NCBI GenBank assembly: GCA_945910425.1
Contig: CAMDYM010000002.1
Coordinates: 1 to 64,000, forward strand
Direction of reading: 5' to 3'
DNA from: an uncultured Candidatus Melainabacteria bacterium
Lineage (GTDB): Bacteria > Cyanobacteriota > Vampirovibrionia > Gastranaerophilales > Gastranaerophilaceae
DNA length: 64,000 bases
Position numbers and translations under genes: made by a program. Below are positions 1 to 64,000 of this stretch, piece after piece. Numbering within the stretch: the first letter of the stretch is position 1; each line of letters opens with the position of its first letter. The notes beneath the pieces are model-generated. The model was given only the letters and a program-made list of their open reading frames with translations, was not told the origin of the DNA and ran no database searches.

Positions 1-1
1 A

Positions 2-646
2 CTATACCATTGCCATTTCCTGATTGTGAGATTCGGTGGAACACACCATTTTATCACCCAGAATTTCAGACTTAATCATAGCCAAATCCTGCTGCATAAG
101 TCTTCTTGGCGATCTTTCTTCCATTGAATGGTTTCTTAACAGGTATGACGGGTGGAAAATAGCCATTGCTTTGTAAGTTTTTCCATTAATTGTCACATCA
201 AACCAGTTACCGCGAACTTTTGATATTTGAACTTTTTTATCTGACCAGAAAGATTTTAAAGAAGTTGCACCGCAGAAAATTATTGCTTGCGGATTCATAA
301 TATCAATCTGAGCTATTAAATATCTTTCGCATAAAGCTTTTTCAACATCGGTTGGAACTCTGTTTTCAGGCGGTCTGCATTTTACTGTGTTAATTATATA
401 CAAATCGTCTTGTCTTGAAATTCCTGCTTCTTCTAAAAATTGGTTTAAAAGTTTTCCTGCTCTGCCGACAAACGGTTTTCCTGTTTCATCTTCAGTTTCT
501 CCGGGAGCCTCACCGATTAGTACAATTCTTGCAGTTTCAGGGTTTCCGTCAGAAAATACTACATTATTACGGGTTTTTCCCAAAATACAATCCTGACAAT
601 TTTCACACTTTGCCTGAACTATATCCAAACATTCTTTCTTAATCAT
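2..646 (-). CDS. Family-4 uracil-DNA glycosylase (Fe-S type)
   Basis: Removes uracil from DNA at the first step of base-excision repair. The protein has 214 residues. The N-terminal CENCQDC cluster, plus later cysteines in VKCRPPENR and ALCERYL, match the 4Fe-4S ligands of type-4/5 UDGs. GEAPGETEDETGKPFVG is the uracil-pocket/catalytic loop and HPSYLLR is the DNA-intercalating motif near the C terminus. The stop codon (TAG) lies at the very left edge of the window, so the gene is complete. It begins with ATG preceded by GGAGAG. It is read in the same direction as the symporter gene 18 bp upstream and could share its transcript. The family assignment is firm. Confidence 0.95.
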   Translation of the reverse strand: MIKKECLDIVQAKCENCQDCILGKTRNNVVFSDGNPETARIVLIGEAPGETEDETGKPFVGRAGKLLNQFLEEAGISRQDDLYIINTVKCRPPENRVPTDVEKALCERYLIAQIDIMNPQAIIFCGATSLKSFWSDKKVQISKVRGNWFDVTINGKTYKAMAIFHPSYLLRNHSMEERSPRRLMQQDLAMIKSEILGDKMVCSTESHNQEMAMV

Positions 647-663
647 TAATTATTCTCTCCTCA

Positions 664-2112
664 TTAGTCTTTGCTCTTAAACCAGCCGATATTGTATTTT
701 TTACAATAACGCTTTAATTCTTTAATTATTATATCAGATAATAAAAATACTGCAATCAAATTCGGTACGGCTAAAAATAATGTAAACGCATCAGATAAGT
801 TTACAACGCTTTTTAAATTCATAGCAGAACCGATTACGATAAATAAACAATATATTATCTGGAAAGTTCTTGTGGTTAACTTTGATTCGCCAAACAAAAA
901 CGTCCAGCTTTTTGTACCGTAATATGAGCCGCAAAGCATTGTAGATAAAACAAAACAGCTTGCCATAAAAGTTAACAAAACAGGGAAGAACGGACAAACT
1001 GAGGCAAAAGCCTTTGAAGTTAATTCAATCCCTTCGATTCCTGTTGTGTTAAGATAAGCACCCGTAACAACAATAATAAACGCGGTTGATGCCCCGACAA
1101 TAACCGTATCAACAAACGGCTGTAACATTGCAATAAAGGCTTGAGCTACAGGCTTACTTGTCTTAACCGCAGAAAATGCAATTGGCGCAGTTCCTAAACC
1201 TGCTTCATTAGCAAACATTGCACGGCGAAATCCCCATAACATACAAGCAAAAACTCCGCCTCCGACAGCTGTCGGTTTAAACGCTTCATGCAAGATTAAA
1301 GAAATCGTATGCGGTACATGATGAATATTCAATAAACAAATTACAAACGCCGAAAACACATACAAACTGCACATTACAGGTGTAACTTTTGAGGTAAACT
1401 TACCTATAGACTTAATTCCACCAATAACCGTAACATAAGTAATTACAGCAACGATAAACCCGAAAATCCAACGTTGACCTAAAAACAATCCCGTAACATT
1501 TGTTATTTGGGTTGTTATCGCATTAATTTGGAACAAATTCCAACCGCCAATCATTGCAAACACACAGCAAATTGCATAAATTTTTGCCAGATACGGAGTA
1601 AAAGGCTTAATCCACGGTGCGCGAAGTCCGTTGATAATATAATACATAGGACCGCCTGAGGATGTTCCGTCTTTATTTATTTGTCTGAATTTAATCCCTA
1701 ATAAAACTTCTGCAAACTTTAGCGCCATAGAAAACACACCCGCGACCATCATCCAAAAAATTACCCCCGGACCTCCGACAGATACAGCTAACGCTGAACC
1801 CACAACATTACCCATGCCGGCAGATGCCGAAATCGTCGCAGTTAGAGCCTGAAATGATGAAACTTCTCCGTGTTTTTTCTTTTTTATGGCATCATCGTGC
1901 TTGTATTTTTTTGTAATCAAGTCTATCGCGTGACGAAATCCCCACAAACCGATAAACCGTGTTCTAAAAGTAAAATACAACGCCGCAACCATCAAAAGCA
2001 CAATCAAAAATTCCACACGTACCCCTTGAATGGTTACGTGAGAAAAGATTATCCCTGAAATTTTATTAGCTATTGGAGATAAGATACTATCTATACGGCT
2101 ATCTAAATTCAT
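664..2112 (-). CDS. Alanine/glycine:cation symporter family (AGCS) protein
   Basis: An integral-membrane Na+- or H+-coupled importer of small neutral amino acids. The 482-residue length is typical of the AGCS family. About ten hydrophobic segments can be seen. Family signatures include SASAGMGNVVGSALAVSVGGPG near residue 95-115, GGPMYYI, and the FANEAGLGTAPIAFSAVKT region near 300-320. Substrate specificity (alanine, glycine or glutamine) cannot be read from sequence. The ATG start follows a short leader. It lies directly upstream of the uracil-DNA glycosylase gene on the same strand. Confidence 0.93.
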   Translation of the reverse strand: MNLDSRIDSILSPIANKISGIIFSHVTIQGVRVEFLIVLLMVAALYFTFRTRFIGLWGFRHAIDLITKKYKHDDAIKKKKHGEVSSFQALTATISASAGMGNVVGSALAVSVGGPGVIFWMMVAGVFSMALKFAEVLLGIKFRQINKDGTSSGGPMYYIINGLRAPWIKPFTPYLAKIYAICCVFAMIGGWNLFQINAITTQITNVTGLFLGQRWIFGFIVAVITYVTVIGGIKSIGKFTSKVTPVMCSLYVFSAFVICLLNIHHVPHTISLILHEAFKPTAVGGGVFACMLWGFRRAMFANEAGLGTAPIAFSAVKTSKPVAQAFIAMLQPFVDTVIVGASTAFIIVVTGAYLNTTGIEGIELTSKAFASVCPFFPVLLTFMASCFVLSTMLCGSYYGTKSWTFLFGESKLTTRTFQIIYCLFIVIGSAMNLKSVVNLSDAFTLFLAVPNLIAVFLLSDIIIKELKRYCKKYNIGWFKSKD

Positions 2113-2137
2113 AACCCGAGTTTACTATAAACATGGA

Positions 2138-3301
2138 TTATTTTCCACTAAACATATATTCCGTGTTATTTTTCAAATTATCCAGTACTTGACGGAAATT
2201 GACAGTTACAGGTGTCGGAACAGAAGTTTCTATAACATCCAAAAATACACAGGTATTTTTGGGTTTTTCGCCGTCTAAAAAATACTTTGAATTTGCAACG
2301 TCAACTCTTGCCGGTACAATCAGACCACTTTTGGTAAACTTCTCCAAACTTTCTTTTGACGATAAATATTTTATTAAACGAACGGATTCCTGCTTATGTT
2401 TTGAAGATTTTGCAACAGCCCACCCCGAAGAATCAAGCGGAACTACAGAACCTTTCTCTCCTTTTGGAAATTCAACCACATCCCAGTCAAATTTTGCTTC
2501 CTGTCTGTATTTTGGCACAAGCCAACGCCCCGACAAATGCATTCCCAAACGCCCTTGCAAAAACATTTGTGCCATTGTTGCACTTGCTGATTCCTCTTTT
2601 TTCGGTGCAACGTGATATTTATTCCTTAAATCGGCATAAAACCTTAATCCCTTTTGCATTTTTTCATCATTAAAATCAGAAAAATCATTAACCCCCATAC
2701 TTGTTAAGTATGGCAAATAAAACAACGGTTCATCTTCAAACGAAACCCCGAAAACCTCAGGGCGGTGAGTCAGTTTTTGGGCTGTAAGCAAAAATTCATC
2801 AAATGTCCAACCTTTTTTCGGGTAAGGAACATTATACTTATCAAAAAGGTCTTTATTATAATAAATTACAAGATTTGAAACATCTCTTGGCACAGCATAA
2901 ATTTTATCATCCCGACTCAGCGCCTTCAAAGACTTATCGTAAAACTTATCAAACTCAAAATCATACCCCGACAAATCCTCCAAGACTCCCGCATTAATAT
3001 AAATCGGTAAATACTGATTATTCACAAAAATAACATCAGGTGCGGTATTTGAGGCAAAAAGCAGGTGGATTTTTTGAAAATAATTCTGCGGAATATGCAT
3101 GAAATCAACTTTTATATCAGGGTTATCACGCTCAAAATCAGCCAAAATCGGCTCCAAAATCTTTAACTCCGACTCAGAACCCCAAGAAGAAAATTGTATT
3201 GTTGTTTTTTGCAATGTATCAGCTTTTTTGAGAAAATGAACACAGCAAAAAATACTCACTCCGATTATGAATAAAAGTAATATAAGTTTCTTAAACGGCA
3301 A
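2138..3301 (-). CDS. ABC transporter extracellular solute-binding protein (family 1, sugar type)
   Basis: A 387-residue periplasmic sugar-binding protein of the MalE/UgpB family. An N-terminal hydrophobic segment (residues about 4-23) looks like a signal peptide or membrane anchor. The conserved region ending SGRWLVPKYRQ and the following LDSSGWAVAKSSKHK region are typical of this family. The apparent start is TTG (3301) with GGGG upstream. No permease or ATPase gene is adjacent, so it is an orphan binding protein that must partner with a transporter elsewhere. It lies 12 bp downstream of the AMIN-like gene and may be co-transcribed with it. Ligand unknown. Confidence 0.88.
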   Translation of the reverse strand: MPFKKLILLLFIIGVSIFCCVHFLKKADTLQKTTIQFSSWGSESELKILEPILADFERDNPDIKVDFMHIPQNYFQKIHLLFASNTAPDVIFVNNQYLPIYINAGVLEDLSGYDFEFDKFYDKSLKALSRDDKIYAVPRDVSNLVIYYNKDLFDKYNVPYPKKGWTFDEFLLTAQKLTHRPEVFGVSFEDEPLFYLPYLTSMGVNDFSDFNDEKMQKGLRFYADLRNKYHVAPKKEESASATMAQMFLQGRLGMHLSGRWLVPKYRQEAKFDWDVVEFPKGEKGSVVPLDSSGWAVAKSSKHKQESVRLIKYLSSKESLEKFTKSGLIVPARVDVANSKYFLDGEKPKNTCVFLDVIETSVPTPVTVNFRQVLDNLKNNTEYMFSGK

Positions 3302-3313
3302 AACTTACCCCGC

Positions 3314-5446
3314 CTAAATTTCAATAAGTGTTCCCATTTTGTCTTTTGAAACATCAACTAAACATTTATATCTTCCGACTTTCACAATATAAACGTTAGC
3401 ATCATCCTGTCTTACCTGAAGCGGTTGATCCATTACGCGGTCAAACTTTTTCAAAACATAAGTACTGTCTTTAATTCTGCCGACAATTGCTGAAACTCCG
3501 TCCATATTTACAAGATAAAATCCTTTTTCTGAATCAATATTGTAGCCTGATTTAACAATTAAACCGTTCATATAAGAATTTGCCGATTTGCTTCTTGAAA
3601 TAGGATTAGTCATCCCTGAACGACTCATTGGTTCGGAATTTGGTCTGATTTGAGCCAAACTATCTGCTACTGATACATTTCTTGAACTTGTTCCTTCACT
3701 GTCTAAAATTGATAAATATTCATCCAATGATGACAGTAAATAATTTTCTTTTTCCCTAGTCATTTTCATTTCCCCATTATTCATTAAATATTTACTTCCC
3801 GTATTGATTAAATCAGATGCATTAATTTCTGATGATGCCGAATGTCTCCTGCTCACACTAAGCGGTGAATCTTTTAATTTTACAAACTGTCCTTCACGAT
3901 AGTGTTTTGTTTTTTTGTTATCACTAAGCAGGTTTCTATCTGTACCTTTTAAAGAAACAGGTTTTGAGAAAGATTTTAATTTAACATCAGAGATTTTACT
4001 GATAATTGTATCATCTTCTGATTTAACTTCATTTGTAACTTCTTCAGGCTCTTTCAAGGTTGGTGTCTGCGCAAAAGAATGTTCCAATTGAGAAATCTTT
4101 GCTCTCATTTGTTTCTTAAATTCTTCGCTGTTACCTTTAAGAACTTTTTGACTTTTTTGAGTTTCAGTTTTTTTCGCAAACAAACTTGAAATAGGTTTTT
4201 CTGCTTCGTTAACAACTTCTTCAACTACAGTTTTTGGCTGTTCTGTTATAACAGCTTTTTTTGTTGCGCCAAGATTTGTTACGTAAGAAATTTCTTTAAA
4301 CGAAGGTTCTTTAACATTCTCAGCTTGTTCTTTAGCATTATAACGTTTGTATTTTTCCTGCCAATTTAATTCTGAATCATTAACAATATCTGAATATTTG
4401 TTTTTTGGAGCTGTAAATTTTGCAGAAGATGAAACTGAGAAAAATGATTCCAAACTTTTTCTTTTGCTAGCTTCTCTAGCCACAGAACTCAATACGTAGA
4501 ATAAAATTCCGAATGCTAAAACAGAACCGCCTGCAATCAACATCCACATAGGGATATGATGAGATTTAGAGTTGTTATTATTTTCTTCTATTTGTGTATT
4601 TGGTTGTTCCGCTACCATCGGAGTTGGAACTTCTTTCTGAACGATTTGTTTTTCTTCTTTATGAGAAACTCTCGGTTCTAAATCAATAATACGTTTGCCG
4701 TTTTCATCATACTTCATTTTAGGTACGTAATCTGATGAAGGTGTGGCTGTAGTTTGTTTTTGTTCAACTTGTTTTTGCACCTGCTCAACTTTTGGAGCGG
4801 TAGTTGTTTTTGCAATTTTTGGAATATCAACAGGTATTAATTTTGGTTTTTGAGCAGGTTTTGCCGTTTCTTTTTGTACGGCAGGTTTTACATTTTTAGT
4901 TTCTGGCAGTTTTGATGTATTTGAAACATGTTTTTCTGCTTTTGGCTGTACCTGTGGAGTCGGCTTAACTTGTGCCTGAGGTGCAGGTTTATTTTCAACA
5001 GCAGGTTTTTGGGTATTATTTTGGGCAATAATATTTCTATAATCCTTTTGAACAGCAGTTACAGGATTTGCGCGTTTTGTGTATGTTTTAAAGTTAACAG
5101 GTTTTGTTGTTGAAAAAGTAATCTTTGTATATCCGCCGATACCGTCATTAACGTGTTTTACTTCAACATCAGAAATTAAATCCTTAACAGCGCCAAGGCT
5201 CGGGGTTGCTGATGATGAACTTGAAATATTCGGCAGCAAAACCACATATTTGTTGTTTGATTTTCTTGTAACAACAGAAGCCTGTGATTGCCCTGTCGTG
5301 TAAAAAGTTACATCAACAGTATCAGCTACTGATGATTTTTTTACATCTACCTGAGTTAAACTTATATCTTGAGCGTTTGAGGGGTTAAAGCCTGTTGATA
5401 ACATCGCTAAAACCGCTGCAACAACTATATATTTTCTGTTTCCCAT
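3314..5446 (-). CDS. Exported/membrane protein with AMIN-like domain and long disordered linker
   Basis: A protein of 710 residues with a signal peptide (about 1-25, ending SNA). An all-beta stretch at about 27-125 resembles AMIN domains, which target envelope proteins to peptidoglycan. A Pro/Gln/Lys/Thr-rich linker (about 130-295) follows, then one clear membrane segment at about 298-322 and a charged C-terminal half of about 385 residues. The last 70 residues look like a compact beta domain (VSAIVGRIKDSTYVLKKFD). This layout suggests an envelope scaffold linking the cell wall with the inner membrane. The AMIN call is by pattern only. Its function is unknown. It is divergent from era. Confidence 0.7.
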   Translation of the reverse strand: MGNRKYIVVAAVLAMLSTGFNPSNAQDISLTQVDVKKSSVADTVDVTFYTTGQSQASVVTRKSNNKYVVLLPNISSSSSATPSLGAVKDLISDVEVKHVNDGIGGYTKITFSTTKPVNFKTYTKRANPVTAVQKDYRNIIAQNNTQKPAVENKPAPQAQVKPTPQVQPKAEKHVSNTSKLPETKNVKPAVQKETAKPAQKPKLIPVDIPKIAKTTTAPKVEQVQKQVEQKQTTATPSSDYVPKMKYDENGKRIIDLEPRVSHKEEKQIVQKEVPTPMVAEQPNTQIEENNNNSKSHHIPMWMLIAGGSVLAFGILFYVLSSVAREASKRKSLESFFSVSSSAKFTAPKNKYSDIVNDSELNWQEKYKRYNAKEQAENVKEPSFKEISYVTNLGATKKAVITEQPKTVVEEVVNEAEKPISSLFAKKTETQKSQKVLKGNSEEFKKQMRAKISQLEHSFAQTPTLKEPEEVTNEVKSEDDTIISKISDVKLKSFSKPVSLKGTDRNLLSDNKKTKHYREGQFVKLKDSPLSVSRRHSASSEINASDLINTGSKYLMNNGEMKMTREKENYLLSSLDEYLSILDSEGTSSRNVSVADSLAQIRPNSEPMSRSGMTNPISRSKSANSYMNGLIVKSGYNIDSEKGFYLVNMDGVSAIVGRIKDSTYVLKKFDRVMDQPLQVRQDDANVYIVKVGRYKCLVDVSKDKMGTLIEI

Positions 5447-5552
5447 TGTTTCTCGTCAATCAAAACTACACGTACCTGATAATATAATACCCGAGAGTAA
5501 AAAATTTTGCTACTTTATTTCAAAAAAATAAGGTTTATGTTACAATATCTTC

Positions 5553-6443
5553 ATGAAAAGCGGATTTGTTGCAATAATAGGACGCCCGAACGTAGGTAAA
5601 TCAACACTTTTAAACCAAATTCTCGGGCAGAAAATAGTAATAACAACCGATAAAGCCCAAACAACCAGAAAAAGGATTAAAGGGATTTTAACAACGGATG
5701 AAGGTCAGATAGTTTTTGTCGATACCCCCGGAGTTCATAAACCGTTAAACAAGCTTGGTGAATTTTTACTTGATGAAGCCAAAATTGCAGTGCCTGATGC
5801 TGATGTAATATTATTTTTGGTTGACGGTTCAGACCCCGCCGGAAAAGGCGATAAATGGATTGCGCAAAACCTTTTGCAAACTAAAATTCCTGTTATTATT
5901 GTAATGAACAAAGTTGACAAGATTAAAAAACCTGAAAAAGTCGAAGAAAATCTTTTATCATATAAAACTTTATTCAACGAAAATCTTCCTGTTGTCAGAA
6001 TTTCTGCTAAAACAGGACGTAATATTGATACTCTTATCAAAAATATTTATAAAAAATTACCCGAAGGTGAAATGCTTTATCCTGATGACGTTGTCACGGA
6101 AGAAACAATGCGCGATGTGACAGAAGAAATTATCAGAGAAAAAATTCTTCTTAACACCTCTGATGAAATTCCGCATTCTGTTGCGGTTAAGGTTATGAAA
6201 TACTCGGAAGAAGAAACTATTGACCGAATTTTTGCAATAATTTACTGTGAACAAAAAAGCCAAAAAGGAATACTAATCGGCAAAGGCGGAAGTCTGCTTA
6301 AAAAAATCGGCACAGAATCTCGTCTTGAACTGGAAAAAATTGTAGACAAAAAAGTATTTCTACAGCTTGAAGTAAAAGTTGAAAAAGATTGGCGCAAAAA
6401 AGAAAAAATTCTTAAAAACTTTGGCTATCAACAAGAGGGGTAA
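5553..6443 (+). CDS. era: GTPase Era
   Basis: A ribosome-assembly GTPase that binds the 3' end of 16S rRNA and helps 30S maturation. The protein has 296 residues. G1 is GRPNVGKST (residues 9-17), G3 is DTPGVHKP, G4 is NKVD, and G5 is ISAKTG. The C-terminal KH domain carries GILIGKGGSLLKKIGTESR (about 240-260). Length and domain order are exactly those of Era. It starts with ATG and has its own upstream region opposite the AMIN-like gene. Ordinary chromosomal gene; identity is firm. Confidence 0.97.
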   Translation: MKSGFVAIIGRPNVGKSTLLNQILGQKIVITTDKAQTTRKRIKGILTTDEGQIVFVDTPGVHKPLNKLGEFLLDEAKIAVPDADVILFLVDGSDPAGKGDKWIAQNLLQTKIPVIIVMNKVDKIKKPEKVEENLLSYKTLFNENLPVVRISAKTGRNIDTLIKNIYKKLPEGEMLYPDDVVTEETMRDVTEEIIREKILLNTSDEIPHSVAVKVMKYSEEETIDRIFAIIYCEQKSQKGILIGKGGSLLKKIGTESRLELEKIVDKKVFLQLEVKVEKDWRKKEKILKNFGYQQEG

Positions 6444-6452
6444 AGGGGTAAA

Positions 6453-6590
6453 TTATTCAATCTCTTTAAAAAAGTCGTTAATATCAACTCTTAAAATTTT
6501 AGACAGTTTAAAAATCACCTGAGCACTTGGAATTATAACGCCCCGTTCAAATTCGCCTACATAATTTATACTAATATCCTTCAGTCGGTA
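6453..6590 (-). pseudogene. Remnant of an XRE-family helix-turn-helix regulator
   Basis: Reading the minus strand backwards from a TAA at 6453-6455, about 45 codons are open. They include RLKDISINYVGEFERG and KLSKILRVDINDFF, which match the recognition helix and final helices of a Cro/CI-type HTH. An in-frame stop lies immediately upstream and no start codon or first helices remain. Only the C-terminal part of the DNA-binding domain survives. It abuts a pilin remnant on the other strand, so this gap is a deletion scar. The HTH assignment is by pattern. Confidence 0.6.
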
Positions 6591-6820
6591 TTATTGTATT
6601 TATGTAGATATCAATGGTGGAAACGAACCAAACATGCCGGATAAGGATTTGTTCATACTAACCCGTGTATAACAAAGATAGTAGCGAAGTAAGACCCTAC
6701 GGATACGACCTTTCAAATGACGTTGTTAATACAAACTGCCAAAATAAATCATCAGGGTTCTCTTGCACGGCAAAAATCTTGCATGCAAGATGGAAATTTG
6801 AAAAAGATTATCCGTGGTAG
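6580..6820 (+). pseudogene. Frameshifted C-terminal remnant of a type II secretion/type IV pseudopilin-like protein
   Basis: Two overlapping frames together encode a pilin-like C terminus. The first (6580-6672) contains VDINGGNEPNMPDKDLF, the typical D-x-NG-x(n)-PN-x(n)-D-x-F loop of prepilins, and ends in a premature TAA. A one-base shift near 6670 restores EVRPYGYDLSNDVV and, further on, ARWKFEKDYPW followed by TAG. The N-terminal methylation site and hydrophobic helix are absent. It is therefore a decayed fragment. The pilin call rests on motif resemblance. Confidence 0.5.
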
Positions 6821-6838
6821 GGGTAAATAAACTCCTAA

Positions 6839-7327
6839 TTAATAATTTAACAATCTCAAATTTTGTGCTGTTTGAAATTTACTGATTTCTTTCAAATATT
6901 GTTCTAGAGCCTTATATCCGTTATAAATTTCATTAGAAATTGTAGCATAACGACTTGCCTCTAAGAACTTTAACTCCTTAACCCTAATTAACAGTATGTT
7001 ATCAGAAACATTTCTTAAATTTTCATCATCAGAAGCAGACCATTTTTGCAATAATGTTAACTCATCATACATTTGCTTCATTGTCGTAAACTCCAAAATG
7101 TTAAAATCATATTTCTCAAGCAAAGACTTTTCAACATTAGAAATTCTGCTTAAACATGCCTGAAATTTAAACACTTTTTTAATAATAAAGTAATTATCCG
7201 CAATTCTTTTATGCGAATTTGGTACATTATTTTTTGCCAAAAGTGCCGCAAAAGACTTTGATGTAAAAGTATCATTCTCACTTGAAAACGCGCTTTTTGA
7301 AGTCAAATCTAACATATCGTTTAACAT
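6839..7327 (-). CDS. Hypothetical helical protein
   Basis: A protein of 162 residues that is predicted mostly alpha-helical, with no signal peptide or membrane segment when started here. I chose the ATG at 7327 because GGAGG lies six bases upstream. The frame is open for 21 more codons, but the extra residues are hydrophobic and lack a ribosome site. No family is recognised. It may be a lineage-specific cytoplasmic protein. It lies downstream of the acyltransferase gene on the same strand, about 90 bp away. Confidence 0.6.
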   Translation of the reverse strand: MLNDMLDLTSKSAFSSENDTFTSKSFAALLAKNNVPNSHKRIADNYFIIKKVFKFQACLSRISNVEKSLLEKYDFNILEFTTMKQMYDELTLLQKWSASDDENLRNVSDNILLIRVKELKFLEASRYATISNEIYNGYKALEQYLKEISKFQTAQNLRLLNY

Positions 7328-7417
7328 TCTGCCTCCGAATTTACTAAAATAATAGAATAAGGAAAAGCAATTGTCATGAGATTTTGTCAAATTGTTTACA
7401 TTTGTTAAAATTTATAA

Positions 7418-8239
7418 CTAAACTTCAGAAACATCAGGTAAATCAATTCGTTTTAATCGCTGTTCAATCCTGCGATACCATTTTAAATGCTGTTTAAATA
7501 AAATCTTATAATCGTCCATTTTACCCTGAGAAATGTTTTTGAACTGCTGGTCACTTGTTTCTGTCAACTTAGCTTCCAAAAACTGCGTGTAAGCTTTTCT
7601 GTCAATATTAGAATCAGTTAATTCAATTCTTTGACCAAAATCTACAATAACCTCAGGTCTGTTATCTCTTAAAAAACAATAATCAATAGACACAGGAATC
7701 AAATTTACTTTACCGTATCTTTTTACGGCATTTTGTGCAATATAAGTTAAACCGGTTTGGAAAACATACGGTCTGAAATGAGGCGGACGAATAATTCCCT
7801 GAGGAAATATACATAAAATATTTCTTAAATCACCCAAAACATCAACCGAATATTGCAGTGCTTTCATTGCAGATTGAGCTGATTTTTTGTTAACAGAATA
7901 AGCTCCCCCGCGTCTTAATAACGGGAATCTGTTTAATTCTTCAACCATTAAACGGATTTCTTTACGACAAATTCTGTGAGTAATATTATATAAAACTATT
8001 CCATCCCACCAATTGCAGTGCGGTGCAAAAAGAATAGTCGGAGTTTTTTTATCACGTTCTGTATAATTTTCTTCCCCCGTGTATCGAAAAGCATAAAATC
8101 TGTTTTGCAACATATTATAGAAAAACAAGCTCGCAATAGTTAGCCAAAAACGGTTTGTTTTTGCAGGTTTAAACTTTTCTTCTTTGTTTCTTAACTTTGT
8201 CGGCGGAATATCCGAATATAATTTTTCTTTCGTTACCAT
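7418..8239 (-). CDS. PlsC-like lysophospholipid/glycerol acyltransferase
   Basis: A protein of 273 residues with the acyltransferase signature APHCNWWDG (HX4D catalytic pair, about residue 72) and FPQGIIRP (about 155-162), the counterpart of the FPEG substrate loop with Gln replacing Glu. It most likely transfers an acyl chain to a glycerol-type or lipid acceptor at the inner membrane. Its hydrophobic stretch near residue 30-45 fits membrane association. The acceptor is not evident, since no lipid genes are adjacent. The ATG start is preceded by a purine-poor leader. Confidence 0.85.
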   Translation of the reverse strand: MVTKEKLYSDIPPTKLRNKEEKFKPAKTNRFWLTIASLFFYNMLQNRFYAFRYTGEENYTERDKKTPTILFAPHCNWWDGIVLYNITHRICRKEIRLMVEELNRFPLLRRGGAYSVNKKSAQSAMKALQYSVDVLGDLRNILCIFPQGIIRPPHFRPYVFQTGLTYIAQNAVKRYGKVNLIPVSIDYCFLRDNRPEVIVDFGQRIELTDSNIDRKAYTQFLEAKLTETSDQQFKNISQGKMDDYKILFKQHLKWYRRIEQRLKRIDLPDVSEV

Positions 8240-8431
8240 AAATATAATTTTACCCTAACAACATAAAAATAAAAACACTCACTTAAAGAAAGTTAACTTA
8301 ATAATACGCTTTAAAAAACAAAAAAGCAAGCTGTCCTTGTGTATTAATTCTTAATGCTTTGTTACAAAGTAGCAAATTTTCAGCTTTATCTGCTTTAATA
8401 AAAATGCAATCAGTAATAGGAGGTTTATTTT

Positions 8432-8752
8432 ATGGCAGGTATTGGAAAATGTATGGGAATAATGACGGCAGCAGGTTTTGCACTAGGTGCGGGAGCTACA
8501 TATTATGCTAAATCAAAACAAGGCAAAGCACTAATGCAAAACATTGAAGCAACAGCAAAAAACGGTAAGATTCCTATCGGCGGCATGACTGAAGACGGTA
8601 AAATGTGGGATGGTGAAGTTACCGTTGATGAAGCTAAGAAAAACCTGAATAAAGCTACAAAAATAATGTCACTTATAACAGGAGCTGCCACTGCAATTGT
8701 AACAGCATTAATTACAGGAGCTACATTACTTCTTCGCGGTAAAGTAAGATAA
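8432..8752 (+). CDS. Small membrane protein, unknown function
   Basis: A protein of 106 residues. Two hydrophobic glycine/alanine-rich segments (about 8-25 and 79-100) flank a hydrophilic middle. The frame has a strong ribosome-binding site (TAGGAGG eight bases before ATG) and ends with basic residues. No family recognised. It converges with the TPR gene, whose stop abuts its own (8752/8753). Probably a real, lineage-restricted envelope protein. Confidence 0.65.
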   Translation: MAGIGKCMGIMTAAGFALGAGATYYAKSKQGKALMQNIEATAKNGKIPIGGMTEDGKMWDGEVTVDEAKKNLNKATKIMSLITGAATAIVTALITGATLLLRGKVR

Positions 8753-10288
8753 TTACTTAACATCAAGTGCTTGTAATTGACGCATTTTTGTATTGATTTC
8801 GTTCATAAGATTAACGTTATCACTTTGACGTGCGAATTTTTGCGCTTTTGTTAAAAGGTTGTAAGCTTTATTTAAGTTGTTAAACTCAACCATAATATCT
8901 GCTGCTGCAAGATAATTTTGAGCACTTTTAACGGGTGATTCTGCTTTTGTATAATTCATAGTAGCTTTTGAATATGATTTTAGAGCATTTTCAGGCTCAT
9001 CAAACTTCATATACGCACTACCAAGATTTGATGCTACAAAACCTTTCAAATTATAATTATCTGTTTCATTTGCAATATCACTTGCTGTATCGTAGTATTC
9101 AAACGCTTCTCTATCGTACATATCTGTGTAAATATTACCGATTTTTGTTAAAGATGCACTTTGAGCAGGAAGATTTTCGGCTTCCCCAGCGTGAGATACA
9201 GTACTAAAATAATGATCCATTGCAGGTGTAATTTGATTTATATCATCGTAAATTTGCGCCATTGAATAATGTGCTTTTGTTTTAACATTTTCATCTGTAG
9301 TTAACTTTAATGATTGGTTATAACTTTTTAAAGCTTGAGCCAAATAATCATGGTCATCATAAATTTTACCAACTTCATAGTAAATTTTACCTGAAGTTTC
9401 GGTATCATCAATTTCCATAGCTCGGTTTAGCGCTTGTTCAAATGATTTTATAGCTTGCTCGGGATTATTTGCGTAAGCGTGTTTTTTTGCTTGAATGAAC
9501 AATGATTTTAACTGTTTATCTTGCGGAATTTTTGTTTGTGAAGTCTGCCCTGCAACACTTATCGGAATTACGTTTGATTCAGGTTCAACAGGGGTTTGAA
9601 CCTCTTGCTGCGCAGTTTCTTGTAATTCTTCCTGGCGTTTTGTTTGGGTCGGTGAACCTTCAGGAAATTTAACAAGAAATCTTTCGTTTACATCTTCTTC
9701 GTTGTAGCGAAGATTGATTTTCTGCATAAACAGTGTATCAACCCATTTTTCTACAACATTTGAATCTCTTCCTAAAGTTTCAGAGATATGGCGGTCAAGA
9801 ATTGATGCCGCACCTTTAAGAGTTGATTTGACAAGCTTTTGGTCAGCACCTTCTTTTTTAACCTGTTTTTCTACGGCACTTAAATAACTGTTAACAATTT
9901 CATTTAAATCATCAGGAGTTCCGATAGCTAACGCCGTGTTACGAAAATCTTTCAGAATTTGTGCAATATTAATTTTATTATTAATTACCCCTTGGGCAGT
10001 ATCTTCTGTTATTCTTTGAGTATTTTGCGCCTGATGAGGGTTGATATTTACATTATTATAAGCATTTTGGGCAGGAAGTGAAAATTTTTGTTCATATGCG
10101 GGAGTATATGTCGGTTGCTTTTGTTCAACATATTGTAAACCCTTACTTTTTGAATTTTGATTAGATTCTTCCTGACGTTGGGCATTAGCAGCCGAAGATT
10201 TTTCTTCATCCTCGCGTTTTTTAACAAGACGTCTGTCATCTTGTCTTACAAAAGGTCGTTGATAAATATTGTTCAGGCTAAGACCCAT
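8753..10288 (-). CDS. Tetratricopeptide-repeat protein
   Basis: A protein of 511 residues. The first 90 or so are charged and Gln/Asn-rich and probably disordered. Residues about 105-215 form a separate helical region. From about 265 onward there are at least five or six TPR units, for example AYANNPEQAIKSFEQALNRA and YDDHDYLAQALKSYNQSL. TPR arrays bind partner proteins; the partner is unknown. No signal peptide or membrane segment, so it is presumably cytoplasmic. Confidence 0.85.
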   Translation of the reverse strand: MGLSLNNIYQRPFVRQDDRRLVKKREDEEKSSAANAQRQEESNQNSKSKGLQYVEQKQPTYTPAYEQKFSLPAQNAYNNVNINPHQAQNTQRITEDTAQGVINNKINIAQILKDFRNTALAIGTPDDLNEIVNSYLSAVEKQVKKEGADQKLVKSTLKGAASILDRHISETLGRDSNVVEKWVDTLFMQKINLRYNEEDVNERFLVKFPEGSPTQTKRQEELQETAQQEVQTPVEPESNVIPISVAGQTSQTKIPQDKQLKSLFIQAKKHAYANNPEQAIKSFEQALNRAMEIDDTETSGKIYYEVGKIYDDHDYLAQALKSYNQSLKLTTDENVKTKAHYSMAQIYDDINQITPAMDHYFSTVSHAGEAENLPAQSASLTKIGNIYTDMYDREAFEYYDTASDIANETDNYNLKGFVASNLGSAYMKFDEPENALKSYSKATMNYTKAESPVKSAQNYLAAADIMVEFNNLNKAYNLLTKAQKFARQSDNVNLMNEINTKMRQLQALDVK

Positions 10289-10449
10289 ATCTTTTTTAAT
10301 CCACCCTTGTCTGCTTTCTTACCATTATATTTTTAACATAATTCAAGTACGAATGACTCATTCTTTCGTATGATTTATGCCATGTTTTATTTAAGTTTTT
10401 TTGAGTAAATGTCAGATTTGGTGTAAAAAATTTAACAAAATTTAAACAA

Positions 10450-10926
10450 TTATACCTTACGGATTAAAATCACCGCATTCGCTTCAATAGCAAGCTTTTG
10501 ACCTACCGCATCCATTTTTTCTTTGGTTTTTGCCTTAATCGAAAGCTGTTCGGGGTTTATTGTAAGAACTCTGCATAAAACTTCCTTCATTTTCGGAATA
10601 TAAGGCATCATTTTTGGAGCTTGCGCGATAATGTTACTGTCTATATTAACTATTTCATAACCCTTTGAACAGATAAGTTCATAAACATGTTTTAATAATA
10701 CCGTACTGTCAATATCTTTATACTTTGGGTCAGTATCGGGAAAAAGTGTTCCGATATCGTCAAGACATAAAGCTCCCAGCATAGCATCAATTATCGCATG
10801 AATTAATACATCCGCATCGGAATGCCCTAAAAGCCCTTTTTCGTGTGTAATCTTAATCCCGCCGATAATTAAATCACGACCCTCAATAAGTTTATGTATA
10901 TCGTAACCCGTTCCTATTCTGAACAT
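10450..10926 (-). CDS. ispF: 2-C-methyl-D-erythritol 2,4-cyclodiphosphate synthase
   Basis: Catalyses cyclisation of CDP-methylerythritol 2-phosphate in the non-mevalonate (MEP) isoprenoid pathway. The protein has 158 residues, the usual length. GYDIH (metal-binding Asp/His, residues 8-12), GLLGHSDADVLIHAIIDAML (about 33-52, including the zinc ligand His) and the C-terminal IEANAVILI are diagnostic. The gene stands alone between the TPR gene and a divergent membrane-protein gene. It supplies precursors that the prenyl-lipid genes at 49-57 kb would use. Confidence 0.97.
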   Translation of the reverse strand: MFRIGTGYDIHKLIEGRDLIIGGIKITHEKGLLGHSDADVLIHAIIDAMLGALCLDDIGTLFPDTDPKYKDIDSTVLLKHVYELICSKGYEIVNIDSNIIAQAPKMMPYIPKMKEVLCRVLTINPEQLSIKAKTKEKMDAVGQKLAIEANAVILIRKV

Positions 10927-10989
10927 TTTTAATACCTCTTTTAATTAATTATAACATATTATATAATATAATTAAACCAAGGAGAAACA

Positions 10990-11331
10990 ATGGCACAAGA
11001 TAACGGCGTTGTCGTAACAAGAGGGATATCAACTCCCGCACCGCCTGCACCAACATATGATATGGAAGATTACGGAATAGTTTATTACTATCCGAGATTT
11101 TCACTGCCGTCTTTTGACGGAGCATTTAAAACAATTTTTTATATAGAAATTGTTATACTTATTATTGCAATCCTTGGCGCAGGATTCTTTTTAATCTATA
11201 TCCTCACATCAATGAACAAATACAGATGCCCGAGATGTAAAAAACAATACTGTTTTAAAAATGATATTCCCGAATACTGTACAAGATGCGGAGCAAAGTT
11301 GACATTACCTAAAATAGAAAGACCTGAATAA
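10990..11331 (+). CDS. Single-pass membrane protein with C-terminal zinc ribbon
   Basis: A protein of 113 residues. One strong membrane segment (about 48-72) is followed by a C-terminal CPRC-x(n)-CTRCG zinc-ribbon (about 79-102). The N-terminal 45 residues are Pro/Tyr-rich. The ATG has AAGGAG ten bases upstream. It is divergent from ispF with only about 60 bp between starts, so the promoters probably overlap. Function unknown. Confidence 0.75.
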   Translation: MAQDNGVVVTRGISTPAPPAPTYDMEDYGIVYYYPRFSLPSFDGAFKTIFYIEIVILIIAILGAGFFLIYILTSMNKYRCPRCKKQYCFKNDIPEYCTRCGAKLTLPKIERPE

Positions 11332-11388
11332 TATCAATTTTGCACAAGTCCACAGGTACTATAATCCGGCAAAAGGATACCAACACTC

Positions 11389-12192
11389 TTATATATTTAC
11401 CCCTACCCCAACAAATTTTTCAACAGCTTTAACAAACCCGTCATTATCAACGGTATCAGTGATAAAATCAGCGCATTGCTTTAATTCCGGTGTCCCGTTA
11501 CCCATTGCAACCCCGATTCCGCCTGCTTTGACTAAGTCAATATCGTTATTTTGATCACCTATTGTTAAAACTTCGCTTCTGTCAAGTCCCCACATCTTAC
11601 AAAGAAACTCAACACCTAAAGATTTTTTGGCTTCGCTACACCCTATTTCACAAAAATACGGAGTAGATTTTACAATATATAATTCGGGGTATTTTTCTCT
11701 AAGTTCATTGACCCAACCCGTAACCTTATCGGGGTCATTCAAATCTATTGCAAGAATTTTATTAACGTTTTCTATTGCCAATGAGTCAAAGTTTATTACC
11801 TTATAGTCAATAAACTTTCCGTCAGTATATTGCTTAACTATGTCGTTATCACGCTCTACATAAAGCTTATCGTCTATATAGAGGTTTATATGTATATTAT
11901 TTTTCCTTGCCCATAAGACAATATCTTTCGCATACTTTGAGTCAAGGTTCCTTTGATATAAAGTTTTACCGCTAAAATCCTTTATTAACCCACCCTGATA
12001 AGAAATTATAGGAGTATCAAGCCCGAGTTCACGTGCGACAGGCAGCGCTGCACAGTGCATTCTGCCTGTCACAAGCACAACTTTAACACCGTGTTCTTTT
12101 AACCTTTTTACACATTGCCTCATTGCGGGAGTAAAATCCAAACCCCATTTCAGTATTGTTCCGTCAATATCTGTGGCAATCATTTTTATCAT
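11389..12192 (-). CDS. HAD-superfamily (Cof-type) phosphatase
   Basis: A 267-residue Cof/IIB-type HAD hydrolase acting on sugar or nucleotide phosphates. ATDIDGT near the N terminus is motif I (nucleophile and acid/base Asp), VLVTGR is motif II, and LTIGDQNNDIDLVKAGGIGVAMGN is motifs III/IV. I start it at the ATG at 12192 because that ATG overlaps the stop of the upstream NUDIX gene as ATGA and has GAGGG eight bases before it. A longer frame starts at 12219. The overlap implies translational coupling with the NUDIX hydrolase. Exact substrate unknown. Confidence 0.9.
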   Translation of the reverse strand: MIKMIATDIDGTILKWGLDFTPAMRQCVKRLKEHGVKVVLVTGRMHCAALPVARELGLDTPIISYQGGLIKDFSGKTLYQRNLDSKYAKDIVLWARKNNIHINLYIDDKLYVERDNDIVKQYTDGKFIDYKVINFDSLAIENVNKILAIDLNDPDKVTGWVNELREKYPELYIVKSTPYFCEIGCSEAKKSLGVEFLCKMWGLDRSEVLTIGDQNNDIDLVKAGGIGVAMGNGTPELKQCADFITDTVDNDGFVKAVEKFVGVGVNI

Positions 12193-12716
12193 AAACAAAA
12201 CCCTCTTGTTATTGCACAAATTGTTTTGGCATCGTTAATTTCACCGCTTTTAATCATTTCAAAAACATCCTTTAATTTATATTCAAAGCACTTAATTATC
12301 TCGCCTTCATCAGGATGCTCTCCGACAAACTCTAACCCTGACGCAAAGTAAAGGTAAAGTTTTTCCGTACAAATTCCCGGGGTCGTATTAATATACCCTA
12401 AAGATTTCCAATTTTTTGCTCTGTAGCCCGTTTCTTCTTCAAGCTCACGTTTGCAAGCCTCATCAGGGTCTTCGCCGATTTCAAGTTTACCTGCGGGAAG
12501 TTCCAAATTAACCTGTTTTAAAGGATAGCGATATTGTTTTACCAAAAGAATTGTGTCCTCATTCTTTAAGGCAATAATAACAACTCCGCCTGAATGAATT
12601 ACAACCTCGCGAAACGATTTGTGACCGTCTGAAACCTCCACATCATCACGAATTACAGTCATTACTTTTCCGTCATAAACGACTTTGGAATTAAGTGTTT
12701 TCTCTTCAAATTTCAT
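12189..12716 (-). CDS. NUDIX hydrolase, ADP-ribose pyrophosphatase type
   Basis: Hydrolyses nucleoside diphosphates linked to another moiety, most likely ADP-ribose. The protein has 175 residues. The Nudix box is complete: Gly of GKLEIGEDPDEAC, then RELEEETGY. LVKQYRYPL and the C-terminal layout match the ADP-ribose pyrophosphatase branch. It is translationally coupled to the downstream HAD phosphatase gene, suggesting a two-step house-cleaning of sugar-nucleotide derivatives (inference). Confidence 0.92.
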   Translation of the reverse strand: MKFEEKTLNSKVVYDGKVMTVIRDDVEVSDGHKSFREVVIHSGGVVIIALKNEDTILLVKQYRYPLKQVNLELPAGKLEIGEDPDEACKRELEEETGYRAKNWKSLGYINTTPGICTEKLYLYFASGLEFVGEHPDEGEIIKCFEYKLKDVFEMIKSGEINDAKTICAITRGFCL

Positions 12717-12771
12717 ATATGAATAATAGCATAAATCTTGATTAAATAAAAATATTTGATAAAATTATTAT

Positions 12772-13320
12772 ATGAAAAAATTGATTTTATTAACCTTTAT
12801 TGTTCTTATTTCAGGCACTTGTGCCGCTGTTGCAAAAATTACTGATTCTAAACAGTTTAACGGTATATTTATGAACTATTTTATCAAAAAAAATACCGCT
12901 CAACTTCCCGAAATGATAAACTTCATTTCAGAAAACAATCTTTATGAAGTCAAAAATTCCAAATCCCCGTTATACGGATTTTTTGCGGGGATTAAACATG
13001 AAACCCCAGCCGAGTTTGGGAATTTAGAAAAGATGAATGTCACCGACTCCACCCGCAAGATGCTGAAATCTGCAAAAGAATATGAATTTATTGTACAAGA
13101 TATTCTTAAGCGCAATAATTATTATTTAGAAAGCCCTGCAGCTTTGGATGCATTTTGGGGATATTTTTTCGCAACAGGAGATGAAAGGATTATAAAAAAA
13201 CTTTGCTATACCGAACAAAACAGTCCTGATTATTTAGTCAAAGCTGCCGCAGAATGGTCACTAAATTCAAACAGAAAACAGTACCCGTGGAAAATTAAAG
13301 CTTGTTCTGCATATAAATAA
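12772..13320 (+). CDS. Exported hypothetical protein
   Basis: A protein of 182 residues with an N-terminal signal peptide (about 1-20, MKK...ISGTCAAVA, cleavage probably after AVA). The mature part is mixed helical, with KLCYTEQNSPDY and a Trp-rich tail. No family recognised. It lies 20 bp upstream of rsmI on the same strand and is probably co-transcribed with it. Confidence 0.65.
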   Translation: MKKLILLTFIVLISGTCAAVAKITDSKQFNGIFMNYFIKKNTAQLPEMINFISENNLYEVKNSKSPLYGFFAGIKHETPAEFGNLEKMNVTDSTRKMLKSAKEYEFIVQDILKRNNYYLESPAALDAFWGYFFATGDERIIKKLCYTEQNSPDYLVKAAAEWSLNSNRKQYPWKIKACSAYK

Positions 13321-13340
13321 TTTCATGTTAAAATTATTCT

Positions 13341-14159
13341 ATGAAAGAATTTGATTTTTACATCGTACCGACACCGATAGGGAATTTAGGCGACATTACA
13401 TTAAGAGCACTCGAAGTCTTAAAATCGGTTGACCTGATTGCCTGCGAGGACAGCCGCGTTACACAAAAACTTTTAAACCATTTTGATATCAAAACAAAAT
13501 GTGTTTCATATCATAAATACAACGAAAAAGAACGAATAAACCAAATTTTGGATACTTTAAAAAGCGGTAAAAAAATGGCGCTTGTGTCTGATGCGGGAAC
13601 CCCGTTAATTTGTGACCCCGGATCAATAATAGTTAAAGAACTTCGGCAAAACGGTTTTTCAATAACAGCACTTCCCGGAGCAAACGCGGTTATAACATTT
13701 CTTTCTCAAATTTCCAGAAAAGATGAGAAATTTTCATTTGTTGGATTTTTGCCTAAAAGTAAAAGTCAAATAGAAATTATTGTCCGAGAGTATAAAAACA
13801 CAAATGTAATTTTTTACGAATCACCAAACAGGATTGTGCAAACTCTTGAAATAATAAAAGCAGTACGTCCGCAGGCTAAAGCAGCTTTTGGCAGAGAACT
13901 TACAAAAGTTTTTGAAGAAATCGTCGTCGATAAAATTGACAATGTCATTAATCACTTAAATGAAAATATTTCCAAAGGTGAATTTGTATGTATGATTTTC
14001 GCAGATGAAGAAGCCGGCGAAATTTCCGAGTATGAAGATAAAATAAAACTTTTACAAGACAAAGGTTTCAGCGCTAAAGATATTTCGGTTATCCTGTCAG
14101 AACTTTATCAAATTAATAAAAATAAAGTTTACAAATTTATTATCAGTAAACAGATGTAA
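13341..14159 (+). CDS. rsmI: 16S rRNA (cytidine(1402)-2'-O)-methyltransferase
   Basis: Methylates the ribose of C1402 in 16S rRNA with S-adenosylmethionine. The protein has 272 residues. VPTPIGNLGDITLRALEVL (about 9-27) is the RsmI N-terminal signature. CEDSRVT, ALVSDAGTPLICDPG and the tetrapyrrole-methylase fold motif ALPGANAV follow. FYESPNRI lies mid-protein. Identity is firm. An ordinary housekeeping gene. Confidence 0.96.
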   Translation: MKEFDFYIVPTPIGNLGDITLRALEVLKSVDLIACEDSRVTQKLLNHFDIKTKCVSYHKYNEKERINQILDTLKSGKKMALVSDAGTPLICDPGSIIVKELRQNGFSITALPGANAVITFLSQISRKDEKFSFVGFLPKSKSQIEIIVREYKNTNVIFYESPNRIVQTLEIIKAVRPQAKAAFGRELTKVFEEIVVDKIDNVINHLNENISKGEFVCMIFADEEAGEISEYEDKIKLLQDKGFSAKDISVILSELYQINKNKVYKFIISKQM

Positions 14160-14234
14160 AAAATTTGTACTTTTTTAATACTTTATGCTACAATTTTGTT
14201 GGAGAGTAGTGAGAGTTTGTAAGGGAAATTTTTC

Positions 14235-16253
14235 TTGAATTTCAAAAAGATAACCAAACATTTATTATTAGCTGCAGTTATAGCAATGACAACCCAAGCA
14301 GGAGCATTCGCACTTGATGATGCCTGGGGTTCTATGGGCTTAGGTGAAGATGCTGTCCAAAATAATACAAACTACGCTAACACCATTTTTGATAAATACA
14401 CAAATTCTACTGACTCAAATACCCCAAAATTTAATATGTCAGATAATTACCCGACAGACTTCTCTTCGCAAAAAACAACATCAGATCCTGTAGATAAAGA
14501 AAAAAGACTTATTAAAGCTATCGAATTTTACGGCTTAAACTCTATCTCAGAACATGAGTTAAGAGAAAAAATGCAGATGCACCAAGGCGGCGATTATTCC
14601 AGAGATTTACTGCAAACAGACTTAAAAGCAATCTATGAAACAGGATATTTCACGGAAAAAATGAAAGCTATTCCTTCTAAAAACGCTGACGGCACTGTTA
14701 CCATTAAAATCGTTTTAGAAGAAAATATTCCTGTTAAAGATTTTACAATTGAAGGTAATTCTGTAGTATCAACAGAAGAGATTTTGGCTGCATTTGGCGA
14801 TATGAAAGGTAAGCCTCAAAATATCGCACAGTTAAATATTGCAATCGCTCAAGTTCAAGAACTTTACAACTCCAAAGGTTACATCCTTGCAAGAATTGAT
14901 TCCGTAACAGACGACCCTGACGGAACAATTAACATAAGTATTAAAGAAGGTATTATCGATAAAATCATGATTGAAGGTAACGAAAAAACCAAAGATTATG
15001 TTATCGCACGTAATATCTTAACCGAACCCGGGATGATTTATAACGAAAACCTTATCAAAGAAGATTTGGTAAGGCTTTACGCTACCCAAGCATTTAAAGA
15101 TGTAACCCGCGAAATTGAACCAAGTGAAGAAATTCCTGACGCTTACGATATTACAATAAAAATTCAGGAACAAAGAACCGCAAGTATTTCTGTCGGTGGG
15201 GGTCTTGATACTGTTACAGGTTTATTCGGGTCAATGGGAATTAGTGAAAACAACTTCCGCGGAAGATGCGAAAGATTATCTTTAACAGGTTTAGCCGGTA
15301 CAGGGGTAATGCTTAATGATTCATCCGTTAAAGACCACATGAATATTCAAGCTGAATTAAGCTATTTTAAACCATATTTCTTTAATGCCGATACCTCATT
15401 AAATAACAGATTATTCTTTAGAGATTTCGGTTCATATCAGGTACCGCTGGCAATTGAAAGAAGATTCGGCGGAGAAATGACCGTTGCTCACAGACTTAAG
15501 AAAAACCGCCATGCAAACGCAACATTTAGCTTAGGTGTTGAAAATATTGACGTCCGCGAAGGTGATTACAAAGGCATCTTAAGCATGTACCAAAAATACA
15601 ATATTCCGATTTCCGAACGTGCAAAACAATTAGAAGGCGGATTATTTATGTCATTAAGCCCTGCATTAATCTATGATACAAGAGATTCAGGCACCGTAAC
15701 AAGACGCGGAACAATGGCAAGCTTAAGATTTGACGAAAATATCGGCTTAGACGGATTTGACAAAACTAACGGAAAACTTACAGGTATGATTAAACAATAC
15801 ATTCCTGTAGGTAAAAAATCATCCTTATCATTCACCGCAAAAGGCGGAGGCGCAATCCACGGAGATATTCCTGAAGTTATGGCATATCGTTTAGGCGGAC
15901 CTTATACTGTTAGAGGTTTCAAAATGAGCGGGGTCGGTACAGGTAACGCCTTTGTAATGGGTTCTGCCGAGTTTGCAACACCAATTCCATTTATGGACAG
16001 AACAAGAATTGCATTCTTAAACAACATCCGATTCACAGTTTGGGCTGATGCAGGTAAAGTGTTTGACGGCACAGTTTCAAACAAAATCTACGACAGACCT
16101 GAATACGCAGTATCAGCGGGTGTTGGGTTGAAAGTATTTATTCCGGGAATGGGACCATTATCAGTCGACTATGGTATTCCGCTTACAAATCCGGGTAATA
16201 ACGGCTCTAAACACGGTTACTTCACATTCGGTGTAGGTGACTTAATTTACTAA
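14235..16253 (+). CDS. bamA: Omp85-family outer membrane assembly protein (BamA-like)
   Basis: Inserts beta-barrel proteins into the outer membrane. The protein has 672 residues. It has a signal peptide (about 1-26), a disordered stretch, three POTRA-like modules (about 90-320; note KDFTIEGNSVVSTEEIL and IMIEGNEKTKDYVIA) and a C-terminal 16-strand-type barrel. VRGFKMSG (about residue 558) is the conserved VRGF loop-6 motif. The start is TTG at 14235, required to keep the basic n-region of the signal peptide. It is followed by ompH-like and udp genes in one apparent operon, the usual bamA-skp order. Confidence 0.93.
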   Translation: MNFKKITKHLLLAAVIAMTTQAGAFALDDAWGSMGLGEDAVQNNTNYANTIFDKYTNSTDSNTPKFNMSDNYPTDFSSQKTTSDPVDKEKRLIKAIEFYGLNSISEHELREKMQMHQGGDYSRDLLQTDLKAIYETGYFTEKMKAIPSKNADGTVTIKIVLEENIPVKDFTIEGNSVVSTEEILAAFGDMKGKPQNIAQLNIAIAQVQELYNSKGYILARIDSVTDDPDGTINISIKEGIIDKIMIEGNEKTKDYVIARNILTEPGMIYNENLIKEDLVRLYATQAFKDVTREIEPSEEIPDAYDITIKIQEQRTASISVGGGLDTVTGLFGSMGISENNFRGRCERLSLTGLAGTGVMLNDSSVKDHMNIQAELSYFKPYFFNADTSLNNRLFFRDFGSYQVPLAIERRFGGEMTVAHRLKKNRHANATFSLGVENIDVREGDYKGILSMYQKYNIPISERAKQLEGGLFMSLSPALIYDTRDSGTVTRRGTMASLRFDENIGLDGFDKTNGKLTGMIKQYIPVGKKSSLSFTAKGGGAIHGDIPEVMAYRLGGPYTVRGFKMSGVGTGNAFVMGSAEFATPIPFMDRTRIAFLNNIRFTVWADAGKVFDGTVSNKIYDRPEYAVSAGVGLKVFIPGMGPLSVDYGIPLTNPGNNGSKHGYFTFGVGDLIY

Positions 16254-16282
16254 TAATAATTAATAATAATATAGGAGGACTT

Positions 16283-16732
16283 ATGAAAAACTTAAAATTA
16301 ATGGCTCTGACTTTAACGGCAGGATTAATGATTGGTTTAGGAAACCAAGCTTTCGCAGAAGTTGGTTATATCAATTATCAAAAAGTTTTGGAAAACTATC
16401 CCGCAGCTCAACAAGCCGTAAAAGAAATTGATTCAAAAAGTTTAGAATTACAGCAATATATGGTTGATAAAGAAAAACAATACAAATCTTTAGATACACC
16501 TTTAAAAAAACAAAACTTTGAAACACAAACCGCAACTGAATTTAATGCTAAACAAGAAGCTTTGTTCAAATTAAGAAATACTAAAGAAACACAAATTTTA
16601 AACCAAGTTCAAACAGCAGCAAAAGCAGTTATGGTAGCACAAAAACTTGATGCAATAGTATCTGATCAAGTAATATTTGTCGGCGGTGTTGATATTACGG
16701 ATTTAGTTATCCAAAAATTAAAAGGACAATAA
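16283..16732 (+). CDS. OmpH/Skp-family periplasmic chaperone
   Basis: Holds unfolded outer-membrane proteins in the periplasm for delivery to BamA. The protein has 149 residues, with a signal peptide (about 1-25, NQAFA) followed by [17 protein letters not shown], the typical OmpH opening. A long charged coiled coil (about 45-120) and a short beta C terminus follow. ATAGGAGG precedes the ATG. It follows bamA by 29 bp, and its stop overlaps the next start by one base (TAATG). Confidence 0.9.
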
Positions 16733-17490
16733 TGAACTATTCAGAAGACGGAAGACAATATCACATCGGGTTGAAAGAAGGTGATGTCGGGAAATACGTC
16801 ATACTTCCCGGGGACCCGAAACGGTGTGAAAAAATCGCACAGTATTTTGATGAACCAAAGCTTATTGCTGATAAGCGCGAGTTTGTAACTTATACGGGTT
16901 ACTTAAACGGCGAAAAGGTTAGTGTAACTTCAACCGGTATTGGCGGAGCATCAGCAGCTATTGCAATGGAAGAACTTGTCAAAGTCGGTGCGCAAAATTT
17001 CATTCGTGTTGGAACATGTGGCGGTATGCAGCTTGATGTTAAAGGCGGTGATATTGTCATAGCAACAGGCGCTATCCGTATGGAAGGCACAAGCAAAGAA
17101 TATGCTCCGATTGAGTTTCCGGCTGTAGCTAACCTTGATATTACAAACGCACTTGTTAATGCCGCAAAAAACTTAGGTTACAATTATCATACAGGTGTTG
17201 TTCAATGTAAAGACTCATTCTACGGACAGCATTCACCTGAAACAAAACCCATAAGTTATGAACTGCAAAATAAATGGGAAGCTTGGAAACGTTTAGGCTG
17301 TCTGGCTTCTGAAATGGAATCCGCGGCATTGTTTATTGTTGCAAGCCACTTAAACGTTAAAGTCGGTTCTGTATTTTTAACCGTTGCAAATCAGGAACGA
17401 GAAAAACAAAACCTCGATAATCCTGTAGTACACGATACGGAAAAAGCAATAAAAACAGCTATTGAAGCAATTAAATTATTAAAAGGATAA
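16732..17490 (+). CDS. udp: Uridine phosphorylase
   Basis: Cleaves uridine with phosphate to uracil and ribose-1-phosphate for nucleoside salvage. The protein has 252 residues. [18 protein letters not shown] near residue 25-40 (phosphate site), [16 protein letters not shown], and [13 protein letters not shown] (ribose-binding Met-Glu-Ser) are the PNP/UDP family signatures. Uridine phosphorylase is favoured over purine phosphorylase by overall similarity. The ATG overlaps the ompH-like stop, giving translational coupling. Confidence 0.9.
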
Positions 17491-17494
17491 AATT

Positions 17495-18976
17495 ATGTTC
17501 AAAAAGAGAATGGAATACGTTATTAAAACTTGCTCGGCAGAAAATGCTCAGGAACTTCAAAATCTTCTTAACGAGATGTCAATGAACGGCTGGGAATTAT
17601 ACAGCATGCATGAAGTTGGCGATGATGAAGAAGAAAGCGCTCAATTAAACTGCATTTTTATGCGTGAAGCAAAAAGCGAAAACCCGTCAGACAGTGACAT
17701 AATTAATATTTCAGACTTCAAAAGCCAAATGGAAAAAATGCTTTCTCCAAAATTAACAGAATACGAACAATGCCTTGAAATTCAGTCAAAAATCAGACGT
17801 GAAAAAGCAAGGATAAATAAAATCAAAGCAGAACTTGAAGGAGAAGCTCCTGCTTCTGTTTCAAGAAAGAAACTTAATGATAAAATTTCAGCAGGCTTAA
17901 AAGAGCTTGAAGACTTGAAAAGCCAATTAAACAAAGCAACATCACCTGATTTGATGTATTCAAAACTTCATGAAGAAAAGCTTACAATTTATTTAAGCGA
18001 AGAACTTTTAGGATTTGTCGACTCAGACCGTGATAATTCAGGGGAAGAACTTATCGCAGAAACCGTTAAGTCACGCTTAAAACTGACAGAACGCGCAGGC
18101 TATATTATCCCGAAAGTTGTATTTAAAGATGATGAGAACCTTAACTCTTGCGAATTTAGCATAAGAATCAGAGGAATGGAAGTATTCAAAGCAGGCGTTT
18201 GCCCGAATTACTTAATGTTTTATGCTGATGAACTTCACACAGAACACAAAATTAAAAACTCAATAAACGGAGTTGACGCAATCACTGACAGAAAAATTAT
18301 CTGGGTTGAAAAAGACAAAACAAAAGACTTCTGGCAAAAAGGGATTACGCCGTCAGAATATATCGCAAAAGCTCTTGAATATGTAGCGGTAAAATATGTT
18401 GATGATTTAATTGATTACGAAGATATCGACAAATATCTGGAAGTTGTCGAAAAAGAAAACGAATTTTTAATCGAAAACATTATTCCTGATTTATTGACTT
18501 ATGCTGATGTTAAATATCTTTTAACAAGCTTAATTAAAGAAAAAGTTTCGATAAAAAATATTACATACATCTTTGAAAAGATAAATGATTTTGCAGAAGA
18601 CGGAAGTAAAGCTGATATCTTAAACAAAATCCGGTTGTCATTATCAAGACAGATTTGCAGTGCCTATACAAACGAAGACTCAGAAACAATCAGCGCGTTT
18701 GAATTATCAGAAAAAACATACTCTGATTTAGTATTAGGCTGTGAAGAAGGGGAAGACAGTATTATATCAATAGATGGAGAATTGGCAGAAAAATTAGCAG
18801 ATAAGATTATAAAAAAATCTAAAAAACTCGGTATCCATAACCCGAAACTAATTGTCCCGATGGATTACCGCCAAATATTTTTCACGCTGTTATCACTTTA
18901 TATGAACGATATAACGGTTCTGGCGCACGAAGAAATCGGCTGCTCATATAAAATTGACAGCCTGGGCGAAATTTAA
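17495..18976 (+). CDS. Hypothetical protein with DUF4177-like N terminus and coiled coil
   Basis: A protein of 493 residues. The N-terminal 45 residues (MEYVIKTCSAENAQELQN, then NGWELYSMHEV) resemble the small DUF4177 fold. A charged coiled-coil follows (about 90-140), then a long mixed region with no recognised domain. No signal peptide or membrane segments. It follows udp by five bases, so it shares its transcript. Role unknown. Confidence 0.7.
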   Translation: MFKKRMEYVIKTCSAENAQELQNLLNEMSMNGWELYSMHEVGDDEEESAQLNCIFMREAKSENPSDSDIINISDFKSQMEKMLSPKLTEYEQCLEIQSKIRREKARINKIKAELEGEAPASVSRKKLNDKISAGLKELEDLKSQLNKATSPDLMYSKLHEEKLTIYLSEELLGFVDSDRDNSGEELIAETVKSRLKLTERAGYIIPKVVFKDDENLNSCEFSIRIRGMEVFKAGVCPNYLMFYADELHTEHKIKNSINGVDAITDRKIIWVEKDKTKDFWQKGITPSEYIAKALEYVAVKYVDDLIDYEDIDKYLEVVEKENEFLIENIIPDLLTYADVKYLLTSLIKEKVSIKNITYIFEKINDFAEDGSKADILNKIRLSLSRQICSAYTNEDSETISAFELSEKTYSDLVLGCEEGEDSIISIDGELAEKLADKIIKKSKKLGIHNPKLIVPMDYRQIFFTLLSLYMNDITVLAHEEIGCSYKIDSLGEI

Positions 18977-19016
18977 TTCCTTAGATGAGGGATTTGTACT
19001 TAGTGAGGGTATAAAT

Positions 19017-19078
19017 AGTAGGTTGGGGTTTCTACCCCAACAGGTAGTTGTTTTGTTGGGCTGAAAGCCCAACCTACT
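19017..19078. repeat. Nested palindromic intergenic repeat (hairpin pair)
   Basis: AGTAGGTTGGG at the left edge is the inverse of CCCAACCTACT at the right edge (11 bp). Each arm also contains its own inner hairpin (TTGGGG-x-CCCCAA and TTGGGC-x-GCCCAA). RNA or single-stranded DNA could form a three-way or cruciform structure. It lies 40 bp after a stop codon and may act as a transcription terminator or a REP-like element. No T-run follows. Confidence 0.6.
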
Positions 19079-19095
19079 TATTGCTATTTACCCCT

Positions 19096-19339
19096 GTCAT
19101 CACGAGGAGCGGATTTTGCGGACAAATGGAGCGAAGCGAATTCGGATAGCGAACGGATTGAGTCGATAGGAGCACGCTCCGAAGACGAAACTCCGTGAGC
19201 TGGAGCAAAATTCAAGACAGCGCAGCGACGTAGTAATCTCATTTATAATCAAATTAATACAAAAAGTACGAGCCTAAAAAAACTTGAAAAACAAAAACAT
19301 AATGAGATTGCGACGCTCATTTCATTCGCTCGCAATGAC
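19096..19339. repeat. Long imperfect inverted-repeat intergenic element (about 244 bp)
   Basis: The left end GTCATCACGAGGAGC is an imperfect inverse of the right end GCGAATGAAATGAG/GCGACG region ending CGCTCGCAATGAC. Inner arms carry AGTAATCTCATTT against AATGAGATTGCGACG. The left arm is notably more GC-rich than its surroundings. This style of repeat is typical of non-coding, dispersed palindromic elements in bacterial genomes. No open frame of useful length lies inside. With the 19017-19078 repeat it fills the gap upstream of grpE. Confidence 0.55.
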
Positions 19340-19464
19340 AAAACGGGGAATACCATACCCATTTTATTTACCCCCTAAATATTAAAAAATAATAAATTTC
19401 CCTTGTTAATTCCTGTTGATAGCTTATAATATAAGTATATGTTAGGTTGTGAAGGGAAATATTT

Positions 19465-20043
19465 ATGACAAACGAAAATACTAATCCGTTTAAGAACGAA
19501 GAAATCGTTAAAGACGAAGAAAATACAAATACTGAAAATCAAACCGCTCAAGAAGAAATTCAAAATGAGGTTCAAGAAGAAACTTCTGCAAAAGAAGATA
19601 ACAAACTTCAAGAACAATATGACAAATTAAACCAGCAATATATACGTCTTGCGGCTGATTTTGACAATTACAGAAAACGTCAGGAAGCAGAACGCGAAAA
19701 CTTAATAAAATTCGGTACCGAAAACGCATTAAAAAGTATGCTGGAAGTTCTTGACAACTTTGATCGCGGTGAAAAAACATTACAAGATGTTGAAGACTGC
19801 GTTAAGGTAAAAGAAAGCTTTGAACTTGTTCATAAACAAGTATTTGAAACACTTGCAAAATTAGGATTAGAAGAAATTAAAGCAATCGGAGAAGAATTTG
19901 ACCCGAATTTCCACGAAGCTGTAATGCAAACACCGACAAGCGAACACCCTGAACATACGGTAATCGCGGAATTACAAAAGGGTTACAAACTTGGTGATAA
20001 AGTTTTAAGACCAACACTTGTTAACGTTGCAACGGCTGAGTAA
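19465..20043 (+). CDS. grpE: Nucleotide exchange factor GrpE
   Basis: Releases ADP from DnaK in the Hsp70 cycle. The protein has 192 residues. The first 60 are acidic and disordered and a long coiled coil follows. ADFDNYRKRQEAE (about 66-78), LEVLDNFDRG and the C-terminal GYKLGDKVLRPTLVNVA are the family signature. A GAAGGG site precedes the ATG. dnaJ follows about 80 bp downstream, but dnaK is not in the window. Confidence 0.96.
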   Translation: MTNENTNPFKNEEIVKDEENTNTENQTAQEEIQNEVQEETSAKEDNKLQEQYDKLNQQYIRLAADFDNYRKRQEAERENLIKFGTENALKSMLEVLDNFDRGEKTLQDVEDCVKVKESFELVHKQVFETLAKLGLEEIKAIGEEFDPNFHEAVMQTPTSEHPEHTVIAELQKGYKLGDKVLRPTLVNVATAE

Positions 20044-20052
20044 TTAAACGTC

Positions 20053-20073
20053 ACTCCGTACCGAGTACGGAGT
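20053..20073 (+). promoter_or_regulatory. Perfect nine-base-pair hairpin between grpE and dnaJ
   Basis: ACTCCGTAC and GTACGGAGT form a perfect stem with a three-base CGA loop, ten bases after the grpE stop. No T-run follows, so it is unlikely to be a simple terminator. It could stabilise the grpE message 3' end or modulate read-through into dnaJ. It could also be a copy of a dispersed palindrome. Confidence 0.45.
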
Positions 20074-20123
20074 CTATCAATGCTGATGACAAAGATTAAA
20101 AAAGGAAGAATTAAAAAGAGGAT

Positions 20124-21248
20124 ATGGCAGATTATTATGAAATACTAGGAGTATCAAAAGATGCTTCAAAAGACGAAATAAAATCAGCTTTCCGCAGGAA
20201 AGCCAGAGAATTACACCCCGATGTAAACAAAGCCCCTGATGCCGAGGAAAAATTTAAAGAACTTGGCAAAGCTTACGAAACATTATCAGATGATAACAAA
20301 CGTGCAACGTATGACAGATACGGTGAAGACGGGCTTAAAAACGCAGGTTTTGATACAAACGGTCCGTTTGCAAGCGGTTTTGGTGACCTTAACGATATTT
20401 TTGAAAGCTTTTTTGGCGGTTTCGGAGGTTTCGGATTTGGCGGACGACCTGACCCTAACGCTCCTCAGCGCGGTGATGATTTAAGATATGATATCAAATT
20501 AAAATTTGAAGATGCCGCATTCGGTGTTAATAAAGAAATTAAATTTGACCACCTTGAAGTATGTTCAGACTGTCACGGAACAGGTGCCGAAAAAGGTACA
20601 GGTAAAAAGACTTGTCCTCAATGTGGCGGATCAGGGCAGGTAAAAACAGTTACAAGAACACCTTTGGGTAACTTTGCACAAATAACTTCATGCCCGCACT
20701 GCCACGGCACAGGACAAATTATTGAAAAACCTTGTAAAACCTGTAACGGACAAGGGTTTGTAACAAAAGAAAAGAAAATTGAAATAAAAATCCCCGCAGG
20801 CGTTGACAATATGTCAAAAATAAGAGTAACGGGCGAAGGTGATTGCGGAATTAACGGTGGTCCTAACGGGGATTTGTTTGTCGTAATTCATTTAGAACAT
20901 TCAAACTACTTCAAACGTGACGGAATAAATGTCTTCACCGAATACGAAATTTCACCTGCTCAAGCTGTTTTAGGTGATGTTGTTACCATAAAAACACTTG
21001 ACGGCTATAAAGAAATACAAATTCCTGCAGGAATTCAGCATGAAAACATTATAAAAATCAAAGGTGCAGGAATTCCTATTATAACAAAACCTTCTCAAAG
21101 AGGTGATCATATTGTTATAATTAAAATTAAAATACCGACAAAATTAAGCGAAGAAGAAAAAAATCTTTATACAAGATTATACCAAATTAACGGGGGTAAA
21201 AAACCTCAAAAATCAATTATGTCAAAGGTTAAGGGAGTTTTTAAATAA
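20124..21248 (+). CDS. dnaJ: Chaperone DnaJ
   Basis: A J-domain co-chaperone that stimulates DnaK ATPase and binds unfolded proteins. The protein has 374 residues. HPD lies in [12 protein letters not shown] (about 32-34), then a Gly/Phe-rich region at about 70-112. Four zinc-binding CxxCxGxG repeats follow ([32 protein letters not shown]), then the C-terminal client-binding domain. Class I DnaJ; identity is firm. AAAGAGG precedes the ATG. Confidence 0.97.
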
Positions 21249-21249
21249 T

Positions 21250-22668
21250 ATGCGTAAATTATTAACAGCATTATGTATGGTTTTACTGACAGGCACCCAA
21301 GCACTGGCTCAGCAAGTTCCGCAATCTGTTCAGGATTTTGTTAACAAGGATTTCCCGAATACAAATTTCAGATTTGACGGCGCGATAATCCTGCCTGATA
21401 ACACAATGTATCTTCCTGTTTTTCCGGCTAAAACAGAAGAAAACGAAAGCTTAAATATTAAATCAGCATACCCTGTTAATACAACAATGAAACAAAAGCC
21501 CGACATGATTATCTTAGATAACAACTATGTTTTGCTAAAAGTAATTAACACAAACGGTAAAAAAACGGTTATAAATATGACTGCTCCGCCTGAAGAGCTT
21601 CAAAACGGTTTATTACCGCAAGATATTTTACTGCCGAAAGGGCTTGTAATTCCTGAATCTTTAAAAGGAATTATCGGTGATATTGATGTCGGTGTAACTC
21701 AAGAAACAGGCTTGAGAATAAATAATTCAAGAAATAAAGGTAAAAAATCCGAAACAACTCCTGTTGAACCATTAAATAATAAAACTTTCTACATCTCAAG
21801 CGGAACAAATAAAAATATTCAGGTAATCCATACGGATTCTAAAAACGCGCAATACGCACTTGAGCAAAAACACGTTATTAATGACTTGAAAGCATACAAC
21901 GACCAATTTTTACTCGTGACTTATTTTGATTCAAAAGTAATGAATATAATTTCATTAATGGATGAAAAAGTTATTAAAGAAGTTAATTTTGAGATATGTC
22001 CTGAGCAAATTCTTATCGATAACGACCAAAAAATTGCCTATATAACATCCGGTTCGGATTCAAGTGTATACGTTTTCAGCCTTGAAACTATGACACTAAA
22101 AAGACAATTAAAAATAAACGGTTTATGTGAAAAATTCACACTATCTCAAGACGGTACAAAATTATTCTACGTAGACCGCAACAAAAATGATATCTGGGCA
22201 ATCGAACTTGACAATAATTACTTATTAAAAAATATCGGAAGTTTCCCGAATGTTTCTAAAATAGTTTACGAAAACGGTAAAATTTACGTGATAAGCCGTA
22301 CCAAAAACAGACTTGCAATAGTAGATTACGACACCAACGAATTTATAACAGAACTTGAAGTCTGCGAAAAACCCGTTGATTTATACACTCACAATAAAGA
22401 ATTATTTATTCTTGGAGCACAAGATAATATTGTAGAAGTCTTAAACACAGAAGATGACACCATTACAGATAAACTGTTTTTAAACACAAATGCTTTTGCA
22501 ACCCAAATGACACCAATTGAAAACAGTAATTTGATAATGGTTACAAATGCCCGCTCAGGACTTTATTCGGTTATTGATACTGATTTAAAAGAAGTAGTAA
22601 AAACAAGCCCGCTTGATGTTCCTGTAAGAGCAATAGTTATAACAGATAAGGTGAAAACAATAAAATAA
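21250..22668 (+). CDS. Exported beta-propeller-like protein
   Basis: A protein of 472 residues with a signal peptide (about 1-20, ALA-QQ). From about residue 175 there are repeating four-stranded blade units (for example KIAYITSGSDSSVYVFSLET and GKIYVISRTKNRLAIVDYD), as in YVTN/NHL-type seven-bladed propellers. It probably acts in the periplasm as a binding scaffold. It starts one base after the dnaJ stop and overlaps the next start at 22668, so it is in the same transcript. Confidence 0.75.
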   Translation: MRKLLTALCMVLLTGTQALAQQVPQSVQDFVNKDFPNTNFRFDGAIILPDNTMYLPVFPAKTEENESLNIKSAYPVNTTMKQKPDMIILDNNYVLLKVINTNGKKTVINMTAPPEELQNGLLPQDILLPKGLVIPESLKGIIGDIDVGVTQETGLRINNSRNKGKKSETTPVEPLNNKTFYISSGTNKNIQVIHTDSKNAQYALEQKHVINDLKAYNDQFLLVTYFDSKVMNIISLMDEKVIKEVNFEICPEQILIDNDQKIAYITSGSDSSVYVFSLETMTLKRQLKINGLCEKFTLSQDGTKLFYVDRNKNDIWAIELDNNYLLKNIGSFPNVSKIVYENGKIYVISRTKNRLAIVDYDTNEFITELEVCEKPVDLYTHNKELFILGAQDNIVEVLNTEDDTITDKLFLNTNAFATQMTPIENSNLIMVTNARSGLYSVIDTDLKEVVKTSPLDVPVRAIVITDKVKTIK

Positions 22669-23237
22669 TGATAGAAAATTTTGATAATACAACACAAGAA
22701 ATCCTAAAAGAACTTGAAAAAACACAAAAAGAATTCTGGAATATTTCAAGAACAACAGCAGAGTTTTTGTATAACTTAATTGTTGATTCAAACTCACAAA
22801 GTGTAATAGAAGTCGGCACCTCTAACGGATATTCGGGAATTTGGATTGGAAAAGCCCTAAAAAAGACAGGCGGGAAACTGACAACTATCGAGTTTTACGA
22901 TAAACGTCTTGATATTGCTAAAGAAAATTTTAAAAAATGCGGTGTATCTGATATTATTGACACCAAAAAAGGTGATGCTGCAACAATTTTGGAATATCTG
23001 CCTGAGGATTTTGAAGTAGATTTTGCGTTTATTGATGCAAATAAAGCCCAGTATATAAAATTTTTCCACCTGATAGCACCGCACCTAAAAGTCGGAGGTT
23101 ATATCGCTTGTGATAACGTAATATCGCATGCCGCTAAAGTTCAAACATTTATTGATGATATCAACGCAAACCCTGATTACGAAAATGTAATCCTACCATT
23201 ACCTGCGGGACTGTCTTTGGCAAAGAAGATACGATAA
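22668..23237 (+). CDS. O-methyltransferase, class I SAM-dependent
   Basis: A protein of 189 residues resembling the caffeoyl-CoA/catechol O-methyltransferase (Methyltransf_3) family. SVIEVGTSNGYSGIWIG (about 43-59) is the SAM-binding motif I. LTTIEFYDKRLDIAKENF carries the acidic residue that binds SAM ribose. DFAFIDANKAQYIKFF holds the metal-binding Asp. Its acceptor is unknown. The ATG overlaps the propeller gene's stop (TAATG). Confidence 0.88.
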   Translation: MIENFDNTTQEILKELEKTQKEFWNISRTTAEFLYNLIVDSNSQSVIEVGTSNGYSGIWIGKALKKTGGKLTTIEFYDKRLDIAKENFKKCGVSDIIDTKKGDAATILEYLPEDFEVDFAFIDANKAQYIKFFHLIAPHLKVGGYIACDNVISHAAKVQTFIDDINANPDYENVILPLPAGLSLAKKIR

Positions 23238-23255
23238 TTATTAAAGGAGAAAATA

Positions 23256-23570
23256 ATGAGCGAAGATTGTATTTTTTGTAAGATTATAAGAGGTGATTTC
23301 GGAACAGAGTTTGTTCACGAAACGGAAAATACTGTCGTATTTAACGATATTAATCCTAAAGCTCCAATCCACATGCTTGTATGTCCCAAAAAACATATAG
23401 AATCACTTAATGAATTAGAAGACAAAAACCTTATGGCAGAACTTTTGCAAACCGTAAAAGATGTTACTAAAAAAATCGGTCTAAGATCATACAAAACACA
23501 AATCAACACAGGTAAAGAAGCCGGACAAGAGGTCTTTCACCTGCATATTCATGTTTTAGGGAATAAGTAA
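23256..23570 (+). CDS. HIT-family nucleotide hydrolase/transferase (HINT type)
   Basis: A protein of 104 residues. It opens with CIFCKIIRGDF and ends with the histidine triad HLHIHVLG. It probably hydrolyses AMP-linked phosphoramidates, as HINT proteins do. A GGAG site precedes the ATG. It converges tail-to-tail with the glycosyltransferase gene, with one base between the two stops. Confidence 0.95.
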   Translation: MSEDCIFCKIIRGDFGTEFVHETENTVVFNDINPKAPIHMLVCPKKHIESLNELEDKNLMAELLQTVKDVTKKIGLRSYKTQINTGKEAGQEVFHLHIHVLGNK

Positions 23571-23571
23571 T

Positions 23572-24564
23572 TTATCGCTTACATTTATACGTAAATAACA
23601 CAAAATTCTTTAATTTAATTTTTCTAATTTCTTTGCCTTTGGAATTACGATAATATGCTTTTGTCAAAAACAAGAGTTTTTTGTTTTTATAGTTTCTTCC
23701 GATTTTACTTGATAACATTATTTTTTCTAACGGGAAAATACTTTTTTCAGAATTTTCTTTAAATTTTTCTAACATTACGGATTCAAGATTTTTAGTGTTA
23801 CTTGTCATTATTCTTGCCTTTGACACATTCTTAATGGTATTACTGTCGTGCCAGCGGTATGAAAACAGAACTTCATCTAAAAATTTAAATTTCATATATT
23901 TTGATAATTGAAGCATCATATAATAATCTTCCAAATAATCACCTTGCGGTATGCTTGGTATCAAATCTAATACGGATTTTCTAATTAAATAACCGTTTGG
24001 AATATAATTCCCTATAACTAAAGATTCATAAGAACCAAAATCATCAGTATTAAAATCAACATCTTGTCGACTATGTTTAAGAAAGTCCCCGAAAGTCTTA
24101 TATTGCATAAGTGACTTGTCATAAGTATTCTCTCTTGTTTTTGTCCAAAAACATTTTTGACCTTTTGAATCAATAATCTCATTATCACCAACTACAAGAC
24201 AATAGTCAGGATTGTTCACCAAGAAATCGACTTCCTTTTCAATTGCAATTGGTTTTGATATATCATCAGATGCAATCAAATATACAAAATCACCTTGAGC
24301 TTTATCTAAAAGTTTATTTAATGTAGCACAAATTCCTTCATTTTCTTTTGTTTCAAAAACAACATTAACAAAACGCTCATCACATTGTTGTTTCAAGCTT
24401 TTTAATATTTCCCAAGTATCATCTGTTGACCCGTCATCAAGCACTATTAATTCAATATTTTTATATGTTTGATGAATTATTGAATTAATTGCCTCTTGAA
24501 CATAATTTTGATGATTATAAGCAGGCATCAAAACAGAAACTAACGGTTTTTTATTTGTAAGCAT
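23572..24564 (-). CDS. Glycosyltransferase family 2
   Basis: An inverting GT-A glycosyltransferase of about 330 residues for glycan assembly at the cytoplasmic face. [18 protein letters not shown] opens the fold and [15 protein letters not shown] carries the nucleotide-sugar Asp pair. LIASDDIS gives the metal-binding DxD-type site. The ATG at 24564 is chosen because AGAGG lies six bases upstream; a TTG two codons earlier is also open. It overlaps the end of the aminotransferase gene and is the last gene of the glycan operon. Donor sugar not predictable. Confidence 0.9.
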
Positions 24565-25639
24565 TAACAACCTCTACAACTCTTTTAACTTCATCATCTG
24601 TCATAACAGGAGAAATCGGTAATGAAATTATAGTATTGTGAATTTCTTCTGTTATAGGATAACTTAAATTGTTCCACTCCTTGTATGCTTGTTGTTTGTG
24701 TGGTGGAGTCGGGTAGTGAATAAGTGTTTGAATATCATTTTGTTTTAAATACTCTTGAAATTCATCTCTTTTTTGTGTTCTTACAGGGAAAACATGCCAT
24801 ACATTAGCGAGTTTTTCATAAGTATTTCTTAAAATAATTTTATCATTTTTGATGTTTTTAAGATAATAATCAGCGATTTCTCTTCTTTTTTCATTGTCTG
24901 AATCAAGATGTTTTAATTTAACATCCAAAATCGCAGCCTGAATTTCGTCAAGTCGGGAGTTAACACCTTTATAAATATTACAATATTTTTTATGGCTTCC
25001 ATAGTTGGCAATAGCTTTTATTTTGTTATACAACTCTTCATCATTGGTTGTAACAGCACCGCCATCACCAAAACATCCTAAATTTTTACCCGGATAAAAA
25101 GAAAAACCGCTTGCATCACTTAAATTTCCTGCTCTTTTGCCTTGATAAATTGCACCATGAGCTTGAGCAGAGTCTTCTATAACTTTAAGATTATATTTTT
25201 TAGCTAAAGCCCAAACTTTTTCCATTTGAACAGCTTGACCATAAAGATGAACAACCATAATAGCCTTGGTTTTAGCTGTAATTTTTTCCTCAATTAAATC
25301 AGGATTAATATTATAAGTATTAATATCAGGTTCAACTAAAACAGGAGTGCAACCGTTTTCACTAATAGCAAGAATAGAAGCAATATACGTATTTGCAGGA
25401 ACTATAATTTCGTCCCCCGGACCAAATCCAAACCCTTTAATAATTAAATTTAAAGCATCAAGACCGTTTGCAACGCCAAGGGCAAATTTTGTACCACAAA
25501 ATTTTGCAAAGTTTTTTGAAAAAGTTTCATTTTCTTCACCTTGCAAATACCAGCCTTTATCTAAAACTGTCTTTATCCTTGAATCAATCTCATCTCTAAA
25601 TCTATTGTTTACTTTTTCTAAATCTAAAAATTTTATCAT
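24551..25639 (-). CDS. DegT/DnrJ/EryC1 sugar aminotransferase (FdtB/QdtB-like)
   Basis: A PLP-dependent transaminase of 362 residues, probably converting dTDP-3-keto-6-deoxyhexose to the 3-amino sugar. [21 protein letters not shown] near residue 57, EDSAQAHGA (Asp/Gln binding PLP), and [17 protein letters not shown] with the Schiff-base Lys are canonical. It pairs with the ketoisomerase and acetyltransferase at the operon start, together giving a dTDP-3-acetamido-3,6-dideoxyhexose (Fuc3NAc or Qui3NAc). Its ATG overlaps the previous stop as ATGA. The step is inferred from family and context. Confidence 0.88.
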
Positions 25640-26985
25640 ATTATACCCTTTCTCTTTAATATTTTATTATAATGCGACCATATTTTATACCTAATTTTAT
25701 TTCTAAAATTCATTTTTAATTTTGGAGCTTTAAAATCATTCATACTAAGCCAAGAATCTAGGTTCTTCAGCGAAATACCCCCCCCGAGCGGCTTTGAGTC
25801 CATTTTGATTATATTATTATGAGTAGAGGAAAGACTTATATCTAAATAATTTTCCATAATTTTTAAAATATTAATAAATCTATAATTTTCATTAACGACT
25901 TCCTGAGATTGCTGAACAATATCAAATCTATAAGATTCATCTGTCAATAATTTTTTACATTGTTCATATGCTTCCCAATCATTTGAAAAATATGGAAGTT
26001 TCAATTCCGGGAAATATTTATTAAAATCTCCATGATATTCTGTAACCAGACAAGCATTAGATGCCATAATATCAAATACCCGCCATGGAAATCCTGTTTT
26101 TGCCTGTAAATGTCCAATATTTATCCCAATTTTAGATGAATTATAAACATTTTGGTTATCTTGTATTGTATAAACAGGTTCCTTATGGAAATTCAAAATT
26201 AACCAAGGCTCATTATATGTATCATCTGCCCAATTCGGAGTTCCCCATATATCTAAACCCAAATCCGCAATTTTTGATAATACCTTTATACGCCTATAAT
26301 CTGAAAGTAAAAAAGTTATATCATAAGGAACAAATGTTTTAAGGATTTTTTCAGATGTTGTATTTTTAAATAAATCTTCTTTTGTAATAAAAACATCATT
26401 TTGCAAAACATCCATTAATTGCATAAACTCTTTACGTTCTTCATCCGTTGGATTTGTTACCATAAAATTATTAAAACAATTTTTGCAAGAATTTCTGAAT
26501 TTTGAACCGATAAAACATATATTATTTGTTTGCTCTATATTTTCAGCTTGAATTGAGGTAAAAAACGGAAGATGAAGAATATTTTTTGAAGGGACTTTAA
26601 ATTCATCTTTCAATATATCAACTGAAGAACTGGCAACAACAAAAAATTTAAACCTATCAGGATTTTTAATTAGAGCTTCTTTATTTCTGTAATAAAGCGG
26701 AGAATCAACTTCATATATAATAATAGGACAATCAAATTCTTTAGAAAGATCATAAAAGGAGTTATTGAAAATAAATATCAAGTCAGGATTAAACTCTTTA
26801 ATATCTTGCAGTAAAGCAGGCGGAATTGAATCAAAATTCATACTCCAATGATTATGCATAATAGCAAAAACCTCATTACCATTTTCTTGCAGTCCCTTTA
26901 TAAAACCTTCGTAAAATAAAGGAATTGCATTCGGATCTTGCGCTCCTTTTATTCCGTTAAAAAATGCTAAAAATATTTTTGCCAT
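25636..26985 (-). CDS. CgeB-like glycosyltransferase (copy 2)
   Basis: A protein of 449 residues. The C-terminal half matches the glycosyl-transferase 4-like/CgeB type: [10 protein letters not shown], then [19 protein letters not shown] (about 292-310). The N-terminal Rossmann-like half includes [11 protein letters not shown]. It shares the [14 protein letters not shown] motif and a near-identical C-terminal tail ([12 protein letters not shown], then LKRKGII) with the gene at 29959-31293, so the two are paralogues. Each probably adds one residue of the repeat unit. A GGAG site lies eight bases before its ATG, after a gap of about 210 bp from the cytidylyltransferase gene. Confidence 0.78.
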
Positions 26986-27193
26986 ATATTGATTCTCCTT
27001 TTACGCAAAATTTAAACTACACATCAGACAAGGGAAGAACTCTCTCGGACGAGTTGGAAAGATTTGAGTATATAGGTTTGTTAAATATAAATTGTATGCT
27101 TATACCTATAAATCAATAAATATGCAAACAAAAATACAAACTTCAAAAAATCAACTACATATAATTAAAAGTTTTGTTCTTTTACATTTAACA

Positions 27194-27622
27194 TTATTTT
27201 TCTTCTCTTAATTTTACAAGTGTTTCATTTAAAAGAGTGGAACTCGTTCCCTTTGTATATGGGAAATATACAACTCTAACACCAACTTTATTAAATTTTT
27301 CTTCCATTTCTTTCCAACTTGGAGCATTAAACCAATCATCTCCAACAAAAAGGACATCAAAATGGAGCTTTTCCCACATTTTGAATTTGTCCAATTCTTC
27401 CTGAGGAATTGCAGCATCTACATATTTAATGTTTCTTACGATTTCTATTCTTTCTTCAAAAGGAATAACTGAACGTTTATTTTTGTATTCAACAAGCTTA
27501 TCGACGCTTACACCAACAATTAGCTTGTCACACAAACCTTTTGCATTTTTTAATAAATTAAGATGTCCTATATGGAACAAATCATATACTCCGGATGTAT
27601 AACCTAATAACATTTTAGACAT
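27194..27622 (-). CDS. tagD: Glycerol-3-phosphate cytidylyltransferase
   Basis: Makes CDP-glycerol from CTP and glycerol-3-phosphate. The protein has 142 residues. GVYDLFHIGHLNLL holds the HxGH nucleotidyl-transfer motif, VGDDWF is typical of TagD, and KGTSSTLL is the RTxGxST-like ATP/CTP loop. The ATG at 27622 has GGAGG six bases upstream and lies within the last eight bases of the upstream gene. It provides the donor for the CDP-glycerol glycerophosphotransferase two genes upstream. A close relative such as a D-glycero-manno-heptose type is less likely. Confidence 0.88.
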   Translation of the reverse strand: MSKMLLGYTSGVYDLFHIGHLNLLKNAKGLCDKLIVGVSVDKLVEYKNKRSVIPFEERIEIVRNIKYVDAAIPQEELDKFKMWEKLHFDVLFVGDDWFNAPSWKEMEEKFNKVGVRVVYFPYTKGTSSTLLNETLVKLREEK

Positions 27623-28673
27623 TAGCAACCTCCTTTATTGGTTCATGCATATTCAAAAACTGTTCAAGACACCAACATAGCCATTTTTGATCGCCCGTCA
27701 TATTCTCTGTACAATTTGGAATAAATTCCGGTCTAGAAACTTTATAGTCTTTTAACCATTGAGTTGTTGCCCTTGGCATAGGAATTTTTGTTGGAACAGG
27801 GATTTCAGGATAACGTTTTGCAAAAAGTTCTCTAACCATATACTTAGGTTCACCATTTCTAACCCTGTTTAAATCTAGTGGTAATGCCATTTTTGTAAAA
27901 GTATATGGATCTAAATATTCAATTCCTGCAATTTTGAACGCATGCATATATGAAGTTGATGATTCAATTGAGAAAATTTCATCCATGAAAGTAAGAAAAT
28001 CAATTTTATCATTTGGTAAACGATATTTTTCATAAACATCTTTTACACTGATTGGATTTTTAAGTGCTTTTGATGGTTCAACAAAATTGTATCTGTTATA
28101 AAAATCTTCAAAATTCCAATCTTTACCAATTAATTTATCCATTCCGCCAAAAATTAAATCTGCTGATTCGCCAATAATAAATCTTTCTATCCCTTGGCTT
28201 TTTGCATATTTTGCAGCTTTTAATAGTTGAACTTCAATTGAATGAAAAGGTACACCATCTGCTTTTAAAATTTCAGGAGTTAATTCTTCAAAATCTGACC
28301 AATTCATTTCAATTATTTCATGATCTAATCCATATGCGTCGCAATATTTTTTTGCTTGCGCAGTTTCATCAATAGCACCAGGGGCAATACATTTAAAAGT
28401 ATAAGCTTTTGTTCCTTTTGGTAAATATGAAGCCAAAATTGCACTATCAACCCCGCCTGACAATAATACTGCAGTTTTATTTGGAATATAAAATTCTTCA
28501 ATCTTTTCTTTGTATATTTTATCCATTTCATCTATTGTTGAAACTGGAATCACTTCTCTTTCATCGCGCGATTTAAAGATTTCGTGTTTTAACCCATTAA
28601 AAAAATTGATATTTTCATTTTTAATAAAGCGAAAAGCCAAATAATGACTCATGCAATAATTTTTATCTATCAT
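27615..28673 (-). CDS. Asparagine-synthase-like amidotransferase lacking the glutaminase domain
   Basis: A protein of 352 residues. It is an asparagine synthetase B C-terminal domain: the PP-loop AVLLSGGVDSAILASYL at about 70-86 and the GESADLIFGG motif. The N-terminal Ntn glutaminase domain (Cys2) is missing. The first 60 residues are unrelated. It may adenylate a carboxylate and use ammonia or another amine. In glycan clusters such proteins are thought to amidate uronic acids or similar residues. That role is inference. It is translationally coupled to both neighbours (ATGA overlap at its start). Confidence 0.8.
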   Translation of the reverse strand: MIDKNYCMSHYLAFRFIKNENINFFNGLKHEIFKSRDEREVIPVSTIDEMDKIYKEKIEEFYIPNKTAVLLSGGVDSAILASYLPKGTKAYTFKCIAPGAIDETAQAKKYCDAYGLDHEIIEMNWSDFEELTPEILKADGVPFHSIEVQLLKAAKYAKSQGIERFIIGESADLIFGGMDKLIGKDWNFEDFYNRYNFVEPSKALKNPISVKDVYEKYRLPNDKIDFLTFMDEIFSIESSTSYMHAFKIAGIEYLDPYTFTKMALPLDLNRVRNGEPKYMVRELFAKRYPEIPVPTKIPMPRATTQWLKDYKVSRPEFIPNCTENMTGDQKWLCWCLEQFLNMHEPIKEVANV

Positions 28674-29956
28674 TTTTTTCTCCTTTTTGTTAGTCCTAAA
28701 GCATTTTTTACTGAAGTCATAATAACATCAGTTGCGTTAGGAAAATTTATCATTATTTCTTTTTGTGCAAATTCTTCTCTTGTTTTTTTCATTATATCTT
28801 GGTTATTCAGTACTACATTTTCTACAAAATTTATAATGTCTTCTTCTGTATATGCTTTGTATACATGCTTTAGAATTTTTTTGCCAAAAGATGTAAATTG
28901 CTCATTTATTTTACTCTGATTTTCTAAAACAAAACATTGTGGTTTATTAAAATAAAAGTATTCTGGCAAAAAGGAACCACAATCATTTATTAAAGCAGCA
29001 GATTGTTCAAATGATGACAAATATTCTCCGCCATCCTGATATTTCATGTTAGGTATTGCTTTAAGTTTTTCAATGTATGCATTTACTTTTTCTTCACCCC
29101 ATATATTAGGCATTTTTAATTGAACAAACAACAATGGATGTGGTCTAAATATAAAGTCAATATTAGGATATTTTTTAGGTAATGTAAGATAAAAATCAGC
29201 CAATCTAAGAAAATTAGATATATTTAAATAATTTTTTATTTTACGGATTGTATGATGAGGCGCAATAATTATAATTGGTTTTTGAGTATATTCAGCTGTA
29301 TTAGATTTTAGAATAGACAAATTATCCATTTTTGGATATCCAGTTATTTCTAAATTATTTAAGTTTGTTTTTTGAAACTTCTTAACAATTTTATATGTAT
29401 TTTTATTTTCGATATATATTTTCCAAAATAAACTATATTCTTTTGACGCAAATACTTTAGTTGTGTATTTAAATTGTCCAGAATATGCATATGGAATATG
29501 TATAGTTAGACATTTTTTGAATAGATATTCGACACTATAAAAAAAATGTGTCATTCTATCATATGGATTAGCAAAAAATGCAATATCAATATCATCAGAA
29601 AAATCCTTGAAACATTGCTTTTCTTTATCATATGAGGAATATACATTTTTATATTTTTTAGATAATGTAAAATATGTTTTATTTAATTGATACCATTGAT
29701 TATATTCACCTCTAGAAATATCAGGAATAACTACAATATAAGGAGAAAAAATATTGTCATCTAGCATTTTTTTGAAGATATTTTCAGCAGGAAAAACAGA
29801 GTCAAAAACTACAAGAAAAGCAACTTTGATTTTATTTCCATTTTTTACTTTATTTTGTATTTTTTTTATAATTTCACGTTGTTTATATTTTGGAGAAGTT
29901 ATAATTTTTATTATTTTTTTCCCACGAATTAAATCTATAATATCTTGTAAAGCCAT
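28670..29956 (-). CDS. CDP-glycerol glycerophosphotransferase family protein
   Basis: A protein of 428 residues similar to TagB/TagF C-terminal catalytic domains. APHHTIR (about residue 235), FIFRPHPLLF, and ALINDCGSFLPEYFYFNKP are the conserved segments, with catalytic His and the GSF/SD-type donor loop. It would move glycerol-phosphate from CDP-glycerol onto the glycan. The partner donor enzyme (TagD-like) lies one gene downstream. Start is three bases after the previous stop. Its acceptor is unknown. Confidence 0.83.
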   Translation of the reverse strand: MALQDIIDLIRGKKIIKIITSPKYKQREIIKKIQNKVKNGNKIKVAFLVVFDSVFPAENIFKKMLDDNIFSPYIVVIPDISRGEYNQWYQLNKTYFTLSKKYKNVYSSYDKEKQCFKDFSDDIDIAFFANPYDRMTHFFYSVEYLFKKCLTIHIPYAYSGQFKYTTKVFASKEYSLFWKIYIENKNTYKIVKKFQKTNLNNLEITGYPKMDNLSILKSNTAEYTQKPIIIIAPHHTIRKIKNYLNISNFLRLADFYLTLPKKYPNIDFIFRPHPLLFVQLKMPNIWGEEKVNAYIEKLKAIPNMKYQDGGEYLSSFEQSAALINDCGSFLPEYFYFNKPQCFVLENQSKINEQFTSFGKKILKHVYKAYTEEDIINFVENVVLNNQDIMKKTREEFAQKEIMINFPNATDVIMTSVKNALGLTKRRKK

Positions 29957-29958
29957 TG

Positions 29959-31293
29959 TTAGATAAGACCTTTCCTTTTTAGCATTTTATTATAATGTTT
30001 CCAAATTTTATAACGAATTTTATCTTTTAATTTTAGATTATTAAGTCGTCCATTTATTGCTAGATGTTTTAGGTTTTTGGAATTTATAATAGGATCATCC
30101 TTAAAGTTTATCATTGTTCCCTTTTTATCTAAATTAATTAATTTTAAATTTAATATTTGTTCCATTTCTTTAAATCGGTGTACCCAACGAGCATTTTCCT
30201 CAATATATTTTTGAGAAGCTAATGTAATTTCTTTACGAGCTTTTTCATCTTTTAAAAGATATTTACATATATCTCTAGCTTCCCAAGGTGTTTTATACAT
30301 TGGAATATCTACATAATTTTTAGAAAGTTCCTTTAAATCACTGCTGTATTCGCATACTAGACACGCATTACTTGCCATAATATCAAATACTCTCCAAGAA
30401 AATCCAGAACCTTTTGCCTGTGGATGAATAGGGTTAATAGATATTTTTGAAGAATTAAAATATTTTTCATTTTCTTCTTTTGTCCAAATTAACTTAGAAT
30501 TATGTACAGCACATAACTGAGGTATAGTTGGAGTTGCAATTTCCCAACGAAGACCATTTATAACTAAACCCAAATCTAATAAATTTATTAGTGTTATTAT
30601 TCTATAGTCAAAAAATGGATGTAAATCTTTTTCAACTAAATTTAATTCTTCATAACTGTTTTTCATATATTTTTTGAACAACTGTTCATAATTATATGTC
30701 GGCGTATTTAAATGTTCTTCTAATATTTTTGGCAATGTATATTCTTGTTCATGAGAATTGATTAATTTAATAATTTTACCACTATTATAGTGTATACTCC
30801 CCAAAAATGAAATGTTTACATTTTGAGGTATACTTAAAGAGTTTATAGATGTTGCAATCGGCATATAATGAATTTGATTTTTACTAAAACCGAATTCAAG
30901 ATAATCTTTTTCCCAACTTTTAACAATTGAAAAAATTTGATATCGTTTAATGTTTTCTTTTATATAATCCAAATCACAAAAATAACCTAATTCATCGCCA
31001 TCATAAATTATCGTAGGAACATCTAAAAAATTTTCTAAAATACATTTAGGAATTCGATGATTAAATGTAATTATTATTTCAGGATTAAATTCTTTTACTT
31101 GTTTTAAAATTCTAACATTAATTTTTTTATTTTGGACTTTATTGCTATTGTAGGTGTTGAAAAAAGCAGTGTTTATTACAAATATTTCATTACCATATTT
31201 GACAAATTCATTGAATAAACCATCCCACATACAATTAATTTTATTTAAAGGGACTTCTTGTATCCTATAATAAGAAATTAGTATCCTGGCCAC
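29959..31293 (-). CDS. CgeB-like glycosyltransferase (copy 1)
   Basis: A protein of 444 residues, paralogous to the gene at 25636-26985. The shared motif is [19 protein letters not shown] (about 300-318) and the shared C terminus is KIRYKIWKHYNKMLK plus RKGLI. The start is GTG at 31293, four bases after the acetyltransferase stop. It probably transfers a sugar to the repeat unit. Tandem duplication followed by insertion of three genes between the copies would explain the layout (inference). Confidence 0.75.
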   Translation of the reverse strand: MARILISYYRIQEVPLNKINCMWDGLFNEFVKYGNEIFVINTAFFNTYNSNKVQNKKINVRILKQVKEFNPEIIITFNHRIPKCILENFLDVPTIIYDGDELGYFCDLDYIKENIKRYQIFSIVKSWEKDYLEFGFSKNQIHYMPIATSINSLSIPQNVNISFLGSIHYNSGKIIKLINSHEQEYTLPKILEEHLNTPTYNYEQLFKKYMKNSYEELNLVEKDLHPFFDYRIITLINLLDLGLVINGLRWEIATPTIPQLCAVHNSKLIWTKEENEKYFNSSKISINPIHPQAKGSGFSWRVFDIMASNACLVCEYSSDLKELSKNYVDIPMYKTPWEARDICKYLLKDEKARKEITLASQKYIEENARWVHRFKEMEQILNLKLINLDKKGTMINFKDDPIINSKNLKHLAINGRLNNLKLKDKIRYKIWKHYNKMLKRKGLI

Positions 31294-31297
31294 TATT

Positions 31298-31729
31298 TTA
31301 CCACTTCCCTTTCACAACTTTGCTGTCAGGTACGTCTTTTGTGACAATTGCACCTGCTGCAATAAGGGCATTTTCTCCAATTGTAACCCCTGGAAGAATT
31401 GTTGCATTAGCTCCAATGCTGGCACCTTTTTTAATTAGAATAGATTCAAGTTTAAAATCTTTGTTTTTTGATTTAGGATATTTGTCATTGCAAAAAGTTG
31501 CATTAGGTCCTATAAAAACATTATCTTCAACAGTTATACCGTCATATAAATATACACCATTTTTAATTGTTACATTATTCCCTATAACAACTTCGTTTTC
31601 AATAAAACAATGAGAGCAAATGTTACAGCTAGAGCCAACTTTAGCTCCTTTTAAAACAACACAAAACTGCCAAATATTTGTATTTTTTCCAATATTTTCA
31701 GTTTGTACATCTGATAATTTATGAATCAC
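31298..31729 (-). CDS. Hexapeptide-repeat N-acetyltransferase (FdtC/QdtC/WxcM-N-like)
   Basis: A protein of 143 residues forming a left-handed beta-helix of isoleucine-patch repeats ([38 protein letters not shown]). It matches the dTDP-3-amino-3,6-dideoxyhexose acetyltransferases that follow the FdtA/QdtA ketoisomerase. The GTG start overlaps the ketoisomerase stop by one base, giving tight coupling. Acetyl-CoA would be the donor. Stereochemistry of the sugar (galacto or gluco) cannot be told. Confidence 0.83.
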
Positions 31730-32127
31730 TATGCACCAACCTCATGTAAAAACTCATCATAATCTCTTATATATTCTTCTTCATCATATTGAGTTGAAGC
31801 TAAAACCATCAACTTGCAGCCATAAGAAAAATTACGCATTTCTCTCCACATCCCCGGACCTATATATAGACCTTTATCAGGACGATTCAATAAAACTGTT
31901 TCTCTTGTCTTGCCATCGTCTAATAAAAATTCACAGGCTCCATCCATTGCAACTATAACCTGTTCCAGGTTTTTATGTGCGTGTTTTCCTCTATCTTGAT
32001 CCGGCAATGTATCAAAAATATAATATACTCTTTTGATATCAAAAGGAATATTTTTGTTTCCCTCAAGAGAAATCAACTTCCCACGAGAGTCTCCAAAAAC
32101 TCTCATATCAATTAACTTATAATTCAT
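31729..32127 (-). CDS. dTDP-6-deoxy-hex-4-ulose 3,4-ketoisomerase (FdtA/QdtA-like cupin)
   Basis: Moves the keto group from C4 to C3 of dTDP-4-keto-6-deoxyglucose. The protein has 132 residues in a cupin fold. [12 protein letters not shown] carries the catalytic His pair, and [13 protein letters not shown] and [14 protein letters not shown] are family-typical. The ATG at 32127 is preferred because GGAGA lies five bases upstream; the frame is open 18 codons further. First gene of the glycan operon, followed directly by the acetyltransferase. rmlA and rmlB are not in the window. Confidence 0.88.
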
Positions 32128-32276
32128 ATATTCTCCAACTAAATATATTTTTATCACAACAATTTGATTAAAATGTTGCATTTCTTCTTATGCATAAAAG
32201 GTATAATAAAAATAAAAAAAAGTAAATGTTTTACAAATAAATATTACATTAGTTTATATAGCCGCAATTATTAAAT

Positions 32277-32819
32277 TTACAAAACAAAATTAGCACAGCT
32301 TTCATAAATTTCATCTTGTTCTATACCAATATATCTTAAAGTAATTTGCGGGGATGAATGGTTGAAAATTTTTTGTAAAATTACCACATCCTTAAACATT
32401 TGATAATGATGATAACCAAATGTTTTTCTTAATGTATGAGTTCCGACAAGTTCCTCTAATCCCAACGCCTCACACGCCTTACGGATAATTCTATACGCTG
32501 CTGTCCGCTCTAACCTGTTATTAAACCTTGATTTGAACAACGGTTCTTTCACATCCCGATTTGCTGTAAATTTATTAATCATCGGTTTTAATTTTGAATT
32601 TATCGGAAATTTTTTAAACTTATTAGTTTTTTTCTCAATAATTTGTATAAAATCTTTATTTTTCACATCACCAACATTCAGACACAAGATATCCGAAATT
32701 CTCAATCCGCAATTTATTCCAAAAGTAAATAACAATAAATCACGTTCCTTTTGTTTTGCCAAAAAATTTTCAATATTTTTAATATCTTTTAATTTTCTGA
32801 TAGGTTCAACTGTTGCCAT
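32277..32819 (-). CDS. Short tyrosine recombinase/integrase
   Basis: A protein of 180 residues. It holds the catalytic set: Arg in CGLRISDIL, HTLRKTFG (His and second Arg), FNHSSPQITLRY (His and the Tyr nucleophile at RYIGI). The N-terminal core-binding domain is short, about 15 residues plus a helix. The start at 32819 has AAGGAGAAA upstream. It lies immediately upstream of the glycan operon on the same strand and may be the mover that brought that operon in or a stand-alone integrase. No direct repeat was identified around it. Confidence 0.85.
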   Translation of the reverse strand: MATVEPIRKLKDIKNIENFLAKQKERDLLLFTFGINCGLRISDILCLNVGDVKNKDFIQIIEKKTNKFKKFPINSKLKPMINKFTANRDVKEPLFKSRFNNRLERTAAYRIIRKACEALGLEELVGTHTLRKTFGYHHYQMFKDVVILQKIFNHSSPQITLRYIGIEQDEIYESCANFVL

Positions 32820-33000
32820 ATTTTTCTCCTTTTTACTACACAAACCTATTAAACAATCGGAAAAAAATAATCTTCACCCGTCATTCGTTATATATTAACA
32901 AAATAAACGACAAACATTCAAAAGACGTAGAAATTTTAAGATTCTGAAACAAGTTCAAAAGACAAAATTTCCCAAATGCAACAGACAAAGTTCGTCGGAA

Positions 33001-33882
33001 TTAAACCGCAACTAAGTTTTTCACATCAGTTTTTGGAGGTGCCCCAAACATTTTTTTGTATTCTCGGCTGAATTGTGTCGGACTTTCATAACCTACAAGA
33101 TAACTTGCCGATTCCGCATTATGTTCACCCGTCAGCATAAGTCTTTGGGCTTCATATAATCTCAATTGTTTTTGATATTGCAAAGGACTTACCTGTGTAA
33201 CTTTTCTAAAATTCCTGTAAAAAGAAGATGGTGCCATATTAACTTGTTGAGCAATATCTTCAATGTTTAATTTTTGTCTGAAATTATCTTTCAAAAACGA
33301 AATTGCCTGAGCAATTTGGTTTGAACGTGTTCCCTTTGTATTAATCATTCTGAGCTGATTTCCTAAAGGCCCTGTAAGAAGCCTGTAATAAATTTCTTTT
33401 ATAATCATAGACGATAAAATTTCATCTTGAGGATTTTCTATAATTTGTGCAAGACGATAAAAAGCATCAAGCAAACTCTCATCAGTATCAGCAACGGCAA
33501 GACATTTTTCATTATTGGCAACCAACTGCGAAATTTTTGTTTCTAAAAGCAGGTTAGAAATCAAATTAGAATCAAATTCCAAAATAATAGTAACAAAAGG
33601 TTCATCAAAGGAGGCTTCCAAAACCCTGCTTGATACGGGAATATCCGTACAAGAAACAACATATTGACCTTTACCGTAAATAAGATTATTTTCGCCATAT
33701 AGCATGTGTTTTTTACCTTGCAAAACAAATATACAAGCAGGGTTATAAAAACATCTTAAAAACTCGGTAGGATTATTTCTGCGAACCAATCGTACACCAT
33801 TCACCGAACAAGAAATATTTCCTCCCTCTGAAGGTATTTTTCGCAAAATTATATCTTTGATTTTTTCATATTTAGATTTCAT
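33001..33882 (-). CDS. AraC-family transcriptional regulator
   Basis: A protein of 293 residues. The N-terminal cupin-type sensor domain (about 10-180, AraC_N-like) is followed by two C-terminal helix-turn-helix motifs (LNIEDIAQQVNMAPSSFYRNF and ESASYLVGYESPTQFSREYKK). The ATG at 33882 has GGGGGG six bases upstream. It is divergent from the flavodoxin gene and likely controls the flavodoxin/DXS-like operon. The effector is unknown. Confidence 0.92.
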   Translation of the reverse strand: MKSKYEKIKDIILRKIPSEGGNISCSVNGVRLVRRNNPTEFLRCFYNPACIFVLQGKKHMLYGENNLIYGKGQYVVSCTDIPVSSRVLEASFDEPFVTIILEFDSNLISNLLLETKISQLVANNEKCLAVADTDESLLDAFYRLAQIIENPQDEILSSMIIKEIYYRLLTGPLGNQLRMINTKGTRSNQIAQAISFLKDNFRQKLNIEDIAQQVNMAPSSFYRNFRKVTQVSPLQYQKQLRLYEAQRLMLTGEHNAESASYLVGYESPTQFSREYKKMFGAPPKTDVKNLVAV

Positions 33883-33991
33883 ATACCCCCCCTTTTTATA
33901 GCATCTTACCACAAAAATGAGAGAATTAGATAAGAAAAAGGTAGAATCAGGTCTTAAATTTTTTACAAAAATATAAATAATAATATTATGG

Positions 33992-34087
33992 ATGAAATTA
34001 GACTTGAAATGTATAGAAGCAGGTAAAAAAGCAGGAATTGAATTACCAAAACAAGAAGAAACAGTTTATACAAACTTTATAAGGTAA
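33992..34087 (+). other. Thirty-one-codon open frame or gene remnant before flavodoxin
   Basis: ATG at 33992 opens a 31-residue frame containing CIEAGKKAGIELPKQEE and ending VYTNFIR. Composition is coding-like, but there is no clear ribosome site. It reads like a C-terminal end of a longer lost protein. It sits in the shared control region between the AraC gene and flavodoxin. Family not recognised. Confidence 0.3.
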
Positions 34088-34143
34088 TAAAATTTTGTGC
34101 AGGCTGCACATTCGCAAATAATACAAATTCACAAGGAGGTTTC

Positions 34144-34620
34144 ATGGACAAAAAAATATTAATTGCATACTTTTCCTGGAGCGGTAATACAAAATATATA
34201 GCTGAAAAAATTCACTCTCAAGTTGGCGGCGATATGTTCAGGATTGAAACAGCTGTTCCATATCCATCAGATTATAATGAAGCCGCTTATGGAGTTGCTA
34301 AAAAACAACATGAAGAAGGTACAAAACCTGAACTTAAAGATAACGGTAATATTTCGGGCTACGATGTTATTTTTGTCGGAACTCCTGCTTGGTGGTACGA
34401 AATGGCTCCTGCTGTTAAAACTTTTTTAAGCGAAAACAATTTTGAAGGTAAAACCATTATACCTTTTATTACCCACGGCGGAGGAGGTAAATATACAATT
34501 GCCGAAGATATGGGCAAAATGACGAACGCAAAAACTTTAGAACCTTTAGTTGTTTATGGCAAAGGTGATTCAAACACAGATACCCAAATAAAAGAATGGC
34601 TAAATAAACTTGGATTTTAG
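34144..34620 (+). CDS. Flavodoxin
   Basis: A 158-residue FMN-binding electron carrier. AYFSWSGNTKYIAEKI (about 8-23) is the phosphate-binding loop. FVGTPAWWYEMAPAVKTFL supplies the aromatic ring-stacking residues and THGGGGKYTIAEDM follows. It resembles the flavodoxin_4-type proteins common in gut anaerobes. It has a strong AAGGAGG site and sits 19 bases upstream of the exported DXS-like gene, implying one operon under the divergent AraC regulator. Confidence 0.92.
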   Translation: MDKKILIAYFSWSGNTKYIAEKIHSQVGGDMFRIETAVPYPSDYNEAAYGVAKKQHEEGTKPELKDNGNISGYDVIFVGTPAWWYEMAPAVKTFLSENNFEGKTIIPFITHGGGGKYTIAEDMGKMTNAKTLEPLVVYGKGDSNTDTQIKEWLNKLGF

Positions 34621-34638
34621 AAAGAAGGAAAATAATAC

Positions 34639-36477
34639 ATGAAAAAGAAATTACTAATATCTATGCTAATTGCAACAAACGTTAGCTGTAACTGCGTATT
34701 TGCAAATCAAGAATATTTGAATAAGGATTATCAAGTAAAAGTCTTAGGTAATATAAATTCACCTCAAGATGTAAAAAAACTTACTAAATCTCAAAGGAAT
34801 TTACTTGCAGACGATTTAAGATTCGGAATTATTAATCGAGCAAACACAATCGGTGGACACCTTGGTCCTGATTTAGGCTTTGTAGAACCGACTATTGCTC
34901 TTCATTATGTTTTTGATTCTCCAAAAGATAAAATTATATTTGATGTTTCTCATCAGATTTATCCGCATAAAATGTTAACTGGAAGAAAAGACGGATTTTT
35001 AAACCCTATTAATACAGAAATTTCAGGTTACTCAAACCAAGACGAAAGCGAACACGATTATTTTAAAGTCGGACATACTTCAACCTCGTTAAGCCTTTCA
35101 ACAGGTATGGCAAAAGCCAGAGATATAAAAGGTGAAAAATATAACATTGTTACCGTAATAGGTGATGGTTCACTTTCAGGCGGAGAAGCTTTAGAGGGTT
35201 TAAGTAATGCAGCAATTCTTAACAGTAATTTTATTATCGTTGTAAATGATAACGAAATGGCAATTGCTGAAAATCATGGCGGACTTTATACCGCATTAAA
35301 AAACTTGCGCGACACAAACGGAAAATCCGAAAACAATCTGTTTAAATCCTTTGGATTTGATTACTATTATCTTGAAAACGGAAACAATACAGATGAATTA
35401 ATTAAATTATTTTCAAAAGTAAAAGACACAACAAAGCCAACAGTTGTACATATCCATACCCAAAAAGGTAAAGGCTATACTCCTGCAGAAGAAAACAAAG
35501 AAACATATCACTATCAAATGCCGGGATTTCTTAATCCTGCTACAAAGCAATTCTCAGAAAATTACAACACAATTACATCAAAATTCCTTTTGAATAAATA
35601 TAAAAAAGACAAATCTCTAATCGTTGTAAGTCCTGCAACACCTTCTGCAACAGGTTTAACTCCTGAAGTTAGAGCAAAACTTGGCAAAAACTATGTTGAT
35701 GTCGGTATAGCTGAACAACAAGCAGTCGGATTTATTTCAGGGGCAGCCGCAAACGGAGCTACTCCTGTATTAGAAGTTATGAGTTCATTTATACAAAGAA
35801 CTTATGACCAATTATCACAGGATTTAGCTTTAAACAACAATCCTGCAACAATTCTCGTTTTTGGCGGAAATATAAGCGGTGCGGATATGACTCACCTTGG
35901 AACTTTTGATATTTCATTGATTAGTAATATTCCAAATATTGTATATCTTGCACCTGCTACAAAAGAAGAATACTTAGGAATGTTAAATTGGGCAACAACC
36001 CAAAAAGAACATCCCGTAGCAATAAGAGTTCCTTCAGGAAATGTAATTTCTACAGGAAAAACTGATAAAACCGATTATTCTAAATTGAATAAATTTAAAG
36101 TAGAAGAAAAAGGGTCAGAAATCGCAATTATTGCAGCCGGCAACTTTTACCAACTGGGAGAAAATTTAAAAGCAGAAATTTCAAAACAATTAGGAATTGA
36201 TGCAACATTAATTAACCCTGTTTATCTTACGGGAGTTGACAAAGAACTTTTAAACAATCTAAAAAAAGACCATAAAATTGTAATCACACTTGAAAGCGGA
36301 ATCTTAGACGGAGGATTTGGTGAAAAAATCACAAGATATTATGGAAATTCTAATATGAAAGTTTTAAACTACGGTGCGCAAAAAGAATTTACGGATAGAG
36401 TTCCGACCGAAGAACTTTTCAAAAAATATCACTTAACACCTGAGCTTATTATTAAAGATATACAAAATTTAAAATAA
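34639..36477 (+). CDS. Exported DXS-like thiamine-diphosphate enzyme
   Basis: A protein of 612 residues resembling 1-deoxy-D-xylulose-5-phosphate synthase along its whole length: GGHLG (72-76), GDGSLSGG with NDN (175-205) for thiamine diphosphate, and AEQQAV (358-363, catalytic Glu). It begins with a signal peptide (about 1-22, ending VFA). Two positions that bind the substrate phosphate in true DXS appear changed: the DRAGLVG segment reads FGGNISG (408-414) and the YPRG segment reads VPSG (464-467). A different substrate or a moonlighting role is likely (inference). It ends before a clear terminator. Confidence 0.8.
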   Translation: MKKKLLISMLIATNVSCNCVFANQEYLNKDYQVKVLGNINSPQDVKKLTKSQRNLLADDLRFGIINRANTIGGHLGPDLGFVEPTIALHYVFDSPKDKIIFDVSHQIYPHKMLTGRKDGFLNPINTEISGYSNQDESEHDYFKVGHTSTSLSLSTGMAKARDIKGEKYNIVTVIGDGSLSGGEALEGLSNAAILNSNFIIVVNDNEMAIAENHGGLYTALKNLRDTNGKSENNLFKSFGFDYYYLENGNNTDELIKLFSKVKDTTKPTVVHIHTQKGKGYTPAEENKETYHYQMPGFLNPATKQFSENYNTITSKFLLNKYKKDKSLIVVSPATPSATGLTPEVRAKLGKNYVDVGIAEQQAVGFISGAAANGATPVLEVMSSFIQRTYDQLSQDLALNNNPATILVFGGNISGADMTHLGTFDISLISNIPNIVYLAPATKEEYLGMLNWATTQKEHPVAIRVPSGNVISTGKTDKTDYSKLNKFKVEEKGSEIAIIAAGNFYQLGENLKAEISKQLGIDATLINPVYLTGVDKELLNNLKKDHKIVITLESGILDGGFGEKITRYYGNSNMKVLNYGAQKEFTDRVPTEELFKKYHLTPELIIKDIQNLK

Positions 36478-36480
36478 CAT

Positions 36481-36514
36481 AAAAACCCCTCTCTGATTTA
36501 TACAGGGGTTTTTT
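36481..36514 (+). terminator. Rho-independent terminator after the DXS-like gene
   Basis: AAAACCCCT and AGGGGTTTT form a nine-base-pair stem with a loop of about 13 bases, followed by TT. It starts a few bases after the stop codon. It would end the flavodoxin/DXS-like transcript. Confidence 0.85.
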
Positions 36515-36515
36515 A

Positions 36516-36632
36516 TTATTTACTGTTAAGCTTCATAAAAAATGGTAAAGAAATCAATACAAATGCAAGCAATGCAACAATGGCAAAAGTATCAATATAC
36601 GCAAACAAAGTTGACTGAGCAACCATTTGTTT
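36516..36632 (-). pseudogene. C-terminal remnant of an MFS drug transporter (EmrB/QacA type)
   Basis: About 39 codons on the minus strand are open, ending in TAA. They read YKQMVAQSTLFAYIDTF and continue with a hydrophobic membrane segment and a KLNSK tail. This matches the final helix and tail of DHA2-type multidrug transporters. An in-frame stop lies just upstream, so the rest of the gene is gone. It shows deletion at this edge of the island. The family call is by pattern. Confidence 0.55.
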
Positions 36633-36730
36633 ATAATATTACTTTCTACCCTAAAGTAGTACCATTATGATGTATATTGGCATACTCCGGTAAAAACTTT
36701 AAAATCCATTAAAATATGTTACAAAAATCC

Positions 36731-37114
36731 TTACCATTTTATAGTTCTTATAACACTGTTAACAGCATCTACCGTTTGCTGTTTGTTTCTGTAATCAAGG
36801 TATTCTTCGTGTTCTCTGTTTCTTGCTTCAACCTTCGCATTCCAAGCGTTATTTTTATTTAATTCAGCATCACGAACCTGTTGATAACAAGATTTTAAAT
36901 CATCCCCTTTATAAGAAGAACATTGGTCAATCGAATTTTCAAATTGAACCCGTCTTTCATACCAATAATTATTATCAGTATTCCATTTTGAAGATTTTGC
37001 GTTCATATAAGAAACAGGGCAAAATTCACTCCATTGTGGAGCAAGAACAACTTCAGCATTAGCCACTACAAAAAACATGTTCATTAAAACAAAACTAATT
37101 AAAACTTTTTTCAT
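36731..37114 (-). CDS. Exported hypothetical protein
   Basis: A protein of 127 residues with a signal peptide (about 1-20, ANA). Mature part is hydrophilic with three or four Cys (FCPVSY, DQCSSYKGDDLKSCYQ) that could form disulfides and a charged helix. The ATG has AGAGG upstream. No family recognised. Confidence 0.6.
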   Translation of the reverse strand: MKKVLISFVLMNMFFVVANAEVVLAPQWSEFCPVSYMNAKSSKWNTDNNYWYERRVQFENSIDQCSSYKGDDLKSCYQQVRDAELNKNNAWNAKVEARNREHEEYLDYRNKQQTVDAVNSVIRTIKW

Positions 37115-37191
37115 ATCTACCTCTTAAAAATTTTCCACACTAAACTTTAAAATATATTATACAATAAATATGCAGAGAAAGAAGTATTTTA

Positions 37192-37213
37192 TAGATAGCG
37201 GGAGTCGAACCCC
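37192..37213 (-). other. tRNA/tmRNA 3'-end-like sequence, possible attachment-site core
   Basis: Read on the minus strand, GGGGTTCGACTCCCGCTATC resembles the T-arm and acceptor end of a tRNA or tmRNA. The pairing is imperfect and no full cloverleaf can be drawn from the flanking sequence, so it is not a functional gene. Integrating elements often leave such 3'-end copies at one junction. It lies at the edge of the accessory island. Confidence 0.35.
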
Positions 37214-37297
37214 AAAATCCCTTATAATTTTAAAAATATAAATAAAAATATCGAACTCTGAAAACCCACGCTATTAAACAGTTTTCAAGGCTTAATA

Positions 37298-37404
37298 TAA
37301 AAAATTTGGTGCGAACCGTCCAAAGAGCAACAGGCTCGGTTCAAAAACATTATAAATGAAATTTTGCTATTTGTAAATTCCCTGCTAAATTAAAAATCAG
37401 GGAA
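37298..37404. repeat. Structured non-coding element, copy A (see 61262-61336)
   Basis: GGTGCGAACCG opens a 30-base stem-loop (37313-37342; stem GAACCG/CGGTTC) whose loop contains AGCAACAGGCT. It is followed by a second hairpin TTCCCTG/CAGGGAA (37378-37404). The first 35 bases match copy B at 28 positions. One stem base pair differs as C-G here and A-T there, a compensatory change. A further CCCTG/CAGGG pair lies at 37470-37492. Function unknown. Confidence 0.65.
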
Positions 37405-37509
37405 AACCGATAGATTTTTGTTAAGTTTTATAATTGAAACTATTGTTACATAAGAATTTTAAAACATTTTCCCTGCAAAGTAAAGAACAGGGTAATTTAT
37501 TAATATATT

Positions 37510-37926
37510 CTACATTTTTTTAAGTGTTTTTATTATGCCACAAATGTCTTCTCTTGAGAATTTCTTTTGCAATTTTTCAATATATTTTATGCATTTAACC
37601 AAGTAATCCTCCTCAATTGATTGTATATAAGAAATATTCCCAATTAAAGACTCTTTCGTTTCATTATTTATTTTAGAAAATTCTCCAGTTTTATATAAAA
37701 AATAAAGAATTGCTCGGACCTTATTTTTTTTGTTTTTTGATACTTTCATATTACCATCATTTATGGTGATACCTGTAACTTTTTTATGGGAAGTATTTTT
37801 TATTAACTTTGTTTTTTCAGTATTTAATTCAATATTAAAATAATTTGTTCTATTATTTTCAATTATTTTTGGTAAATAAAAAGTGATAAATTTATTGTAT
37901 ATTATACCAGTTATATTAAATAGTGT
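37510..37926 (-). pseudogene. C-terminal remnant of a retron/Abi-type reverse transcriptase
   Basis: The frame is open from 37926 to the stop at 37510 (138 codons) but has no ATG, GTG or TTG before residue 60. It contains IELNTEKTKLI, then KKVTGITIN and KVRAILYFLYK, which match the late palm and thumb of retron-type reverse transcriptases (N-x-x-K-T and V-T-G-x-x-x-N). The catalytic YxDD core is absent. Its 5' end overlaps the stop of the large upstream gene. It is probably a truncated leftover. A 79-residue product from ATG 37749 is possible but has no ribosome site. Confidence 0.65.
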
Positions 37927-40900
37927 TTATATAACTATTTAAATATTTTAAATTTATAAATTTTATGTTTTTAGTATCATTTAATAAAATTTCAAAGAAT
38001 TCGCTATCTGTCACAACATAAAGTGAATGAATTTTGGGAATATCTTTTGGAATTGGCCATTTAAGAATTTCAAAAATCTTATTTAAATTATTCTCTAAAT
38101 AAATTTCTCTGTTTTTAACTTTTTCAAGAGAATTTTTTTGTGATTTTTTATCCGGTTTTAAAACGTTATTGAGTAAACGTTTTGCATCTTTCAAACAATA
38201 AGGTTTAAGATAATATTTACATTCAATATTAAGAAGACAATTTTTTTTAGGAATATAACACAAAACATCATAATCACCAAGATTTTCGGGATGATTACCC
38301 TTTTTGTCTCTATTGTGCAAATATACATTTTTTTCACAGTATTGACTCCAATTTTTCAACAGAAAATTATATGTATTATTATTTAATTCCGTTTCTCTTT
38401 TTTCTTTTTGCTTTTGAATAATATTTTTAGTTTTACAAGCACATAGACCAAACGGAAAACGTGGACGAGCAAGACTTCTTGCCCAAACATCTTGTGCTTG
38501 ATACGTCGATTGAGGTCCCCATAAAATTGTATTTTTGTCTATTTTTATTAAGGGTTTAATTATATAGCGACTAAATCTTTTATTATATTCATATACAGGG
38601 ATTTCATTACACTCTTTGGTTGATAGAAAATCTTCTTCGTAAATTTTAGAAACTTCATCAGCTTTTAATGTGAGAAAATCTATTAGTTTTTTAATAGCTT
38701 CTTCATTACAATCATCTTTATTGGGTAATTCATTTAACAGCATTTGAATAATTTCCGGTATTGATGCTGTATAATATGGCTGTTCATCGATATTTTTATA
38801 AGCTGCCCATGAACTTAAACAGGATAACAAGTCAATTAATAATTGAAATGAAAATCCAAAATCATATATCATTGCTTCATTAAGCTTTGGATAATAATCT
38901 TTTTCATCATTAAATTTCATTTCTTTAGGTAAATTATTATAAAGATCATTTTCAGATTCATACTCTAAATATTTGTTTTGTTTTTGTAACATTTTCTTAG
39001 AAACATCTGCATAAATTGTATAATCATCTTTTATTATTAAACTTAATTCTGTTAGATTATTATGAATAATATCTCCATATTGATATGTATGTAAAATCCA
39101 ATGTGCTTCAGCAATTAATAATTGTAATTTATCTTTTGTTAAAATTTTAGTACCAATGTGTGGCAAATATATAAATTTTTCAATTAAATACCTATATATT
39201 ATATTGTTATGGTGACATTCATTTTTAATTTCAATTAACCTTTGGGTTCGATTATAGTCAACATCATGTTCTGTGGAAATATCTAGCAGCCGGTGTTTAT
39301 GTTCAGTTTCATTATAATATGCATCCATCTGTTGTATTAGATATGAAATTCCTTGTGTAGAATCTATTTGACTTAATTCATTGTCCAATACAGGCATTAA
39401 ACCTTCTCTGACAATTTGAAGTATATTTTTAGCCTCATTATTAGTATATTTGCCTGGTTTATATTCGGATGATTTAATTAATTTTGCCATTTTATTTTGA
39501 ACCAAAATAAAATCTTTATCTTCCGGCAATATAACCTGCCAATGTTCAGGAAAAGATGTAGGTTTATTTAAAAGATTAAATGCAAAACGCGTCTTATCAT
39601 TTTTATGTTTTATAATCTTATTTTTAATTTTTAAAACATTTTCATCTGGAACATAAAAATCAAGTTCTTCTAATAGTTCCAAAGCCAAATTCGTTTCAAT
39701 TTTACTGTCATTAACTCTATTCATTGCATCAAAATATAAATCTTCATTATATAAAATCCTTATCCCATGTGTGTTTTTGTCCGGATAACCGGTAGTCATT
39801 GTCCATATTAGATTATCATTAATTTTATTTTGAAGAAATTCAAAAACTTTATTTTCTTTTATAATACTGTAAGGAATTACTTCTATTAATAAATTTTTAT
39901 ATTCTGCAAAAAATTTGTGTTTAGATATTATATCTAGGTAATGGTAAAAAATATCCTCAACCATATCTGTAATATTATCCAATATTATATACTGTTTTTT
40001 ATTATAAATACCAAATATAGGTTTTATACATATATCAGAGTTATTAATTTTTTGGTATTTGATAAAGCCTAAAAGAGTCTTTGCTTCTAGCCTTAGTTTA
40101 TTAGAATTTTTATCAGGCAAAATATGCCATTTATCTATTTCACCAATACTATATAATAGGGGAAAACTTTCATATTTATGTTTCAATGACTCAAATCTTG
40201 TGGTTGATCCATAAGTCGCATCCTCTAACATTAAATATGTAAAGTCATTAGCACCTGTTAAAATTGTTCCGTTATTATTTTCACGATAAAAAGCTAATTT
40301 ATCAGATATTGAATACATCGGATTATAATTTAACTGATTATTTTTTAGATAATGCAGTTGTTTTCCAAGTTCAAAAAAATCGTTCAGTTCGTTTATCATT
40401 TGTATAAAATCTACTAACGGAAAATAAAATATGTTTTTATGTACAGGAAAATTAACTATTGTATTTTCAAAAGGAAATAACATGTTAACTATAATTAATT
40501 GAACATCAAAATCCTGTGGTAAATGCAAAGAGGAAATAATTTCAGATTTTAATAAATTATATAATTCAAATAAGTGTGTTTCTTCATCCTTTATGGTTGG
40601 ATTAAAAAAATAAAACAATATTACTTCATTATTTATAATAATAGAACTGCAACTAATATTTTTTAATTTTTCGTTGTTAATATATTCATTTATATTATCT
40701 ATAAATTGGATATTATGCGTTTTTCGTTCTCGGATATAAATTTTTATTGCAGATTTAATCAACTCATATTCATTAAGTGAAAACTTCTTTGTAATTATTA
40801 GATTATCCAACTGATTGTTCCAATATTTACATAGTACATAACTGAAACGTCTTGGTATTATTGGATAATAATTCCCCTTATAGCAAATAAAACTATGATT

Positions 40901-41614
40901 TAACAATTCTCCTTCTAAAAAATCTGTTTCAAAATTTAAAAGCTTTTTGTAGACTTGTTCTTTATCGCCTACTTTAATAGAATATTTATTTAAAAATTCG
41001 TTATCCTGTTTATTTATTTTTTTCATCAAATAATAAAAACAAACTTGACTTTCTTTCCAAAAAACTCGTGAAGGAAGCGAAATTTGTCCAGGTTCTACTT
41101 CATTATTCTTTTGAGTTTTAATATCCTCTATAGTCTGATTTTGAAGAGATAAAAATATTTCCAAATCTTTACCTGGATTTTCTAAATTATTATTTTGATA
41201 AAAATTATTTAATGAACCATGTACTAATTTAAAACATTGTAAATAGTCATAAATGTTACAAATCTCTGAACCATAAAATATTTTATAATAAAAATTATTA
41301 TGGAAAAATTTTATTTCACCCCAATCTTTTTCTGGACAATAATCTTCTAAAGTTGGGAATTCCGGTAAATTACTTAATAAAGATTGTGTAAATTTTTTAA
41401 ATTCAAAATAATTAAAAATTTTATCATTGTTTTCAAACTCAAATTCTTCTATTGAAATTAGACTAATAATAATAAAAATCTGCTTTAAAATTGCAGAATT
41501 GTTATTATTCCACAGGGTAATTGCAAATAAAGATTTTATAATATCATAAAAACTATATTCTTTTAATAGTTGAACAATCATATCAAATTTTGGTTTTAAA
41601 AATTTTTGTTCCAT
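37916..41614 (-). CDS. Large uncharacterised protein with C-terminal PD-(D/E)XK-like nuclease motif
   Basis: A protein of 1232 residues, Asn/Ile/Lys-rich and cytoplasmic (no signal or membrane segment). Most of the length matches no family I recognise. Near the C terminus GDYDVL (about 1113-1118) and NIECKYY (ECK at about 1131-1133), preceded by a helix with a conserved-looking Glu, form the D-x(n)-E-x-K pattern of restriction-type nucleases. WGPQSTYQAQDVWARSLARPR just before may be part of the same module. Setting next to RhuM, a methyltransferase and a reverse-transcriptase remnant suggests a defence gene. That is inference. Confidence 0.6.
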   Translation of the reverse strand: MEQKFLKPKFDMIVQLLKEYSFYDIIKSLFAITLWNNNNSAILKQIFIIISLISIEEFEFENNDKIFNYFEFKKFTQSLLSNLPEFPTLEDYCPEKDWGEIKFFHNNFYYKIFYGSEICNIYDYLQCFKLVHGSLNNFYQNNNLENPGKDLEIFLSLQNQTIEDIKTQKNNEVEPGQISLPSRVFWKESQVCFYYLMKKINKQDNEFLNKYSIKVGDKEQVYKKLLNFETDFLEGELLNHSFICYKGNYYPIIPRRFSYVLCKYWNNQLDNLIITKKFSLNEYELIKSAIKIYIRERKTHNIQFIDNINEYINNEKLKNISCSSIIINNEVILFYFFNPTIKDEETHLFELYNLLKSEIISSLHLPQDFDVQLIIVNMLFPFENTIVNFPVHKNIFYFPLVDFIQMINELNDFFELGKQLHYLKNNQLNYNPMYSISDKLAFYRENNNGTILTGANDFTYLMLEDATYGSTTRFESLKHKYESFPLLYSIGEIDKWHILPDKNSNKLRLEAKTLLGFIKYQKINNSDICIKPIFGIYNKKQYIILDNITDMVEDIFYHYLDIISKHKFFAEYKNLLIEVIPYSIIKENKVFEFLQNKINDNLIWTMTTGYPDKNTHGIRILYNEDLYFDAMNRVNDSKIETNLALELLEELDFYVPDENVLKIKNKIIKHKNDKTRFAFNLLNKPTSFPEHWQVILPEDKDFILVQNKMAKLIKSSEYKPGKYTNNEAKNILQIVREGLMPVLDNELSQIDSTQGISYLIQQMDAYYNETEHKHRLLDISTEHDVDYNRTQRLIEIKNECHHNNIIYRYLIEKFIYLPHIGTKILTKDKLQLLIAEAHWILHTYQYGDIIHNNLTELSLIIKDDYTIYADVSKKMLQKQNKYLEYESENDLYNNLPKEMKFNDEKDYYPKLNEAMIYDFGFSFQLLIDLLSCLSSWAAYKNIDEQPYYTASIPEIIQMLLNELPNKDDCNEEAIKKLIDFLTLKADEVSKIYEEDFLSTKECNEIPVYEYNKRFSRYIIKPLIKIDKNTILWGPQSTYQAQDVWARSLARPRFPFGLCACKTKNIIQKQKEKRETELNNNTYNFLLKNWSQYCEKNVYLHNRDKKGNHPENLGDYDVLCYIPKKNCLLNIECKYYLKPYCLKDAKRLLNNVLKPDKKSQKNSLEKVKNREIYLENNLNKIFEILKWPIPKDIPKIHSLYVVTDSEFFEILLNDTKNIKFINLKYLNSYINTI

Positions 41615-41645
41615 GCTTTAAATAATTTTTTGAGTTTCCTGTTAT

Positions 41646-42662
41646 CTAATTAATTTTAGTTCTATTTTTCTTTTCCAACTGTTTTTGCGTTTGTTTAACA
41701 GATGCCAAAAAGTGTTTTTCAACTTCTGAAAGTTCATCTTTAATAGTTTCTTTGTATTTTGCATATTCTGCAAGTGCTTTATTTTCAGCTTCCAGTTTTG
41801 AGATTTTACCGGGATTATCAAGAAGTTCACTTCCTGTCATTTTGATAAAATCATCAAGTTTTAAAATCCAATCTTTCATTGTCATTGGGTTTTGTCTGAT
41901 TGCTTGTAATTCTGCGAACTCAAGATATGCAGATGTAATTCGGTTCAAAATATTCAATTCTTTTTCATCCAAATAATTCTTTGCAACCGTAACTTCATCT
42001 TTTTTCGGATGATTTCCCTTAAAAACAGTCAAACCCATATTATCTTTTGTGCTATCTGCTCTCAAATATACGATTTCAGTGGCGGTATGCCCATGCGCTG
42101 CAAAATGCATTTTGTTTTGAACTACTTTGAAAAATAATTTGGTTTCCTCCGCGTTAGGATTGTAATCCGTACTTGTTGCATAAATATCCAAAATCTGGCG
42201 ATAAAAGACTTTTTCAGAAGATCGAATATCTCTGATACGTTCTAAAAGTTCTTTCCAATAACCGCCACCACCAGCTTGTTTTAGCAAATCATCATTTAAG
42301 GCAAACCCTTTTTTCATGTACTCTTTTAAAACTTGAGTAGCCCAAATTCTGAATTGTGTACCACGTAACGATTTTACTCTATACCCGACAGAAATAATTA
42401 CATCCAAGTTGTAATGAGAAACATTCCTTGAAACCTTTCTGTTGCCTTCTTGTTGAACTGTCAAGTAATCCTTGACAGTTGAATTTTCTGAAAGCTCTCC
42501 TTCTTCAAAAATATTTTTAATATGCGAACTTACGTTTTGTTTAGTCGTTTGAAATAACTCAGCCATTTGATTTTGCGTAAGCCATACTGTTTCATTTTCT
42601 AATCTTACGTCAATTTTTGTCTGACCATCTTGCGTTTGATAAATAATAATTTCATTTTCCAT
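41646..42662 (-). CDS. rhuM: RhuM-family protein
   Basis: A protein of 338 residues. The opening IIIYQTQDGQTKIDVRLENE and ETVWLTQNQMAELF, the FQTTKQNVSSHI stretch, and the KSLRGTQFRIWATQVLKEYM motif are diagnostic of RhuM (Virulence_RhuM). These DNA-binding-like proteins travel on genomic islands and near restriction systems. The C-terminal end is a charged coiled coil (about 280-335). Molecular function is not established. It sits 31 bp upstream of the large nuclease-like gene. Confidence 0.92.
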   Translation of the reverse strand: MENEIIIYQTQDGQTKIDVRLENETVWLTQNQMAELFQTTKQNVSSHIKNIFEEGELSENSTVKDYLTVQQEGNRKVSRNVSHYNLDVIISVGYRVKSLRGTQFRIWATQVLKEYMKKGFALNDDLLKQAGGGGYWKELLERIRDIRSSEKVFYRQILDIYATSTDYNPNAEETKLFFKVVQNKMHFAAHGHTATEIVYLRADSTKDNMGLTVFKGNHPKKDEVTVAKNYLDEKELNILNRITSAYLEFAELQAIRQNPMTMKDWILKLDDFIKMTGSELLDNPGKISKLEAENKALAEYAKYKETIKDELSEVEKHFLASVKQTQKQLEKKNRTKIN

Positions 42663-42723
42663 ATCATTAAGTATAGCATATAATTTGTTTAAAAACTAAT
42701 TATAACAGAAGTAATTAGTGTAA

Positions 42724-42754
42724 AAGCCGCCACAGTTTAAAACAGTGACGGCTT
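42724..42754 (-). terminator. Hairpin terminator after the DUF5681 gene
   Basis: On the minus strand AAGCCGTCAC pairs with GTGGCGGCTT (one G-T wobble), followed by TTTT. It would end the methyltransferase/DUF5681 transcript before rhuM. Confidence 0.75.
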
Positions 42755-42764
42755 CTCGTTAGAT

Positions 42765-43256
42765 TTATGGATTGTCTTTTGTTAATTCAAACAACCGTTG
42801 ATGCAAATCTTGCAACAACAGCCTTCGTTCTTCCGGGGTAAATTCTTCCTCTTTCGGATTTTGTTTTTCAATCAGCATTTTTACAGTTTCCATAATGCTG
42901 GATTTTAGTAGGTTTTCCATTATAAATTTTCGAGATATACCATCTTTTTTTATTGCATCTTGGATAATTGACTTAACTAAAAGTTCAAATATGTGTAATT
43001 TTTCTTTACTGCCAGTTGGATTATCTATTGTCACCATTTGGCATAATTCATTACATAGTGCTTGGTATATTGTTTCTGGGATAGGCTTTTTCTTACGCCC
43101 TCTTGGATTTCCTGATTGTCCTTTTTTAAATTGGCTACTTACCGGAGGTTTTTTATATCCTACTTTGTAGGGTTCGTTAGCCATTTCTGCTTTCTTTTTT
43201 TCTTTTATTGCCTTGTAGTGTTCAATATATTTTAAGGTTTTATCATCTAACGTCAT
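42765..43256 (-). CDS. DUF5681-domain protein
   Basis: A protein of 163 residues. VGYKKPPVSSQFKKGQSGNP followed by RGRKKKP is the DUF5681 signature (residues about 28-55), a basic segment likely to contact nucleic acid. The rest is helical and charged. It overlaps the methyltransferase gene's end by 14 bases. DUF5681 genes are commonly next to ParB-domain methyltransferases in prophages and mobile islands. Role unknown. Confidence 0.85.
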   Translation of the reverse strand: MTLDDKTLKYIEHYKAIKEKKKAEMANEPYKVGYKKPPVSSQFKKGQSGNPRGRKKKPIPETIYQALCNELCQMVTIDNPTGSKEKLHIFELLVKSIIQDAIKKDGISRKFIMENLLKSSIMETVKMLIEKQNPKEEEFTPEERRLLLQDLHQRLFELTKDNP

Positions 43257-44613
43257 TTTCTAACTCCTTATAATTTTTAACTAGTTTTGCAGTTTTTCCT
43301 GTTTCTTGTCTCCAGCGATATATAATTACATCACAATAGCGAGGACTTATTTCAATAAGCCTAGCTCTGCGCTTACAACGTTCTGCTGCTATTAGCGTTG
43401 AGCCAGAACCACCAAAACAGTCAAGAACAACATCATTTTTAGAAGAGGCATCAAGCAAAATATCATGCAACATTGCAACAGGCTTTACTGTGGGGTGAAG
43501 CCTTAATAAATCTAGGGAGCCTGGATTTGTTACACGAATTCCGGAATAATCCCAAACGTTTGTTCTATATCTTCCGTTTTTCCCAAGTTGAATGTGATTT
43601 TGGTGTTTTGCTTTCCCATTTTTAAATATTGGTACCATTTCATGTTGAGATCGATAAAAAGCACCCATTCCTCCAACTCCCTTATTCCAAACTGCAATAT
43701 TTTTTAGTTCAGAATAAATCCTTTTCCCCTCATTTAAAAGTGTATTAAGCCCATTAAAATCCATAAATAGATAATGTAATGAACCGTCAACGGAGAATTT
43801 TATCAAATTTTGCATGAATTTTGAAATGAATTCTGCAAATTCAGGTTCAGTCATTTCTCCTGATGCATTTTCAAATTCATCATGCTTAATTTTTCCAAGT
43901 CCACAAACATGACCATTTATTGGACAGTTATAAGGTGGATCTGTTATTATTATTTGAGCTTTTTCACCTTGCATCACAACCTCAAATGAACCAGTGGTTA
44001 AAGAATTTCCACAATAAACAAAATGGTCTCCTAATCTCCATAGGTCTCCTTGATTAACTAATGAAGGTATATTGGTATCCAACCAACTTTCATCTTCTTT
44101 ATCTGAATTGTGAACTTTATTATCGTCAGAATTCTTGTTCAAAAAGATTTTTTCATAATCTACTGTTTCAAAAGCCAGCTCTTCAAATGAATAATTAAAT
44201 TTCATTAACTTTTCGATTTCAACTTTGAGATTTTCATAGTTCCACTCTCCGTCTTCAGCAATCCTATTATCCAAAATCCGAATTGCATCTGCTTCTTCAT
44301 TTGTCAAATTTTTTAAAATAATTGCTGGAATTTGAGTGAATTTTAGCTCTTTCGCAGCTAATAAGCGTAATTCTCCTGCTATTACTATATGGTTTTCATC
44401 TAGTAAAATTGGATTTACGTACCCAACTTTGTTAATTGCATTTTTCAACTTTTGTAATTGTTTTTTTGAATGCTTGCGTAAATTTTTAAGATTGCAGCTA
44501 ATTATATCAATATTCACCATTTGTAGGTTACTAGTAGAATTACTCTCTATTATATCATCCGTAAAATGACGAAATACACTGGCTATTTCTGCCGAATTAA
44601 CATTTTCTTTCAT
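43243..44613 (-). CDS. ParB-domain/N4-N6 DNA methyltransferase
   Basis: A protein of 456 residues. Residues about 33-130 are a ParB/sulfiredoxin-like domain (NLRKHSKKQLQKLKNAI, then VIAGELRLLAAKEL). The catalytic domain has TDPPYNC (224-230, motif IV), HPTVKP (373-378) and FGGSG (400-404, motif I), the beta-class order. Both halves look complete. It probably modifies adenine or cytosine amino groups in a short target. No cognate nuclease is obvious, so it may protect a mobile element. AAAGGAG precedes the ATG. Confidence 0.9.
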   Translation of the reverse strand: MKENVNSAEIASVFRHFTDDIIESNSTSNLQMVNIDIISCNLKNLRKHSKKQLQKLKNAINKVGYVNPILLDENHIVIAGELRLLAAKELKFTQIPAIILKNLTNEEADAIRILDNRIAEDGEWNYENLKVEIEKLMKFNYSFEELAFETVDYEKIFLNKNSDDNKVHNSDKEDESWLDTNIPSLVNQGDLWRLGDHFVYCGNSLTTGSFEVVMQGEKAQIIITDPPYNCPINGHVCGLGKIKHDEFENASGEMTEPEFAEFISKFMQNLIKFSVDGSLHYLFMDFNGLNTLLNEGKRIYSELKNIAVWNKGVGGMGAFYRSQHEMVPIFKNGKAKHQNHIQLGKNGRYRTNVWDYSGIRVTNPGSLDLLRLHPTVKPVAMLHDILLDASSKNDVVLDCFGGSGSTLIAAERCKRRARLIEISPRYCDVIIYRWRQETGKTAKLVKNYKELENDVR

Positions 44614-44669
44614 AATTTTTTCTCCTTTATTAGTTTGATAATCAAAAATTTTGCAACTAAAAATTGCAC

Positions 44670-45017
44670 TTACACTAGGAGATACGGAATTATGTCTGTG
44701 TCTGATATTATTCGAATTTTAACTAAGTTTTTAAGATTTTCCTCTGTTACTGTAGGAATTTGTAGGGACAAAAAACTCCAAATTTTTAATTCTGTTTCGA
44801 CATTCAAAACCGGTCGAATGAAAAATACAAAATTCGTAATTGAGCGAATGAGATCCATAAAGAATGCATACATGTAGCGTAAAGTCTGCTCGCATTTGTG
44901 TTTTGTTGGAGTATTTATTTTTGAACAGATGTTCTGAATTACAGAGTCCTCTGTAACTACTCCGCTTGAGTACCTGATTGAGTTATTATTTATGTTTTTA
45001 TCAATTTTAATACTCAT
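44670..45017 (-). CDS. Small hypothetical protein, doubtful
   Basis: A protein of 115 residues, helical, with a hydrophobic middle (YMYAFFMDLIRSITNFVFF). A possible ribosome site (AGGAGA) is 15 bases from ATG, rather far. Another frame of 103 codons overlaps on the plus strand. It lies just before the methyltransferase gene on the same strand and could be its leader. No family recognised. Confidence 0.35.
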   Translation of the reverse strand: MSIKIDKNINNNSIRYSSGVVTEDSVIQNICSKINTPTKHKCEQTLRYMYAFFMDLIRSITNFVFFIRPVLNVETELKIWSFLSLQIPTVTEENLKNLVKIRIISDTDIIPYLLV

Positions 45018-45240
45018 CTGCCTAAAACGTTTCTCCTTAAAGGATTTCCAATCTGTTGTTCATTATACCTCCAATTATATACACGTTTTCCAAGATTTGA
45101 CAAGTTGAAAACTCAAATCAAATAATTATTTAAGGCATATTTTAATCTATAACTAGGTTTGAGATGTAAAATTATCTTTATAATTTTAAATTTCACATTG
45201 AAATTCAAGTGAATTTTCTAATAAAAAGCATGCCGGTATT
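45018..45240. other. Intergenic stretch, no feature seen
   Basis: About 220 AT-rich bases with no coding frame or hairpin of note. It presumably carries the promoter of the minus-strand methyltransferase group. Confidence 0.3.
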
Positions 45241-45305
45241 TTAATTTTCCAGATAGTCATATTTTTCGACCCAGTCGTCTCCGACAACAAATATATCAAA
45301 ATAAA
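45241..45305 (-). pseudogene. Remnant of a TagD-like cytidylyltransferase
   Basis: Twenty or so codons on the minus strand, ending in TAA, read FDIFVVGDDWVEKYDYLEN. This is the conserved GDDW segment of glycerol-3-phosphate cytidylyltransferases, followed by a premature stop. An intact relative lies at 27194-27622 but differs in sequence here, so this is a leftover of another glycan locus rather than a copy of it. Confidence 0.55.
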
Positions 45306-45314
45306 GATTTTTTA

Positions 45315-45665
45315 TTTTATTCTAAACAACCTGATATTTCTATCAAAATCGATACAGCATTGTCAACAATAGAAAAAGTTAACAAAGCTCTGAAAGGAGC
45401 ATTACCTGATAACTATTTTTCGCGTATAGATTTAGATAATAGCAAGTTATCTACACTTTTAGATGGAATTAATAAAATAGACACGCAAAAAGATAAAGAT
45501 AATGATAATGATATAATTGGAAGAGTTTATGAATATTTCTTAGGAAAATTCGCACTTGCCGAAGGTAAAGGTAAAGTAGAGTTCTATACCCCTAAATGCA
45601 TTGTAAATTTAATTGCAGAAATGATTGAACCTTATTCAGGAAGTGTAAATAAAGTGCAAGTGTGA
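45315..45665 (+). pseudogene. Truncated type I restriction methyltransferase subunit (HsdM)
   Basis: The frame is open from about 45309. It covers the typical HsdM N-terminal end and linker: IEKVNKALKGALPDNY, then GRVYEYFLGKFA and VEFYTPKCIVNLIAEMIEP, the segment just before the SAM-binding PCCGSGG motif. It then ends in a foreign tail (NKVQV, TGA 45663). The catalytic half is missing, so it cannot methylate. The break coincides with an AGTGCAAGT motif that recurs downstream. Confidence 0.8.
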
Positions 45666-45860
45666 GATGAGTGTACAATCGCTAAAGTTAAATATAAAGC
45701 CCTTTATGCCGATTTTAATAGAATGAGATGCACTTGCACTAATTGGACTTTATCTGCACTTTTTTGAGAAATACTTGCACTAAAATTATATAAATTTCAA
45801 AATCAAACTCTGAAAGTTAGCAATATATTTACGCTTTAGTCATGTATATTTAGTGCAAGT
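45651..45860. repeat. Cluster of AGTGCAAGT motifs in both orientations
   Basis: Four copies of AGTGCAAGT or its inverse lie at 45653-45661, 45732-45740, 45773-45781 and 45852-45860. The last two form a longer inverted pair (ACTTGCACTAAA and TTTAGTGCAAGT) spaced about 65 bases. A related TGCAAGTGT occurs inverted at 49043-49051, just beyond the helicase gene. They could be operator/iteron sites or ends of an insertion. This stretch to 45953 has no coding frame. Confidence 0.55.
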
Positions 45861-45953
45861 AAAAAAGTATTCCCTAATTTGAGATATGCAGAATTATCTC
45901 TGAGATTGAGATGAAAACACTTGACTTCTGTTGAAACAAGAGTAATTAATGTC

Positions 45954-48900
45954 TTATTTTCTGTTTTTATATGAACTTAATTGTATTTTTTTGGGAATAT
46001 TGTCTGTACTGAAACCCGGAGGAGCCACTACTATGCTATAACCTTTATCATAGTTAATTCGTTTTGTTATAAACCCTTCTTTTTTCAAACGTCTGTTTAT
46101 TAAATGTGCAATAGTTGAGTTTGATTCATCTTCTACCAATTTTTTATGCCTATTAACACCAAGCATTTCTGCAATTTCGAAAATTTCTATCCAACGATTA
46201 TTTTCTAATATAATATTTTTTATTTTCTCAACATAGTATTCTATAGATTTATCTTCAGTGTTGTCTATTGAAATTGATTCTTTTTGATAATTCGGAGTAT
46301 TAATATTTTCAGTTAACTCTATCTTTTGATTAAAAATTTTTAAATTTTTATAAAATTCAACGACAGTGTTATCTACCATAACTTTTGCCGGATTAAAATT
46401 GCGTAAATATAAACCATTTAATGTTTTAATTCTGCTTAATGCAACATATGCTTGTCCTTTTTCAAATATTCTTGAACAATCAACGACAAGTTTATCTAAT
46501 GACATTCCCTGAGATTTGTGAATAGTTATGCCGTATGCTAGTCTCAATGGAAATTGTCTACGAAGAGCTATTAATTTTTCATTGTTATAAAATTCAAAAT
46601 CATGTCTTGTAATTTTTGCACTTTGTCCATTGTCAAAAAATACTAAAATATAGTCGCTATTAATTTCTCTTACTTCACCACAGGAGCCATTTATCAAACC
46701 TTTTTCAAAATCAATGTTTATTAAAAGCATCACTCTAACACCAATTTTTAAAGATATGCTTTTTTCGGCACTACAAACTACATCAATTCTTTTTAATATA
46801 TTTTCCTCTCTTAAGTTTGTAGGATTTTCTACCAACTTTTCACCTTTATAAACTCCGTCGATTGCATATAATTTATATTCTTCTGAGTTAATCTTACTAA
46901 ACTTCATATTATTGTAATTATCTGCTTCCTGATTTGTTGCAAAAATATGTAATGTATTTTGTGTATAAATATTTTCTTTACACTCCTTTGTTTTTAACAG
47001 TTTTATATCTGCATCTGTTAAAGAATTTGTACGCATATTTGAAAGAGCTGTTATCAGGTTTTCTTCATTTTGTCTATAATTTTTTGTTAATAATACAGTA
47101 TATAAATCTAAATCATTCCATAAATTTGACTCAAAACAATATTTTTGATTTACATCCTCTTTTTTCTCCACCGGTGGCAATTGGAAAAAGTCGCCAATAA
47201 ATATAATCTGGATTCCGCCAAATGGTTTTTCACAATTTCTTACCTTTTTTAATACAGCATCAACGTATTCAAAAGTTTTAATATCCAACATTGATATTTC
47301 ATCAATAGCCAAAATCTTGCATTTTTGAATTTGATTTTTTATAGATGATCGTTTTAAAATCTTGTCAACAGTCTGCTCTATTGATGTGTTACAAATACCA
47401 ATCCCCGCCCAAGAATGTAAAGTTTGTCCTTTTACATTTACTGCAGCAATTCCGGTTGTACTTGTAATCACCAATTTGGGTATTCTTTCTTTTAGCTTTG
47501 ATAAAATATAACTTTTACCGGTTCCAGCATGTCCTGTAATAAATACATTTTTCTTTTGTTTAATTAAATATAGGACTCTTAATATATTTTCATCATCATC
47601 CGTTTCAATAATATTATTTGGTATAATATTTTCTGCAATAGAATCTATTTTATTTTCATATTTTGGATTAATTTTTAAAATAGGCTTGCCAAAACTAACT
47701 TTTGTAGTAACCAACATTTCATTTTTTATTAATTCATCAATTTCAGAAGTAATATAAGAAAGAGTTAATTGCTTAAATAAGCCATAATATTTTGAATTTA
47801 TGGAAGCATTATTATGGTCATTCTCTTTTAATCCGGTACTACCTTTTAATATTTTTGCAATACCACCACGACCATATTTTCCGCTAAATTCTCTTATACA
47901 TGCTAAAATAGCCTTTTTTATGTCTATATTCTCACTAACATTACTACTTATAATTTCTTTAGATTGCATTACTTTAAAATCTGTACCGCATAATTGATTT
48001 ATTAAATCTATGTAAATTAAATTATTATTCTCAAATTCCTTTGTTAGAAATTTATCAATAAAATGTTGAGTAAGATAATTATCTTTTGAGTTTGATAGCA
48101 GAAAATCTTTAATTGTTTGTAAATAATTGTATAACAAGGAAAAAGTATTCTGATTCCCTTGATTATATTCTCTTTTGCACTTACTTTTTACACGTTTTAT
48201 AATTCTACTGATAATTTGTCTTACGCGTTCTCTTGATATTTCAAAGCTATCTCCAATATTTTCTAACGTTAATATTTCATTATTAATTAGTCCGTATCTT
48301 AATTTGAAAATTTCATTATTTCTATCTTTATAAAAATTATTATATTCATTATTTAAAATTATTAATAAATACTTTTTTAGATTAGTTTTGCTATCAATGT
48401 CAGCTTTTACAATATTTGAATCTGAATAACATGATAATAACTTTTCCTCATCAATTTCTATATCAGTATATTCTTTTAAGATATTAATAATTTCTTTTAT
48501 TGTAGCTTTACCTATATTTTTACCCATCTTTATTTTTTCTAAATCACAATTTTTTAATTTTTCAATAGTATCAATTCCAAATCTTAATAGGCAATTTAAG
48601 GTTTTTCTTGAAATATTTATACTTAAAAGTGAATTTTCGTCATATTTTTCTATTTGGTCTGAGTTATATAGTACGTATTCTAGTTCTTTATTGTCCTTTG
48701 TTAATATTGTGAATTTTATAGGTTCTTCTTTTTGCTTGATAATTATATCTGCTTTAGACGATATCCACTCTCTTGATTTATAATTTTTTAAGAATTTATA
48801 TGCTTCAAGAATATAACAATTTCTTTTCCCATATGTACCACCGGTATTTATATTGGTGTGTGTTTCTATACCAGTTCCAGCAATATTTTCCATTTGACTT

Positions 48901-48971
48901 ATTTTTTCTTCATAAGACAAATTATCATTTTTATTAATTTCTAGTATTTTTAAAGCAATTTCTTTATTCAC
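45954..48971 (-). CDS. PIF1-type helicase fused to transcription-factor-like domains
   Basis: A protein of 1005 residues. The helicase core has Walker A GHAGTGKS (480-487), DEIS (557-560), GDFFQLPPV and the C-terminal GITIHKSQGMSLD with YVALSRIKTL, all PIF1/RecD2-like. In front lie an ArdC-N-like stretch (about 35-115), an HhH domain like the RNA-polymerase alpha CTD (about 116-168), a sigma-region-4-like HTH (about 218-265, ISRERVRQII) and an RQC-like winged helix (about 352-425). A further winged helix ends the protein. Start is GTG. DNA unwinding tied to sequence or RNA polymerase recognition is inferred. Confidence 0.75.
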   Translation of the reverse strand: MNKEIALKILEINKNDNLSYEEKISQMENIAGTGIETHTNINTGGTYGKRNCYILEAYKFLKNYKSREWISSKADIIIKQKEEPIKFTILTKDNKELEYVLYNSDQIEKYDENSLLSINISRKTLNCLLRFGIDTIEKLKNCDLEKIKMGKNIGKATIKEIINILKEYTDIEIDEEKLLSCYSDSNIVKADIDSKTNLKKYLLIILNNEYNNFYKDRNNEIFKLRYGLINNEILTLENIGDSFEISRERVRQIISRIIKRVKSKCKREYNQGNQNTFSLLYNYLQTIKDFLLSNSKDNYLTQHFIDKFLTKEFENNNLIYIDLINQLCGTDFKVMQSKEIISSNVSENIDIKKAILACIREFSGKYGRGGIAKILKGSTGLKENDHNNASINSKYYGLFKQLTLSYITSEIDELIKNEMLVTTKVSFGKPILKINPKYENKIDSIAENIIPNNIIETDDDENILRVLYLIKQKKNVFITGHAGTGKSYILSKLKERIPKLVITSTTGIAAVNVKGQTLHSWAGIGICNTSIEQTVDKILKRSSIKNQIQKCKILAIDEISMLDIKTFEYVDAVLKKVRNCEKPFGGIQIIFIGDFFQLPPVEKKEDVNQKYCFESNLWNDLDLYTVLLTKNYRQNEENLITALSNMRTNSLTDADIKLLKTKECKENIYTQNTLHIFATNQEADNYNNMKFSKINSEEYKLYAIDGVYKGEKLVENPTNLREENILKRIDVVCSAEKSISLKIGVRVMLLINIDFEKGLINGSCGEVREINSDYILVFFDNGQSAKITRHDFEFYNNEKLIALRRQFPLRLAYGITIHKSQGMSLDKLVVDCSRIFEKGQAYVALSRIKTLNGLYLRNFNPAKVMVDNTVVEFYKNLKIFNQKIELTENINTPNYQKESISIDNTEDKSIEYYVEKIKNIILENNRWIEIFEIAEMLGVNRHKKLVEDESNSTIAHLINRRLKKEGFITKRINYDKGYSIVVAPPGFSTDNIPKKIQLSSYKNRK

Positions 48972-49122
48972 TCAAGCACACTGCTATATTTCTGCATTGT
49001 AAGTTAATATTATAATAAATTATCATTTTCCGCAATATAAGTACACTTGCATTGTGCAAAAACAGAGTTAAAATGTGTGTACCCCAACATTTACCCATTT
49101 ATTTAATTTAAAAGGAGTTTTT

Positions 49123-49233
49123 ATGCGTAAAGAACTTAGAAAACATATTGAACTACTAGAACAAAAAATGTCAAAAAGTCCGAATAATATAAAAATGGCG
49201 GAAGTCATTTCTTGTACCGCCGAGAAAGAATGA
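49123..49233 (+). CDS. Small 36-residue protein paired with an XRE regulator
   Basis: A 36-residue charged peptide beginning MRKELRKHIELLEQKM. It has an ideal ribosome site (AAAAGGAG seven bases before ATG) and its TGA overlaps the following ATG as ATGA. It is too short for family assignment. The arrangement with a small HTH protein suggests an autoregulated two-gene unit next to the divergent helicase gene. Confidence 0.5.
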   Translation: MRKELRKHIELLEQKMSKSPNNIKMAEVISCTAEKE

Positions 49234-49397
49234 TACGATTCAAAATGCTGCAGAAAAATATGCCACAAAAAATGCTTGCCAAAAGACTGAACCTGACTGA
49301 AAGTTATATATCAAAACTAATCACAGGTGAACGTTATAATCAAGATTTTGAAAGATATATTATTCATATTTTAGATGTAAATTATTGTTGTTTATAA
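49230..49397 (+). CDS. Small XRE-type helix-turn-helix protein
   Basis: A protein of 55 residues. MPQKMLAKRLNLTESYISKL is a helix-turn-helix of the Cro/CI type, followed by ITGERYNQDFE. The ATG at 49230 overlaps the upstream stop (ATGA), which decides the start over an ATG at 49212. It may repress the divergent helicase gene or its own pair. About the size of a minimal HTH domain, so it may act as a dimer. Confidence 0.7.
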   Translation: MIRFKMLQKNMPQKMLAKRLNLTESYISKLITGERYNQDFERYIIHILDVNYCCL

Positions 49398-49452
49398 TAA
49401 TCCTATACTTGCTTGATTTACAAAATATGCGAAAAATTGTATAATTGACTCA

Positions 49453-50385
49453 ATGGAAGAAAAAGATTTAAGTATTTTCAAACGGTTTTGGATTTATCAA
49501 AGCGAAAGATTTCCTGTATTTTCCTACGGGTTGATGGTTTTGACATTTGCGTTTTCTGCCATGTCATATTCCAAAATTTTAAGAGGGGACTTTGATTTTT
49601 CCATTCTTACTTTGTTAATTGGAGCTATGACATCTTTCGGATATTTCTTTTTGCTAAGAATTTTTGATGAATTTAAAGATGCCGATGATGATGCAAAATA
49701 TCGCCCATATAGAGCAGTACCCAGAGGATTGGTTAGTTTTAAGGAATTAAAAGGACTTGCTACAATTATAATCGGACTTCAATGTTTTTTAAATGCTGTA
49801 TTTATCCCCAAAATGTTATGGATATGGGGTTTAGTCATAATTTATATGTTTGTTATGGCAAAAGAATTTTTTGTCAGGGATTGGCTAAGAAAACACCCAA
49901 TAGCATATTTGGTTTCGCACATGATGATTATGCCCGTTATAGATTTTTACACGACGGGGTTGGATTGGAACAATAGCGGAACAGTGATGCCAAACGGTTT
50001 AATAATATTCTTAATTGTAACTTTTTTAAACGGAGTTGTAATTGAAATCGGCAGAAAAATCAGAGCTAAAGAAGCGGAAGAAATTGGTGTAGAAACTTAT
50101 TCATACCTGTGGGGTGAAAAGGGTGCGACAATAACGTGGCTTTGCGTATTATGTACGACATTTATTTTCGCAAATATTGCATGTTTTTACGCAGGTTTCG
50201 GTAAAATGACATTCATATTTTTAGTATTTTTCTTAATTTTCTGTGCAATACCAGCGTTAAAGTTCTTAAAAACAAGAGAACAAAAAATTGCAGCAAAAAT
50301 CGAAACAATGGCAGGAATCTGGACATTAGGGATGTATTTATCGTTAGGCGGTCTGCCAATGATATGGCATTTTATAGGTGGATAA
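49453..50385 (+). CDS. UbiA-family prenyltransferase
   Basis: A 310-residue integral membrane enzyme with eight or nine hydrophobic segments. RIFDEFKDADDDAKYRPYR (about 69-87) is the first Asp-rich prenyl-diphosphate motif, and EIGRKIRAKEAEEIGVETYS (about 197-216) is the second. It transfers an isoprenyl chain to an acceptor in the membrane. It is the first gene of a six-gene operon of lipid enzymes; the next gene begins directly after its stop. The acceptor is unknown. Confidence 0.88.
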   Translation: MEEKDLSIFKRFWIYQSERFPVFSYGLMVLTFAFSAMSYSKILRGDFDFSILTLLIGAMTSFGYFFLLRIFDEFKDADDDAKYRPYRAVPRGLVSFKELKGLATIIIGLQCFLNAVFIPKMLWIWGLVIIYMFVMAKEFFVRDWLRKHPIAYLVSHMMIMPVIDFYTTGLDWNNSGTVMPNGLIIFLIVTFLNGVVIEIGRKIRAKEAEEIGVETYSYLWGEKGATITWLCVLCTTFIFANIACFYAGFGKMTFIFLVFFLIFCAIPALKFLKTREQKIAAKIETMAGIWTLGMYLSLGGLPMIWHFIGG

Positions 50386-52758
50386 ATGGACGAAAAAATA
50401 GTTGGCGGGAAAGCTTATAATCTTGATATTTTAACCAAAAACGGAATTCCCGTTCCCAAATGGTTTGTTGTAACTTCAACCGAAGAGAGCTTTAAAGTTC
50501 GTGAGGACAAATTATATGCAGTTCGTTCGTCAGCCGTTGGAGAAGACGGGAGTGGAAATTCCTTTGCTGGGCAAATGGAGAGTTTTTTATACGTAAAAGC
50601 TGAGGATATAAAAGCAAGAATACAAGATGTCATAAATAGTGCAAATTCCAACAGAATAAGGTTTTATAGAGAGCAAAACGGGTTATCAAATGAAGATATT
50701 AAAGTTGGCGTAATTGTTCAAGAAATGATAAATTCAGACATTTCTGGGGTTGCGTTTTCATCAAACCCAATTACAGGAAAACGAAATGAAATCGTTATTT
50801 CAAGTGTTTTTGGGCTTGGGGAAGGACTTGTTTCTGGAGAATTAAATGCGGATACTTATTCTGTTGTAAGAAGTAAAATAACAAAAAATATTGCTCAAAA
50901 GCAGTATAAAATTATTTTTGATAAAGAAAAAGGCTCTGGGACAAAACAAGTTGAAAATGAGCACCCTTCAAGTTCTTCATTAACTGACGAACAAATAAAC
51001 GAAATTGCAAAAGAAGTAGAGAAAATTGTTGAAATTTATGGCAAACCTCAAGACATTGAATGGGCTTATGAGAGTGGTAAATTATACATTTTACAAGCTC
51101 GTCCAATTACTACATTAGAAAATATTACTGATAAATCCCAGCAAGAAGTCATTTGGGATAATTCAAATATTATTGAAAGTTATTCAGGTGTAACAACTCC
51201 GCTAACATTTTCATTCATAAAAGATGTTTACACCGAGGTTTATAAGCAATTTCTCTTAATTATGGGAGTTGAGAGAGAAGTAATCGAGGAAAACTCCGAG
51301 ATTTTTCAAATGCTTGGGTTAATTGAGGGCAGAGTTTATTACAATCTTCTCAACTGGTACAGGCTTTTAAAGCTTATGCCAGGATACGAAATTAATGCAC
51401 GCTTTATGGAATCAATGATGGGCGTAAAACAAAAATTAAATCAAGTTCCAAAAGTCAAACAAAGCAAAAAGAATAAATACTTACGCCTTGCAATTCTCAT
51501 AAAATCTTTGATAGTAAATCTATTTAACCTTCCGAAAGATATTGAAAAGTTTTATGAGCATATAAATACAACATTATCTCCATACGAGAACGGGAAACTA
51601 GATGGAAAAACTTCAAATGAACTTGTAGAAATCTACTTCGAGCTTGAATCCAAATTAATGAAAAAATGGCAGGCTCCTTTGGTTAATGATTTTTATGCAA
51701 TGATTTTTTACGGACTTCTAAAAAAATCTTTATCCAAAATTGACCCGAATGGAACTTTACAAAATGACTTATTGACGGGTGAAACAGGGATAATTTCAAC
51801 AGAACCAATAAAAAGAATTAAATTGATTTCAAATAAAATCTGCAACGGTAAAAACGCTGAAAAAGATATCGAAGAATTTATCCAAAAATTCGGCAACCGC
51901 TGTATTGGAGAATTAAAGCTTGAAACAATTACCTACAAACAAGATCCGTCGCTTTTGAAATTCATTATAAATTCTTACGTAAAGCAGGGTATTATTGACC
52001 TTGAAAAAGAACAGATTAGAGAACAAGAAATACGACAAAATGCTGAAAAAATTGTTAAAGAACAAATCAAAAATCCACTTTTCAGTTTTATCCTAAAAAA
52101 TGCACGATTACGAGTTAAAAATAGAGAAAATCTTCGATTTGAACGCACAAGATTATTTGGTTTGGTGCGAGAGATTTTTCTTGAACTTGGTAAAAATTTT
52201 GCTTATGAAAATATTATTGAAATCCAACGTGATATTTTTTATTTGACAAAAGAAGAAATTTTTAATTATGTCAGAGGAACATCTGTTGACGTTGATTTAA
52301 AAACTCTAATCAAAAATCGAAAAATTGAATTTCAAAATTTTGAAACCAAACATCCAGCGGACAGATTTTCAACTTATGGAACAGTTTATAAAGCAAATGA
52401 TTACACCTCCAGAGAAACAAAAATCTCAGAAAAAGGGGATTTATCTGGAATCGGAGCTTGTGCAGGGATAGTAAGGGCAAAAGTCAAAATAGTCAAATCG
52501 GTAGTGCAATCAGAAGGCTTAGAAGGCTGTATAATGGTAGCCGAACGAACAGACCCAGGATGGGTTCCGTTGTTTCCGATAAGCAAGGGAATTTTGGTTG
52601 AACGAGGGAGTATTTTATCCCATAGTGCAATCGTTGCAAGAGAAATGGGTATTCCCGCAATTGTCGGAATAAATAATCTTCTTTCTACATTAAAAGACGG
52701 CGATGAAGTCGAGATGGATGGTTCCGCAGGTACAATAAGGATAATTAAAGATGAGTAA
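50386..52758 (+). CDS. PEP-synthase/rifampin-phosphotransferase-like dikinase
   Basis: A protein of 790 residues. An N-terminal ATP-grasp (about 1-255; VRSSAVGEDG, NSFAGQMES, QDIEWAYESGKLYILQARP) is joined through a long substrate region (about 265-690) to the C-terminal swivelling phosphohistidine domain, with GSILSHSAIVARE (His 746). This is the ATP-binding/substrate/His order of rifampin phosphotransferase and PEP synthase. The DNSNIIESYSGVTTPLTFS segment favours the former. It probably phosphorylates an alcohol in the lipid pathway (inference). It overlaps the next gene by eight bases. Confidence 0.82.
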   Translation: MDEKIVGGKAYNLDILTKNGIPVPKWFVVTSTEESFKVREDKLYAVRSSAVGEDGSGNSFAGQMESFLYVKAEDIKARIQDVINSANSNRIRFYREQNGLSNEDIKVGVIVQEMINSDISGVAFSSNPITGKRNEIVISSVFGLGEGLVSGELNADTYSVVRSKITKNIAQKQYKIIFDKEKGSGTKQVENEHPSSSSLTDEQINEIAKEVEKIVEIYGKPQDIEWAYESGKLYILQARPITTLENITDKSQQEVIWDNSNIIESYSGVTTPLTFSFIKDVYTEVYKQFLLIMGVEREVIEENSEIFQMLGLIEGRVYYNLLNWYRLLKLMPGYEINARFMESMMGVKQKLNQVPKVKQSKKNKYLRLAILIKSLIVNLFNLPKDIEKFYEHINTTLSPYENGKLDGKTSNELVEIYFELESKLMKKWQAPLVNDFYAMIFYGLLKKSLSKIDPNGTLQNDLLTGETGIISTEPIKRIKLISNKICNGKNAEKDIEEFIQKFGNRCIGELKLETITYKQDPSLLKFIINSYVKQGIIDLEKEQIREQEIRQNAEKIVKEQIKNPLFSFILKNARLRVKNRENLRFERTRLFGLVREIFLELGKNFAYENIIEIQRDIFYLTKEEIFNYVRGTSVDVDLKTLIKNRKIEFQNFETKHPADRFSTYGTVYKANDYTSRETKISEKGDLSGIGACAGIVRAKVKIVKSVVQSEGLEGCIMVAERTDPGWVPLFPISKGILVERGSILSHSAIVAREMGIPAIVGINNLLSTLKDGDEVEMDGSAGTIRIIKDE

Positions 52759-53851
52759 GGGCATTGAGACAAGAGCAAAATTTGACAAAATAAGATATGC
52801 AAACTGCTGGGAAGACCCTGAACTTTTGCTTGAAGTGTTTAATAATGGCGGTAAAATTATCTCCATAGCATCGGCGGGAGACAATTCCTTCTCTTTATTA
52901 ACTAAAAATCCAGAACTTGTTTATGCTGTTGATTTAAGTATTCCGCAAATTGCCTGCTCTGAATTAAAGAAATACGCAATTAAATATCTTGATTATGAAA
53001 ACTTTTTAAAAATTATAGGATTCAAACCTTGCGATAATCGTCTTGAGATTTATAAATCCATTGAGGGAAATTTAAACCTGCAAAGTCGCTATTATTTTGA
53101 GCATAACCAAGATATAATTAAAAAAGGAATAATTCATCAAGGAAAATTTGAACATTATTTTCAACTTTTTGCAAATAAAATTATGCCGCTCGTTCATAAT
53201 CAAAAGAATTTAACAGAGCTTTTCTTACCAAAATCTATTCAAGCACAAAAAATGTTTTACGACAATACTTGGAACAATTGGCGATTTAAGGCGTTGTTTA
53301 AAGTTTTCTTTAATAAGTTTGTTATGGGCAGGCTCGGACGTGATAAAGAATTTTTCAAATACGTTGATGTTTCAATGATTTCGAAAAACATAAAAGAACG
53401 AGCTGATAGAGCATTGAGGGATGTACCAACCTGGAATAATCCGTATGTAAATTACATTTTGCTCAATAATTTTGATTATTCACTTCCGCACTACGCTAAA
53501 GAAGAAAATTTCAATATAATCAAACAAAATATTGACGCACTAGAAATCAAAACAGGCACAATAAACAATGTTGCAAAAAATTCCAACATGAAATTTGACG
53601 GATTTAACTTATCTGATATTTTTGAATATATGGATGAGGATTTATTTAAGGAAGTTTCGCTAGAATTATTATCAAGTGCAAATACTGGTGCAAAATTTTG
53701 CTATTGGAACATGATGGTTGATAGACGTATTTCAAAAATTTTACCTCAAAATTTTAAATACGAAAAAGAATTATCAAAAGAACTTTACCTAAAAGACAGG
53801 GCATTTTTCTATAAAGATTTTATTATTGACGAGGTGATAAAAAATGACTGA
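52751..53851 (+). CDS. DUF3419/BtaA-like aminocarboxypropyl transferase
   Basis: A protein of 366 residues. RYANCWEDPELLLEVF (about 15-30) and SIASAGDNSFSLL (about 38-50) are the DUF3419 signature. Family member BtaA moves the 3-amino-3-carboxypropyl group of S-adenosylmethionine onto diacylglycerol in betaine-lipid synthesis. Motif II-like VYAVDLS binds the SAM ribose. The BtaB methyltransferase that would complete a betaine lipid is not in the operon, so the product may be a homoserine-type lipid or a different acceptor may be used (inference). It overlaps both neighbours by eight bases. Confidence 0.85.
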   Translation: MSKGIETRAKFDKIRYANCWEDPELLLEVFNNGGKIISIASAGDNSFSLLTKNPELVYAVDLSIPQIACSELKKYAIKYLDYENFLKIIGFKPCDNRLEIYKSIEGNLNLQSRYYFEHNQDIIKKGIIHQGKFEHYFQLFANKIMPLVHNQKNLTELFLPKSIQAQKMFYDNTWNNWRFKALFKVFFNKFVMGRLGRDKEFFKYVDVSMISKNIKERADRALRDVPTWNNPYVNYILLNNFDYSLPHYAKEENFNIIKQNIDALEIKTGTINNVAKNSNMKFDGFNLSDIFEYMDEDLFKEVSLELLSSANTGAKFCYWNMMVDRRISKILPQNFKYEKELSKELYLKDRAFFYKDFIIDEVIKND

Positions 53852-54965
53852 TATAATTTGGGCAAGTATAATTTCAATAATATTTTTATCACTCTTTGTG
53901 ATAGCGGAATTTTTACGAAAAAAAGGTGCAAAAGCGGAAACAACAAGAAAATTTGTTCACTTTGGTGGAGCTTTTGTTACAATATTTTTCCCGTTTATTT
54001 TAACTTCACATTGGACAGTTTTGGCATTGGCAATTGGTTTTGCTGCAATTATGTTCATAACTAAAAAAATCGGCTGGCTGCAATCAGTTCACGGAGTGGA
54101 AAGGAAATCGGACGGAGCAATTTATCATCCAATTGCAATATACACATGCTTTTTATATTCTCAAATTATAAATCAGCCAATGTTCTATGTTATTTCTATA
54201 TTGATTTTAGCAATATCAGATGCATTAGCAGCACTTGTTGGAAAAAGTTACGGTGCAAATGAATATTTGGTCGAAGTCGGAACAAGAAAAACCATTGAGG
54301 GTTCTGTTACGTTCTTTTTGACTTCTTTTTTGATTGTTCATTTGATTTTACTTTTAGCAACGCAAATAGGTAGAGTGGAAAGTGTTTTGATTGCACTTTT
54401 AATTTCTATAATCGTAACTATTTTTGAAGGTGTAAGCCTCAAAGGAGCTGATAATTTATTCATTCCATTAGGGACAATGTTTATTTTATCTAAGAATATA
54501 AGTCCAACAATTGAAGGAATTTCATTTCAAATTTTAGCATTGATTGGATTTTTGGTTGGTTATCTGGTTTTGTTGCTACCTTATAAAAGAATAGGATTTT
54601 CTGGAGTTACGCTCTTAGGGCTGATAAATTATATTATCTGGGCTCTTTTAGGCAATATTTACGCAATAATTCTTTTTGCATTTTCGTTTATTTGTGCAAA
54701 AACAGATTGGATTTTGAATTATGATTGTGAAGAAGCTGATGCATACAGAGTAAGACCAATATTTTATATTTTAACAATTCCTGTTATTTGTGCATTTTTA
54801 GGAAAATTTATTGGGCAAAATATAATTTATCCCTTTATAACATCAATAATTTGTGAAGGTATAATAATCAAAACAAAATTATTTAACCAAGATTTGAATA
54901 AAGGTTTATGGTTTACATCAATAATTTCAGCACTAGTGTTAGGAGTGAGTTATGTATTTATCTGA
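53844..54965 (+). CDS. Diacylglycerol/polyprenol/phytol kinase-type membrane enzyme
   Basis: A protein of 373 residues with about ten hydrophobic segments. RKFVHFGGAF (about 32-41), SDALAALVGKSYG and RKTIEGSVTFF, and DNLFIPLGT match the CTP-dependent phytol/dolichol/diacylglycerol kinase family. It would phosphorylate a lipid alcohol with CTP. The second half is a duplicated-looking membrane region. It is the fourth gene of the lipid operon and overlaps the following gene by 14 bases. Confidence 0.83.
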   Translation: MTDIIWASIISIIFLSLFVIAEFLRKKGAKAETTRKFVHFGGAFVTIFFPFILTSHWTVLALAIGFAAIMFITKKIGWLQSVHGVERKSDGAIYHPIAIYTCFLYSQIINQPMFYVISILILAISDALAALVGKSYGANEYLVEVGTRKTIEGSVTFFLTSFLIVHLILLLATQIGRVESVLIALLISIIVTIFEGVSLKGADNLFIPLGTMFILSKNISPTIEGISFQILALIGFLVGYLVLLLPYKRIGFSGVTLLGLINYIIWALLGNIYAIILFAFSFICAKTDWILNYDCEEADAYRVRPIFYILTIPVICAFLGKFIGQNIIYPFITSIICEGIIIKTKLFNQDLNKGLWFTSIISALVLGVSYVFI

Positions 54966-55902
54966 TAATAAAGAAGAATTTTTAAAATTTCCCCAAATTT
55001 TATATGATGGAGACCCGTTTTATACGACAAAATCAGAGGATGTTTCAGCTTGCAAAAAATTATTTATCGTAAAAGAGGGCGACAAAATTTTAGCAAGAGC
55101 TGGGCTTATTTATGCCAATAATCGTGCTCAAATAGGATTTTTTGAAGCCGAAAATAATATTAATGCTGTAAAATTTCTATTTGACGAGATAAAAAATTAC
55201 GCATTGCAAAATGGCTATAACTACTTAATTGGACCAATTAACGGTTCAACATGGAAAAAATATCGTGTAACTCTGCCATCTGAGAACCCTCCATTTCTTT
55301 TAGATAATTACAACAAGCCATATTATGCTGAACTTTTTGAACAATACGGTTTTGAAACTATTGCGAATTACACATCATCAGTTTGCAGAAATTTGGATAG
55401 GGATTATTCAAGACTTAATAAATTTGAAAAAATATTTGAGCAAAAGGGTGTGAAAATACGCAAATTTGACCCAAATAATTTTGAAAGGGATATAAGAAAA
55501 ATTTATGAGGTTTCAATTAAGAGTTTTGTAAATAATTTTCTCTATACTCCGATTGAATTTGAAGAATTTTTCAAAATGTATGAGCCTGTAAAAAGCTTTT
55601 TGAATCCTGAATGGGTTTTAATTGCAGAAAATGAACAAAATGATGCCCTTGCATTCATTTTCGGGTTTGACAATTTGTATAACAGAAGAGAAAAATCATT
55701 GATTATAAAAACGCTTGCACAGATTCCAGATTACAAATACCGTGGCATCGGATCATATTTAACCGAATATATGCACAAAAAAGCCAACGATGCTGAATAT
55801 AACAATATAATCCATGCACTTATGCACGAAAATAATGTATCTGCAAACATATTATCAGGCGAACTTTATCACGAATACAAACTTTATGGAGTTAAAATAT
55901 GA
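54952..55902 (+). CDS. GNAT-like acyltransferase
   Basis: A protein of 316 residues. It has an N-terminal GNAT-like half (LIGPINGSTWKKYRVT, about 82-97) and a C-terminal half with YRGIGSYLTEYMHKKA (about 263-278), the acetyl/acyl-CoA pyrophosphate loop (R/Q-x-x-G-x-G/A). It resembles the GNAT proteins next to acyl-ligases that load or transfer acyl groups. Its acceptor in the pathway is unknown. It overlaps the ligase gene by four bases (ATGA). Confidence 0.72.
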   Translation: MYLSDNKEEFLKFPQILYDGDPFYTTKSEDVSACKKLFIVKEGDKILARAGLIYANNRAQIGFFEAENNINAVKFLFDEIKNYALQNGYNYLIGPINGSTWKKYRVTLPSENPPFLLDNYNKPYYAELFEQYGFETIANYTSSVCRNLDRDYSRLNKFEKIFEQKGVKIRKFDPNNFERDIRKIYEVSIKSFVNNFLYTPIEFEEFFKMYEPVKSFLNPEWVLIAENEQNDALAFIFGFDNLYNRREKSLIIKTLAQIPDYKYRGIGSYLTEYMHKKANDAEYNNIIHALMHENNVSANILSGELYHEYKLYGVKI

Positions 55903-57383
55903 TAAATAATATCGTAGAAATCTTATTCAAAAACGCTGAAAAACATCCTGAAAAACTCGCCATTATTCATAAAAAAGAAAAAGTTACGTATAAGAAATTG
56001 GCACAAGATGTCAAAGAATATGCACAGTATTTTTTGTCAAAAGGAATAAAAAAAGGAGACAATGTTTTGATTTTTGTTCCAATGACAATTGAACTTTATA
56101 AGATTTTATCTGCAATTTTTTATATTGGAGCAACGGCTGTTTTTGTCGATGCTTGGGCGGATAAAAACAGACTTGACCAAGCTTTAACTATTGTTCCATG
56201 CAAAGCATTTATTGCTTGCCCAAAAGCATTCATATTGAAACTTATTAGCAAAAAAGTACGTGATGTTGGGATAAATATAATTTCAGGGAAAATCCGTAAA
56301 ACAAAAAAGAATATTGAGATTGAACCCGCAACACCTGATACAACGGCTCTGATTACGTTTACAACAGGTTCAACGGGTTTACCAAAAGCTGCAAAAAGGA
56401 CACACGAATTTTTACTTGAACAGCATTATGTCTTAAAAAAACACCTTGCTCCTCAAGAAAATGATGTAGATTTAGCAAGTTTACCAGTCTTTGTTTTGCA
56501 TAATCTTGCTTGCGGAACAACTTCTGTCATCCCAGATTTTAATCCTCAAAAACCTGCAGATATAAACCCTGAAAAAATCTTAAATGATATAAAAAATAAC
56601 GGCATAACAACATCTGTCGGTTCGCCCCGTTTTTATGAAAAACTGGCAGAATATAGCGAAATTAAAGGTTTAAAAAGAATTTTTACAGGCGGGGCTCCTG
56701 TTTTTCCTAAATCTGCTAAACTTTTACAAGAGAAATTTATCAATTGTAATGTTGAAATAGTTTATGGCTCAACAGAAGCTGAACCAATTGCGTCAATTTC
56801 AACCCGAGAGCTTTTGGATTTTAAAGGTGATGTCAAAGACGGACTTTATGTAGGAAAACCAATTGACGACATAAACATAAAAATTATAAAGCCGTCAGAT
56901 AAAGTGATAGAAGATTTTGAAAGTATGTGGCTGCCCACTGGCGAGATTGGGGAAATTTGTGTCGAAGGCAAACACGTTTTAAAAGAATATTATAACAGCG
57001 AAAGAGCTCAAAATTTCGCTAAAATTCACTACAATATGCAAGTATGGCACAGAACAGGCGATGCTGGGTATCTTGATAATGACGGTAATTTATTTTTAAT
57101 GGGCAGAGTAAAAAATCGCTTTGAACATAAAGGTAAAGAAGTTTATGTTTTCCCTATTGAAAACGCACTTCTAGAAATTGACGGAATTGAAATAGGTACT
57201 GTGCTAAAATTAGATAAAGAAATAATAATTGCAATAGAAACCAAAATTCCGCAAGGAAAAATAGAGCAGGAATTAAGGAATAAAAACTTTGAATTTGATA
57301 AAGTTGTAATTACAAAAATTCCTCGCGATCCAAGACATAATTCAAAAATTGATTACGATAAGCTAAAAAAAATCCTCTCTTAA
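55899..57383 (+). CDS. AMP-forming acyl-CoA/acyl-acid ligase
   Basis: A protein of 494 residues in the ANL superfamily. TFTTGSTGLPKAAKRTH (about 147-163) is the P-loop, YGSTEAEP the A5-type motif, and HRTGDAGYLDNDGNLFLMGR the hinge region. It adenylates a fatty or other carboxylic acid and may form its CoA or protein thioester. The family does not reveal the substrate. Last gene of the lipid operon; the GNAT before it is a likely partner. The stop codon lies within a bidirectional terminator. Confidence 0.9.
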   Translation: MINNIVEILFKNAEKHPEKLAIIHKKEKVTYKKLAQDVKEYAQYFLSKGIKKGDNVLIFVPMTIELYKILSAIFYIGATAVFVDAWADKNRLDQALTIVPCKAFIACPKAFILKLISKKVRDVGINIISGKIRKTKKNIEIEPATPDTTALITFTTGSTGLPKAAKRTHEFLLEQHYVLKKHLAPQENDVDLASLPVFVLHNLACGTTSVIPDFNPQKPADINPEKILNDIKNNGITTSVGSPRFYEKLAEYSEIKGLKRIFTGGAPVFPKSAKLLQEKFINCNVEIVYGSTEAEPIASISTRELLDFKGDVKDGLYVGKPIDDINIKIIKPSDKVIEDFESMWLPTGEIGEICVEGKHVLKEYYNSERAQNFAKIHYNMQVWHRTGDAGYLDNDGNLFLMGRVKNRFEHKGKEVYVFPIENALLEIDGIEIGTVLKLDKEIIIAIETKIPQGKIEQELRNKNFEFDKVVITKIPRDPRHNSKIDYDKLKKILS

Positions 57384-57398
57384 TGAGAGGATTTTTTT
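57365..57398. terminator. Bidirectional Rho-independent terminator
   Basis: AATCCTCTC and GAGAGGATT form a nine-base-pair stem around a five-base loop (TTAAT), flanked by A-runs on the left and T-runs on the right. It serves both the plus-strand lipid operon and the minus-strand fused gene that converge here. Confidence 0.9.
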
Positions 57399-60300
57399 AT
57401 AAACTTTCATACCATTCTTTAAGGTCTTTACGTTTAACTTTACGGGTTGAGGTTTTCGGAAGTTCATCACGATGAAGAACAACAACTGTCGGAACTTTAT
57501 ATGGTGCAAGGTTAGATTCTGACAACTTTTTAACCTCTTCTTCTAATAATTTTTGAATTTCTTCATTCGATTTTTTTTGCAAATCGTCAACTGGGCAGAT
57601 AATCGCACCGACTTCTTCCGTACCAGCCTTATTGCCAGATTTTATAATCAAAGACATAACACAGACTTCTTTTATAAGTTTTGAAGTTTCCAAAACAGCC
57701 TCAACTTCTTCAGGGAAGATTTTCTTTCCTCCACCAAGGACTATCATATTTTTAATTCTTCCTGTAATTTTTATAAAACCGTCTTTATCGATTTCACCAA
57801 TGTCACCAGTGTGGAACCAGCCATCTTCATCAATCACTTCTTTAGTCATCTCCGGTTTGTTATAGTACCCTTGCATTACATTAGGACCAGTGGCTAAAAT
57901 TTCACCATTATCAGCAATTTTAACCATAACAGAAGGTAATGCCTGCCCAACAGTACCGATTTTTGAATGACCGTAACGATTTGTAGAAATTGTCGGAGAC
58001 GTTTCCGTCAAACCGTACCCTTGGAATACAGGAACACCAATCCTTTCAAAGAATTCTGCCACATTATCTTCTAATGGAGCTCCTCCGCAAATAAAACATT
58101 CTAACTTACCACCCAATCCATCGATAACCGATTTCAACATCAAGCGACGAAGTTTACGAGGAGCAAATTTTGCAAGTCCATAGAGAATTTTAAATGCTTT
58201 TTGTGCACTTTCAGGCTGTTTTTTAATCTGTTTATCAATAGAATTTTTAAGCATTTTGGCTACAAGCGGAACCACAATCATATTTGTAATTCCTTTTTCT
58301 TTCATCGTTGAGGTCAATTCTTTCGGATTTAAAGACTTGATATAAACAACTTTTGCACCCATATAAAGCATTCCGAAAAATCCACAATCAAGCTCCAACA
58401 AATGATTTAAAGGCAAAATAGAAAGCAAAGTATTATCATTAGTTAGCTTGAACATATATTCAAAATCTCTGAGCTGAGAATATATATTTCCAAAACTAAT
58501 CATTACACCTTTCGGATTCCCAGTAGTACCTGATGTATAGACAATCAGAGCTGTTTCATCCAATGTTCTTGGTCTGCCCAAATTTTTATCAATATTCGCC
58601 TCGAGTGTTGAGATTAATGGGCAATTTTTATTAGATTGTTCATTCTCATCATCCAAAACAAAAATATGCTCAATGGATGACACATTATTTTTAACTTCGA
58701 TTGCGTGTTCCAAGTAATGGCTTGAGCATAGCAAAATTCGAGGATTACAATCGTTTAGAATATGTGTATGCTCTGGAACTGTTAATTTAACATCCAATGG
58801 AACTGTTATTGCTCCAGTTTGAATTGACCCAAACATACCAATTGAAAATTCGGGACGTGATTCACAAATTATAGCAATTCTTTCCCCCCGCTGAACATCA
58901 ACAGTTTCTATTAAATAGTTCGCAAATTTCTTTGCTTTTCTTGAAATCTCGATGTAACTTAATTCTTCATATCCGTCTTTGGTCTTGAGAGTTAAAGCCT
59001 TAACTTGTCCGTAAATATCACCTTTTTCCTGCATTAAATCAAGGAAATTTGAATGAAGTTTATGGTCGATTTTGTAAAATTGACGACGTTCCAAAGATTT
59101 TTTCATGAAATTGACACGTTTTTGCAATTCATGTGCAATATCTTTTTCATCTTTATCAAAATCTGTAATTGGTTGTCCGAATTGAATAACAATTTCATTA
59201 AACAATTTTGGCAATTTACGAGTTCTACCCCATGATTCAAAACCACCTTTTATCGCAAACGGAATAATCGGAGAATTTGTTGCTTTTGCCATTAAACCTA
59301 CGCCTCGGTTAAATTTACAAAGCTCACCGTCAGGAGTAAATTTACCTTCCGGAAATATAATCACCGCTTCGCCTGAGTTTAATTTTTGGTTTGCCGCATC
59401 TATTGCTTCTAACCCCCTACCAAATTTCAAAGGTAAAACATTATAATACTTTAATAAATGTCTTATAATAGGAACTTTAAACGCCGCAGGGCCTGTTACA
59501 AACCATAATTGGCGGTTTGTTGCCATTTGGACAATAAACGGATCAAGGTGTCCTGTGTGGTTTCCTGCTAATATACATTTACCCTTGCGAGGAATATTTT
59601 CAGCTCCTTCAATTCTATACCTAAATAAAAGCAAGAAAATATGTCCCAAAGTAGCCTTGAGCAAGAAATATCTGAAAGATTTGTCAAATACAAGAATTAA
59701 AGCCGCCAAAACAAACGAGATAACTGCAATTCCCCTAAATACATTTAACGGATTGATAAATCCTACAATATGAGCAACAATTGCTGTTCCAATTAAAAAG
59801 CTCAAGGTACTTGCTGTTAAATTTAAACCAAAAATTTTACCACGAACTCTGTCAGGAGTGATTTTCTGCAAAATAGTATCTAGCATTACAATTACAACCG
59901 CATCTGCCATTCCAATAGGGATAAGCCACATCCAAGCACTTTCCATTGTTTTACAAAGAGGAGCTGTAATAAGAGCCAAACATAATACGCTAAAACCACT
60001 TGCAAATAAGTGCGGGATTCTCATTATTCTTGCAAAATAAATAGTCGCTCCCATACCTGCAACTATACCGATCCCCAAAAGGGTTCTTAAATAAGTTAAA
60101 TCGGAAAAACTTAACCCATAGTAATCTGTTATCAAGGCATTTAAACCGTTTGAAAATACTGCAACGATAAATTGCAGACAAATAGTTAAACCAACCAAGT
60201 ATAATGCTTTTTTATGTTTTTTCAAGTAGTTCAACGCAACAATCATATCGTTTGTTTTTTCTTTTTTTACAAAATAATTTTGCGGGATTATGAATTTAAT

Positions 60301-60867
60301 AACTGCGGTCAAAATTGAAGCAATTAAATACATAGTGGCAACAACAGAAAAAGCCTGAAGGTTTCCAAGACTTATCAAATAATTTGCCGCAAAAGCTCCA
60401 AATAATAATGCAATTGCACCAATTGAAGATGTTAAAGCATTTGCGAATTTTAACTGTTCGCTTTTAACAACATTTGTAACGGCTGACATTTTTGCAGGAT
60501 AGAAAAATGCTGCCCCTGTTCCCAACACAAATGCAAATGCATAAATCAAATTTTGGGATAATTGAGGGGTAAAAATTATCGTGCCGACTGTTATTGCTCT
60601 GAATAAACAACTTAAAGAAAGAATAGCTTTTCTTGAGAATCTGTCACATAATGCACCAGAAAACGGACTTAATAAAAATTGTGGCAACAGAAAAACAAAA
60701 AACATTACCGCAATTGATTTACCTGCACTCCCGGACATCTGCAACAGAGTTGCCACAAGCAAAAACTGCACAATTGCATCCGCAAAATGCGAAAATACCT
60801 GACCTAAAAATAATTTATCAAATTCTAAATTTGCTAATGGTCCAAACTTTTTCTTAATCCCGTCCAT
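57397..60867 (-). CDS. aas: MFS-PlsC-acyl-ACP synthetase fusion (LplT-Aas type)
   Basis: A protein of 1156 residues with three modules. Residues about 1-405 are a 12-segment MFS flippase like LplT. Residues about 425-590 are PlsC (GNHTGHLDPF with HX4D, FPEGKFTPDG). Residues about 610-1155 are an AMP-binding ligase (VYTSGTTGNPKGV, GYGLTETSPT, WFHTGDIGE). It flips lysophospholipid inward and re-acylates it with activated fatty acid. The fusion is known from several bacteria. It converges on the lipid operon at a shared terminator. Confidence 0.93.
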   Translation of the reverse strand: MDGIKKKFGPLANLEFDKLFLGQVFSHFADAIVQFLLVATLLQMSGSAGKSIAVMFFVFLLPQFLLSPFSGALCDRFSRKAILSLSCLFRAITVGTIIFTPQLSQNLIYAFAFVLGTGAAFFYPAKMSAVTNVVKSEQLKFANALTSSIGAIALLFGAFAANYLISLGNLQAFSVVATMYLIASILTAVIKFIIPQNYFVKKEKTNDMIVALNYLKKHKKALYLVGLTICLQFIVAVFSNGLNALITDYYGLSFSDLTYLRTLLGIGIVAGMGATIYFARIMRIPHLFASGFSVLCLALITAPLCKTMESAWMWLIPIGMADAVVIVMLDTILQKITPDRVRGKIFGLNLTASTLSFLIGTAIVAHIVGFINPLNVFRGIAVISFVLAALILVFDKSFRYFLLKATLGHIFLLLFRYRIEGAENIPRKGKCILAGNHTGHLDPFIVQMATNRQLWFVTGPAAFKVPIIRHLLKYYNVLPLKFGRGLEAIDAANQKLNSGEAVIIFPEGKFTPDGELCKFNRGVGLMAKATNSPIIPFAIKGGFESWGRTRKLPKLFNEIVIQFGQPITDFDKDEKDIAHELQKRVNFMKKSLERRQFYKIDHKLHSNFLDLMQEKGDIYGQVKALTLKTKDGYEELSYIEISRKAKKFANYLIETVDVQRGERIAIICESRPEFSIGMFGSIQTGAITVPLDVKLTVPEHTHILNDCNPRILLCSSHYLEHAIEVKNNVSSIEHIFVLDDENEQSNKNCPLISTLEANIDKNLGRPRTLDETALIVYTSGTTGNPKGVMISFGNIYSQLRDFEYMFKLTNDNTLLSILPLNHLLELDCGFFGMLYMGAKVVYIKSLNPKELTSTMKEKGITNMIVVPLVAKMLKNSIDKQIKKQPESAQKAFKILYGLAKFAPRKLRRLMLKSVIDGLGGKLECFICGGAPLEDNVAEFFERIGVPVFQGYGLTETSPTISTNRYGHSKIGTVGQALPSVMVKIADNGEILATGPNVMQGYYNKPEMTKEVIDEDGWFHTGDIGEIDKDGFIKITGRIKNMIVLGGGKKIFPEEVEAVLETSKLIKEVCVMSLIIKSGNKAGTEEVGAIICPVDDLQKKSNEEIQKLLEEEVKKLSESNLAPYKVPTVVVLHRDELPKTSTRKVKRKDLKEWYESL

Positions 60868-60961
60868 TCACTCTCCCTCATTACTCTTGTACTTTCTAAT
60901 TTTATATTATATGTACTAAATAAACAATCTTTTATTGTATCTTAATAAAAAGGAGATTTAT

Positions 60962-61235
60962 ATGAACAATATTTAATTTACAAGGACTTGATACTGATGG
61001 TAATAAAAAAGAACATTCTTTAAGTGATTTCAAAGGACAAAAAATTATCTTATATTTTTATCCGAAAGATAATACATCCGGTTACACTCAGGAAGCCTGC
61101 GATTTTAGAGATAACATAAACCGTTTAACGAGCTATAGTTCAACAATCGGGCAATATATGTATTATGAACTAAAACTATATTTAGAACTACACCGAATTT
61201 TATATCAATTAATAGCGGGCTTTCAACGCTTTTAA
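60962..61235 (+). pseudogene. Broken thiol peroxidase (BCP/AhpC-type peroxiredoxin)
   Basis: An ideal ribosome site (AAGGAG) leads to ATG at 60962, but the frame stops after four codons. A one-base shift recovers [17 protein letters not shown], then [21 protein letters not shown], the BCP core. The peroxidatic Cys of the C-T-x-E-A-C motif is Tyr. After about 50 codons the homology is lost and the frame ends at TAA 61233-61235. Deletion or insertion at the edge of the right-hand accessory region broke the gene. Confidence 0.75.
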
Positions 61236-61261
61236 AATGGTCTTATTGCTCTTTTGTGGAC

Positions 61262-61336
61262 TAAAAAATGGTGGGAACAGTCTATCAAGCAACAGGCTCT
61301 GTTCTCTTTCCCTAATAATAACATTTTTACTGGGAA
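61262..61336. repeat. Structured non-coding element, copy B (see 37298-37404)
   Basis: GGTGGGAACAG opens a 30-base stem-loop (61275-61304; stem GAACAG/CTGTTC) with AGCAACAGGCT in the loop, identical in spacing to copy A. A TTCCC/GGGAA hairpin follows (61308-61336). More TTCCCT/AGGGAA repeats occur to 61443. The stretch from 61236 to 61453 has no coding frame. Both copies lie downstream of a minus-strand accessory gene. Confidence 0.65.
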
Positions 61337-61453
61337 TTTACAAGTTTTTACAGGGATTGTATAAAAAAGAAAGTAAATTCGCCGGTGAATAGCAAGACCG
61401 CCGGTATTAATTCCCTAAAGCTCCTAACAGGGAATTAATAGGGAATAAAAATT

Positions 61454-64000
61454 TTATTTTATTAGTTGTACGAATTGAGGAAAATCGATTATCCCACAAA
61501 AATATAAACAAGCTGCAACAATTAGTATAATCAATAGTGTTGCAATACCAGTTCCAATATTTATATTTTTATTATTACAATTTTCATTAATGTTATTTAT
61601 AGTATTATCTCCAAAAATATATTTACCGATTTTCATATTTATCCACCCTTTCGCTTCCTTATAATATTGGTTTTCTAGTTCAGTTAATGCAATAGAATCA
61701 ATTTTTATATTTTGTAAATAATTATAGTTTGTCAATTTTAAACTTTTGTTAAAAAATTTTTTATAATTATTTTTATTTCTTCTATTTTTTAAGTATGCAT
61801 TTTTAATTTTTTTATAAGCATCTACATTTCCATTTGTTATGAAATAATCGGGAATATGTTCTGTGAAATCTTTTAACCAATCTGTATTGTGAACAACTCC
61901 TGTTTTATATTCAGATTGATTAATTTCCGGATATTTATTTATTAACCACTTGTATAATTTGATAAGATCTTTGCTGTTTAATAATTTATACATAGAATCT
62001 TGTGCATAAATATTTTGATTTGCAGTTTTATTAATAAGAATTAAAAAAGCTTCTTTTGAAATTTTATTATTGTAAATTAAATTTTTTATAAAATTCCAAG
62101 TTTTACCTTGAAAGCCATAAAATAATATGTTTAATAAATTACCTATATTATTATCATCAATCTCATTTGCTTTTAATAATTCCATAATATTGTTTTTTAT
62201 ATATTTTTCGATTGGTTGGTATTGATGATAAGCTAAAACTTGTATTAATTCCAGTTTTATCCCGTCATTCAAATCTGCTGAAGTCGAAAACTCAAAAAGG
62301 AGTGAAGCCAATTCGTCATTCCAAACTGCCTCTAAACTTTTTAAAAAATTATATGCTAATAATCCAGAAGAATTAGTTATAACTTTTGACACACTATTAT
62401 GTACAGACTCGGGATTTAAAATATATAAATCCCTAATTAATTCTTGTTTTAATTTTAACGCAGCATCTGAATTAGCTGAAATATAAATAATAACATCAGC
62501 CCAATCTTGTAAAAGTTTATTATAAATCTTTAAATCAGATTCTTTTAATAAAGGTAAAATGCCAAGAGCGTTCCAACTTCTATTATAGGTATTTTCAGAG
62601 ATAAAGTTGTCAATATTTATATTATCGGATGCATTAAACAAAAATTCTTTAAATTCATCAATAACTTCTGATTTTTTATTTTCTGGAACATCTTTCCAAC
62701 GACTATGTTCATTTAAAATTATACTAACTCTTCGTTCATAATATGTAGAATCTTTCTGTAAATTTAGTAAATTAAATAATTTTACAACTGTATTTAATAT
62801 ATTTTTATTTTTATTGTTATTATTTAAAATCTTTTCTAGTTGCTTATCTATATTATTTAACTCTATGATTTTTTGTTGACGTTGTTTTTCTTTTTCTTTA
62901 TTTTTTAAATCAGAATAATAATACTTTTTTGCAGATATAGCATATTCATCAATAGGTTCTATCGTTAGTGGATTTAATTCTACAGGGTTTATAAAATACC
63001 CAAATTTTTCCAATAATTCTTTGTTGTTGTAAATAAGTTCATATATACCGTCAATATCATCAATTAAATTATTATTAATATATTCTCTAAAAGAATTTTG
63101 AATCAATGATTTTAAAATTTGTTTCCTGAAATCATCTTTTTCGTTAATATACATATTTAAATATATAGGGATTTCATAGGTAGTTATTGGAGATTTGGGT
63201 AAATGCCATATAAGCATCTCAAAATCTTGAAGACTTGATGCTCTTTTTATTAATTGATTAATAAAGAATTTTCTAAATTCATTATTATCTAAAATCTTAT
63301 TTATTATTTCTATTGAAACAATATTCCAAGCATATTCTTCCATTAATTGTAAACTAATATATTTAGTTATTAAATCAAAGTTAAGCATTTCACTTATTTG
63401 TTTCAAAATTTCTTTAATAGCATCACTAAATCCTTCATTATATCTTTTTCTAACAATTTCTATTATGTTTCTATTTTCTCTAATCCAATCAAGAAATATA
63501 CCGGCATTATTTTCATTAACCGCTTTCGGAAATTTATATTTTATGAAATCCCGATAATATCCAAAAAAGCTATCATTTTTAGGCTCTTTAATGTAATCTA
63601 ACATTGTTTCTGTGTTTATGTAATCAGGATATAAGCAATTTAGTAAAATTCCTCTTAATTGATCATTTTCATCATTATTTATTTCTTCATTAAATTTGTC
63701 TAAATTTTTAACAATTTCTTTTATAACATTGTTATATTGGCAATCATAAGATGCATAAATTGCTAAAGTTTTAATTCTGGGACTTTCTAAAGAATCGAAA
63801 ATTATATTACGAAATTCTGAAGCAAAATCAGGTAATCGATTATCCCAAATAATATCAATAATTACTTCTTTTATATCTTTATCTTTTGTTTTTAGTCGCT
63901 GTTTTAATATTTCGTTTATTTTCTTGAAATATAATTTTTTGTTAAAAAATACTCTTCCCGGTGAATAGTTCCAAAAACTTATAGTATCATTTTTTACACA
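61454..64000 (-). CDS. Large helical protein with C-terminal membrane segment, partial at window edge
   Basis: The frame continues without a stop from 61454 to the window edge, so at least 848 residues are visible and the N terminus is missing. An ATG at 63604 is internal, not the start. It is rich in alpha-helical pairs. LRGILLNCLYPDYI, then GYYRDFIKYKFP, resembles C-terminal helical repeat arrays of large STAND-type defence ATPases (tentative). A short membrane segment sits near the C terminus (GTGIATLLIILIVAACLYF). The ATPase core, if any, is outside the window. Confidence 0.6.
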   Translation of the reverse strand, partial: CVKNDTISFWNYSPGRVFFNKKLYFKKINEILKQRLKTKDKDIKEVIIDIIWDNRLPDFASEFRNIIFDSLESPRIKTLAIYASYDCQYNNVIKEIVKNLDKFNEEINNDENDQLRGILLNCLYPDYINTETMLDYIKEPKNDSFFGYYRDFIKYKFPKAVNENNAGIFLDWIRENRNIIEIVRKRYNEGFSDAIKEILKQISEMLNFDLITKYISLQLMEEYAWNIVSIEIINKILDNNEFRKFFINQLIKRASSLQDFEMLIWHLPKSPITTYEIPIYLNMYINEKDDFRKQILKSLIQNSFREYINNNLIDDIDGIYELIYNNKELLEKFGYFINPVELNPLTIEPIDEYAISAKKYYYSDLKNKEKEKQRQQKIIELNNIDKQLEKILNNNNKNKNILNTVVKLFNLLNLQKDSTYYERRVSIILNEHSRWKDVPENKKSEVIDEFKEFLFNASDNINIDNFISENTYNRSWNALGILPLLKESDLKIYNKLLQDWADVIIYISANSDAALKLKQELIRDLYILNPESVHNSVSKVITNSSGLLAYNFLKSLEAVWNDELASLLFEFSTSADLNDGIKLELIQVLAYHQYQPIEKYIKNNIMELLKANEIDDNNIGNLLNILFYGFQGKTWNFIKNLIYNNKISKEAFLILINKTANQNIYAQDSMYKLLNSKDLIKLYKWLINKYPEINQSEYKTGVVHNTDWLKDFTEHIPDYFITNGNVDAYKKIKNAYLKNRRNKNNYKKFFNKSLKLTNYNYLQNIKIDSIALTELENQYYKEAKGWINMKIGKYIFGDNTINNINENCNNKNINIGTGIATLLIILIVAACLYFCGIIDFPQFVQLIK

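Follow-up and report, generated by a model that had tools for sequence, protein, structure and literature searches.

The window (i.e., the whole stretch of 64,000 nucleotides that was analyzed) belongs to a Gastranaerophilales genome (gut Melainabacteria) and carries on its minus strand a helicase gene in which five Pfam domains and two further predicted domains are joined. The features assigned to this gene are as follows.

45954..48971, minus strand: helicase gene, 1005 aa, GTG start (domain profiles; intact homologue L025, 79% identical over residues 1 to 1005)
48633..48971, minus strand: ArdC-N-like domain, predicted ssDNA binding, residues 1 to 113 (fold model; motif Y99-x3-N103-x2-Q106)
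48471..48656, minus strand: RNA polymerase alpha-CTD-like HhH domain, residues 106 to 167 (PF03118)
48186..48326, minus strand: sigma-70 region 4-like HTH (sigma4), residues 216 to 262 (PF04545)
48213..48236, minus strand: −35-recognition helix of sigma4, SRERVRQI, residues 246 to 253 (comparison with the host RpoD)
47625..47939, minus strand: RQC winged helix, residues 345 to 449 (PF09382; fold match)
46317..47609, minus strand: PIF1 helicase motor and 2B domain, residues 455 to 885 (Walker A GHAGTGKS, LAIDEIS, GDFFQLPP)
45981..46289, minus strand: C-terminal domain (Cdom), residues 895 to 997 (alignments; model pLDDT of 84 to 90 over most of its length)

Homologues support the GTG start: GTG-D-KEIALKILEIN also opens L025, and the equivalent codon of L005 is ATG. 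Five domains scored above the Pfam gathering cut-offs, namely, PIF1 (PF05970; 140.9 bits; cut-off, 25.9; residues 470 to 639), Pif1_2B (PF21530; 38.0 bits; cut-off, 23.9; residues 726 to 767), RNA_pol_A_CTD (PF03118; 31.0 bits; cut-off, 23.8; residues 106 to 167), Sigma70_r4 (PF04545; 41.0 bits; cut-off, 24.1; residues 216 to 262), and RQC (PF09382; 32.6 bits; cut-off, 23; residues 353 to 439). All five were again above cut-off in L025, which comes from an independent genome (alpha-CTD, 32.4 bits), and in L005 (63% identical) sigma4 and RQC were above cut-off while the alpha-CTD was below it. Since the cut-offs were passed, and passed again in an independent genome, the domain set goes beyond resemblance or chance. 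Searches of NCBIfam, PHROGs, and PDB sequences agreed, with RpoD/RpoA-type matches over residues 67 to 268 in line with Pfam, a Dda-like helicase over residues 457 to 900 (E = 2e-67), and PIF1 structures matched at an E value of 3e-63. The original prediction of a helicase carrying an alpha-CTD HhH, a sigma region 4 HTH, and an RQC winged helix is thus borne out. Its boundaries for these and the leading domain (residues 35 to 115, 116 to 168, 218 to 265, and 352 to 425) were close to those found here; the C-terminal domain had been missed. In the Pfam scan of the 1005-aa protein, no match was obtained for the RpoA N-terminal assembly domain, for sigma factor region 2 (the region of core binding and −10 melting), for a RecQ-type DEAD plus Helicase_C motor (the motor is PIF1), or for the ArdC-type C-terminal metalloprotease domain. 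The dN/dS of the whole gene between the window and L025 is 0.16, i.e., the gene is under purifying selection.

The alpha-CTD-like domain is 34% identical to a bacterial RpoA CTD and keeps the N/C/L and G of the HhH. Among the DNA-contact residues of the Escherichia coli alpha-CTD (R265, N268, G296, K298, and S299), the equivalents of N268 and G296 are kept, the R265 position holds K (window) or R (L025), K298 is replaced by A/I, and S299 is replaced by T. The recognition helix of sigma4 is letter-for-letter the same in the window, L025, and a third protein, L029, and it differs from that of the host RpoD (SRERIRQI) by one V/I exchange; these letters include the E. coli sigma70 residues R584, E585, R588, and Q589. 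It had been proposed that the helicase might be guided to transcription-related DNA. With the −35 helix fully kept and the alpha-CTD contacts kept in part, such guidance is possible.

The two promoter-type domains might be mere passengers, decayed or neutral, on a helicase that still works: L029 lacks the alpha-CTD with its reading frame still open, and the constraint on the two domains between the window and L025 is also low (dN/dS of about 0.5, which at 65 to 70 codons each is weak evidence). We nevertheless regard passenger domains as very improbable, given that both domains score above the Pfam cut-offs in two genomes, that the sigma4 recognition helix is identical in three proteins, and that the dN/dS of sigma4 between the window and L005 is 0.24. 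Between the window and L025, dS is 0.13 to 0.35 in codons 106 to 275 (48147 to 48656) versus 0.5 to 2.3 elsewhere. Because it is so much lower there than in the rest of the gene, these values hint that the alpha-CTD/sigma4 segment may have been exchanged more recently by recombination.

A full-length AlphaFold model (8 sequences; mean pLDDT, 55; poor helicase core) was used for the RQC, N-terminal, and C-terminal domains only. In this model, residues 345 to 449 matched the WRN RQC structure 3aaf (Z = 13.1; rmsd of 2.6 over 102 residues) and RecQ cores (Z of about 12). The wing is therefore common to this protein and RecQ/WRN/BLM, whereas the motor here is PIF1 (SF1B) and that of RecQ is SF2. 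The motor motifs, including Walker A and B, are invariant in 8 members, and by sequence family the motor is PIF1/Dda-like and is predicted to be a 5'-3' SF1B helicase. Of the initial label, "PIF1/RecD2-like," the first half stands and the second does not, RecD2 having ranked far behind the PIF1 structures. The motor and 2B domain are shared with PIF1/Dda helicases (human PIF1 and the Pif1 proteins of Bacteroides and Thermus), from which the window helicase differs by the ArdC-N and RQC domains in front and by the alpha-CTD and sigma4. Accessory domains fused to PIF1 also occur in bacterial PIF1-HRDC and PIF1-TPR proteins, as they do in two relatives from this survey (HRDC in L073 and TPR repeats in L035).

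The leading stretch, described beforehand as ArdC-N-like, was recognized as such by fold, the Pfam profile being silent (no match to ArdC_N, PF08401, in 14 N-domain members). A separate model of this domain (14 sequences; pLDDT, 90.6; pTM, 0.83) was compared with 350,542 PDB chains by Foldseek, and a probability of 1.00 was reached only by three chains of ArdC from plasmid R388 (6i89/6sna; E = 2.5e-3 to 9.8e-3; probability of the next match, 0.06). VIA-align gave Z scores of 8.2 and 8.0 for two ArdC entries and of 2.7 for the next unrelated entry. One member matches Tc-38 in Pfam (E = 0.0034), a family that Iyer et al. unified with ArdC-N (PMC5512222). Residues Y20, H38, W69, Y99, and N103 are invariant in the 14 aligned members and Q106 is nearly so, within YVLYNSDQ; for ArdC itself, the published work draws attention to V121-FNADQ-126, which lies in its N-terminal domain for ssDNA binding (PMC7213743). 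On the basis of the modeled fold, residues 1 to 113 are an ArdC-N-like domain missed by Pfam. The fold and the Y/F-N-x-D-Q motif are common to ArdC, an antirestriction protein, and polyvalent proteins; unlike ArdC, the window protein has no detected metalloprotease domain and carries a helicase in its place. The paper on polyvalent proteins makes no mention of PIF1, RQC, HRDC, or sigma (PMC5512222).

For the C-terminal domain (residues 895 to 997), neither Pfam nor the PDB sequences yielded a notable match, and PDB sequence searches with the N-terminal and C-terminal domains separately returned nothing useful. Its modeled secondary structure (helix-helix-helix-strand-strand) suggests that it is probably a winged helix. 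It recurs at the N terminus of other PIF1 proteins, alone in 209-aa proteins, and at the N terminus of a RecQ, and by this distribution of sequences it is a mobile, shuffled module. The RecQ (L072:5487-8447, minus strand) has Cdom, HRDC, and RQC before its DEAD/Helicase_C motor, which is followed by RecQ_Zn and a phosphoribosyltransferase domain.

The distribution of these helicases is patchy, with the N-terminal domain found in 13 of 288 family genomes (about 5%) and the C-terminal domain in 12 of 288. Of 386 phylum genomes, only 2 (those of the window and L025) have a protein that matches the alpha-CTD and sigma4 together along all 175 positions. Seven architectures lack both (N-PIF1-RQC, N-RQC-PIF1, N-PIF1-C, C-N-PIF1, C-PIF1, HRDC-C-PIF1, and PIF1-TPR), and those bearing sigma4 are N-sigma4-RQC-PIF1 and the N-alphaCTD-sigma4-RQC-PIF1-C of the window and L025. 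In the helicase tree, the window, L025, and L029 group together (95/98) and are joined by L070 (99/98) and then by L071 (100/99). L029, the closest sister of the window and L025, lacks the alpha-CTD and keeps the sigma4 recognition helix. Because the order of the tree matches the series ArdCN-RQC-PIF1, ArdCN-sigma4-RQC-PIF1, and the window architecture, we infer from tree and architecture together that an ArdCN-RQC-PIF1 core gained sigma4 and then the alpha-CTD and Cdom, step by step. The HhH and sigma-like segments are not ordinary parts of a PIF1 subfamily, since one or both are missing from the closest members of the clade.

The original prediction knew of no described system with this architecture, and no description of a PIF1 with an alpha-CTD or sigma4 was found in the PMC papers searched (a set that takes in few subscription journals). 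The architecture is thus unreported in the sources searched, and it belongs within the PIF1 helicases rather than being a separate kind. No full-length relative was found in IMG/VR. An origin as a phage or plasmid gene was rejected, given that the 461 phage and 25 plasmid records matched do so over the helicase only and none covers 80% of the query. The alpha-CTD plus sigma4 fragment matched no plasmid record and one phage record, which is actually a bacterial rpoA operon. Record MT837710 (L099), labeled "Bacteriophage sp.," is a bacterial ribosomal-protein/rpoA operon.

Upstream of the helicase lie the remains of a MuA-type transposon, with the following features.

49043, no strand: junction, the end of the DNA common to the helicase-less locus L139 (shared DNA, 49043 to about 50177)
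49061..49075, plus strand: AACAGAGTTAAAATG, conserved in the promoter region of the repressor gene (identical in the window and L063)
49123..49397, plus strand: Cro/CI-type HTH repressor gene of the transposon (frameshifted; its end marks the transposon left end)

The repressor gene is divergent from the helicase and is intact in L025. In genome G033, the same repressor gene (337 alignment columns at 80% DNA identity) is oriented toward genes for a 684-aa MuA-like transposase (match to 4fcy; E = 7e-8) and a 228-aa TnsC/MuB-like ATPase. Of 334 family genomes, 57 have the repressor; identical copies exist in different genera, and in most copies inspected the transposase comes next. The 4.7-kb contig of L025 (L063) reads repressor, helicase, and then transposase, of which 62 N-terminal residues (87% identity) precede the contig end. 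Helicase and transposase are seen together in this one element copy only. The insertion sites of both elements were found with the helicase absent, that of L063 in L136 (G222; 96.6% identity) and that of the window in L139 (G198; 83% identity). The conserved DNA of L063 follows L139 up to position 1128 and resumes at position 1130, the 3.1-kb helicase segment lying between, and the match of the window to L139 ends at the same point (49043). By these comparisons, the helicase was inserted into the repressor-transposase slot, which in L025 it occupies in the transposase's direction, outside the main cargo region. The window keeps the transposon left end, the frameshifted repressor, and an intact helicase; the transposase is absent and no transposon right end was found in the window. 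From this gene content, the window helicase appears to be the surviving cargo of a decayed element.

Sister elements carry varied cargo after the transposition genes. IetA is present in two (G033:C2:74097-75200, within L101:2-2201, and G004:C4:169889-170965, in L129; E = 7e-132 and 7e-129), the G033 copy with a subtilisin-like neighbor recognized by eye, and others carry a Fic protein (E = 7e-39) or an OLD-family/AriA-like ATPase (E = 6e-9 and 5e-6). Across the element family, inspection by eye adds HNH, UvrD-like, and AbiE-like proteins to Fic and the OLD ATPase; the names Gabija and AbiE are not claimed, the 377-aa UvrD-like and 311-aa AbiEii-like proteins having no PDB match. Two other genes were noted in the repressor-transposase slot (L127:1373-1978, plus strand, 202 aa; L128:1196-1945, minus strand, 250 aa). 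Defense cargo is known in Tn7-like and Mu-like elements (PMC8649781, PMC11656645), with which this family shares a MuA-type transposase, a TnsC/MuB-like ATPase, and variable cargo, and from which it differs in having the helicase in the repressor-transposase slot.

Placed between these two genes and reading in the direction of the transposase, the helicase could also be a helper of the mobile element, serving in resolution of strand-transfer products or in establishment after transfer as ArdC-N proteins of conjugative elements do; ArdC-N is a header domain of the polyvalent proteins of such elements (PMC5512222). We consider this unlikely, since more than 20 sister elements lack the helicase, two of them at identical insertion sites (L136 and L139), the window helicase is intact although its transposase is gone, and the clade relatives are not near this transposase.

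The neighborhoods of the relatives were compared as well. Beyond the window, the same architecture was found in L025 only, and the 86 proteins near 15 clade members have almost nothing in common, the sole repeat being a UvrD-like helicase in two loci. A multi-gene defense operon was therefore ruled out, and with no conserved operon the helicase probably works alone. The UvrD-like gene lies just upstream of an ArdCN-PIF1-RQC helicase in both genomes (L064:6006-8999, plus strand, 998 aa, with about 490 N-terminal residues lacking an assignment; L031:9813-10655, minus strand, cut by the contig end).

Genome maintenance is well-known work of PIF1 helicases, and the added modules could be generic grips (HhH, HTH, wing, and ssDNA holder) for forks, G-quadruplexes, R-loops, or transcription-replication clashes, with carriage by the transposon incidental. 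Most clade relatives, including the nearest, have ordinary chromosomal neighbors and lack any trace of the MuA-type transposon; two kinds lie near UvrD (L064/L031) or PriA (L065), which suits genome maintenance, and RQC and HRDC are maintenance domains that have also been shuffled onto a RecQ in this family. Presence in about 5% of genomes is unlike that of a core repair gene, and the L025 copy is carried in a transposon; a maintenance role is to our minds a serious candidate, if somewhat unlikely.

We prefer, tentatively and as something quite possible though short of probable, to see an accessory PIF1-type helicase with added DNA-binding modules, carried as a cargo gene, whose role is perhaps defensive in favoring the host or element over other invaders. 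That such a helicase is aimed at chosen DNA sites is plausible because it is fused to promoter-finding parts and has a close relative in a transposon whose sister copies carry anti-phage systems. Preferred sites on duplex DNA, whether promoter-like (−35/UP-like, A+T-rich) or of another sort, would be gripped by the sigma4 HTH and alpha-CTD; the displaced single strand would be held by the ArdC-N domain, and the RQC wing would wedge the junction of duplex and single strand. The PIF1 motor could then unwind onward, stripping bound proteins (e.g., RNA polymerase), R-loops, or replication intermediates of invaders. The helicase would act without a conserved partner gene and spread as transposon cargo. 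Besides the chromosomal setting of most relatives, the partly kept alpha-CTD contacts, the absence of the alpha-CTD from L029, the weakly measured selection on the two promoter-type domains, the location in the repressor-transposase slot instead of the main cargo region, and the single element copy argue against this cargo/defense reading. A stricter version, in which the alpha-CTD and sigma4 read promoters as RNA polymerase does and unwinding ejects the polymerase or blocks invader transcription, would mean that one protein, disseminated by a Mu-type transposon, serves as a promoter-directed effector of defense or of transcription clashes; we hold this to be distinctly doubtful.

A defense effector had been among the first suggestions for this gene. 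The transposon context supports it indirectly; among the anti-phage systems in PADLOC, there was no good match, the best being PDC-S68 (44.6 bits) to part of the helicase core. MzaA, a defense-associated sigma-like protein of the MZA system, matches residues 161 to 268 through its sigma4-like C terminus, at 43.9 bits versus a family cut-off of 800, and lacks a helicase. A weak PADLOC match (E = 0.098) covers residues 112 to 262 with PglW of type 2 BREX, a kinase/NERD protein that, unlike the window protein, has no helicase. In PglW, an alpha-CTD-like domain is followed by three wHTH-like modules (PMC12839542), which offers a precedent for an alpha-CTD with winged helices as a DNA-reading unit in defense proteins.

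The usual view is that DNA structure leads a helicase to its substrate; a motor bearing the two DNA-reading parts of the RNA polymerase holoenzyme would be led there by sequence. The natural series of ArdCN-RQC-PIF1, its sigma4-bearing form, and the form with the alpha-CTD provides ready-made constructs for probing each added part. The survey also indicates that PIF1 and RecQ helicases of gut Melainabacteria swap common DNA-binding modules (ArdC-N, RQC, HRDC, and the new wing-like C-terminal domain) and that the cargo slots of MuA-type transposons in Gastranaerophilales, with IetA and other defense-type genes, look like a good source for new defense systems.

Misassembly or misbinning of the window was considered and rejected, its left part matching a second genome from its genus at up to 86 to 88% identity. 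An independent 16.1-kb contig (L076; G252:C27) is 99.2% identical to window positions 32370 to 48512 and, binned in another genus (G252), is probably misbinned itself. Four exact copies of AGTGCAAGT/ACTTGCACT lie close behind the helicase on its downstream side (45653 to 45860), where a truncated hsdM fragment (45360 to 45665) ends; they form two mirrored pairs, each measuring 88 bp end to end. Elsewhere in the window, a 1232-aa protein (37916 to 41614, minus strand), with no convincing match in Pfam, PHROG, or PADLOC, adjoins RhuM, DUF5681, and a ParB-methyltransferase fusion.
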